From contig JAIPDO010000040.1 in assembly GCA_021737645.1 (NCBI GenBank), positions 1 to 36,122 on the forward strand: a stretch of DNA of 36,122 nucleotides. Reading direction: 5' to 3'. Both the position numbers and the translations under genes were made by a program. This document shows positions 1 to 36,122 of this stretch, in pieces; positions within the stretch are counted from its first letter, which is position 1, and every line of letters starts with the position of its first letter. The notes below the pieces were generated by a model. The model was not told where the DNA came from. It worked only from the letters and a program-made list of their open reading frames with translations, and made no database searches. The stretch comes from Desulfarculaceae bacterium. GTDB taxonomy: Bacteria > Desulfobacterota > Desulfarculia > Desulfarculales > Desulfarculaceae.

Positions 1-2
1 TG

Positions 3-77
3 GAGGTTGCGGAAGACCACCTTACCGTGTTGGTGCTGACCGCGGTCGACCTTACCGCCGCGCCCATTTGGGATTAA
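3..77 (+). CDS. C-terminal fragment of an unidentified protein
   Basis: An open frame runs in from the left edge and stops at TAA 75-77, giving a 24-residue tail that ends in DLTAAPIWD. Codon choice (GTG, CTG, GCC, GAC) resembles the neighbouring genes, and a hairpin follows at 88-118, which would suit a gene end. Too little protein is visible to assign a family, and a chance open frame cannot be excluded. Confidence 0.35.
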   Translation, partial: EVAEDHLTVLVLTAVDLTAAPIWD

Positions 78-87
78 ATTATTTCCA

Positions 88-118
88 CCCCGGGCGGCGC
101 CCACCCCCCCGCCCGGGG
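88..118. repeat. GC-rich inverted repeat, possible terminator
   Basis: Perfect 10-bp arms CCCCGGGCGG (88-97) and CCGCCCGGGG (109-118) enclose an 11-nt loop. The hairpin sits between the partial gene ending at 77 and the TorD-like gene at 142. No T-run follows, so it would be a weak intrinsic terminator at best. Confidence 0.45.
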
Positions 119-141
119 CGGCTCCCCCCTGCCGAGGACGC

Positions 142-789
142 ATGCCCCCGAAGCAACCCCCGCCCTGGGACCAGGAAACCATTTTAGACGGCTTGAGCCT
201 GTTGGCCCGTCTGTATTGGGGCCCTGACCAGGAGCTTTGCCAAGAGTTGGCCGGCCCGGAAGGCCGCGACCTTTTCACCCGCCTGGCCCGCCTGCGGCCC
301 GACGCCGCCCCCACCCTGCGCTCCATGCAGGCTCATCTACAACTAGCCGAATCTTCACAGGCCCTGTGCGAGGAGTTGGAAACCGCCTATGTGGCCACCC
401 ACGTCAACAGTCCGCAAGGGGCTGGTGCGCCCCTGTACCACTCCTGCTATGTGGGACAGGGTTTGGTCATGGGCCCGCCCGCCGGGGCCATGACCCTGCG
501 ATTGGAGCAGGCCGGGCTGAGCCTGGGAGAGAAAAGCGGCGAGCCCCCGGACCATCTGTCCGTGGAGTTGGAGTACCTTATTTTTCTCTTGGAGGAAGGC
601 CTGGCCGGGCGGCGCGACCAGGGAGCAAGCGAGGCCGGGGATATGGCCCGGCGTTTCATGCTGCCCTGGGTCAAGGAGTTCGCCCAGCGCCAAGACGATG
701 CTCCCAGCCCCTTGCTGCCCCTGGCCGCCAAGCTGTTGGTCGCCTTGCTGGAATATGTGGCTGAACAGGCCGAGCCGGAAAACGGCTAG
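142..789 (+). CDS. TorD/DmsD-family molybdoenzyme chaperone
   Basis: Cytoplasmic all-helical chaperone of the TorD/DmsD/NarJ type (215 aa, usual size for the family). These proteins bind the Tat signal of a molybdopterin enzyme and hold it back until the cofactor is inserted. Diagnostic motifs are visible: LYHSCYVGQGLVMG around residues 98-111 and EPPDHLSVELEYL at 134-146. No signal peptide. A GAGGA lies 3 nt before the ATG. The gene converges on the reductase operon that ends 12 bp downstream at 802, and the Tat-exported molybdoenzyme at 4557-6752 is the obvious client. It lies on the opposite strand, so it is not co-transcribed with that client and its level must be set separately. Family assignment is firm; the client is inferred from proximity. 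Confidence 0.85.
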   Translation: MPPKQPPPWDQETILDGLSLLARLYWGPDQELCQELAGPEGRDLFTRLARLRPDAAPTLRSMQAHLQLAESSQALCEELETAYVATHVNSPQGAGAPLYHSCYVGQGLVMGPPAGAMTLRLEQAGLSLGEKSGEPPDHLSVELEYLIFLLEEGLAGRRDQGASEAGDMARRFMLPWVKEFAQRQDDAPSPLLPLAAKLLVALLEYVAEQAEPENG

Positions 790-801
790 CCGGAGAAGTC
801 C

Positions 802-1824
802 CTAAGGAGCGGCGGCCGCGGCCAGGGCCGCCTTGATGCGCCCCAGCACCGCCTTGGTGTCGCCGATGTGCCCGGCCAGCATGGAGATTATTTTCCAGCG
901 CCGGTTGCCGGTGCGCTGGATCAGGTAAGCCACCGGCAGCTCCGGCTCGCCCAGGCAGTGAAACACCTCCCGCCCCTTGTCCGCGAACAGGGGAAACGCC
1001 ACCTTCTTTTGCCGCCGAAAGCGCTTCACCTCGCGGTTGAGGCTACCCACCCCCAGGCCCAGCATCTTCAGGCGGCCCTTGAGAGCCGGATCGCTTTCAA
1101 TCTCCTCAAACAGGGCGTTGTAGGAGGCCACCTCCTTTAGGCAGCCGTAGCAAAGCTCGTTGTAGAGCTCCACGAACAAAAAATCGGCGGCCACATCCTC
1201 CAGGGCGAAGCTGGGATGGGTGTGGGTGAGGCCAAGGTAGGCCCGGTCGCTGGCCTTGTTGAGCACCACCAGACGGCATGAGGGGAAATAGTCCCCCGCC
1301 CGGAGCCCGCCCGGCTTGGCGTTCGGGGCCACCCGCCCCTGCAGGGCCAGCCAGCCGTGCCACCCGGCCGGGTAGCGCAGCACCTGCTTGTAGCCCATGC
1401 CCACCGCCCAGCGGGCGGCGATGCCGCTACGCAGGCAACGGAAGCTGCGGCAGTAGATGATCAGGGGACGGTTCTTGTCCGGCCCCACCAGTTGGGCCAG
1501 GCGTTTGGCCTTGGCCGGGTCCAGGGTGGTGCGGTCGCCCAGATGGAACTCCAGGTTGAGCGCGCCGGGGATATGGGCCTGGGCGTATTCATAGTCCGGG
1601 CGCACGTCCAGCAAAACCGGGGCGGGCTTGGACGCCAGTTGGGCCTTGAGCTGTTTGCCGTCGATGATTTGGTAGCCGCCGTGCTTGGCCTCGGACTGCA
1701 CCTGGGCCCACCAAGCGGGCGTCTGGGAGGCGTGGGCGGAAGGAGCGAAAACCGCGAGCAGAAACAGCAGCAACGCGGCAAGAGCGTTGCCCGGCCCCCC
1801 CAATCGGGGGACCGGGCGTCGCAT
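802..1824 (-). CDS. Exported rhodanese-thioredoxin fusion protein
   Basis: Predicted periplasmic two-domain sulfur/redox protein, 340 aa from the chosen ATG. A signal peptide (hydrophobic stretch about 13-28, Ala-Ser-Ala-His-Ala near 27-32) is followed by a rhodanese domain (about 50-165) with the active-site loop YCRSFRC, candidate cysteine C125, second cysteine C130. A thioredoxin/redoxin-like domain follows (about 200-330) with a CYGC motif at 225-228. The frame stays open upstream into the preceding gene; this ATG was chosen because the signal peptide begins there. No good Shine-Dalgarno sequence precedes it, and a TTG at 1848, just after the upstream stop, is an alternative. It is the last gene of the reductase unit. 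Inferred role: accepting or reducing sulfane sulfur released by the reductase, or a thiol-disulfide function in its maturation. Confidence 0.75.
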   Translation of the reverse strand: MRRPVPRLGGPGNALAALLLFLLAVFAPSAHASQTPAWWAQVQSEAKHGGYQIIDGKQLKAQLASKPAPVLLDVRPDYEYAQAHIPGALNLEFHLGDRTTLDPAKAKRLAQLVGPDKNRPLIIYCRSFRCLRSGIAARWAVGMGYKQVLRYPAGWHGWLALQGRVAPNAKPGGLRAGDYFPSCRLVVLNKASDRAYLGLTHTHPSFALEDVAADFLFVELYNELCYGCLKEVASYNALFEEIESDPALKGRLKMLGLGVGSLNREVKRFRRQKKVAFPLFADKGREVFHCLGEPELPVAYLIQRTGNRRWKIISMLAGHIGDTKAVLGRIKAALAAAAAP

Positions 1825-1855
1825 CAGCAATGAGAGGTAACTGCTCAAACGTCGC

Positions 1856-3040
1856 CTACTTGGGAGGGCTGATCTTGCAGCTGCCGTCGGAGTTGAAGGT
1901 GATCTCGCCGTCCACGTAGTACACATCGGTCATGGCCGGACGCAAGTCCTTGATCATGTAAAAGGCCTCGCCGCTGCGCGCGCCGGTGCCGCAGACAAAC
2001 ACCACCGGCTTGTCCTGGGGCAGCTTGTCCAAGCTCTTCTCCAGCTGGTCCACCGGGATGTTCACCGAGCCCTTGATGGAGCCGGCCTTGAACTCGCCGG
2101 GGTCGCGCACGTCGACCACGTACATGCTGCCGGGCTTATCGGCCAGAGTCTTCTGGAAGAAGGCGATATCCACGCTGCCTTCTTCCTTGCCCGGCTTCAG
2201 GCTGCCCTTGGCCTTTTTGGCGGCCTTGGGGGCGGCGGCGCCGGCCACGCCCGCGCCGTAAGTCTTTTTCCAGTTGGGGTAGCCCTTGGCAAAGACCTTG
2301 ACGTTGGTGTAGCCCATGGCCTGGGCCTTGAAGGCCGCCTTGTGGCTAAGGGCGCACTTGAGGCCGCCACAGTAGAAGATGACCAGGGCGTTCTTGTCCG
2401 CGGGCAGCAGGCCCTTCATCTTGGCGAACTGGCTGGTGGGCAGGGACAGGGCGCCGGGGATGTGGCCCTTGTCGTATTTTTTCATCTTGGGACGGGCGTC
2501 GATGACCAGGCCCACAGTCTTGCCGTCCACCACGTCCTTGACCGCCGCGGCCTCCACGATCACCGGGAACACCTTAAAAGCGGGCTCGGCCTTGGCCGTG
2601 GGGTTGGGGCCGGTCACGCCGGGGCCGTGGAGCTTTTTCCACTGGGGGTAGCCCTCGTCGTAGACCACGATGTTGTCGTAGCCCATGGCCCGGGTCTTGA
2701 AAGCGGCCTTGTGGCTCAGGGCGCACTTGAGGCCGCCGCAGTAGAAAACGATCAGGGCGCTCTTGTCCTTGGGCAGCTTGCCAAGGTTCTTGTCGAACTG
2801 GGTGGCGGGCAGGTTAACCGCGCCGGGAATGTGGCCCTTGAGATACTTTTTCTTATAGGGGCGGGCGTCGAAAATGTAGCCTGCCACCTTGCCGTCGACC
2901 ATGTCCTTTACAAAGGGCGCGTCCACGGTCTGGGGGTATCGCTTGAAGGTCGGCTCACCGGCGGCCAGGGCCGGTACGGCCAATGCCACTGCCAAGAGCA
3001 TGACCAGGAGCGCCGCGGCGCTTTTGCTGAGAAACCTCAT
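1856..3040 (-). CDS. Exported protein with three rhodanese domains
   Basis: 394-residue predicted periplasmic protein. A signal peptide (residues 1-27, cut near ALA-AG) precedes three rhodanese domains at roughly 30-140, 155-262 and 288-385. Domains 1 and 2 are close copies sharing the loop YCGGLKCALSHKAAF, with candidate catalytic cysteines C101 and C224 and a second conserved cysteine five residues on (C106, C229). Domain 3 differs and has a typical C350-GTGAR loop. A lysine-rich linker (about 270-286) separates domain 3. The start is well supported: AGGAGG lies 9 nt before the ATG. Rhodaneses carry sulfur as cysteine persulfide, so three in series suggest a sulfane-sulfur carrier for the reductase encoded upstream. 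It is the fifth gene of the leftward unit, 34 bp after the cytochrome b gene. Domain calls are firm; the sulfur-relay role is inferred. Confidence 0.85.
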   Translation of the reverse strand: MRFLSKSAAALLVMLLAVALAVPALAAGEPTFKRYPQTVDAPFVKDMVDGKVAGYIFDARPYKKKYLKGHIPGAVNLPATQFDKNLGKLPKDKSALIVFYCGGLKCALSHKAAFKTRAMGYDNIVVYDEGYPQWKKLHGPGVTGPNPTAKAEPAFKVFPVIVEAAAVKDVVDGKTVGLVIDARPKMKKYDKGHIPGALSLPTSQFAKMKGLLPADKNALVIFYCGGLKCALSHKAAFKAQAMGYTNVKVFAKGYPNWKKTYGAGVAGAAAPKAAKKAKGSLKPGKEEGSVDIAFFQKTLADKPGSMYVVDVRDPGEFKAGSIKGSVNIPVDQLEKSLDKLPQDKPVVFVCGTGARSGEAFYMIKDLRPAMTDVYYVDGEITFNSDGSCKISPPK

Positions 3041-3074
3041 GTCTGAAAACCTCCTCTAAAAAACCTCCGAGGGT

Positions 3075-3806
3075 TTATTTTTCTTCCAACTCCTCGTACC
3101 AGAGCTGGTGATGGTGTTTGGCGTATTCAGCGGGAACCGTGCCGGTGAACATGGAGATAAAGGCCGGGCGCTCTTCCTTGCTGATGGCGGCCATGTAGAT
3201 GTGCAGTATCAGCAGGGCGGTGGTCACCCCGGCGGCGATGAAATGCACGGTAATGGACCACTGCACCAGCCAGGTGTCGGCCGCGGTCAAAAAATACTTG
3301 CTGAACAGCATGATGAAACCGGTGCCGATGAGCACCAGCGCGCCCATGATGATGCCCTGGGCGGCCAGCTTCTGGCCCGCGTTGTAATACTCCTGGGGCG
3401 GCAGGTGGCCGTCGTAGCCCAGGGGTTTTACCAGTTTGGCCATCATCTTGTAGCCCAAGGTCATTTGCAGGTTCTTCTTGATCATCCATTGGATGTCGCG
3501 GTTGGGCTCCAGGGTGAAGGTGGAGTGAAGAAAAGGGGCCACGAAGCGGTTCATGCCCCAGAACAGGTAAACCACCCAAACCGCCAGCCACAACAGCGCC
3601 ACCACCCAGTGGGCCACCAGAAGATTGGCCCCGCCGCCGAACACGGCGCGCACCGCCCCCGGATACCAGGCCCCCAAGGGGTTAAGCTCCGGGTTTTGAA
3701 TGAGGGCCAGGCCGCTAAACAGCAGGAAGAACCAGCAGGCCGCGTTGAACCAGTGGATGAATATGCCCGCCTTGGTGTGGCGGGGGATCATTTTGGGGCT
3801 ACTCAT
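3075..3806 (-). CDS. Membrane cytochrome b subunit, FdnI/PhsC type
   Basis: Quinone-linked membrane anchor (243 aa) of a molybdoenzyme complex. Four hydrophobic helices are visible at about 15-36, 62-84, 148-170 and 185-207. Histidines fall where this di-haem b family has its ligands: H18 (IHW), H66 (AHW), H188 (VHF) and H202 (LHIYM). The start overlaps the end of the ferredoxin-subunit gene by 8 bp, indicating translational coupling. A cytochrome b anchor rather than an NrfD-type anchor resembles thiosulfate reductase PhsC or formate dehydrogenase FdnI more than polysulfide reductase PsrC. Expected function: electron exchange between the menaquinone pool and the periplasmic catalytic subunit through the iron-sulfur subunit. 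Confidence 0.85.
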   Translation of the reverse strand: MSSPKMIPRHTKAGIFIHWFNAACWFFLLFSGLALIQNPELNPLGAWYPGAVRAVFGGGANLLVAHWVVALLWLAVWVVYLFWGMNRFVAPFLHSTFTLEPNRDIQWMIKKNLQMTLGYKMMAKLVKPLGYDGHLPPQEYYNAGQKLAAQGIIMGALVLIGTGFIMLFSKYFLTAADTWLVQWSITVHFIAAGVTTALLILHIYMAAISKEERPAFISMFTGTVPAEYAKHHHQLWYEELEEK

Positions 3807-4557
3807 GGTGGCCCTCCTCGCCGTGCTCCTCCGGGGGAGGGGCGTCGTTTTTCAGCATTAGCTGCTTGCCCAGCATGGCCAGCACTCCCAGGCCGGTAAG
3901 ACCCACCACCACCTTCACAGCCGGGTCGGCCAGGTTCTTCCAGAACTCGAAGGCTCCCGGCATCTGGGCCTTGACCGGCCAGGACTTGAGGCCCGCGTCA
4001 CCCAGGTAGTAGATGTTGGGGTCGGTGTTGCTATGCGCGTTGACCACCTGGGTGGCCTTGTCCTTGTTTTGGGCCATGAGCTTGCCCGCCGGGGAGGCCG
4101 GGTCGTTCAGGTCGCCGAAGGCCCTGGCCTTGGTGGGGCAGGTGCTCACGCAGGCAGGCTCCAGGCCCACCGCCCGGCGGGAAGAGCAGAAGTCGCACTT
4201 GTCGGCCACCTTGAGCTTTTCGTTGCGAAAGCGGGCCCCGTAGGGGCAGGCCTTGATGCACTGGCCGCAGCCGATGCACAATCCCCGGTCGATGACCACC
4301 ACGCCGTCGGCCTTGCTTTTGTAGGTGGCCCCGGTGGGGCAGGCGCTGACGCAGCTGGGCTTGTCGCACTGCATGCAGTTGCCCGGCTGGAACACCATGC
4401 GCCCGCGTTTTTTGGCCTGCCAGTCGGCGTCGCCGCTTTTTATCCAGTTGCGCCAGTTGTCGCCGGGCACCTCGTTGGCCACCTTGCAGGCGGCCATGCA
4501 GCCCTTGCAGTCGATGCAAAGCCCGGCGTCGACCACCATGCCTAGCTGTTTAGCCAT
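3799..4557 (-). CDS. Four-[4Fe-4S] ferredoxin subunit, DmsB/PhsB type
   Basis: Electron-transfer subunit of the molybdoenzyme (252 aa). Sixteen cysteines fall in four groups matching the DmsB/PsrB/FdnH pattern: C14, C17, C20, C24; C61, C64, C69, C73; C94, C97, C100, C104; C121, C124, C136, C140. A single hydrophobic segment near the C-terminus (about 213-232) could anchor it in the membrane, as in FdnH. A His/Glu-rich tail follows. Its ATG overlaps the stop codon of the catalytic-subunit gene (TGATG), so the two are translationally coupled. There is no signal peptide, as expected for a subunit exported together with its Tat-bearing partner. Confidence 0.9.
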   Translation of the reverse strand: MAKQLGMVVDAGLCIDCKGCMAACKVANEVPGDNWRNWIKSGDADWQAKKRGRMVFQPGNCMQCDKPSCVSACPTGATYKSKADGVVVIDRGLCIGCGQCIKACPYGARFRNEKLKVADKCDFCSSRRAVGLEPACVSTCPTKARAFGDLNDPASPAGKLMAQNKDKATQVVNAHSNTDPNIYYLGDAGLKSWPVKAQMPGAFEFWKNLADPAVKVVVGLTGLGVLAMLGKQLMLKNDAPPPEEHGEEGHHE

Positions 4558-6752
4558 CAGGCCGCCTCCTTACCCACCCGCACCCAGGTCTCGTGCATGG
4601 CCATGTTTCCGGTGATGGAATCGAACTCGTCGGTAAGCACCTGGGCGATGCAAGCGCCCTTGCCGTAGATGTTGGCCAGTCCGGGGCTGAGCACCCCGAA
4701 GCCGGTGGCCATGTACACCGTGTCCGGCCTGGTCTCGTAGGTAACCTTGGCCTTGATGCGCTGTTTGCCCGCCTTGCTCTTTACCCACACCCAGTCGCCG
4801 TCTTTGATGTCCAACTCCTGGGCCCGCTCGGGATGTATCCACAAGTGGTTGGTGGGCTGGAACTTGGCCAGCAGGGCGTTGTTCTGGCTGGAGGACTGGG
4901 TGATCACCGCATTGCGCCCCACCACCATGCGCATGCGGGCGAAGCCGCCGGGCTTGGGCGGGGTGTACACCGGCATGGGCTCCAGGCCCATCTCGGCGTA
5001 GCGGCTGTTGAACAGCTCTATCTTGTGGGACTTGGTCTTGTAGATCTTGCCCTCGTAGACCCCGTAAAGCTTGGAGGGGTTGTAATAGACACCGTCGCGC
5101 TTCAGGGCGTCCATGCCTCCGGTCAGCCCGGCCAGTTGTTTGTCGCGGAACTGCTCTATGGTGAAGTCGAAGTACTCGCCCATGCCCAAACGCCCCGCCA
5201 CCTGTTGCATCACCCAGAACACCGGTTTGGACTCGTAGAGCGGGGCCACCACCGGGTCGCGCATGACCACGCAGGCGCAGGCGCTGGAGCCCTGCTGGGC
5301 CGAACAGGGGTCTTGGCGCTCCAGATAGGTCTGGCTGGGCAGCACCAAATCGGCCATATAGGCGGTGTCGCTCATGTGAATGTCCATGGTCACCACGAAC
5401 TCCATGGAGTTAAGCATGGCCACGGTCTTGGAGCGATTGGCCGCCGTCTGCATGGGGTTGGTGTGATACAGGAAGAAGCCCTTGACCGGATAAGGCTTGC
5501 CTTCGAGCACCGCGTCGCGGGCCAGCTTGAAAGAGCCCTCCTCGGGGAACATGAGGGTGGCCTTGCCCGCGTCGATGCGATCCTCGGGGTTGTCTTCGTA
5601 AAAGGGAGCTTCGAAGGGGATGCCCCCGCCCAGGCCAACCACCCGCGCGGCGGTGAGGCCGCCGGGGCGGTCCCAGTTGCCCAACAGGGCGTTTACGATG
5701 GCGTAAGAGCGGCGAATCTGGGTGGAGTCGGTGTAGTTGGAGCTGCGCCGTCCGGGGTAGACCATGGCCGCGGGCGCGGCGGCGGCCAGCTCACGGGCGA
5801 TGCGCTGTATCTCCTCGGCCGGGATGTCGCACTGCTCGGCCGCCCACTGGGGAGTGTAGGGCTTCACGTGCTTGGTGAGTTGCTCGATGCCGTAGGTTTT
5901 GGCGGCCACGAACTTCTTGTCGTAGAGATTTTCGGTGATGAGCACGTGGGCGATGGCCAGCATGAAGGCCATGTCGGTGCGCGGCTTTATGGCGAACCAC
6001 TCGTCGGCCTTGGCCGCGGTCTTGGTGTAGCGCGGGTCCAGCACCACCAGCTTGGCCCCGTTTTTCATGGCGGTCATCAGGTCCATGCTGTCCGGGGTCA
6101 CCAGGGACTCGAAGCGGTTGGCTCCGGCCATGACCACGTACTTGGTGTAGAGCATGTCCGGAATGGGCACCTCGCCAAAGGTGTCCAAAAAGGCCCGGGT
6201 GCCCGCGATGAGGCACATGGACTCGTGGCTCAGGGTGTTGTAGGAGCCGTAGGCTTCGGCGAAGCGGTGCACAAAGGTGGACTGCATGTCCGAGCCGGCC
6301 ATGAACATGAAACCACAGCGGGTGTACTGCTCGCCGATCTTTTTGAAGTTGGCGGCCATGAGGTCCAAGGCCTGGTCCCAGGAGATGCGCTTGAACTTGC
6401 CCTCGCCGCGCTCGCCAACCCTTAGCAGGGGGTACTTGAGGCGATCGGCGCCGTAGACCTGCTCCACCCCGGCGTTGCCTTTGGCGCAGAGCATGCCCCG
6501 GGACTTGAGGAACTTGGGGTTGGGGTCCAGCTTCTGGATCACCCCGTCCTGCACCCTGGCGATGAGGCTGCACTTGTTGAAGCACATGTCGCAGACGCTG
6601 TACTTGCTGGTGAAACCTGGCTTGATGCCACCGGCGGCCTGGGCAGGCCTGGGCCCGGTGACACCGCCGCCCACGGCCGCCGCCGCACCGGCAGCGCCCG
6701 CCAATTTTAAAAAGCCCCGCCGGGAAATGCCTCGGCTGCTTGTCTGGGCCAT
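4557..6752 (-). CDS. Tat-exported molybdopterin oxidoreductase, PhsA/PsrA-like
   Basis: Catalytic subunit of a DMSO-reductase-family enzyme, 731 aa, close to the usual PhsA/PsrA length. A twin-arginine signal (SRRGFLK, residues 10-16, then an Ala-rich segment) directs export. An N-terminal [4Fe-4S] site is formed by C54, C57, C61 and C89. C180 in SHESMC is the likely Mo ligand, as in thiosulfate/polysulfide reductases. The C-terminal region (about 610-728) is the molybdopterin-dinucleotide binding domain. The frame opens 17 codons earlier, but the ATG at 6752 is preferred because the Tat motif lies at the normal distance and GGAG precedes it. Gene order A-B-C with a cytochrome b anchor and adjacent rhodaneses favours thiosulfate or polysulfide reduction. 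Tetrathionate or another sulfur oxyanion remains possible; the substrate cannot be read from sequence. Confidence 0.85.
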   Translation of the reverse strand: MAQTSSRGISRRGFLKLAGAAGAAAAVGGGVTGPRPAQAAGGIKPGFTSKYSVCDMCFNKCSLIARVQDGVIQKLDPNPKFLKSRGMLCAKGNAGVEQVYGADRLKYPLLRVGERGEGKFKRISWDQALDLMAANFKKIGEQYTRCGFMFMAGSDMQSTFVHRFAEAYGSYNTLSHESMCLIAGTRAFLDTFGEVPIPDMLYTKYVVMAGANRFESLVTPDSMDLMTAMKNGAKLVVLDPRYTKTAAKADEWFAIKPRTDMAFMLAIAHVLITENLYDKKFVAAKTYGIEQLTKHVKPYTPQWAAEQCDIPAEEIQRIARELAAAAPAAMVYPGRRSSNYTDSTQIRRSYAIVNALLGNWDRPGGLTAARVVGLGGGIPFEAPFYEDNPEDRIDAGKATLMFPEEGSFKLARDAVLEGKPYPVKGFFLYHTNPMQTAANRSKTVAMLNSMEFVVTMDIHMSDTAYMADLVLPSQTYLERQDPCSAQQGSSACACVVMRDPVVAPLYESKPVFWVMQQVAGRLGMGEYFDFTIEQFRDKQLAGLTGGMDALKRDGVYYNPSKLYGVYEGKIYKTKSHKIELFNSRYAEMGLEPMPVYTPPKPGGFARMRMVVGRNAVITQSSSQNNALLAKFQPTNHLWIHPERAQELDIKDGDWVWVKSKAGKQRIKAKVTYETRPDTVYMATGFGVLSPGLANIYGKGACIAQVLTDEFDSITGNMAMHETWVRVGKEAA

Positions 6753-6824
6753 TATCGAATCTCCGCTCCTAGAACCGCTGTAAAGCAGGGGCGCGGCGGC
6801 CATGGGCCGCTGCGCCGAGGTTAA

Positions 6825-7157
6825 CTACTTGCACTTGGCCGGGGACGGGGAATCCTTGGCATGGCCCCAGAGGTAGGCGTAAATGTCGGTAATGTCCTTT
6901 TCCTTGAGCTTGGCCCACTCGGCGGCGCAAGGCAGCTTGTCTTGGGCCGCGAAGGTGGTCTTCCACTGGGCCTGGGTCTTGGAAATGGGGCTCAGTTCCT
7001 TGGCCTTGCCGTTTTGCACGTGACATACCCGGCAGTTTTTGCGGTAGAGGTACTTGCCTTTGCGCGAATTGCCCTTGCCACCGGAGGCCAGGGCCAGGCT
7101 TAGGCCGGCGCCGATGAAGCTGAGGACCAAAAGCACTACGATGGTACGCTTTAACAT
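6825..7157 (-). CDS. Periplasmic monohaem cytochrome c without distal Met
   Basis: 110-residue exported c-type cytochrome. A signal peptide (1-25, ending LALAS) is followed by one haem site CRVCH (C42, C45, H46) and a C-terminal helix typical of small cytochromes c (DITDIYAYLWGHA, 88-100). The mature chain contains no methionine, so the usual Met sixth ligand is absent. H99 is one candidate; two extra cysteines (C77, C109) are others, or could form a disulfide. It is the first gene of the leftward reductase unit, 72 bp before the catalytic subunit. AAGGAG lies about 8 nt before the ATG. Likely a soluble electron carrier for, or extra subunit of, the reductase; that function is inferred from position. 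Confidence 0.8.
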   Translation of the reverse strand: MLKRTIVVLLVLSFIGAGLSLALASGGKGNSRKGKYLYRKNCRVCHVQNGKAKELSPISKTQAQWKTTFAAQDKLPCAAEWAKLKEKDITDIYAYLWGHAKDSPSPAKCK

Positions 7158-7253
7158 TGCTTTTTCTCCTTAGGCCGCAACCGGCCCGAGGGCCGGATGT
7201 TTTTTACAGATGTAATTTACGGTTGCTTACCCTGACGGCTGGAATAGTCCATG

Positions 7254-7269
7254 GCTTTGGTAACAAAGC
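7254..7269. promoter_or_regulatory. Inverted repeat at predicted start of reductase operon
   Basis: GCTTTG (7254-7259) and CAAAGC (7264-7269) are perfect reverse complements around a 4-nt spacer. The site overlaps the -12 element and the predicted transcription start (about 7256) of the leftward promoter. A repressor bound here could block initiation; no such protein is identified. Confidence 0.35.
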
Positions 7270-7282
7270 AACAGGCGTGCCA
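7267..7282 (-). promoter_or_regulatory. Sigma-54 (-24/-12) promoter for reductase operon
   Basis: On the minus strand the sequence reads TGGCAC-GCCTG-TTGCT, an exact match to the RpoN consensus TGGCAC-N5-TTGCW with correct GG to GC spacing. The predicted start near 7256 leaves a leader of about 100 nt before the cytochrome c gene. Sigma-54 promoters need an enhancer-binding activator; the TGTTAA palindromes 90-130 bp upstream are candidate binding sites, and the membrane activator at 9857-12670 is a candidate protein. Confidence 0.75.
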
Positions 7283-7370
7283 TGCAGCGACAATATTTAT
7301 TTTTATTAATTATAAACGGTGGTTATATGTATTTACCGACAGGGCCAACTGTTAACGCAAGAGTACAATG

Positions 7371-7387
7371 TGTTAATTTTATTAACA
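7371..7387. promoter_or_regulatory. TGTTAAT-N3-ATTAACA palindrome, candidate operator
   Basis: Perfect 7-bp arms TGTTAAT and ATTAACA around TTT, about 115 bp upstream of the predicted start of the reductase operon. A further TGTTAA lies 21 bp to the left (7350), two helical turns away. The position suits an enhancer site for a sigma-54 activator, but the bound protein is unknown. Confidence 0.45.
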
Positions 7388-7687
7388 GCTATTAATAGTT
7401 TGCACTTCGGCTACGCCGGGCAAGCGTCTCGCGGCACACCCTTTCCTCAATGGGATAGGCTGCTAAGCGGCTGTTATAGCCTATTTATATGGTGTGGCTT
7501 TGCATGGGTGGGGCAAGGATAGGCGAAAACTATTACACCGAGAGCGGTGATTTGAACAGGTTAACACCCACTTTTTAAATAGCGTACCGGAGCGGCGATG
7601 ACCGAGGTTGGTGATTATTTATCGAATATATTAAAGCATTTATGACTTAGGCTCTAAAAAGACTTCGGTTCAACCGAGATGAACTGA

Positions 7688-7702
7688 TGTTAACCGTTAA
7701 CA
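7688..7702. promoter_or_regulatory. TGTTAAC-C-GTTAACA palindrome at end of cyclase gene
   Basis: A 15-bp palindrome with 7-bp perfect arms that overlaps the last codons and stop of the cyclase gene. It shares the TGTTAA half-site with the palindrome at 7371-7387 but has a shorter spacing. It may be a second binding site of the same protein or a coincidental hairpin; no T-run follows it. Confidence 0.35.
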
Positions 7703-9501
7703 TGTGCCCCCAGATCGGCTTGTGGACCGGCGCAGGAAGAGGAGCCGGTGAGGGCGTACAGCTCGATGTCCCGGTCCAGGCCCTTGGGACGCACCGAAAA
7801 ACTGCGGCCCACCTTGATCTGGTCGGGCAAGAGGTCGTGCACCTCCTGGGAAATGACGATCTCGCCGCCCTCGGCCTGGGCCTGGATGCGCTGGGTCAGG
7901 TTCACCGGACCGCCCACGATGCCGTACTTGGTGCGCGCCGGTGAGCCGATATTGCCCACCACCACCTCGCCGAAGTTGAGCCCTATGCCGGTGGCCAGTT
8001 GGGGGTGGCCCTTTTCGGCGGCCTCCCGGTTGAACTCCTCGGTGGCCTCCAGCAACTCCAGGGCGCAGCACACCGACAGACGCACCGCCTCGGCCTCGCC
8101 GTCGTCCAAGCTGTCGAAAAAGGCCAGAACCGCGTCGCCCAAGAAGTCCACGATGATTCCATCATGGCGCTGGATCACCTCGATGACGCGCGAAAGGTAG
8201 CGGTTTACCACCACGATGGTCTGCTCGGGGCTCAGGGTGTCGCACAAGGCAGTGAACCCGCGCACATCGGTCATCATGATGGCCACCTTGCGCTTTTCCC
8301 CGCCCAAGAGGGTGGCCTCGGGCCGGGCCATGAGGCGCCGCGCCACCGCCGGGTCCACGTAGCGGCCAAAGGTGTCGCGTATGTAATCCTTTTCCTTTAG
8401 TCCTGTGACCATGGTGTTAAAGCTGTGGGCCAGGCGCAGAAACTCGTCGTTGCGCCGGGGCACGGGCACGTCCTGGTAGTGGCCCATGGCCACCTGACGG
8501 GCGGCCTGGCAGACTTGGCGCACCGAGGCGGCCACCTGGCCGGTGACCATGAAGATGAGCAGCAGCACCAGGCCGATGCAAACCAGCCCGGCCACCACGT
8601 AGGCCCGGAGAAAATGCTGCACCGGAGCCAGTACCGCGTCGCCGCGGGCAATCATGACCAGGGACCAAGGGGCCCGGCTGAGGTGATAGAAGCCGGCGAC
8701 CTCCTTGACCGGAACGCCCGGCCCCAGGATGGTCCCCGAGGTCTTGGCCAACACCTCGGTGAGCAACTTGACTTGGAAAGCGTCGCCCGAGCCTCCCAAA
8801 CGCCCCCCCAGGGGGATGGCCTCAGCCCCACGGGCCAACACCCGGCCGGTGTTGTCCACCAGATAGACGTCATCGCTCTGCCACCAGTTGAGAGCCCTGA
8901 GGTCTTCAAGAAGGTGGGCGAAGCGCATCACCACCTCCAGGCGGGCCACCGGCCGTTTTTCCTCGTCGCTGAGGTCAAAGGTCAGGGTCACCGTTTCTGC
9001 GCCCACGGCGGCATCCAGGCGTGGGCTGGTCACTTTGGCCACCTCCACCCGGTAAAAGCGCATGAAGCCCATTCCCCGCGCGGCCCCCGATGCCACGGGA
9101 TCACCGGCCCGGAAACCCCGTCCGCGCCCCATGCCCATGCCGGGCGCACCGTCTTGGCCGGTAGGCCGCAAAAGCATATCGCCGGGATTGGCCAGGGTTA
9201 GCTTGACCCGGGTCACCCCGGGCAGCTTGGCCAGTTGGTCTTGCCACTCCTGGGCGCTGCTGGGGGCCAGGCCGGACATGTTGTTGATGAGTTTGACCGC
9301 TCCCTCGGGCTGCTCCAGGCGCATGTCCACCCCGTGGGCCGCCCGCGCCAGGCTGAGCACGGCCGAGTTGCTCCACTGGTCCAACAGGCTGCCGCGGGCG
9401 TAATAAAATCCCGCCGCGCCCAGGCCCAGCAAAAGCAGGGCCACGGGCAAAAGCAACAGCACCATCAGGCGCTGGCGCAGGCTGGTAAGTCCGAAAGCCA
9501 A
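7690..9501 (-). CDS. Membrane class III nucleotide cyclase with HAMP domain
   Basis: 603-residue membrane sensor-cyclase. Order of parts: N-terminal helix (about 12-35), large Cache-like extracytoplasmic region (36-298), second helix (299-320), HAMP linker (about 320-375), the typical pre-catalytic segment YIRDTFGRYVDPAVARRLM (373-391), then a class III adenylate/guanylate cyclase domain (about 405-590). Metal-binding aspartates are D412 (MTDVRGFT) and D456 (FLGDAVLAFF). In the later motif the usual GD before VN is GG (IVGGPVN), while the N and R of VNLTQRI are kept. A TTG at 9501 with GAGGAG 8 nt before it is the preferred start; the frame opens further upstream from 9591 but that stretch is unlike a signal or helix. 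Product is probably cAMP, from a signal sensed outside the cytoplasmic membrane; specificity is not certain from sequence. Confidence 0.8.
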   Translation of the reverse strand: MAFGLTSLRQRLMVLLLLPVALLLLGLGAAGFYYARGSLLDQWSNSAVLSLARAAHGVDMRLEQPEGAVKLINNMSGLAPSSAQEWQDQLAKLPGVTRVKLTLANPGDMLLRPTGQDGAPGMGMGRGRGFRAGDPVASGAARGMGFMRFYRVEVAKVTSPRLDAAVGAETVTLTFDLSDEEKRPVARLEVVMRFAHLLEDLRALNWWQSDDVYLVDNTGRVLARGAEAIPLGGRLGGSGDAFQVKLLTEVLAKTSGTILGPGVPVKEVAGFYHLSRAPWSLVMIARGDAVLAPVQHFLRAYVVAGLVCIGLVLLLIFMVTGQVAASVRQVCQAARQVAMGHYQDVPVPRRNDEFLRLAHSFNTMVTGLKEKDYIRDTFGRYVDPAVARRLMARPEATLLGGEKRKVAIMMTDVRGFTALCDTLSPEQTIVVVNRYLSRVIEVIQRHDGIIVDFLGDAVLAFFDSLDDGEAEAVRLSVCCALELLEATEEFNREAAEKGHPQLATGIGLNFGEVVVGNIGSPARTKYGIVGGPVNLTQRIQAQAEGGEIVISQEVHDLLPDQIKVGRSFSVRPKGLDRDIELYALTGSSSCAGPQADLGAHVNG

Positions 9502-9856
9502 CCGATCAACTCCTCTGCCCCGCCGACATAGCCGGGGGGCTGAATGCACTTGAAATAGTATATACGAACCTTGACCCGTCCCTGCAAGCAAGGCCCGTAA
9601 ACATATAACGACAACTGGGCTTTAGAACCCAAAAAAGGGCGGCGCTAACCGCCTCAGGATGATAGTATTTATCATGTAACCAACTTATGCGAGGGCAAAA
9701 ATCGGTTTCCCACGCCAGCCCAGACCACGCCCTTGGCCGCTGGCCCACCTAGCTGAAACAGCCCGCTGGTGCGGTTGAAGATTATCTTCCTCGAACCATA
9801 GACCCCGGCGGCCATCAGGACGGTTTTTTCCACGGCCCCCTGGAGACCTTGCCCCC

Positions 9857-12670
9857 ATGCCCAAAGAAAAAAACCTTGAATTAAAGACCCGCACCCGGCC
9901 CGTGGCCCGAGCCACCTTTCTGCTCTACGCCGCCCTTATCCTGGCCGCCCTGCTCATCGGCTACGTCAGCTATCAATACTCCTTCAACATGATGGAAAAA
10001 AGCTACCAGACCTTTTACCTGAACAAGGCCCAGATGATCGTGCACGCGGCGGACGTGCATTCGGGCAAAAGCGACCGCGAATTCCTCGACGCCTTGAACC
10101 AATACTGGCAGGAGGCGGGCAACAAACCGGCCGACGAATACATCTGCGTGGTGGACAAAAAGGGCGATCTTTTGCTGCACACCGCCCGGCCCAACTCAGT
10201 GGGCAAGTATGCGGGCGACAACCCCATTTTAAGCGGCAGCGCCGCCGACCCCAAAAAGCTTTGCGATCTGGTGGCGGCCCAGTCCAATTACGCGGGCAAA
10301 TACATCTCCAGCGAGGGCAAGGACCAGATCGCCGCCTTTTACGCCATTCCCGAGCGTAAATGGATGCTGGGGGTGCACCGCTCCCGCTCGGCATTGTACG
10401 CCGAAATCGAGGACGGCTTCAGGCCCCTGCTGGTGGGCTTCCTTTCGGTGTGCGGCATCCTCATGCCGTTGTTTTTGTTTTTGCTGTTCCGCACCTACAG
10501 CGGGGTCCAGCGCAAGCAACTCATCTCTGAAAACGCCCTGCGCGAGAGCGAGCAGCGCTACCAGTCCCTGGTGGACACCATGCCCCAGGGCCTGTGCCGC
10601 ACCGACCGCGAGGGTAAGCTGACCTTCGCCAACCGCTCCCTGCTGGCCAGCCTGGGCACGACCCTGGAAAGCTGCCTGGGCAAGACCATGCCCCAGATAT
10701 ACCCCGGCCCGGTGGCCAATAAATTCGTGGCCGACGAGTTGGAGGTCATCAGCAGCGGCCGCACCCTGGACGTGATCTACCAGCACCAATCACCCGAAGG
10801 CGGCCCGCCCCGCTTCGTGGAATCGGTGCGTCATCCGGTGTACGACGCCGACGGGGCCATCGTGGGGGTGCAGAGCATCTTCTGGGACGTGACCGACCGC
10901 AAGCTGGCCGAAGAGGACCTCAAGCGCACCAAGGCCCAGTTGGAGACCGTGCTGCAATCGGTGCCTTCGGGCATCTTCGCGGTGGACCAGGATTGCCGCT
11001 TCACCATCGTGAACCAACAGGCGGAAAAGCTCATGGGCTTTGCCCAGTCGGACGCCCTGGGCAAGCCCGCCGACCAGTTCATCCCCGACACCAAGCTCCA
11101 CCGCGTCCTGGAAAGCGGCAAGTTGGAAATGGGCAAGCCCTTCGCCCATAACGGCCGCACCTTCCTGGTGAGCCGCAGCCCCATCATGGAGCAAGGCGAC
11201 ATCATCGGCGCGGTGTCGGTGTTCCAGGACGAGTCCGAGCTGGAGGCGGTGCAAAAGCAGGTGGAGGAGCTTCGGCGGCTCAACGACGAGCTGTCCTCGC
11301 TAATCGAAAACTCCCACGACGGCATTCTGATCACCGGCACCGATCAGGTGCTCACCGTGAACCCCAGCTTCGGGCGCATCACCGGGCTGGCCCCCTCCTC
11401 CCTGGAGGGACAGGACATCAGCGCCCTGGACTCGGAGCGCCACGTGTGCATGGCCGTGGTGCAGGCGGTGTTCCGCCACATCAAAACCCACCGTTCCTCG
11501 GTAACCATGCGCCGCAAGCTAAAAAGCGGCAACGAGATATTCGTCACCGGCAACCCGGTGCTGGACAACTACGGCCAGGTGGTCAGGGTGGTGATGAACG
11601 TGCGCGACGTCACCGAGCTGCACTCCTTGGGCGAGCGTATCAAGATGCTCCCCCTGGCCTGCCTGGACGAAGACCCGGCGGCCGCCGGACCGGAGGCCAC
11701 CTACGGCATCGTGGCCGAGAGCCCGGCCACCCGCAATCTGCTGGATCTGGCGGTGCGCGTGGCCCAGGTGGACTCCACGGTTCTGTTGAGCGGCGAAAGC
11801 GGCGCGGGCAAGGACGTGCTGGCCAAGCTCATCCACAACCTGAGCAAGCGCCACGACAAGCCTTTCGTGGGCCTGAACTGCGGGGCCATCCCCGAGCATC
11901 TTTTGGAGAGCGAACTGTTCGGCTACGAAAAGGGCGCCTTCTCCGGGGCCGACCGCTACGGCAAACCGGGCCTGCTGGAAGAAGCGGCCGGGGGCACCGT
12001 GTTCCTGGACGAGGTGGGCGAGCTGCCCTTGAACCTACAGGTGAAGCTGCTCAAGGTTTTGCAGGAGCAGCGTTGCCGCCGCCTGGGCAGCGTCAAGACC
12101 GTGGAGTTGGACATCCGCATCCTGGCGGCCACCAACCGGGACATCAAGCAGATGGTCGCCGACGGCCAGTTCCGCGAGGACCTTTTCTACCGCCTTTACG
12201 TGGTGCCCATCGAGGTGCCGCCGCTACGGGAGCGCCGCGAGGACATCCTGCCCCTGGCCCTGCGCTTTCTCAAAACCTACAACAAGAAATACGAGGCGAG
12301 CCGCGCCCTGGGCCACGAGCTTTTGAGGGTGCTGGAAACCTACCGGTGGCCGGGCAACGTGCGCGAGTTGCAAAACGTCATCGAGCGTTTGGTGGTGACC
12401 GCCGACGCCGACGTTCTGGAGCCGCGCCATCTGCCCCGCAACATGAACGAGGGGCCGGAGAATGCCCCCGCGCCGGTGGTTTGGGTCACCGAGGGCATGA
12501 AGCTGCGCGAGGCCCGCGACGAGTTGGAAAAGCAGCTCATCCAACGGGCCCTGGCCCAGACCAAAAACACCAGGGAGGCGGCCAAGCTGTTGGGTGTCAC
12601 CCACTCCACCGTGGTGCGCAAGGCCCAGAAGTACGACCTTCCCATCGACGGCAGCACCACCTTGCATTAG
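9857..12670 (+). CDS. Membrane Cache-PAS3-sigma-54 transcription activator
   Basis: 937-residue single-chain sensor and sigma-54 enhancer-binding protein. Two membrane helices (about 19-37 and 192-212) flank a Cache-like extracytoplasmic sensor (40-190). Three PAS domains follow (about 230-347, 358-462, 475-590), then an AAA+ domain (about 615-845) with Walker A GESGAGK (646-652), Walker B FLDEV (716-720) and ELFGYEKGAFSGA ending at 698. The C-terminal helix-turn-helix is at about 902-928 (TREAAKLLGVTHSTVVRKAQ). The sigma-54 contact loop is GAFSGA instead of GAFTGA, a conservative but notable change. A single-chain membrane activator without histidine kinase or receiver is unusual. Targets may be the -24/-12 promoters at 7267-7282 or 19449-19834. 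It is divergent from the cyclase gene. Confidence 0.85.
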   Translation: MPKEKNLELKTRTRPVARATFLLYAALILAALLIGYVSYQYSFNMMEKSYQTFYLNKAQMIVHAADVHSGKSDREFLDALNQYWQEAGNKPADEYICVVDKKGDLLLHTARPNSVGKYAGDNPILSGSAADPKKLCDLVAAQSNYAGKYISSEGKDQIAAFYAIPERKWMLGVHRSRSALYAEIEDGFRPLLVGFLSVCGILMPLFLFLLFRTYSGVQRKQLISENALRESEQRYQSLVDTMPQGLCRTDREGKLTFANRSLLASLGTTLESCLGKTMPQIYPGPVANKFVADELEVISSGRTLDVIYQHQSPEGGPPRFVESVRHPVYDADGAIVGVQSIFWDVTDRKLAEEDLKRTKAQLETVLQSVPSGIFAVDQDCRFTIVNQQAEKLMGFAQSDALGKPADQFIPDTKLHRVLESGKLEMGKPFAHNGRTFLVSRSPIMEQGDIIGAVSVFQDESELEAVQKQVEELRRLNDELSSLIENSHDGILITGTDQVLTVNPSFGRITGLAPSSLEGQDISALDSERHVCMAVVQAVFRHIKTHRSSVTMRRKLKSGNEIFVTGNPVLDNYGQVVRVVMNVRDVTELHSLGERIKMLPLACLDEDPAAAGPEATYGIVAESPATRNLLDLAVRVAQVDSTVLLSGESGAGKDVLAKLIHNLSKRHDKPFVGLNCGAIPEHLLESELFGYEKGAFSGADRYGKPGLLEEAAGGTVFLDEVGELPLNLQVKLLKVLQEQRCRRLGSVKTVELDIRILAATNRDIKQMVADGQFREDLFYRLYVVPIEVPPLRERREDILPLALRFLKTYNKKYEASRALGHELLRVLETYRWPGNVRELQNVIERLVVTADADVLEPRHLPRNMNEGPENAPAPVVWVTEGMKLREARDELEKQLIQRALAQTKNTREAAKLLGVTHSTVVRKAQKYDLPIDGSTTLH

Positions 12671-12672
12671 GT

Positions 12673-12923
12673 CGGCATAGCCAGACGGCGGGATGCTGCG
12701 TTGCCAAGTGTGCCGAGCTAAAATTATTCAGTGCGCGTTGGAATAGGCGGCGGCGGGTTGGAGTGGCCCTCCCGGCGACCGGCGAAGTAGTTTGCTTTCC
12801 CACCGGCACAGCCAGCCGTCGGCAGACAAGGCGTCTGGCGAGTACGGGCCGATGGCGTAGCCTGGACTACGCCGAGGACCGAGCGCAGCCAGCAACGCCG
12901 TATGCCGGTGGCTGGCGAAGCCG
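12673..12923. repeat. Structured palindromic intergenic element
   Basis: The 280-bp gap between two convergent genes is built of nested inverted repeats. The outer arms, 12673-12705 and 12891-12923, match at 24 of 33 positions as reverse complements. Within them CCACCGGC (12800-12807) pairs with GCCGGTGG (12904-12911), and at the centre GGCGTAG (12854-12860) pairs with CTACGCC (12867-12873) across a 6-nt loop. The left outer arm is also partly repeated directly near 12803-12823. No coding potential is seen. It resembles a dispersed palindromic element (REP/MITE-like) and could also end transcription of both flanking genes. Confidence 0.6.
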
Positions 12924-12949
12924 GGCGCACGGCACGCATAAAAACTAGA

Positions 12950-13681
12950 CTATGCGCGCCACCATAGCGCCACTGCGGTAACCAGCAGCATTAGAAAGAC
13001 TACGTAGCGGTAGAGCCGGTTGGAGGCCTTGGCAAAGGCCCAAAAGCCCAGGGCCGAGCCCGCGATCACCGCCGGGCTGTAGATCAGGGTGCCCTTGAAC
13101 ACTTCCCAGGAAAACATCCCGCCGATCCCGTAGACCACGGTCATCAGAATGAACTGGGCGCTGAAAAAGGTGGCCAGGAAGCTCTTGGCCTCGCGGGGGT
13201 CGTCGGTCACCGACATGACGTACAGCGCCGCCTGGGGGCCGCCGATGGTGTAGGCTCCCAGAAAAGAGCCGCTGAGAAAGCCGCAGAAACGGCCCCACCA
13301 GGGGCTGTGGGCATAGCGCGTGGCCAGGGCCCGGCCCGCGGGCAAAGCGTTGAACACCACCACCACCGCAATGAACCCGGCCAGGGCCCTTTTGAGCACC
13401 AGATCGGGCAGGCTGTAGAGCATGAAGGTGCCGATGGCCAGGCCCACCACCGAACCCAGCACCAGGGGGCGCATGGGTGCCCAGGAAAAGTGCCGCCGGT
13501 AGTGCCAGGCCTGGTAGAGGAACAGGGCCAAGCAATAGGGGAATTGCAGGGCCACCGCGTCGTGAATGGGCAAAAGCAGGGCCAGCAGGGGCACCGAGAC
13601 CATGGCGAAGCCAAATCCCGCGAAGCTCATGGTGAAGCCGCTGATCAGAAAGATCAGGCCCAGGGCCAGTTGCTCAGGCAT
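12950..13681 (-). CDS. TauE/SafE-family membrane permease
   Basis: 243-residue polytopic membrane protein of the TauE/SafE (sulfite/organic-anion exporter) family, with about seven to eight hydrophobic segments. Family features are LISGFTMSFAGFGFAMVSVPLL near the N-terminus and GSFLGAYTIGGPQAALYV in the second half, a repeat of the glycine-rich loop. ATG 13681 is preferred; the adjacent GTG at 13684 is in frame. It overlaps the end of the DUF1638 gene by 8 bp and is the last gene of the leftward ABC unit. Known members move sulfite, sulfoacetate or similar anions, so it may export a product of the substrate taken up by the ABC system. That link is inferred. Confidence 0.75.
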   Translation of the reverse strand: MPEQLALGLIFLISGFTMSFAGFGFAMVSVPLLALLLPIHDAVALQFPYCLALFLYQAWHYRRHFSWAPMRPLVLGSVVGLAIGTFMLYSLPDLVLKRALAGFIAVVVVFNALPAGRALATRYAHSPWWGRFCGFLSGSFLGAYTIGGPQAALYVMSVTDDPREAKSFLATFFSAQFILMTVVYGIGGMFSWEVFKGTLIYSPAVIAGSALGFWAFAKASNRLYRYVVFLMLLVTAVALWWRA

Positions 13682-14393
13682 CACTCCCGCTTTCCACCGG
13701 CAGCCTCTTGGCCTGGGGATAGAGGCTGATGTCCACCGCCTTGCCGGGAGGCATGACCGCCAAACCGGGGCCGGGACGTCCGATCAAAAGGCGGCGTAGC
13801 CAGTCCCGGTGGCCGCGCATCTGTTGAAAGGCCAGGCCAAACAGCCGGGCCATATCCTGGGCATAGCGCCGGTGGCGGGGCAATAGCCCCACCCCGGTGT
13901 CCACCAGGGCCACCCGATCATAGCTTGCCAGCATCTGCTCGCCCACCCACAGGGCGTCCTCGTGGCCGAAGCGGTCGCGGGTGGCGAAGTATTCGCTGTA
14001 GGGGGTCTGGCCGTGGTCGATCCAGCCGGGAGTGAGATAGAAGGTGCCGCCGCAGCCCACGCAGGGATTGGCCTGGGCGGAGCCCAGGAGCAGGGGCACG
14101 CAGTCGTGGGCAAGCGGCAGCACCAGAGATGCTCGTGAGGTCTTGACCCCCTGCATGCCGCCACCGCAGAAGCCGTAGCCCAGGATCACCCGATCCACCG
14201 CCGGGTCGTTTTCCAACTCGGCCAGGGCCTCGGCCAACTCCAGGTGGAGCCGGTCCGGGTAGCGGTGCAGGCCTTGGTCCAGGTAGCGGGCCTGGTTTTC
14301 GCCCACTCCCAGGCTGGCAAGTTCCGGCTGAAATACCCGGCAGGCCAGCACCCTGGTCCCATCCGGACCCCAGCCGGGGGACGGTTGGCTCAC
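13674..14393 (-). CDS. DUF1638-like protein
   Basis: 239-residue cytoplasmic protein resembling the DUF1638 family; biochemical function unknown. Cysteine-containing motifs resembling that family are visible: VLACRVFQPEL (C18), ILGYGFCGGGMQG (C76), AHDCVPLLLGS (C98) and PCVGC (C111, C114), a set that could bind a metal or cluster. The frame is open upstream to 14489, but GTG 14393 is chosen because it overlaps the stop of the preceding small gene as GTGA, a classic coupled start. From memory, members of this family are often encoded beside corrinoid methyltransferase genes, which fits the rightward operon here. An accessory role in methyl or corrinoid metabolism is plausible but unproven. Confidence 0.7.
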   Translation of the reverse strand: MSQPSPGWGPDGTRVLACRVFQPELASLGVGENQARYLDQGLHRYPDRLHLELAEALAELENDPAVDRVILGYGFCGGGMQGVKTSRASLVLPLAHDCVPLLLGSAQANPCVGCGGTFYLTPGWIDHGQTPYSEYFATRDRFGHEDALWVGEQMLASYDRVALVDTGVGLLPRHRRYAQDMARLFGLAFQQMRGHRDWLRRLLIGRPGPGLAVMPPGKAVDISLYPQAKRLPVESGSDA

Positions 14394-14578
14394 CCCCCCA
14401 GGCCCCGCAATACGAACAGGGCTATGCTCAGGCCCATGAAGGCGTAGGAGGCTCCGGAGAGGCGCCTGGCCCAGGCTGCGCCAAACCAACCGCCCGCCTT
14501 GCCCAGCATCGCGCCCAGAGCCATTAGCCCTCCGATGGCGGCCAGCACCCAGGTCAGGACAGGTAGATAAGCGGGCAT
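14390..14578 (-). CDS. Small two-helix membrane protein
   Basis: 62-residue protein with two hydrophobic helices (about 5-24 and 43-59) separated by a short basic loop (WARR). GGGAGG lies about 7 nt before the ATG, and the stop overlaps the GTG start of the DUF1638 gene, so it is probably a real, coupled gene. I recognise no family. It sits between the ABC ATPase gene and the DUF1638 gene and may be an auxiliary membrane subunit. Confidence 0.6.
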   Translation of the reverse strand: MPAYLPVLTWVLAAIGGLMALGAMLGKAGGWFGAAWARRLSGASYAFMGLSIALFVLRGLGG

Positions 14579-14591
14579 GGCGCGCCTCCCT

Positions 14592-15458
14592 TTAGGCCCC
14601 GGAGCGGCAGGAGCCCATGAGGTCGCCCGCGCCGTCCAGTTTGGCGAAGATCTTGGCCCCTTCCTCGTACAGGGATTCCATGACTTCGCTTTTTATTTGG
14701 CGGTAGCGCTCGGTGGACAGGACCTTGAAGTCCCGGGGCCGGGGCAGGTCCACCTCCACCGTGGTCTTGATGGTGCCCGGCAGGTTGGTCATCACCAGGA
14801 TGCGGTCGCCCAGGAACAGGGCTTCCTCGATCTCCGAGGTGATGAACAGCATGGTCAAGCCGGTCTCCCGGTACAGGGTGAGCAGGTATTCCTGCATCAA
14901 CTCGCGGGTCATCACGTCCAGGCCCCGGAAAGGCTCGTCCAGGATCATCACCTTGGGGTCCATGACCAGGGCGCGGCACAACTCGGCCCGGCGCTGCATG
15001 CCTCCGCTGAGTTGGGCCGGGTACTTGTCCCGGAAGTCCTTGAGCCCCACCTTGTCCAGCAGGGCTATGGCCCGTTGCTCGGCCTCGCTCTTGTTCATGC
15101 CGCCCAGCATGGTGGGTCCGAAGGTGGCGTTTTTCATCACCGTCATCCAGGGCCACAGGGCGGTCTCCTGAAAGACCATGATGCGGTCGCGGCCCGGCCC
15201 GGTCACCGGCTTTCCGTCGATGAGCACCTTGCCGCTGTCGGCGTGGTCGTAGCCCGCGGCGATGTTGGCCAGGGTGGACTTGCCGCAGCCGCTGGGCCCC
15301 ACCAACACGGTGAGGCTGCCCCTGGGCACGGTGAAGGAGCATTTTTTCAGGGCGTTGCAGGAGGGCATGCCCGGGAGGCGAAACACACGGGTCACGTCTT
15401 CCAGGATCAACTCGCCCTTGTCTTGGTTTTGCTTGTTCTTGCCGCCGTTGTTACTCAT
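14592..15458 (-). CDS. ABC transporter ATPase, NrtD/SsuB family, H-loop Ser
   Basis: 288-residue ATP-binding subunit of a nitrate/sulfonate/taurine-type importer. Walker A is GPSGCGKST (54-62), Q-loop Q97, signature LSGGMQ (150-155) and Walker B ILDEP (172-176, D174 and E175). The switch histidine is missing: the usual THD/THE is TSE, with S208 at the histidine position. The partner ATPase at 16313-17176 keeps its histidine but has an altered signature, so the two probably pair as an asymmetric heterodimer. It is the fifth gene of the leftward unit, 22 bp after a permease gene. The C-terminal extension of about 50 residues is usual for this family. Confidence 0.88.
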   Translation of the reverse strand: MSNNGGKNKQNQDKGELILEDVTRVFRLPGMPSCNALKKCSFTVPRGSLTVLVGPSGCGKSTLANIAAGYDHADSGKVLIDGKPVTGPGRDRIMVFQETALWPWMTVMKNATFGPTMLGGMNKSEAEQRAIALLDKVGLKDFRDKYPAQLSGGMQRRAELCRALVMDPKVMILDEPFRGLDVMTRELMQEYLLTLYRETGLTMLFITSEIEEALFLGDRILVMTNLPGTIKTTVEVDLPRPRDFKVLSTERYRQIKSEVMESLYEEGAKIFAKLDGAGDLMGSCRSGA

Positions 15459-15480
15459 GTTTCTCTCCGGGCCAGCGCCC

Positions 15481-16293
15481 CTAAAAGACCTTCTTCCAGG
15501 GCATGAGCCAGTCGCCGATCATCTTGACCGCCATGCTGCTTACGTATCCCGCCAGCCCGATGCTGATCATGCCCACGATGATGCCCGGCGTGTGCCCGGC
15601 CAGATAGGCTTCCCAGGTCAGGCGGCCCAGGCCGGTGTTGCCCGCGATCATCTCGGCGGCGATCACCACGTTCCAGGTGATGCCGATGCCCACCATCATA
15701 CCGGTGACGATGCTGGGAATGGTGGCGGGCAGCACGATGCGCCAAAATACCTGGCGGGGCGAGGCGCCGAAGGACACCGCCGCGTCCACCAACTGGCGGG
15801 GGATGGCGCTCACCCCACCCAGCACGTTTACCACGATGGTAAAAAAAGCCCCAATAAAGGTGATGAAGGCGATGGAGCTTTCATTGGTGGGCCAAAACAG
15901 GATGGACACCGGGACCCAGGCCAGGGGCGGAATGGGCCGCATCAGCTCGAACAAGGGATAGGTGAAATCCTTGAAATTGCGGTTCCAGCCCATGCCCAGC
16001 CCCAGGGGGATGCCCAGGATCTGAGCAGCCACGAAGCCATAGGTGACCCTGAGGGTGGAGTCCATCCAGCTTTGCCAATATTTGCCGGTGCCCATGAACT
16101 CCCAGAAGGCTTCGGCCACGGTTACCGGGGTGGGTATGGCGTGCATAAAGGGCATAAGCCCCATGGAGCCCGCCTGCCACAGGACGAAAAAGCCGATGAC
16201 CGCCAGGGTTCCACGGGTGAAGTGTTTGCTCGCTAAGAATTTGCGCATCTTATAAGCAACGGATGCGCCGTTCATGGTTGCTGCTCTAGCCAT
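15481..16293 (-). CDS. ABC transporter permease 2, NrtB/SsuC family
   Basis: 270-residue inner-membrane permease of the nitrate/sulfonate/taurine importer type with about six helices. The EAA-type loop that docks the ATPase is visible as FGASPRQVFWRIVLPATIPS around residues 173-192. ATG 16293 (MARAAT) is preferred over an upstream in-frame ATG because GGGAG lies about 6 nt before it and the gene then begins after the preceding stop. It is homologous to the permease at 17192-18103 (both contain RPIPPLAWVP), so the membrane part is likely a heterodimer. Confidence 0.88.
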   Translation of the reverse strand: MARAATMNGASVAYKMRKFLASKHFTRGTLAVIGFFVLWQAGSMGLMPFMHAIPTPVTVAEAFWEFMGTGKYWQSWMDSTLRVTYGFVAAQILGIPLGLGMGWNRNFKDFTYPLFELMRPIPPLAWVPVSILFWPTNESSIAFITFIGAFFTIVVNVLGGVSAIPRQLVDAAVSFGASPRQVFWRIVLPATIPSIVTGMMVGIGITWNVVIAAEMIAGNTGLGRLTWEAYLAGHTPGIIVGMISIGLAGYVSSMAVKMIGDWLMPWKKVF

Positions 16294-16312
16294 GCTTGGC
16301 TCCCTGTTCCGG

Positions 16313-17176
16313 TTAGGCCATTTCGCGTTCGCCGGCCTCAAAGGCCTTGACCGCTTCTTCGTGCACCGCCTCCACCAATTGGGCCTTCATGGCCAAGAAC
16401 TCCTCCGAGGCCAGCATGGAATATTGCCGGGGACGGGGCAGGTTGACCTGCAAGGTCTTTTTGATGTAGCCGGGCCGGGTGGTCATCACCAGCACCTTGT
16501 CGGCCAGGAAGATGGCCTCTTCCAGGTCGTGGGTGATGAAAAAGATGGTCTTGCCGGTGGCGTCGTACAGCTCCAGCAGATACTGGTGGCTGGCGCTCTT
16601 GGTCACGGTGTCCATGGCCCTAAACGGCTCGTCCAACAGCAGCACCTTGGGGTTGTTGATCAGCGCACGGATAATCTCCACCCGCCGCTGCATTCCCGAG
16701 GAGAGCTGGCCGGGGTAGGAGGTCTCGATGTCGTTGAGCCCCACCCGAGAGAGCATCTCCTGGGCCCGCTTGTTGGCGGCCTCCTCGCTCATGGCTCCTT
16801 GCGCCACCGGGCCGTAGGTCACGTTTTCCAAGACCGTTTTCCAGGGGAACAGGGCTCCGTGCTGGAACACCACCACCCGGTCCGGTCCGGGGCTGGGGTC
16901 CTTGTCCACCGTGGCCAGCGGCTCCCCGTCCAGGAGTATCTCCCCGGAGGTGAGGCCGTCGAAGCCGGCGATGGTGTTGAGCAGGGTTGATTTGCCGCAG
17001 CCGCTGGGGCCCACGATGGCCACGAACTCGCCGGCGGCGATCTCCAACGAGCAGTTTTTAAGGGCCACCACGTGGACCCCTTCCGGGTCGTAGATCTTGC
17101 CCACGTCGCGGATGGACATGGCCCCTTCGCTGGCCCGGCAGGCCGCTTCAGGCGTATTCATGTTTGTTTGTTCCAT
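16313..17176 (-). CDS. ABC transporter ATPase, NrtD/SsuB family, altered signature
   Basis: 287-residue ATP-binding subunit. Walker A is GPSGCGKST (56-64), Q-loop Q105, Walker B LLDEP (180-184, D182 and E183), and the switch histidine H216 is present in FITHDLEEA. The signature is LSSGMQ (158-163) instead of LSGGMQ. Together with the H-loop change in the other ATPase this places both deviations in the same composite nucleotide site of a heterodimer. GGGGAAG precedes the ATG. The gene lies 15 bp after permease 1 and 19 bp before permease 2. Confidence 0.88.
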   Translation of the reverse strand: MEQTNMNTPEAACRASEGAMSIRDVGKIYDPEGVHVVALKNCSLEIAAGEFVAIVGPSGCGKSTLLNTIAGFDGLTSGEILLDGEPLATVDKDPSPGPDRVVVFQHGALFPWKTVLENVTYGPVAQGAMSEEAANKRAQEMLSRVGLNDIETSYPGQLSSGMQRRVEIIRALINNPKVLLLDEPFRAMDTVTKSASHQYLLELYDATGKTIFFITHDLEEAIFLADKVLVMTTRPGYIKKTLQVNLPRPRQYSMLASEEFLAMKAQLVEAVHEEAVKAFEAGEREMA

Positions 17177-17191
17177 GCTTTTCTTCCCCGC

Positions 17192-18103
17192 CTAGGAGCC
17201 GTAGAGTTCGCGCTCGCGCCAGGCCATGAGCTTACGGCCCACGCTGCGCACCGCCGCGCTGGACACCCAGCCGATGACCCCCAGGGTGGCCATGCCGATG
17301 ACGATGACCGGGTACTGGATGAGCGAGTAGCTGTCCCAGATCAAAAAGCCCAGGCCGTACTGGGCGGCGATCATCTCGCCGGCCACCAGTGAGAACCAGG
17401 CGGCCCCCATGGAGATTTGCAGGCCGGTGAAGATGAAGGGCATGGCCCCGGGCAGCACCACGTCGAACAACAGGCGTCTCTTGTCGGCCCCCAGGCAGCG
17501 AGCCGCCCGGAAGTAGCTCTCGTCGATGGATTCAACCCCCAGCAGGGTGTTGAGCGCGGTAACGAAGAAAGCCACCAGGAAGGTTACGAAGATGACCGCT
17601 GGTTCGTCGCCGGGCAGAATGAGGATGGCCAAGGGCACCCAGGCCAGGGGCGGGATGGGCCGGATCAGCTCCACCAGGGGGTAGGAGTAATCGTAGAACT
17701 TGCGGCTCCAGCCCATCAGCAGGCCCATGGGCACCCCCAACAGAGTGGCCAGCACAAAGGCGGTGGTGGCCCGGTAGGTGCTGTAGATGATGTGGGTGTA
17801 GTAGTCTTCGGTGTAGATGGAGATGCCGTAGTCCGGGTCCGGGCTGAGCCACTCCAAAAGACATTCCCAGGGCCCCGGCAGGCGGCTGAACCAGGGCAGG
17901 CTGAAGGTCTTGACCGTCAGCTCCCAAACCACCACAAAGGCCACGAATCCGCCCAGTTGCAACAGGAAGCTCCTGCTGGTCAGGGTCTTGCGGATCTGGT
18001 GCCCCCAGGAAATCTCGTACAGGTGGGCTTTTTTCTTTTGCTGCCAGGCGCCCACCGCCAATACGGCCATCAGCAAAAGGCCCAAAACTATATATGGGTT
18101 CAT
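17192..18103 (-). CDS. ABC transporter permease 1, NrtB/SsuC family
   Basis: 303-residue permease with an extra N-terminal hydrophobic segment (residues 2-20) ahead of the six-helix core (about 45-290). RPIPPLAWVP lies in the first half of the core and the EAA-type loop RCLGADKRRLLFDVVLPGAM in the second. Slightly longer than permease 2. Second gene of the leftward unit, separated from the binding-protein gene by 122 bp that contains a strong hairpin (18153-18185). Confidence 0.88.
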   Translation of the reverse strand: MNPYIVLGLLLMAVLAVGAWQQKKKAHLYEISWGHQIRKTLTSRSFLLQLGGFVAFVVVWELTVKTFSLPWFSRLPGPWECLLEWLSPDPDYGISIYTEDYYTHIIYSTYRATTAFVLATLLGVPMGLLMGWSRKFYDYSYPLVELIRPIPPLAWVPLAILILPGDEPAVIFVTFLVAFFVTALNTLLGVESIDESYFRAARCLGADKRRLLFDVVLPGAMPFIFTGLQISMGAAWFSLVAGEMIAAQYGLGFLIWDSYSLIQYPVIVIGMATLGVIGWVSSAAVRSVGRKLMAWRERELYGS

Positions 18104-18152
18104 GACGCTGTCATCCCATCCTTAGGTGCATTAGCCGGATGCCTTGCTTGGG

Positions 18153-18185
18153 CCCTTTCCCGCCCGGAGCCCGGGCGGGAAAGGG
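18153..18185. repeat. Strong 15-bp stem hairpin between binding protein and permease genes
   Basis: CCCTTTCCCGCCCGG (18153-18167) and CCGGGCGGGAAAGGG (18171-18185) are perfect 15-bp arms around a 3-nt loop. TTTT follows on the plus strand only. On the leftward transcript it would be a 3' stabilising or attenuating hairpin that raises binding-protein mRNA over the downstream genes, a common arrangement in ABC operons. On the plus strand it would be a good terminator, perhaps against antisense reads. Confidence 0.8.
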
Positions 18186-18225
18186 TTTTCATCGCTTACG
18201 GGGCAAGCTAAAGGCGCATCCGCCC

Positions 18226-19353
18226 TTATTCGCCGGTATAGGCGCTGGCGGGCAGGCCCTTGATCACCGCCACCGGAGCCTTCACGCCCATTTCCTTCAT
18301 GGCCTCGGTAACCGGGCCCTCGTTGATGGCGCCCTTGGGGATGTCGCCGGACTTGAGCACCTTGAGGCTGTGCAGGAACTCGTAGCCCTTCTTCATTAGA
18401 TCCAACACCCTGGGGGAGAAGACCATCTCGCCCACGTAGACCACCTCGTCGCCACCCACGGACTCGGGGTGTTTCTCATACAGGGCCTTCCACAGGATCT
18501 TGGGGGTGTAGCCCTGGGTCTCTTTCATGACCATCTTGGCCACGCCCATGGGGTCTTTTTCCATGATCTGCAGGGCCTCGATCTCGGCCTTGAGCCAGCC
18601 CTTGGCCGCCTCGGGGTGCTTCTCGATGAAGTCCTGACGCATCAGGGTGAAGTTGGCGTCCAACTCGCCATAGGGAGAACCGGTGGCCGCGTACTTGGCG
18701 AAGCCCTGCTCCACCACCTTGCGGGCGTGGGGCTCCCACATGGCCGCCGCGTCAATCTTGCCGGCCTCAAAGGAGCTGGCGATGACCTCGATGGTCATGT
18801 ACTGGAGCCGCTTGGGCTTGACCTTGTTCTTCTTGAGCACCGACTCGAAAAAGCGGTTGGCGCAGGTGCCGCGGTGCACGGCCAGCATTTTGCCGTTCAT
18901 CCACTTGATGGCCTCGGCGGGGCTTTTGAAGTCGGGGGCGTCCTTGCGAACCACGATGAGGTTGCAGTTCTGGCCATTGCTGATCATGGGCACCGACACC
19001 AAACGGATGTCGCCTTGCTTTTTCTTGGTGGTGGCCACCAAGGAGGGCATGTCGCCCATAGTGCCGACTTGCATTTTGTCGGCCAACAGAGCGTTGACCA
19101 TGGGCGGGCCGGTAAGGTGAGCCTCGAAGTTTACCTTGCTGCCCTTGGGCAGGTACTTCTTCCACAGGCCCATTTGTTTGATGACCACTCCGCTCCATCC
19201 GCCGGTCCAATAGGGATGGTAGCCGTAGGTGATCTCCACCGGCTCAGCCGCCTGAACCGGAGCCGCCACCGTACCGATAACGGCCGCTGAGAACATCAGC
19301 AGGCCGGCCACGATGCCGGTGACCTTGGCTAGGTGAGAAAATTTCTTGATCAT
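18226..19353 (-). CDS. ABC substrate-binding protein, NMT1/SsuA/TauA type
   Basis: 375-residue periplasmic solute-binding protein of the nitrate/sulfonate/taurine (NMT1/THI5-like) fold. The signal peptide occupies residues 1 to about 35 (ends VQA-AEP). Family features include GTMGDMPSL, the interlobe segment AVHRGTCANRFFESVLKK and a strand with IDAAAMWEPH. The frame opens upstream, but ATG 19353 has AAGGAGG 9 nt before it and begins the signal peptide. First gene of the leftward unit, about 85 nt after the predicted -24/-12 start. The ligand is unknown; from the adjacent corrinoid system a methylated compound is the best guess. Confidence 0.88.
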   Translation of the reverse strand: MIKKFSHLAKVTGIVAGLLMFSAAVIGTVAAPVQAAEPVEITYGYHPYWTGGWSGVVIKQMGLWKKYLPKGSKVNFEAHLTGPPMVNALLADKMQVGTMGDMPSLVATTKKKQGDIRLVSVPMISNGQNCNLIVVRKDAPDFKSPAEAIKWMNGKMLAVHRGTCANRFFESVLKKNKVKPKRLQYMTIEVIASSFEAGKIDAAAMWEPHARKVVEQGFAKYAATGSPYGELDANFTLMRQDFIEKHPEAAKGWLKAEIEALQIMEKDPMGVAKMVMKETQGYTPKILWKALYEKHPESVGGDEVVYVGEMVFSPRVLDLMKKGYEFLHSLKVLKSGDIPKGAINEGPVTEAMKEMGVKAPVAVIKGLPASAYTGE

Positions 19354-19448
19354 AATGAAAAACCTCCTTGGCGCTCCGTGTTGTGGCCCGCGGGGGCTAC
19401 ACTTGGGAAGAGCCGACGCTCCACCCACCTCTTGCTAAGGCTTATGTG

Positions 19449-19464
19449 TGCAGTTGGCATGCCA
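19449..19464 (-). promoter_or_regulatory. Sigma-54 promoter for the ABC importer operon
   Basis: On the minus strand the sequence reads TGGCAT-GCCAA-CTGCA. The invariant GG and GC are exactly spaced and only peripheral bases differ from consensus. The -24 half lies inside a 12-bp perfect palindrome TTGGCATGCCAA (19454-19465). The predicted start near 19438 leaves a leader of about 85 nt before the binding-protein gene. Confidence 0.65.
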
Positions 19465-19596
19465 AGGAGGGGGCCGCGCCGCTCAAGGAGCGCACCAAAA
19501 CCGGTCCGGCGCGGTTATGTCCTATCAATCAAGGCAGTTATAAGTTTCATGCTATTTGAGGGCCTCGCCAGGTCCAGCTCCTCCACGGCGCAGTTC

Positions 19597-19646
19597 CGGT
19601 GCCTATCGACACCGAGACGCCGAATTTTGGTGCAAAACAGCACCAA
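19597..19646. promoter_or_regulatory. Pair of GGTG-N8-CACC sites, candidate activator enhancer
   Basis: Site 1, CGGTG-N8-CACCG, spans 19597-19614. Site 2, TTGGTGC-N6-GCACCAA, spans 19627-19646. Both contain GGTG-N8-CACC, and the cores start 31 bp apart (19598 and 19629), about three helical turns. They sit between the two divergent -24/-12 promoters, roughly 160-220 bp from each start, where enhancer sites of sigma-54 activators normally lie. The activator is not identified. Confidence 0.6.
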
Positions 19647-19818
19647 GATTGGCCCCACCGCACCCCCGGAAACGGGAGCCCGGCGGGTAACAACCTATTT
19701 AATTCGGGAGTTTCTCGAGGCTTTTTGGTGGGCGTTTAGGCTTTTTATATCCTTATTACACAAAGTTATGCTAATTATAGCCTGCGGGGGGCCAAAAGGT
19801 GCCCATTTTCTCCTTGGG

Positions 19819-19834
19819 TGGCACACATATTGAA
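19819..19834 (+). promoter_or_regulatory. Probable sigma-54 promoter for the methyltransferase operon
   Basis: TGGCAC-ACATA-TTGAA matches the -24 element perfectly. The -12 element has GA in place of GC at the correct spacing, so it is weaker than the other three in the window. The predicted start near 19844 gives a leader of about 70 nt containing a hairpin. Confidence 0.5.
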
Positions 19835-19865
19835 GTACCTCTCCCCGACAGACGCCGATAATTCC

Positions 19866-19890
19866 GGCGGGCCTAATTTATTCGCCCGCC
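19866..19890 (+). repeat. Hairpin in methyltransferase operon leader
   Basis: GGCGGGC (19866-19872) pairs with GCCCGCC (19884-19890) across an 11-nt A/T-rich loop. It ends 11 nt before the GGGAGG ribosome binding site, so it could stabilise the 5' end of the message or affect ribosome access. No cobalamin-riboswitch B12 box is seen in this region. Confidence 0.5.
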
Positions 19891-19914
19891 CACAGCCAGC
19901 AGGGAGGACATCCT

Positions 19915-20955
19915 TTGGCAGAGAAAGCTCACATTCCCCTTGGCGTGGGGTTCTACCCCGACTGGTGGAAAGCAAACTACGGCATCACCTTCGGCAGGGA
20001 CTATTACTATGATCCCGACTACCGGGTCGAGGTGGGCCTGAAGCAGCAGAAGGCCCTGTACGAGCGCTTCGGCGACGTGGGCCTGGGCCAGGCCGATCCC
20101 CAGCCTAAGCCCCTGATCTCCTTCGGCATGGTTATGCTGCCGGCCATCTTCGGCTGCGAGATCGTCTTCGAAGAGGCCGCCCTGCCCTGGGCCATGCCCC
20201 TGAACCTCTCGGCCGAGGAGTGCGACAAGCTGGTCAAGCCCGACCTGACCAAGGTTGAGCCCATGGCCTCGGTACTGAAACAGATCGACCACCTCAAAAG
20301 CAAGTACGGCAAGGTGGTGGGCGACATCAACGTGACCGGCGTGCAGAACCTGGCCCTCAAAATCCGGGGCGACGAGCTTTACATGGACTACTACGAGGAG
20401 CCGGAGTTCGCCCATCGGCTGCTCACCTTCTGCTCCGAATGCATCATCGACCTGTGGAAGTTCATCTACCCCATCACCGGCACCGGCGCGGTGGACGTGA
20501 CCCCCATGTGCGACCCCACCATCTTCTGCGTGCCCAACTGCACCGTGGAGCAGATCAGCGGCGACACCTACGAAGAGTTCGGCCTGCCCTACGACAACAT
20601 GCTGGCCGAGGCCTGCCATCCCTTCGGCATCCACCACTGCGGCAGCCTGGACCCGGTAGTGGAGCATTACGCCAAGGTCAAGAACCTGGTGTTCATGGAG
20701 GCCGGTTTCGGCACCGACTTCGCGGCGGCCCGCAAGATCCTGGGCCCTGACGTGGCCTTCAACGCCCGCATCAGCCCGGTGCTGATGAAAAACGGCACCG
20801 CCGAGGAGGTGGCGGCCACGGTCAAGGACGCCATCGACCAGGGCGCGCCCTTGTCCAACTACTCCATAGACACCGTGGGTCTCACCGACGGGGTGCCCGA
20901 CGAGAACGTGCGGGCCGCCCGGCGCATGGCCATGGAATACGGCCTGATCGGTTAA
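19915..20955 (+). CDS. UroD-family corrinoid methyltransferase
   Basis: 346-residue cytoplasmic TIM-barrel protein of the uroporphyrinogen decarboxylase superfamily, in the branch that moves methyl groups to or from corrinoid proteins (MtaA, MtbA, MtsA and O-demethylase components). The zinc-site start HHC is present at residues 240-242 (GIHHCGS). No cysteine occurs after C242, so the third Cys ligand of the MtaA/MtbA HxC...C site is missing. The start is TTG at 19915 with GGGAGG 7 nt before it. It is the first gene of a unit continuing with pterin methyltransferase and corrinoid protein, so it is the likely substrate:corrinoid methyltransferase. True UroD is unlikely given this context. Substrate could be a methoxylated, methylated-amine or methyl-sulfur compound. 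Confidence 0.82.
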   Translation: MAEKAHIPLGVGFYPDWWKANYGITFGRDYYYDPDYRVEVGLKQQKALYERFGDVGLGQADPQPKPLISFGMVMLPAIFGCEIVFEEAALPWAMPLNLSAEECDKLVKPDLTKVEPMASVLKQIDHLKSKYGKVVGDINVTGVQNLALKIRGDELYMDYYEEPEFAHRLLTFCSECIIDLWKFIYPITGTGAVDVTPMCDPTIFCVPNCTVEQISGDTYEEFGLPYDNMLAEACHPFGIHHCGSLDPVVEHYAKVKNLVFMEAGFGTDFAAARKILGPDVAFNARISPVLMKNGTAEEVAATVKDAIDQGAPLSNYSIDTVGLTDGVPDENVRAARRMAMEYGLIG

Positions 20956-20977
20956 CCCACCCTAAGCAAAGGCAAGA

Positions 20978-21838
20978 ATGATGCAGACCGTAATCAGCAG
21001 CCCCAGCCGGGAAGTGATCATTGGCCACGACCAGCCGGTGGTCATGATCGGCGAGCGCATAAACCCCACGGGCCGCAAAAAGCTGGCCGCCGCCCTGGAA
21101 AAGGGCGATATGAGCCTGGTGCAAAAAGAGGCCATGAACCAGGTGGCCGCCGGGGCCCAGGTCTTGGATGTGAACGTTGGCGTCTCGGGCGCGGATGAAA
21201 AGGACTTGATGCTCCAGGCCTTGCAGGCCATCACCGAGGTGGTGGACGTGCCCCTGTGCATCGACTCGGCCAAGCCCGAGGTGCTGGCCGTGGGCCTGGA
21301 GGCCTACAAGGGCAAGGCCCTGGTCAACTCGGTCAACGGCGAAGAGGCCAAGCTCAAGGAGGTCTTGCCCCTGGTGGCCCAGTACAAAGCGGCGGTGGTG
21401 GCCCTGACCATGGACGATAAAGGCATCCCCACCGACGTGGCCACCCGCCTGGCCATCGCCGACAAGATCGTGAACGAGGCGGCCAAGCTGGGCATTCCCC
21501 TGGAGGACATCGTCATCGATCCCCTGGCCATGAGCGTGGCCGCCGACGACTCCGCCGGTCTGGCCGCCCTGGAGGCTTTGGCGGGCATCAAGAAGAACCT
21601 GGGGGTCAACCAGACCATCGGGGCCAGCAACGTCTCCTACGGCTTGCCGGACCGCAGGGCCATCAACGCCACCTTTTTGGCCATGGCGGTGATGGCCGGG
21701 CTCACCTGCCCCATCACCGACCCCACCGTTTGGCCCGTACGCAGAACCTTGCTCATCAGTGACCTTCTGACCGGCAAGGACGAATACGCCATGAACTATA
21801 TCACCGCCTATAGGGAACAATTCCCCGAAGAAGACTAA
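20978..21838 (+). CDS. Pterin-binding methyltransferase, AcsE/MtrH-like
   Basis: 286-residue cytoplasmic TIM-barrel methyltransferase of the dihydropteroate-synthase/MeTr superfamily. Motifs in order: GERINPTG (25-32), DVN (64-66), DSA (96-98), NSVNGE (117-122), D181-PLA and GASNVSYGLP (215-224). These are the pterin-binding residues of AcsE-type methyltetrahydrofolate:corrinoid methyltransferases. In this operon it probably works in the direction methyl-corrinoid plus tetrahydrofolate to methyl-tetrahydrofolate, feeding the Wood-Ljungdahl pathway. It starts 22 bp after the UroD-family gene. It could instead serve the acetyl-CoA pathway directly, but no CODH/ACS genes are in view. Confidence 0.88.
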   Translation: MMQTVISSPSREVIIGHDQPVVMIGERINPTGRKKLAAALEKGDMSLVQKEAMNQVAAGAQVLDVNVGVSGADEKDLMLQALQAITEVVDVPLCIDSAKPEVLAVGLEAYKGKALVNSVNGEEAKLKEVLPLVAQYKAAVVALTMDDKGIPTDVATRLAIADKIVNEAAKLGIPLEDIVIDPLAMSVAADDSAGLAALEALAGIKKNLGVNQTIGASNVSYGLPDRRAINATFLAMAVMAGLTCPITDPTVWPVRRTLLISDLLTGKDEYAMNYITAYREQFPEED

Positions 21839-21865
21839 GGCGAGCAGAACTGAAGAGGAGAAAAC

Positions 21866-22513
21866 GTGGCTGACTTGCAGGCAATCAAGGAAGCGGTAAG
21901 CAAGGGCAAACGCAAGGACATCGTAGGGCTGGTGCAGGCCGCCCTGGACGACGGCGCGGACCCCAACACCATAATCAACGACTACATGATCGAGGCCATG
22001 AAAGAAGTGGGCGCCCGCTTCGAGGCCAAGAAGATCTTCGTGCCCGAGATGATGATCGCCGCGCGCACCATGCAGACGGGCCTGGACGTGATCAAGCCCA
22101 TTTTGGAGTCCCAAGGCTCCCAAAAAGAGACCGTTGGCACCGTGGTCATCGGCACCGTGTTCGGCGATTTGCACGACATCGGCAAGAACCTGGTGGTGCT
22201 GATGCTGGAAAGCTCGGGCTTTGAGGTTTTTAACATCGGCGAAAACGTGCCGCCGGAGAAGTTTCTGGAAAAGGCCAAGGAGCATGGCGCCGACATCGTG
22301 GGGCTGTCCAGCCTGCTGACCACCGGCGACCCCCATGTGAAGGCCACGGTGGAGGCCATCAAAGCCAGCGACCTGGCGGGCAAGGTGAAGGTGGTCTGCG
22401 GCGGCGCGGCGGTCACCCGCAAATTCGCGGTGGATCAGTGCGGGGCCGACGGCCACGCCACCGACGCGGTGGACGCGGTGAAGACCATCAAGCAGTTGAT
22501 GAACTTGAATTAG
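21866..22513 (+). CDS. Methyltransferase corrinoid protein, MtaC/MtbC type
   Basis: 215-residue two-domain corrinoid carrier. An N-terminal helical cap (about 1-85) precedes a Rossmann-type B12 domain (about 90-213). The cobalt-ligating motif DLHDIG is at 101-106, with H103 as lower ligand, and SSLLTTG and GGAAVT match the other B12 loops. The start is GTG 21866, preceded by AGAGGAG. It shuttles the methyl group between the UroD-family and pterin methyltransferases encoded just upstream. A strong terminator follows immediately. Confidence 0.92.
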   Translation: MADLQAIKEAVSKGKRKDIVGLVQAALDDGADPNTIINDYMIEAMKEVGARFEAKKIFVPEMMIAARTMQTGLDVIKPILESQGSQKETVGTVVIGTVFGDLHDIGKNLVVLMLESSGFEVFNIGENVPPEKFLEKAKEHGADIVGLSSLLTTGDPHVKATVEAIKASDLAGKVKVVCGGAAVTRKFAVDQCGADGHATDAVDAVKTIKQLMNLN

Positions 22514-22535
22514 ACTCTCCCCTACCTCCCTGCAA

Positions 22536-22585
22536 GGCGCGCGGGGCCTCTCCCCCCCTCTACCGCCCCGCGCGCCGTTTTTTTT
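22536..22585 (+). terminator. Intrinsic terminator after the corrinoid protein gene
   Basis: GGCGCGCGGGG (22536-22546) pairs perfectly with CCCCGCGCGCC (22566-22576) across a 19-nt loop, followed by eight T (22578-22585). It lies between the three abundant methyl-transfer components and the activator genes, so readthrough would give lower levels of the latter. Confidence 0.88.
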
Positions 22586-22598
22586 ACCGGGAGCGACC

Positions 22599-24443
22599 AT
22601 GCCCCGAGCCGGTGACGAGCAAGTAACTTTCCAGCCCATGGGGCGCCGGGCCGATCCCCAGCCCGGCCACAACCTGTTGCAACTGGCCCAAAACGCCGGA
22701 GTGGGCCTGGAGGCCCCCTGCGGAGGCAAGGGCCTGTGCGGCAAGTGCCGAGTGCGCCCCGAAGGCCAGGCCACTCCCCTCACCCCAGCCGAGAAGGCCC
22801 TGCTGGGCCCGGAAGCCGGGTTGGGCCTTCGCCTGGCCTGCCAGACTGCCCTGCCCCAGGGCGGCGCGGTGTGGGTGCCTCCGGAGAGCCGCAGCCAGCG
22901 CCAGGTGATACTGACCAGCGGGCAAAGCGGTGAGCTGGAGTTGGACCAGGCGGTGCGGGCCTATCCGGTCAGGGTGCCCCCGCCCAGCCTGAAACAGCCC
23001 GAGGCGGCCCAGGAGCGCATTTTCAGCGCCCTGGCGGCCGTCGCCGCTGACCGCCTGAGTAGTTCGCCGGAGCTTCCCTTCAGTCTTTTGCAACGCCTGC
23101 CCGGCCTGCTGGCGGGCGGCGGCGACCTCAAGGTGACCCTGCGCAAGGGCCGCGAGATCGTGGACCTGGGTACGGCCCAGGAAGGCCCTCCCTTGGGCCT
23201 GGCCGTGGACCTGGGCACCACCACGGTGGTGGCCTATCTGTGCGACCTGGACAGCGGCAAGCTGTTGGCGGTCAGCTCGGAGATGAACCCCCAGGTGCCA
23301 TACGGCGACGACGTGATCTCGCGTATGTCCCTGTGCGCCGGTGGTCCCCAGGAGTTGTCCAAGCTGAGCCGAGCGGCGGTGGAGTGCGTCAACGCTCTGG
23401 CCCTGGACGCCTGCGCCCAGGCCGGGGCCCGGCCCAGCCGCATCCTGGAATGCGTCATGGTGGGCAACTCGGCCATGCACCACATTTTCCTGGCCCTGGA
23501 CCCAGCCTCTCTGGCCATAGCGCCCTATGCCCCGGTGGCGCGCGGCCCGGTGGAGGTAAAGGCGCGCCAGGCGGGCCTGGCCCTGGGGCTCGAGGCCTGG
23601 CTGTACTGGCTGCCGCTGAAGGCCGGATTCGTAGGCGCGGACATCGTGGCCGCCGCCTTGGCCGTGGGAGCCGATGAACTGGAAGAGCCCACTCTATTGC
23701 TGGATCTGGGCACCAACGGCGAGATGGTTTTGGCCGCGGGCGGGCGCATGCTGGCCTGCTCCACCGCCGCAGGCCCGGCCTTGGAGGGCGGGCACATCGC
23801 CCAGGGCATGCGCGGCGCGCCGGGCGCGGTGGAACGGGCCACTCTGGAGCCGGGCGCGGCCTCGGCCGGCCTGCGGGTCATCGGCGGTCAGCGGCCAGTG
23901 GGTTTTTGCGGCTCGGGCCTGGTCTCGCTCATAAGCTGCCTGCTGCAAGCAGGCGCGCTGCTGCCATCCGGCGGTTTTGACCCGGAGCGAGGCAAGGGCC
24001 TGGTGCGGCCCGGCGAACACGGCCTGGAGTTCGTGGCCGCCCCCGCCGGGGCCACCGGTCATGGAAGAGATTTGGTGCTCACCAGCCAGGACGTGGCCGA
24101 GGTGCAGTTGGCCAAGGCGGCCATCCGGGCCGGGGCCGAGGTGCTCATGGCCGAGATGGGCATCGAACGCATCAGCCGGGTCCTGTTGGCCGGAGCGTTC
24201 GGCAACTACCTGGATCCAGGCGAGGCGGCCCGCATCGGCCTGTTCCCGCCGGTGCCCGTGGAGCGCATCCTGGGGGTGGGCAACGCCGCCGGGGTGGGCG
24301 CGGTGATGGCCCTCTTGAGCCAAAAGCAGCGCCGCCGTGCCGAAGAGTTGGCCCAAGCCATGGGCTACGTGGAGCTTTCCGGCCACCCACTGTTCCAGGA
24401 TTTGTTTGTGGACAGCATGGCCTTCCCCGGCGGGGACGCCTGA
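22599..24443 (+). CDS. RACo-type corrinoid activation protein
   Basis: 614-residue cytoplasmic protein that reactivates inactive Co(II) corrinoid proteins by ATP-dependent reduction. An N-terminal [2Fe-2S] ferredoxin domain has C41, C47, C50 and C81 (CGGKGLCGKC). A linker follows, then the large ASKHA/DUF4445 domain with DLGTTT (204-209), SEMNPQVPYGDDVISRM (227-243) and DLGTNGE (369-375). Length and order match RACo of acetogens. GGGAG precedes the ATG. It lies after the terminator at 22536-22585, so it is expressed by readthrough or from a promoter I cannot see. Its stop overlaps the start of the GTPase gene (TGATG). Confidence 0.92.
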   Translation: MPRAGDEQVTFQPMGRRADPQPGHNLLQLAQNAGVGLEAPCGGKGLCGKCRVRPEGQATPLTPAEKALLGPEAGLGLRLACQTALPQGGAVWVPPESRSQRQVILTSGQSGELELDQAVRAYPVRVPPPSLKQPEAAQERIFSALAAVAADRLSSSPELPFSLLQRLPGLLAGGGDLKVTLRKGREIVDLGTAQEGPPLGLAVDLGTTTVVAYLCDLDSGKLLAVSSEMNPQVPYGDDVISRMSLCAGGPQELSKLSRAAVECVNALALDACAQAGARPSRILECVMVGNSAMHHIFLALDPASLAIAPYAPVARGPVEVKARQAGLALGLEAWLYWLPLKAGFVGADIVAAALAVGADELEEPTLLLDLGTNGEMVLAAGGRMLACSTAAGPALEGGHIAQGMRGAPGAVERATLEPGAASAGLRVIGGQRPVGFCGSGLVSLISCLLQAGALLPSGGFDPERGKGLVRPGEHGLEFVAAPAGATGHGRDLVLTSQDVAEVQLAKAAIRAGAEVLMAEMGIERISRVLLAGAFGNYLDPGEAARIGLFPPVPVERILGVGNAAGVGAVMALLSQKQRRRAEELAQAMGYVELSGHPLFQDLFVDSMAFPGGDA

Positions 24444-25477
24444 TGCGCCTGGTCACGGTGGGCGGCTTTCTGGGGGCGGGCAAGACCTCCCTGCTGCAGG
24501 GCCTGGCCCGCTGGTGGGGCGAGCAGGGCCAACGCCTGCTGGTCCTGGAAAACGAGGCCGGTCAGGTGGGCCTGGACGACCGCCTGCTGCGCGACCTTTC
24601 CCTGGAGGTGCGCCTGTTGCCCGGCGGCTGCGCCTGCTGCGATCTGCAAGGCGTGCTGGTGGACAAGCTCAAGCAGGCCCTGGAGGAGGACAGCTGGGAT
24701 CTGGTGCTGCTGGAGCCCAGCGGGGTGGCCTCTTTAGCCTCCCTGGGCCAAGTGCTCGAGCGCTATGTGCCCGAGCTGGGCCAAGGGATCACGGCCACCG
24801 TTGTCGACGCCTCCCGCCACGCCACCATGACCAAGGCCTTGCCCAAGCTGCTGGCCGATCATCTGGCCGCCTCCAGCCAGGTGGTGCTCTCCAAGGCGGA
24901 CCTCATGCCCGCCGAGGAGGTGAAGCGCATCGGTGCCCAACTTCGCCTGGGCGCGCCCCAGGCCCAGGTATGGCCGGTGGACTTGCGCGGCACCGGGGCC
25001 TATGAGCTGGCCCGGGAGGTGGCCCCCCGTTTGCTGGCAAGCGAGACCACACCGGACCTCGCATCTACTACTGCGGGTGACGGGCCCCACCAAGCCCAGT
25101 CCTATGCACTCAACTTGCCGGAAAACGGACTCTCGCACCAGGCGGCTAAAAGCTTGGTTGGCAGCATCATCGCCGCGCTGCCGGCGCCAGGCCAGGACTG
25201 GCTGGGCCATGTGAAGCTGTGGGGCGAGGACGCTTCGGGCGGTCATCTGTTGGCCAGCGGCACCACGGCCCAGGACGTGTCCAGCCGGGGCGACTCATCC
25301 GGTTCCCTCACCGGCCGGGCCTGGCTGGTGGTCATCAGCCATCAACCCCTGCCCCCCGACCTGGACGAGACCCTGCACCGCCTGTTGACCCAGGCCGCGC
25401 CGGGCGCTTGTTTGGAGCCGGTGCGCTCGGCTCCTTCCCTGTTTTCATTGGGATCACTGGGACAGCCCAAGGCCTGA
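24443..25477 (+). CDS. CobW/G3E-family GTPase metallochaperone
   Basis: 344-residue P-loop GTPase of the G3E group (CobW, UreG, HypB, YjiA). Walker A is GGFLGAGKT (7-15), the metal-binding CxCC is C63-A-C65-C66 (GGCACC), LLEPSGVA is at about 108-115 and the base-specificity motif is SKAD. A divergent C-terminal half follows. Its ATG overlaps the RACo stop codon by one base, so the two are coupled and probably act together. It may supply metal (zinc for the methyltransferase, or cobalt) or assist cobalamin loading. It ends 13 bp from the convergent regulator gene. Confidence 0.85.
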   Translation: MRLVTVGGFLGAGKTSLLQGLARWWGEQGQRLLVLENEAGQVGLDDRLLRDLSLEVRLLPGGCACCDLQGVLVDKLKQALEEDSWDLVLLEPSGVASLASLGQVLERYVPELGQGITATVVDASRHATMTKALPKLLADHLAASSQVVLSKADLMPAEEVKRIGAQLRLGAPQAQVWPVDLRGTGAYELAREVAPRLLASETTPDLASTTAGDGPHQAQSYALNLPENGLSHQAAKSLVGSIIAALPAPGQDWLGHVKLWGEDASGGHLLASGTTAQDVSSRGDSSGSLTGRAWLVVISHQPLPPDLDETLHRLLTQAAPGACLEPVRSAPSLFSLGSLGQPKA

Positions 25478-25490
25478 GGCCTCCATCCAT

Positions 25491-26936
25491 CTAGACCGGA
25501 ATGTTGTGCTTTTTCATCTTTCGGTAAAGTACGGTGCGGTCTATTCCCAGCAACTTGGAGGCCTGGGCCTTGTTGTTGTTGGTGAAGGCCAAGGCCTCGG
25601 CCAGAACCTTCTTTTCAGTCCGGCCGATAATTCCTTTCAAGTCCCAGTTGTTGTCCGTGGATGCCAGGCTGGACTCTTTGCGCAAATATAAGGGCAAATT
25701 TTCGCGTTGTATCTCGCCGCCCTCCATAAGCGAGAGGGTGCGTTCCAATACGTTGAACAACTCTCTGGCGTTTCCCGGCCAGTCGTAAGACTTTAGGATC
25801 GCGGCGGCCCTTTCGCTGACGGTGTAGCGCGCCTGCCCAAAATCCTGGGAGATCTGCTCCAGCAAGTGGCTGGATATAGGCAAAATGTCCTCCCGGCGTT
25901 GGCGTAACGGGGTAATTTGGATTGGCACCACGTTGAGGCGGAAAAACAAGTCCTTGCGAAAGCCGCCCTCTGCCATCAGTTGTCCCAGGTCTCGGTTGGT
26001 GGCCGCTATAATCCGGCAACGGGCTTGAATAGGTTTTACGCCACCCACACGCTCGAAAACCCTCTCCTCCAAGACCTGCAACAGCTTGGGCTGCATCTCC
26101 AGGGGCATCTCACCGATCTCATCCAAAAAAATGGTGCCTTGCCCGGCCAGCTCGAACTTGCCGGGCTTGCCCTGGCTCAAAGCCCCGGTAAAGGCCCCCT
26201 TGGCATAACCGAACAACTCCGACTCGAAAAGGTCATGAGGAATCGCCGCGCAATTGATGCGCACAAAGGAATGGTGCCTGCGGGCTCCGGCGTTGTGGAT
26301 GGCCTGGGCAAACACCTCCTTGCCGGTGCCTGACTCACCGGTAATCAACACCGGCAGGCTGTGGGTAGCCGCCTGCGCGGCCTCCCTCCTGAGCCGGACC
26401 ATGGTGTCGCTGACCCCCTTTATGCTGTCCATGGTGTAGCGGGCCCGGCGCAGGGCGGTCAGCTCCTGCTCATACATGCGCACCCGCGACTCCATCATCT
26501 CCAGGGTCTTGGCCAGGGCCTGAATCTCTTTCAGGTTCTTGAACATCACCTGGCCGAAAACCGCGGTGACCTTGCCGTTTTTCTTAATGGGTATCCGTTG
26601 CACCACCAGGTCTTTACCTTTGATGCGCTGAATGATCATGCTCTCGGGCTGGCCGGTCTGGGCCACAATATGCATTCGAGTGTTGTCCACCACATCCACC
26701 ACGTTGTGGCCTATCAATTGGCTGAGTTCCATGCCCAAAAACTCGGCATAGGGCCGATTGAATCGCAGGATGATGCCGTCCGGATCGGTGACCAGGGCCC
26801 CGTTTTGAATATGGTCGAACACCAGATCAGACATGGCCAGTTGCTCCTCCAACTCGCTTATGCGTTGCTGCAGGTGCATATTTTCCGGCGATGGTGATTC
26901 CGCGGCAGGCTGGCAATTATCCGGGGTCGAGGGCAT
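25491..26936 (-). CDS. PAS-AAA+-Fis sigma-54 activator
   Basis: 481-residue cytoplasmic sigma-54 enhancer-binding protein. A short coiled coil (about 20-36) leads to one PAS domain (about 37-135), a second coiled coil (about 136-165), and an AAA+ domain (about 172-405) with Walker A GESGTGK (200-206) and canonical GAFTGA (247-252). The C-terminal Fis-type helix-turn-helix includes NKAQASKLLGIDRTVLYRKM. The open frame starts at 27086, but ATG 26936 has AAGGA at 7 nt and the upstream part lacks domain character. It is divergent from the CoA-transferase/TRAP unit, whose -24/-12 promoter it probably activates. A perfect palindrome 31 bp upstream (26967-26980) suggests self-regulation. The PAS signal is unknown, perhaps the transported acid or its CoA ester. 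Confidence 0.88.
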   Translation of the reverse strand: MPSTPDNCQPAAESPSPENMHLQQRISELEEQLAMSDLVFDHIQNGALVTDPDGIILRFNRPYAEFLGMELSQLIGHNVVDVVDNTRMHIVAQTGQPESMIIQRIKGKDLVVQRIPIKKNGKVTAVFGQVMFKNLKEIQALAKTLEMMESRVRMYEQELTALRRARYTMDSIKGVSDTMVRLRREAAQAATHSLPVLITGESGTGKEVFAQAIHNAGARRHHSFVRINCAAIPHDLFESELFGYAKGAFTGALSQGKPGKFELAGQGTIFLDEIGEMPLEMQPKLLQVLEERVFERVGGVKPIQARCRIIAATNRDLGQLMAEGGFRKDLFFRLNVVPIQITPLRQRREDILPISSHLLEQISQDFGQARYTVSERAAAILKSYDWPGNARELFNVLERTLSLMEGGEIQRENLPLYLRKESSLASTDNNWDLKGIIGRTEKKVLAEALAFTNNNKAQASKLLGIDRTVLYRKMKKHNIPV

Positions 26937-26966
26937 ATTCATATCCTTGAAGATGTGCTGCGTTTT

Positions 26967-26980
26967 AGCCACATGTGGCT
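26967..26980. promoter_or_regulatory. AGCCACATGTGGCT palindrome, candidate regulator site
   Basis: Perfect 14-bp palindrome 31 bp before the regulator start codon. It contains the same GCCACA/TGTGGC half-sites as 27144-27160, in the opposite arrangement, so one protein may bind both. Confidence 0.45.
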
Positions 26981-27143
26981 CAAGTGCAACATAGAAAATA
27001 TATGATTCAGCAAGCCCCTTGCAAGACAAATAGGGCCTCCCAGCCCCACACCCCACATTGTGAACCCGGCATAAACATGGCCACATTCCCTTTTAGAGAA
27101 CAATTCCTATCATTTTCATAAAATTATCATTGAAGTAAAAACA

Positions 27144-27160
27144 TGTGGCAAAAAGCCACA
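27144..27160. promoter_or_regulatory. TGTGGC-N5-GCCACA inverted repeat, candidate enhancer
   Basis: Perfect 6-bp arms around AAAAA, about 165-180 bp upstream of the predicted start of the rightward CoA-transferase unit. Distance and symmetry suit an enhancer site for the divergent sigma-54 activator. A related half-site (GGCCACAT) lies near 27079. Confidence 0.55.
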
Positions 27161-27299
27161 CTTTGTCATCCCCGCGTTGCAGCAAAGCTTTGTCAAAACG
27201 GGGAGGCGGGCGCACCCCGCCCAAGACAAAACCTATATTTATTTTATTTTTAGCTAGTTACAACGCAAAGCTTGTCTTTGGGCAATCCCGATGCCGGTT

Positions 27300-27315
27300 T
27301 GGCATATGGCTTGCT
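27300..27315 (+). promoter_or_regulatory. Sigma-54 promoter for CoA-transferase/TRAP operon
   Basis: TGGCAT-ATGGC-TTGCT matches the RpoN consensus at all but one base, with exact GG to GC spacing. The predicted start near 27326 leaves a leader of about 80 nt before the first CoA-transferase gene. The adjacent divergent activator is the likely partner. Confidence 0.72.
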
Positions 27316-27405
27316 TTGTTGGGAGGGCAGACCGCGTCAGCCTGTGCGCCTGTTTTTCTCCTGGGCGCTCATCAACTTACCGCTTGATCTACGAGGTACT
27401 GCCCA

Positions 27406-28773
27406 ATGACCAGCGACACCTGGAAAGACTATGTAAAAAACAAACCTAAAAAGCCCAAGCCCCTAAGCGGGCTGAGGGTGCTGGAAGTTTGCACCATCGT
27501 CTTTGGGCCATCGGGCCCCAGTTGGCTGGCCGAGATGGGAGCCGAGGCCATCAAGGTGGAGATCCCCCCCTTGGGCGACCTGGAGCGCGACCTGAGTTGC
27601 TCCGGCTTCCGTTTTAAAGAACAGAGCCCTCTTTTCCTGCATGACAACGTCAACAAATATTACCTGGGCCTGGACCTGCACAAACCGGAGGGCCAGGAGA
27701 TTTTTTGCCAGCTCGCCGCCAAGGCGGACATCATCGAGAACAACCTGCGCCCCGGAGTGATGGAGCGCTTCAACGTCGATTACCGCAAAATCCAAAAGAT
27801 CAACCCCGGCATTATCTACTTGGAGAAAAACGGCTTTGGCCAGTGGGGGCCATATGCCGAAGAGAACCGCCCCTCCAACGACGGGGCTTCCCAGGCGTTC
27901 TCCGGCATAGCCTGGATGAGCACCTTCCCCGGCCAGACGCCGATAAAGCAAATGATCTACCTGTCGGACATGTACGGCGCCCTTCTGGCCGAGGTGGCGG
28001 TGCTCAGCGCCTTGCATCACCGCGACCGCACCGGCAAGGGTCAGTACATCGAGATTTCCCAGACCGAAAGCATCATGCGCACCATGTCCTGGGTCTGGCC
28101 CTACCTGGACATCACCGGCAAGAACCCGCCCCCCGCGGGCAACCGCGACGTGTCGGTGTGCCCAGCCGACACCTTTTGCTGTTCCGATGACTCCATGGTC
28201 AGCCTGGCCGCCGCCGCGCCCCTGGAATTCGCCGGCCTCTGCGCGGCCATGGGCCGTCCCGAACTGGCCCATGACCAGCGCTTCGCCGATCACCTCACCA
28301 GGCTCCAGGAAGAAAACGCCACGGCCCTGCTGGAGATCATCGCCGGGTGGGCCGCCCAGCACACGGCCCAGGAGATCGAGGCCCTGGCCCGGGAGCATGG
28401 TTTCGCGGCCAGCCGGGTGCGCGATGCCGCCCAGGTCATGGCCGACCGGCACACCCGCCAACGGGGCTTCATGACCCAGATGGACGACGCCATGTACGGC
28501 ACCTACCTGGACCACGAATTCCCGGTGATGATGAGCGCCACACCGCCCCAGAAAAAGTGGGCCGCCCGTGCCGTGGGCTTTGACAACGAATTTCTCATGA
28601 AAAACCTGCTCAACAAAAGTGAAGAGGAACTGAAGGCGCTCTATGAGACCGGGGCCTTGGGCAAATGGGCGGACCGCCCCGGCAGGCGGCCTCCACCGGA
28701 CTGGGACGGAAGCAGCGACCTTATCCTGTCCCGAGACCAGACACCGGCCCAGGCCGAGCGGGGAGAAAAATAA
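27406..28773 (+). CDS. Class III (CaiB/BaiF) CoA transferase, catalytic-type subunit
   Basis: 455-residue cytoplasmic CoA transferase of family III (formyl-CoA transferase, CaiB, BbsEF relatives). The N-terminal start LSGLRVLEVCTIVFGPSG and the later RTGKGQYIEISQTES match the family. The nucleophilic aspartate is present: D188 in YLSDMYGAL lies 20 residues before RTGKGQ, the same offset as Asp169 in formyl-CoA transferase. The C-terminal tail past about 430 is Pro/Arg-rich. GAGG lies a little upstream of the ATG. It is followed at once by a second family III gene, and the two probably form a heteromeric enzyme moving CoA between an acyl-CoA and the imported acid. The acid is unknown. Confidence 0.88.
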   Translation: MTSDTWKDYVKNKPKKPKPLSGLRVLEVCTIVFGPSGPSWLAEMGAEAIKVEIPPLGDLERDLSCSGFRFKEQSPLFLHDNVNKYYLGLDLHKPEGQEIFCQLAAKADIIENNLRPGVMERFNVDYRKIQKINPGIIYLEKNGFGQWGPYAEENRPSNDGASQAFSGIAWMSTFPGQTPIKQMIYLSDMYGALLAEVAVLSALHHRDRTGKGQYIEISQTESIMRTMSWVWPYLDITGKNPPPAGNRDVSVCPADTFCCSDDSMVSLAAAAPLEFAGLCAAMGRPELAHDQRFADHLTRLQEENATALLEIIAGWAAQHTAQEIEALAREHGFAASRVRDAAQVMADRHTRQRGFMTQMDDAMYGTYLDHEFPVMMSATPPQKKWAARAVGFDNEFLMKNLLNKSEEELKALYETGALGKWADRPGRRPPPDWDGSSDLILSRDQTPAQAERGEK

Positions 28774-28774
28774 T

Positions 28775-30121
28775 ATGAGCGCCGATAGACCGAAATGGGC
28801 CGAGTGGGCCGACTGGGTACGCGAAAAAGATGATCCCCGCTCGGCCGGGCCAAAACTGGAAGCCCTGGGGGATTTGGTCGTCCTGGACCTGAGCAGCCAA
28901 AGCTACGCCGGAGCCTATTGCTCCTCCATGCTTTCGGAGTTCGGGGCCGAGGTGATAAGGGTGGAGCCACCCCAGGGCGACTTCCTGCGCACCTGCACCC
29001 CCTACGGCCTGGTGCACCAGGGAGAGGGCCTCAACTACTTGGTCGAGGGCCGCAACAAATATCACGTCACCCTGGACCTGAAGCAGCCGGAGGGACGCGA
29101 GGTTCTGCTGGGCCTGGCGGCCCAGGCCGACGTATTGCTGGAGACTTTCCCTCTGGGAACCATGGACGCCTGGGGCCTGGGTTACGAGGATTTGAAACAG
29201 ATCAACCCTGGCCTGATTTTCGCCTCCATCACCGCCCACGGCCAGTTCGGCCCGGAGGCCGACGACCCCATGCCCGATTACGACAACGTGGCCCAGGCCA
29301 AATCGGGTATCCAGTACGCCACCGGGGCCATGCTGCCCCCGGAGAAGGACACCGCCGGCTGCCCCTGGGCGGTCTCCACCAAGGCCAGCCCATGGATCGC
29401 CTGGTGCAGCGCCGGCACCTTCATGGCCACCGGCATTCTGGCCGCCCTGCACTGGCGCCACCGCACCGGCCAGGGCCAGGCACTGGATGTAGCCACCACC
29501 GAGGCCTACATGCGCCTGGACAACTACACCCACATCTGGTTTCAGGGCGGCGGCCACGTTACCGAACGGGTGGGCGGCCTGGACAACGCGCTGTGGCTGT
29601 ATTGCTTCGCCCCCACCAGCGACGGAGGGGTGTTCCTGGGCGGGCTTCGCCTGGAGATGTGGCAGGCCTTCTGCGACATGATGGGCAAATGGGATGAATG
29701 GGGCGTAGGCGAGTGGGACTCTCTGTCGCCGTTCTTGAACCAGGAGGCCCAGCTTAAATATTTCCCCGAGGTGGCCAAGTTCACCAGCCGCCACACCAGC
29801 GGGGAGTTGGAGCGCATGGCCGTGGAATACAGCCGGAGTGGCCGCTTGGCCCCCATAACCACGGTGATCGCCCCGATCCTTTCTCCCCAGGAGGCCATGC
29901 TTGACCCCAACTGGAACGAACGGGGCATCTTCACACCCACCCAAGACCCGGTCTACGGCCGGGTGGTGGCGGCCCAGGCCCAACACAAAATGACCGAGAC
30001 CCCCATTCGGACCAAGTGGTCCTGCCGCCCGGTGGGTTATGATAACTCCTTTATTTACCGCAAGTACCTGGGGTACGGCCCGGAGCGCTTGAGCCGAATG
30101 CTGCAAGATGGGGTTTTGTAA
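28775..30121 (+). CDS. Class III CoA transferase subunit lacking catalytic Asp
   Basis: 448-residue family III CoA transferase homologue. The family start (LGDLVVLDLSSQSYAGAY) and RTGQGQALDVATTEAY are present. At the catalytic aspartate position, 20 residues before RTGQGQ, there is W210 (WIAWCSAGT), so this chain is probably not catalytic. Paired with the D188-bearing protein just upstream it resembles two-subunit enzymes such as succinyl-CoA:benzylsuccinate CoA transferase, where one chain carries the active site. ATG 28775 is chosen over an upstream in-frame start because it follows the previous stop by one base and GGGGAG lies about 9 nt before it. Confidence 0.85.
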   Translation: MSADRPKWAEWADWVREKDDPRSAGPKLEALGDLVVLDLSSQSYAGAYCSSMLSEFGAEVIRVEPPQGDFLRTCTPYGLVHQGEGLNYLVEGRNKYHVTLDLKQPEGREVLLGLAAQADVLLETFPLGTMDAWGLGYEDLKQINPGLIFASITAHGQFGPEADDPMPDYDNVAQAKSGIQYATGAMLPPEKDTAGCPWAVSTKASPWIAWCSAGTFMATGILAALHWRHRTGQGQALDVATTEAYMRLDNYTHIWFQGGGHVTERVGGLDNALWLYCFAPTSDGGVFLGGLRLEMWQAFCDMMGKWDEWGVGEWDSLSPFLNQEAQLKYFPEVAKFTSRHTSGELERMAVEYSRSGRLAPITTVIAPILSPQEAMLDPNWNERGIFTPTQDPVYGRVVAAQAQHKMTETPIRTKWSCRPVGYDNSFIYRKYLGYGPERLSRMLQDGVL

Positions 30122-30145
30122 GCACAGTGTATAAACGCGGCCCTT

Positions 30146-30164
30146 GTTTCGGCGGGAGCGAAAC
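30146..30164. repeat. Short inverted repeat before TRAP genes
   Basis: GTTTCG (30146-30151) and CGAAAC (30159-30164) flank a 7-nt GC-rich loop in the 138-bp gap between the CoA-transferase and TRAP binding-protein genes. No T-run follows, so it is more likely an mRNA-processing or stabilising hairpin than a terminator. No clear promoter is seen in the gap. Confidence 0.35.
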
Positions 30165-30259
30165 GGGCTTTGACCCAAGTGAAAATTGAACCAGTCAAGT
30201 TACCGAAAAACGTGTTGGCTGAGGAAAACCTCGGCAAGAGATTCACAGGAGGGAAGACT

Positions 30260-31288
30260 ATGAAGTTGAAAAAGAACCTGACCGTATGCGCCCTGACGCT
30301 CATGCTGCTGATTTCCTGGGCTTGGGGAGCCATGGCAGCCACCCACAAGCTCACCCTGGCCTATCTGCCGGTCAAGGGAACCACCTATGTGGAATACACC
30401 GAAATTTTCGCCAAGAGGGTCAAGGAGGCCACCAAAGGCCAGGTGGACATCATCCTCAACGACTCATTGGTCAAGGGAACCCAGCTATTTCAATCGGTGC
30501 GCGACGACCGGGTGCAGATGGCCACGGTTCTGGGCGGCTATTACTCGGCCACCAATCCCCAGATTGGCCTGCAGCAGCTCCCGGGCCTCATGGACAACCT
30601 GGCTGAGTTCAAAAAGGTCTTCTACGGCTTCTGGCGCGCGGACATGAACAAGCTGTTCGCCAAGAAATACAACGTCCGGGTTTTGTGGTGGGGCCTGTTC
30701 TGCCCGCAAAACCTCATCTCCATCAAGCCCATCAACTCCCTGGCCGATTTCAAGGGCAAAAAGATAAGGGTGCACAACATCGAAACCGCCACCCTGGTGG
30801 CTTCCATTGGCGCCAAGCCCACCCCCATGCCCGCCTCCGAGGTTCTGCCCGCCCTGCAGCGCGGCATCATAGACGGCGTGTTCACCTCCTCGTGTTGGGC
30901 CTACGGCCAGGCCTTCTACACCGTGGCCAAGTATGTTTCTCTATGGCCGGTGGCCACCATCCTGCCTTTCCCCGTGGTCATCAACCAGCAGGAATGGGAC
31001 AAGCTCCCGGCTGACATGCAAAAAATCTTAACCGAGGTGAGCCAAAAAACCGAGCAGGACGCTTTTATCAACTACCAAGGCATCATCGACAACTTCCCCA
31101 AAAAATGGGCCACCAAGGGTGTGAAATACACCGTCGCCCCCAAGGACCAAGTGGCGCTGATGTTCCAAACCAAGAACATCAAGCCGGTGTACAAGTCCTT
31201 CTTTGAGCGCGCCAAAAAGGCGGGTTTCGACGGCAAGGCCTACGTTGAGCAGGCTGAAAAGATCCTGGGCAAAGACCTGAAGTACTAA
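30260..31288 (+). CDS. TRAP transporter solute-binding protein, DctP family
   Basis: 342-residue periplasmic binding protein. Signal peptide 1-26 (ends GAMA-AT). DctP features are the interlobe segment KKIRVHNIETATLVASIGAKPTP-like region, whose Arg in KIRV is the usual carboxylate ligand, and ASEVLPALQRGIIDGVFTS. ATG 30260 has AGGAGG 7 nt before it; an upstream in-frame start would bury the signal peptide. Followed by a fused DctQM gene, so the binding protein and membrane part form one tripartite importer driven by the ion gradient. The ligand is likely an organic acid, matching the CoA transferases in the unit. Confidence 0.9.
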   Translation: MKLKKNLTVCALTLMLLISWAWGAMAATHKLTLAYLPVKGTTYVEYTEIFAKRVKEATKGQVDIILNDSLVKGTQLFQSVRDDRVQMATVLGGYYSATNPQIGLQQLPGLMDNLAEFKKVFYGFWRADMNKLFAKKYNVRVLWWGLFCPQNLISIKPINSLADFKGKKIRVHNIETATLVASIGAKPTPMPASEVLPALQRGIIDGVFTSSCWAYGQAFYTVAKYVSLWPVATILPFPVVINQQEWDKLPADMQKILTEVSQKTEQDAFINYQGIIDNFPKKWATKGVKYTVAPKDQVALMFQTKNIKPVYKSFFERAKKAGFDGKAYVEQAEKILGKDLKY

Positions 31289-31309
31289 GCCCGCAAACGA
31301 TCCACCCTA

Positions 31310-31353
31310 CCTTGGGCCGTTCGCCCCGCCTCGGCGCGGCGGGCGGTCCAAGG
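31310..31353. repeat. Imperfect hairpin between DctP and DctQM genes
   Basis: CCTTGGGCCG...CGCCCCGCC on the left pairs imperfectly with GGCGGGCGGTCCAAGG on the right (outer arms CCTTGG 31310-31315 and CCAAGG 31348-31353). No T-run follows. It probably raises binding-protein mRNA relative to the membrane subunit. Confidence 0.5.
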
Positions 31354-31378
31354 CCTCTCACGGAGATAAGCAGCGCTC

Positions 31379-33454
31379 ATGACCGAAAACACCGCTCAAG
31401 CAGCATTGCCGGCCGCCCCGCCCATCCCCACCGCGAGCAGCCACCTCACACGGGCCTTGGACTGGGTGTCTGGTTTGGTGGGGGCTTTTTGCGGTCTGGC
31501 TACCTTGGGAATGGTACTAATCATCAGTTACGAGGTGGTTTGCCGATATTTGTTCAACAGCCCCACCACCTGGGTTACCGAATATTCCCTATATATTTTC
31601 GTAGGCACCAGTTTTTTGACCACGGCTTACGCCCACCTGATGGATAGCCACATTCGGGTGGAAATTCTGCTGAACAACCTCTCATCCCCCGTGCGTCACA
31701 AGTTTTTGCAAGCGTCGGCCTGGGCGGGGCTGATGTTCGTGGTGGTGGCCGCTTGGCAGATGGTTTTGTTCGTGGGCTCGGAATACGAGGGCGGGGCGCG
31801 GGCCTGGGGCCTGATGGCCACCCCCCTTTGGATTCCCGAGACTCCGGTGGCCATCGGCCTGGCCCTGTTCGCCCTGGCGGTGCTCAGCGAAGCCCGCAAG
31901 CTCAGTCTCAACATCGACTCCCGGCGGGAGTTGACGGGGCTAATCGTTTTTGCGGCAATGGTCACGGCCCTGTTGTTCATGGGCCTCAAGCCCCCCTCGA
32001 TGGCCGGGAGTTCCCTGGACTGGGGCACCGCGTCGGTGGTGGTGGCGGTACTGGCCGTAGCCTGGTTGTGGAACGGATTCAGAGTCGCCGCCGGTGTAGC
32101 GGCCATGGCCCTGGGCGGCGGCTTGCTTTTCGCCTGGGCCGCCGATTTCTCCACCCTGGGCCAGGGTGCGGTGATGGCTTTTTACCTCTTGTCGCTCATG
32201 GCTCTGGGAGTGCGCATCGCCTTTTCCCTGGGCATGGTGGGAGCCTTGGGGGTCTTGTTTTTGCTGCCCACCCCCCAGCTTCAGGTGATCGCCGAGCGGG
32301 CCTGGACCAGCGTGAACTCCTTCGCCTTCACCGCGGTGCCCATGTTCATCCTCATGGGGGCCTTTTTGCTGCGTAGCGGGGTGACCAGCGACCTTTTCGG
32401 AGTGATGCTCAAATGGTTGGGCCGCTTCCCCGGCGGCATCGCCCACGCCACGGTGGGGGCCTGCGGTATCTTCGCGGCGGTGTCGGGCTCCAGCCTGGCC
32501 ACCGCCGCCACCATGGGCATGACCGCCTGCCCCGAAATGACCGAGCGGGGCTACAGCCCCCGCCTCACCTATGGGGTGGTGGCCGCGGGCGGCACCCTGG
32601 GCATCCTCATCCCGCCCAGCATTGCCATGATCGTCTACGGCTCCCTGGTGGGCGAGCCCATCAGCGCCCTGTTTATCGCGGGAATCCTGCCCGGCGCGTT
32701 TCTTATGCTTTCGTTTATGCTGGTGGTCTTCGCCTGGTCTTACCTCTGGCCATCGGCCGCTCCTCGCGGCGCTCACTACACCTGGGGCCAGAAGTTCCGC
32801 TCACTCACCGGGGTGCTGCCCTTTGTCCTACTCATAGTGGGGGTGTTGGGCTCGCTGTACATGGGCGTGGCTACGCCCACCGAAGCCGGCGCCCTGGGCG
32901 CCCTCATCGCCGCCGGGTTGTGCTTCCTCAAAAAGAAGATGACCTTCAAGCTTTTGATGGACTCGGTGATGGAGACGGCCAAGGTCACATCTTTCCTGAT
33001 CTTCATCGTGGCCGCCGCATCGGTGATGGGCTACGCCTTTGACTACATCCGCTTGCCCAAGGTGCTGGTGGAAGTGATTCAAGGGGCCGACTTCACTCCC
33101 GGCCTGGTAATACTCACGCTGGTGATCATCTACATGGTCCTGGGCATGTTCATCGACCCGGTGTCCATGATGCTCATGACCTTGTCGGTTTCCTTCCCCA
33201 TCGTCACCGCCCTGGGCTTCCATCCCATCTGGTTCGGGGTGGTGCTGGTCATGATGATCGAAATCGGCCTGATCACCCCACCGGTGGGAGTGATTCTTTT
33301 CATCCTGAAGGGCATGAGCGGGGACACCTCCCTCAAGGAAATCGTCATGGGCGTGCTGCCCTTTGTGGGGGTGTTCTTGGCCAACATCGCCCTGTTCTAC
33401 TTTTTCCCCGCCTTGGTCATGTGGCTGCCCAACCAAATGAGCGGAGCGCAATAA
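31379..33454 (+). CDS. Fused TRAP transporter membrane protein (DctQ-DctM)
   Basis: 691-residue polytopic membrane protein. Residues about 20-185 form a DctQ small-subunit region with four helices (motif YEVVCRYLFNSPTTWVTEYS near the start). A linker with extra helices (about 190-260) leads to the DctM large subunit (about 265-690), recognised by AVSGSSLATAATMG, PPSIAMIVYGSLVGEPISALF and MFIDPVSMMLMTLS. Fusion of Q and M occurs in many TRAP systems. The nearest Shine-Dalgarno-like GGAG is unusually far (13 nt) from the ATG. Works with the DctP protein encoded upstream. Confidence 0.9.
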   Translation: MTENTAQAALPAAPPIPTASSHLTRALDWVSGLVGAFCGLATLGMVLIISYEVVCRYLFNSPTTWVTEYSLYIFVGTSFLTTAYAHLMDSHIRVEILLNNLSSPVRHKFLQASAWAGLMFVVVAAWQMVLFVGSEYEGGARAWGLMATPLWIPETPVAIGLALFALAVLSEARKLSLNIDSRRELTGLIVFAAMVTALLFMGLKPPSMAGSSLDWGTASVVVAVLAVAWLWNGFRVAAGVAAMALGGGLLFAWAADFSTLGQGAVMAFYLLSLMALGVRIAFSLGMVGALGVLFLLPTPQLQVIAERAWTSVNSFAFTAVPMFILMGAFLLRSGVTSDLFGVMLKWLGRFPGGIAHATVGACGIFAAVSGSSLATAATMGMTACPEMTERGYSPRLTYGVVAAGGTLGILIPPSIAMIVYGSLVGEPISALFIAGILPGAFLMLSFMLVVFAWSYLWPSAAPRGAHYTWGQKFRSLTGVLPFVLLIVGVLGSLYMGVATPTEAGALGALIAAGLCFLKKKMTFKLLMDSVMETAKVTSFLIFIVAAASVMGYAFDYIRLPKVLVEVIQGADFTPGLVILTLVIIYMVLGMFIDPVSMMLMTLSVSFPIVTALGFHPIWFGVVLVMMIEIGLITPPVGVILFILKGMSGDTSLKEIVMGVLPFVGVFLANIALFYFFPALVMWLPNQMSGAQ

Positions 33455-33487
33455 GGCCCCAGCCGCCAAGCATAAGGAGCAACGTCA

Positions 33488-34291
33488 ATGCCTGAAGCAA
33501 ACATCGGCGAAATCACGCTTTACTACGAAGTTCAAGGCAATGGCCGCCCCCTGGTAATGATCCGGGGGCTGGGCAGCAACGCCGACCACTGGTACAGCCA
33601 GGTCCCCGCCTTGAGCGCCGGCTACCAGGTCATCACCTTCGACAATCGGGGCATGGCCCGCTCCAGCGATACAGGGGAGCCTTTCACCGTGCGTCAAATG
33701 GCAGGTGACACCCTGGGCCTATTGGACGCCCTGAGATTGGAAAGGCCCCTGATTTTCGGGCTCTCCATGGGGGGCATGATCGCCCAGGAGCTGGCCATCA
33801 ACTATCCGGAGCGGCTCTCGGGGCTGGTTTTGGCCTGCACCCATCCCGGCGGTCCCAATCAGGTGCGACCCACCGCCGAGGTGGAGGAGTTGTTCAAGGA
33901 GATGGTCTACAAGGCCACTCCCGAGGCCAAGCGCGCCGCCGCGCCCACCCTGTTCGACCCCAAGAACCTGAAAGAACGCCCCCAGGTGGCCGCCGAATAC
34001 GCCGAAGTCAGCCTGCGCCACCCAGCCGGGGCCGACATCCTCACCAGGCAGTGGAACGCGGTTGTCGGCCACGACACCTATGACCGCCTTGACCAAATAA
34101 AGACCCCCACCCTGGTGCTCACCGGCGACGCCGACGTGCTCATCCCACCGGGCAACTCCGAGATATTGGCCCGGCGCATTCACGGGGCCAAGTTGGTGGT
34201 GGTCCCCGGCGGCGGGCACCAGATCCTGGTGGAGCAGCCCGAGGCCTGCAACCAGGCGGTGCTGTCTTTCCTGGCGGACCTGGATGACTAA
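33488..34291 (+). CDS. Alpha/beta hydrolase
   Basis: 267-residue cytoplasmic hydrolase of the alpha/beta fold, in the enol-lactonase/RutD-like group by size and layout. The nucleophile elbow is GLSMGG with S93, the acid is D216 (or D214) in LTGDADVLIP, and the base is H244 in GGGHQ. The oxyanion region is RGLGSNADHW. AAGGAG lies 8 nt before the ATG. It sits 33 bp after the transporter gene in the same unit, so it probably hydrolyses an ester, lactone or thioester in the pathway for the imported acid. Confidence 0.85.
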   Translation: MPEANIGEITLYYEVQGNGRPLVMIRGLGSNADHWYSQVPALSAGYQVITFDNRGMARSSDTGEPFTVRQMAGDTLGLLDALRLERPLIFGLSMGGMIAQELAINYPERLSGLVLACTHPGGPNQVRPTAEVEELFKEMVYKATPEAKRAAAPTLFDPKNLKERPQVAAEYAEVSLRHPAGADILTRQWNAVVGHDTYDRLDQIKTPTLVLTGDADVLIPPGNSEILARRIHGAKLVVVPGGGHQILVEQPEACNQAVLSFLADLDD

Positions 34292-34346
34292 GCGGAGGCC
34301 GCCCGGCGCTCACGATGAAAATTCAGCAGAGGCGCGGTAACCGCTT

Positions 34347-35969
34347 ATGAGCCCAAACATCACCCCTCAACAGGCGACAGGTGCGCCGGCGCCCTTCCTC
34401 AAAGGCGGCCGCCGGCAGTGCAAGGTGGTCTCCCTGCAACAGGCCTTGGCCGCCATCGGAGACGGCGTAACCCTGGCCACCGGCGGCTTCGTGGGCACCG
34501 GCTTTCCCGAGGGCCTGGCCGTGGGCCTGGAGACGCTGTTCCTGGAAACCGGCCACCCCCACGGCCTTACCCTGATCTACGCCGCCGGCCAAGGCGACTC
34601 CGGCGACAAGGGGGTGAATCATTTTGCCAACCCAGGCATGGTTCGCCGAGTCATCGGAGGCCATTGGGCCCTGGCCCCCAAGCTGCAAAAGCTGGCTTTC
34701 GCCAACATGATCCAGGCCTACAACCTGCCCCAGGGGGTTATTTCCCACCTGTTCAGGGACATCGCCGCCCACAAGCCGCGCACCATCACCAGTGTGGGCC
34801 TGGGCACCTTCGTGGACCCCCGCAACGGCGGCGGTAAGATAAACTCCGTGACCACCGAGGAAATGGTGGAGTTGGTCACTTTCGACGGGCGGGAATACCT
34901 GGCCTACCGGACCATACCCATAGATGTGGCCCTGCTCCGGGGGACCACCGCCGACACCAAAGGCAACATCACCGTGGAAAAGGAAGCGCTCACCCTGGAG
35001 TCCCTGGCCATCGCCATGGCCGCCAAAAACTCCGGCGGATTGGTGATCGTGCAGGTGGAGCGCCTGGCCGAAACGGGAACCTTGAACCCCAAGCAGGTGA
35101 AAATACCGGGCATACTGGTGGACCATGTGGTGCTGGCCCAGCCGGAACACCACTGGCAGACCTTCGGCGAAATCTACAACCCCGCCCTGAGCGGCGAGTT
35201 GCGCTCGCCCATGCAGCGCATGCCGACCATGGCCATGAGCCCCCGCAAGATAATCGCCCGCCGGGCCGCTTTTGAGCTGGAACCGGGGGCCATAGTCAAC
35301 CTGGGCATCGGAATGCCCGAGGGCGTGGCCGAGGTGGCCTATGAGGAAGGCATCCTGGGCGAGCTGACCCTGACCGCCGAACCGGGAGTAATCGGGGGCC
35401 TGCCCCTGGGCGGGCTTAATTTCGGGGCGGCGCTAAACACCGAGGCCATCATTGATCAGCCCAGCCAGTTCGACTTTTACGACGGTGGCGGGCTGGATAT
35501 CGCTTTTCTGGGCATGGCTCAGGTGGACACCCAAGGCAACGTGAATGTGAGCAAGTTCGGCTCCCGCCTGGCCGGGGCCGGTGGCTTCATCAACATCAGC
35601 CAGAACGCCAAGAAGGTGATCTTCATGGGCACCTTCACCACCGGCGGTTTGGTCATGGAAACCCACCGGGGCGTCCCGGTAATTATCAAGGAAGGCGCTC
35701 TGCCCAAATTTGTGGCTCAAGTGGAGCATGTCACCTTCAGCGGCGCCTATGCCGCCGCCCGCGGCCGGGAGGTGATTTTCGTCACCGAACGCTGCGTATT
35801 TCGCCTGGTGCCCGAGGGCCTGCTGCTGACCGAAATCGCACCGGGTATCAACCTTGACAGGGACATCCTGGCCCATATGGCTTTGACGCCGGGCATCGCC
35901 CAGCCAATCAAGCTCATGGACCCGAGGATTTTTTTACCCCAAAAGATGGGAATTATTGAAGCTCCATAG
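34347..35969 (+). CDS. Class I CoA transferase, YdiF/propionate CoA-transferase type
   Basis: 540-residue single-chain CoA transferase with both alpha and beta halves, as in YdiF and Pct (usual 520-550 aa). The alpha half (about 28-270) has [18 protein letters not shown], the CoA-binding glycine-rich stretch. The beta half (about 298-525) has [14 protein letters not shown] followed by E345 in [11 protein letters not shown], the expected catalytic glutamate. No strong ribosome binding site precedes the ATG (weak GCGGTAA). Last complete gene of the rightward unit. It probably recycles CoA between acetate/propionate-type acids and pathway intermediates. Confidence 0.88.
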
Positions 35970-36034
35970 CGGTCTAAACAACGCCCGGCCAAAAGGCGCT
36001 CCGCGCGCGTGCCCCGATTATCTCAACCAGATCG

Positions 36035-36122
36035 CTAAAGGTTTCCCAAACCATAAGTCTCGGCCAAGGCTGTCTTGTACCGCAGCGTCTGCCGGCGCAC
36101 CGCCAAGCGCGCCTTTCCGAGT
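36035..36122 (-). CDS. C-terminal fragment of a putative Fis-type regulator
   Basis: A minus-strand frame entering from the right edge stops at 36035-36037 and gives 28 residues containing RRQTLRYKTALAETYGL. This resembles the recognition helix and tail of Fis-type domains in sigma-54 activators (TLRYK...YGL). Only the last part of the domain is in view, so the call is tentative. If right, it is convergent with the CoA-transferase unit, 65 bp from its end. Confidence 0.4.
   Translation of the reverse strand, partial: LGKARLAVRRQTLRYKTALAETYGLGNL

Follow-up and report, generated by a model that had tools for sequence, protein, structure and literature searches.

The genes at 12950-25477 of the 36,122-nucleotide stretch analysed here (the window) probably constitute a catabolic corrinoid-dependent demethylation module that would run on a small organic acid bearing a methyl group, either a sulfonate or a carboxylate. 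All 13 genes named in this region by the first-pass annotation are intact open reading frames of the families given there. The complete corrinoid methyl-transfer set that it described was also recovered, with the URO-D, Pterin_bind, B12-binding (with cap) and RACo domains of the four core components in one unit.

Gene content and control region

9857..12670, plus strand: PAS-sigma54 activator that may regulate both operons; flanks the 13-gene cluster, absent from the first-pass annotation
12950..13684, minus strand: TauE/SafE-family permease (PF01925, E 2.5e-27)
13674..14489, exact start uncertain, minus strand: DUF1638 protein (PF07796, E 2.4e-36)
14390..14578, minus strand: 62-aa hydrophobic protein, without Pfam match; five further loci of the genus carry it at 51-73% identity
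14592..15458, minus strand: ABC importer ATPase 2 (PF00005, ABC_tran)
15481..16341, minus strand: ABC importer permease 2 (PF00528, BPD_transp_1)
16313..17176, minus strand: ABC importer ATPase 1 (PF00005, ABC_tran)
17192..18103, minus strand: ABC importer permease 1 (PF00528, BPD_transp_1)
18226..19353, minus strand: substrate-binding protein, NMT1-type, SsuA/TauA-like; the frame runs to 19428, with ATG at 19353 the likelier start
19449..19464, minus strand: candidate sigma54-type promoter of the importer operon, TGGCATGCCAACTGCA, partly invariant in 7 loci
19598..19644, no strand: doubled inverted repeat GGTGC-N6-GCACC, one mismatch in the first copy; 134 bp separate it from one promoter and 175 bp from the other
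19819..19834, plus strand: candidate sigma54-type promoter of the methyltransferase operon, TGGCACACATATTGAA, with TGGCA and TTG unchanged across 7 loci
19915..20955, plus strand: UroD-family methyltransferase, MT-I candidate (PF01208, URO-D, E 2.8e-15)
20978..21838, plus strand: AcsE-like methylcorrinoid:THF methyltransferase, MT-II (PF00809, Pterin_bind; NF005719 309.6 bits, cut-off 259)
21866..22513, plus strand: corrinoid protein, B12-binding with cap; the sole PF02607 match found in the genome
22599..24443, plus strand: RACo corrinoid reductive activase, all four domains (PF14574, PF17651, PF17650, PF00111)
24443..25477, plus strand: CobW-type GTPase (PF02492)
25491..27086, minus strand: second PAS-sigma54 activator; flanks the cluster after CobW, absent from the first-pass annotation

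The importer operon and the core operon share one intergenic region that is conserved in 7 loci, in which the two outward-facing candidate promoters flank the doubled inverted repeat, and the two operons are apparently co-regulated, in keeping with the common regulation that had been anticipated. The strict doubled-repeat pattern gave 6 hits in 5/21 genomes of the order, every one beside this system, compared to 0 for the reversed control; it failed in 4/8 importer-type genomes and was not found at the crotonase locus of the source genome (G000). The repeat is a likely activator site. A generic sigma54 pattern gave 13 matches in the window compared to 9.2 expected, which was not significant, and the promoters were called because of their cross-genome conservation rather than from this window-only scan. 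A PAS-sigma54 activator adjoins TauE also in L032, L034, L035, L036 and L049, and in L040 it is placed between the two operons; the L046 stretch ends too early. The genes at 27406-35969 were considered a separate cluster, given the reverse-strand regulator in between and the lack of any match to them in the 4.1 kb after CobW in L032.

Conservation of the core and its partners

The pair of divergent operons is present in 7/8 genomes of the genus and in one genome of another genus. Gene order is kept in these relatives, within the limits of contig ends, at per-gene identities of 41-95%, a recurrence which argues that the cluster is not a chance arrangement. CobW is 71-73% identical in L032 and L050, and the 62-aa gene, confined to importer-type loci among those examined, was not found in the L040 locus. 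The synteny of the two units expected from the first-pass annotation held at this range but not in a wider set of 42 UroD loci, of which 5 showed the importer and 37 did not (some stretches being short). This set consists of MAGs from the genome_contigs set, mostly Desulfobacterota-labelled, in which many stretches end early; the counts use an identity threshold per gene at any coverage and include partial matches at contig ends. Of these loci, 33 contained AcsE, 31 the corrinoid protein and 28 RACo; CobW, at no less than 25% identity, was present in 5/42, a linkage that is not invariable, and TauE in 4/5 importer loci of the set, the fifth of which stops short. The core (UroD, AcsE-like methyltransferase, corrinoid protein and RACo) is thus wider in distribution than the importer, and it is this core, frequently joined by a crotonase/CoA branch, that is conserved as a unit rather than the 13-gene set first proposed. 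UroD, AcsE and the corrinoid protein are fused in 12/30 complete loci into a single open frame of 866-877 codons, with UroD, pterin-binding, cap and B12 domains.

Away from the importer, the core is accompanied by an unusual crotonase, by a TRAP transporter and by either a CoA-transferase or an acyl-CoA ligase. The crotonase was found in 24/42 UroD loci and, at an identity of at least 57%, in 12/15 genomes of the order with UroD, compared to 0/6 without UroD. The positions of the two canonical glutamates, which are catalytic in an active enoyl-CoA hydratase, are H113 and G134 in 25/25 aligned sequences (read by eye from an alignment with 5zai), implying unfamiliar chemistry; among solved chains, 3myb and human ECHDC3 (2vx2) come closest. 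With both glutamates missing, a role as DmdD-like hydratase or feruloyl-CoA hydratase/lyase was lowered in our ranking. In L085, an AMP-type acyl-CoA ligase adjoins the fused form, which is encoded at 10001-12688, and inspection by eye suggested the same for L073, L080 and L082. For the TRAP binding protein the closest match was a keto-acid binder, albeit with a lactate binder also matching. Inspection by eye of the ORF starts in nine loci, not all of them profiled, showed no acyl-CoA dehydrogenase. The source genome keeps its crotonase and CoA-transferase at another locus. Importer-type and TRAP-type copies coexist in single genomes and are near-identical in a gene-conversion-like manner; therefore, they probably share a common chemistry. 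ACS (PF03598) is present in the source genome and in 15/21 genomes of the order.

Proposed methyl flow and competing readings

In the scheme that we propose, the ABC importer would take up the small methylated organic acid, the UroD-family MT-I would use it to methylate Co(I) of the corrinoid protein, and the AcsE-like MT-II would pass the methyl group on to tetrahydrofolate. Methyl-folate would then enter the Wood-Ljungdahl pathway, to be oxidised in sulfate respiration or used for carbon gain. RACo and DUF1638, probably with CobW, would hold the corrinoid in its active state, a sigma54 activator acting on the doubled inverted repeat would turn on both operons, and TauE, a candidate for the export of sulfite or some other anion, would probably release the anionic product. 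Counting against the scheme are the 37/42 UroD loci in which the importer was not seen, so that it may not carry the usual substrate of the core, the incomplete Zn site of UroD described below, the importer-type genomes in which the repeat fails, the sigma54 pattern without excess, and the crotonase and CoA-transferase elsewhere in the source genome, which are unexplained for a plain sulfonate.

The predicted UroD model (pLDDT 90) matched the M. mazei methyltransferase 4ay8 best in the PDB (E 8e-14). Residues H240, C242, D319 and E262 are invariant in 32 sequences, whereas V321 occupies the place of the third Cys found in the Zn sites of known S-methyltransferases (positions matched by eye). 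A classical S-methyltransferase with a His-Cys-Cys Zn site was rejected for this protein on that account; the canonical motif is present in the paralog L031. Among plasmid records, the binding protein and UroD had a single relative each (27.8% and 32.2%, respectively), which helped little.

The importer scored below every SsuABC/TauABC NCBIfam cut-off among the matches listed, with 113.9 bits for the binding protein against SsuA_fam (cut-off 163.5), 146.0 bits for a permease against TauC (cut-off 342) and 207.8 for an ATPase against the taurine ATPase profile (cut-off 357; best 25 of 186-187 matches). Importer relatives lie beside sulfonate glycyl-radical enzymes of the isethionate/sulfopropanediol type (IslA/HpsG-type) in 3/5 sampled genomes outside the genus, which raises a sulfonate alternative; a sulfonate can itself carry a methyl group, so a sulfonate cargo does not refute the demethylation scheme. 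In another of the five, an unrelated genome, an importer relative is near corrinoid, UroD and AcsE-like genes, which bears out the corrinoid-importer pairing put forward earlier. ATPase 1 is 60-65% identical to importers adjoining sulfonate enzymes or a corrinoid system, the binding protein is 31-34% identical to those of importers adjoining sulfonate glycyl-radical enzymes, and permease 1 has relatives at E<=1e-55 in 10/395 sampled genomes of the phylum. The predicted model of the binding protein was poor (pLDDT 43.5). The best match to a sulfonate glycyl-radical enzyme in the source genome was distant (27% identity), and no other sulfonate-cleaving gene was recognised by Pfam in 12950-25477.

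DUF1638 had been expected to handle the product or the corrinoid, and the corrinoid side of that expectation was retained. The protein accompanies the core in 5/9 DUF1638 loci in which the importer was not seen (two of these 5 stretches being short), and an excerpt of PMC5764234 ties DUF1638 genetically to RamA-like corrinoid reactivation in Phaeobacter. On these two grounds DUF1638 is considered a corrinoid-side protein that goes with corrinoid activation, and a product-handling role was rejected. Compared to solved structures, it gave no match better than E 0.37.

Isethionate or taurine might instead be imported as a sulfur or electron source while the co-regulated core serves another donor, such as a TRAP-borne one. 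The neighbours of the importer relatives fit this reading, as does the failure to see the importer in most UroD loci. We consider it unlikely, given the distant glycyl-radical match in the source genome, the lack of another recognised sulfonate-cleaving gene in the cluster, the limited identity of the binding protein to those beside such enzymes, and the related importer near a second corrinoid system. With the flow reversed, methyl-folate would supply the methyl group, the corrinoid protein would relay it and homocysteine, bound on UroD, would accept it, making the core a split methionine synthase. The fused form does mirror MetH (TIGR02082 gives 289 bits on it, cut-off 1010.85), and the MetH homocysteine domain PF02574 was found in 2/21 genomes of the order, with no match in the source genome. 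However, the core, PF02574 and PF01717 are all missing from four genomes (G001, G002, G016 and G018; 92-99% complete) that presumably still synthesise methionine, and the source genome has a MetE-core gene of weak score (22.8 bits). The third Cys is also missing from UroD, and importer linkage and PAS-sigma54 control suit catabolism; we regard a methionine synthase as very unlikely.

Sulfate reducers demethylate DMSP with folate as the acceptor, and an anaerobic DMSP or methylthio-carboxylate pathway would have UroD demethylate the sulfonium, while the leftover acid would go to the crotonase and the CoA-transferase or ligase, in parallel to DmdB-DmdD. The co-occurrence of crotonase with UroD and the ligase beside the fused form agree with such a pathway, and a sulfonium should need no Zn activation, which fits the incomplete Zn site. 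It seems rather unlikely to us, as the crotonase carries His and Gly unlike a hydratase, the TRAP binding protein points to keto acids or lactate, the importer is sulfonate-like and an acyl-CoA dehydrogenase was not seen in the nine loci inspected.

Within the preferred demethylation scheme, an O- or N-methyl acid of another kind is a real possibility as the donor, a sulfonate-bearing compound is a tentative candidate, and a sulfonium or thioether carboxylate such as DMSP is somewhat unlikely. It is very unlikely, in our estimate, that the corrinoid system desulfonates methanesulfonate, with CH3SO3- imported, its methyl group moved by UroD to Co(I), sulfite leaving and balanced by TauE, and the methyl group oxidised while sulfite is reduced. 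If true, the route would be redox-neutral by formula (CH3SO3H -> CO2 + H2S + H2O) and one compound would therefore be both donor and acceptor; C-S cleavage would also differ from the glycyl-radical, monooxygenase and thiamine-dependent mechanisms.

Significance and comparison with known systems

DMSP, betaines and methanesulfonate are important marine pools of carbon and sulfur, and which anaerobes demethylate such methylated acids, and how, is only partly known. The cluster points to an undescribed anaerobic use of a methylated organic acid in little-studied sulfate reducers, through a UroD methyltransferase family that is conserved in these organisms and to which we could assign no substrate. 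It offers practical handles in an apparently co-regulated binding protein suited to direct screening and in the one-polypeptide form, which simplifies enzymology.

The set resembles OdmABCD, VdmB, MtvABC and CdmBCA, which combine a UroD-superfamily MT-I, corrinoid protein, folate MT-II and activase (excerpt of PMC13222342), but UroD matches CdmB weakly (E 3e-5, C-terminal part). The O-demethylase and chloromethane systems also differ in that a dedicated importer, DUF1638 and a crotonase/CoA partner belong to the system described here, and a fused form exists elsewhere. MtaA, CmuA and MtsA share the UroD fold and the HxC half of the Zn site, with 4ay8 as the best solved relative, whereas the third Cys is absent here and the TIGR01463 (MtaA/CmuA) score is 66.5 bits, under the cut-off of 235.4. 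Type 1 mlp clusters hold several Mlps, at least Mlp2 and Mlp3 and hence two UroD proteins, and the first described ones were without a folate methyltransferase (excerpt of PMC10418091); in contrast, one URO-D protein was found among those scanned in 12950-25477, together with a folate methyltransferase. The corrinoid protein resembles MtgC of MtgABC (165.9 bits, cut-off 370), but no MttB-family MT-I was matched by Pfam in the cluster and the MT-II, at 19.6 bits, stays below the cut-off of 550 for MtgA; against the CODH/ACS AcsE profile NF040758 it scores 129.6 bits (cut-off 370). In Ruegeria, RamA and DUF1638 rise on N-osmolytes too (excerpt of PMC12478193). The isethionate importers described in the excerpt of PMC6453916 are TRAP or MFS transporters, not ABC. 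The importer resembles SsuABC/TauABC in its component families, in its best profile and PDB matches and in having relatives beside IslA/HpsG-type enzymes, but it differs from them in its two permeases, two ATPases and lineage-restricted binding protein.

Gene content, conservation and control of the divergent locus

The divergent locus at 12950-25477 is real and conserved in its genus. The window is contig C55 of G000 (genome of 4.05 Mb, 94% complete), and all 13 genes proposed in the first-pass annotation were confirmed in it, with the start of DUF1638 alone uncertain. The features discussed here are as follows:

9857-12670: PAS-sigma54 activator, one flank
Within 12950-25477, (-) strand, leftward unit in order: binding protein, permease, ATPase, permease, ATPase (together the importer), 62-aa hydrophobic protein, DUF1638, TauE
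Within 12950-25477, (+) strand, rightward unit in order: UroD, AcsE-like protein, corrinoid protein, RACo (together the core), CobW
19449-19464: TGGCAT-N5-CTGCA element, facing the importer
19819-19834: TGGCAC-N5-TTGAA element, facing UroD
25491-27086: PAS-sigma54 activator, other flank
27406-35969: separate catabolic cluster of two overlapping class III CoA-transferases, TRAP binding protein, fused DctQM, alpha/beta hydrolase and class I CoA-transferase

We searched for UroD in 21 genomes of the order, G000 included, and recovered matches at E<=0.001 in 18; the best match was at least 69% identical in 15, some as contig-end pieces. The importer adjoins the core in eight genomes (G000, G004, G005, G006, G008, G009, G010 and G014), that is, in seven of the eight genomes of the genus and in G014 of another genus, bearing out within the genus the earlier expectation that the two units are conserved together. 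The stretches from the fragmented G007 show the TRAP type, with the core beside a TRAP transporter, and one copy broken off at a contig end.

We aligned the intergenic region that separates the binding protein from UroD in seven importer loci; both outward-facing elements are conserved. Two conserved inverted repeats lie between them at distances of 134 and 175 bp, a customary enhancer spacing for sigma54 promoters. A strict pattern for the doubled repeat matched six places in five of the 21 whole genomes, every one adjoining this system, and the reversed control matched none; the two places in G003 are identical sequence at two contig ends and possibly one site. G000 holds no second strict site. 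Copies in the remaining four importer-type genomes are more degenerate, and the pattern fails there. A looser scan covered 68 loci plus the window (69 sequences, some loci being one contig present in two collections) and recovered pairs in 15, including the TRAP- or crotonase-type loci L039/L055, L056, L060, L064, L066 and L109; mononucleotide shuffling of the window, repeated 30 times, gave no pair. Judging from this region, the importer and core operons are probably co-regulated.

Beyond one activator, window 142-7157 carries a PhsA-like molybdopterin oxidoreductase (564.8 bits, cut-off 694), FeS, cytochrome b and cytochrome c proteins, two rhodanese proteins and a TorD-like chaperone. The block also adjoins the activator in G004 (L150) and partly in G006 (L034); it was not found at the matching position in G008 and G009. 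PhsA-like enzymes also adjoin RACo in L067 and the importer in G330.

The UroD methyltransferase and its wider family

Corrinoid demethylation is well supported as the mechanism class. In a genome-wide search, the sole G000 match to the B12-binding cap domain was the corrinoid protein of the locus, although a collapsed assembly repeat is possible. This leaves UroD and the AcsE-like protein without another obvious partner in that genome. The UroD model (pLDDT 90) is closest to the M. mazei methyltransferase 4ay8/4ay7 (E 8e-14, TM about 0.7), and its HxC zinc motif, H240 and C242, is invariant across 32 sequences. According to excerpts of Kountz and Balskus (PMC10418091), S-methyltransferases carry His-Cys-Cys and O-methyltransferases use carboxylates or non-coordinating residues. 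In contrast to the former, UroD of the locus keeps the His and first Cys and has V321 at the third position, with D319 and E262 nearby and invariant in the same 32 sequences (the motif was compared by eye with paralog L031). Because the third Cys is missing, that ligand rule would not lead one to expect a thiol or thioether as the partner, but it allows a donor of the O-methyl, onium or sulfonate kind.

A UroD profile scan of genome_contigs yielded 42 loci, all titled MAG, six of them labelled other than Desulfobacterota or Deltaproteobacteria. Counting partial matches in the fetched stretches, these loci contain AcsE (33), corrinoid protein (31), RACo (28), crotonase (24), CoA-transferase alpha (9), DUF1638 (9), TRAP binding protein (8), CobW (5) and importer (5); crotonase and importer share no stretch among the 42. 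UroD, the AcsE-like protein and the corrinoid protein form a single open frame of 866-877 codons in 12 of the 30 loci with three complete enzymes, good evidence from fusion that these enzymes act one after another. The L085 fusion adjoins an AMP-type acyl-CoA ligase and a crotonase by profile matches; by eye and by match, L073 and L082 contain both and L080 the ligase alone.

The fused form (among loci L070-L086) is a MetH-like polypeptide. In the order, PF02574, the homocysteine domain of MetH, was found in two of the 21 genomes, and MetE-core PF01717 gave weak matches in six. A UroD relative (32%) also lies on a Subdoligranulum plasmid (L131:8971-10038) beside apparent amino-sugar genes, with no corrinoid-type gene recognised nearby, both by eye.

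G004, G006 and G009 each have an importer-type and a TRAP-type cluster. The second UroD copy of G008 has crotonase and CoA-transferase as neighbours, and no TRAP gene was seen near it. On the single contig of G004, the copies are 100% identical over about 3.2 kb (rounded, 200-bp windows), from mid-UroD through AcsE and the corrinoid protein into RACo. The G008 UroD copies are 100% identical across the last 600 bp and 78-92% across the first 400; those of G009 are less similar (70-98% per window). The near-identical copies in G004 and G008 make the catalytic part look like a product of gene conversion or recent duplication. In G008 and G009 the initial 400 bp of UroD are type-specific and may carry a donor difference. 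The two cluster types probably serve one chemistry through two transporters. The TRAP-type UroD copy of G004 (L033:9994-12236) contains an insertion that splits it and holds two transposase-like ORFs, IS3-like by eye; its importer-type copy is intact.

Substrate and accessory proteins

The genomic evidence on the substrate is two-sided, with the importer and TauE pointing to a sulfonate and the crotonase/CoA branch to a carboxylate. TauA, SsuA and 3e4r are the nearest matches of the binding protein, which falls below every NCBIfam cut-off among those listed for it. Of 395 sampled phylum genomes, 10 have a permease 1 match at E<=1e-55, five of them being of this genus. The other five are G059, G204, G369, G330 and G401. 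In the first three, the same five-gene importer order adjoins a glycyl-radical enzyme or lies one regulator gene away; these enzymes score 1409-1560 bits on sulfopropanediol dehydratase HpsG (cut-off 1000), and the best solved match of the G204 enzyme is isethionate sulfite-lyase 7kq3. Adjoining activases scored 427 bits in G059 and 363 bits in G369 against a cut-off of 430; no such gene could be recognised in the stretch of G204. In G330, less than about 12 kb, with intervening genes, separates the importer from a corrinoid protein, a further UroD, an AcsE-like protein and a PhsA-like oxidoreductase; the 15.4 kb of the more distant relative G401 contain neither a glycyl-radical enzyme nor a corrinoid system. 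No close sulfonate glycyl-radical enzyme was found in G000 (best match 27%). Since the binding protein (31-35% identical to those of G059, G204, G330 and G369) diverges more than the membrane and ATPase parts (48-65%), these importers may share a ligand class and differ in the ligand itself. An EutM-like microcompartment shell gene (L147:15944-16228) lies near the G059 enzyme and importer.

On the carboxylate side, a crotonase ortholog (at least 57% identity) is present in 12 of the 21 genomes, all within the 15 with UroD. The UroD genomes lacking it are G012, G014 and G017 (70-85% complete), and the six genomes without that UroD have crotonase matches of 27-43% only. Contig C100 of G000 holds crotonase and CoA-transferase together, with no UroD in the 19.9 kb seen. 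The nearest structures are 3myb and ECHDC3, and the canonical Glu positions, located by eye on a structure alignment, are His and Gly in 25 of 25 sequences. No other observation hints as strongly at a carboxylic acid as the substrate or its remainder, and plain methanesulfonate fits this branch poorly. In TRAP-type loci, a conserved protein lies between the CoA-transferase and TRAP genes (L033:1962-3065 and orthologs); it has GGCFP after a signal-like stretch, by eye, and no NCBIfam match at 1e-8.

DUF1638 lies less than 700 bp from UroD in five importer-less stretches (L057, L063, L066, L068 and L069); on the side where an importer might show, little sequence is available for L063 and L068. 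In Phaeobacter inhibens, a DUF1638 gene and a RamA-like gene have the same fitness pattern as B12-dependent methionine synthesis, methionine rescues the mutants, and the authors made no specific proposal for DUF1638 (PMC5764234, excerpt); in Ruegeria, both proteins are more abundant on N-osmolytes (PMC12478193, excerpt). DUF1638 is best called a putative corrinoid activation partner, rather than a handler of the demethylated product, one of the two roles offered in the first-pass annotation.

The published isethionate importers adjoining isethionate sulfite-lyase are of the TRAP or MFS type in excerpts of PMC6453916; the association with an ABC importer observed here is one of gene neighbourhood only. 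A limited search of PMC literature, covering the papers in part, returned no description of this combination. Within known corrinoid demethylation, what is new is the combination of an unassigned UroD family, its fused form, the lineage-specific importer and the catalytically altered crotonase.
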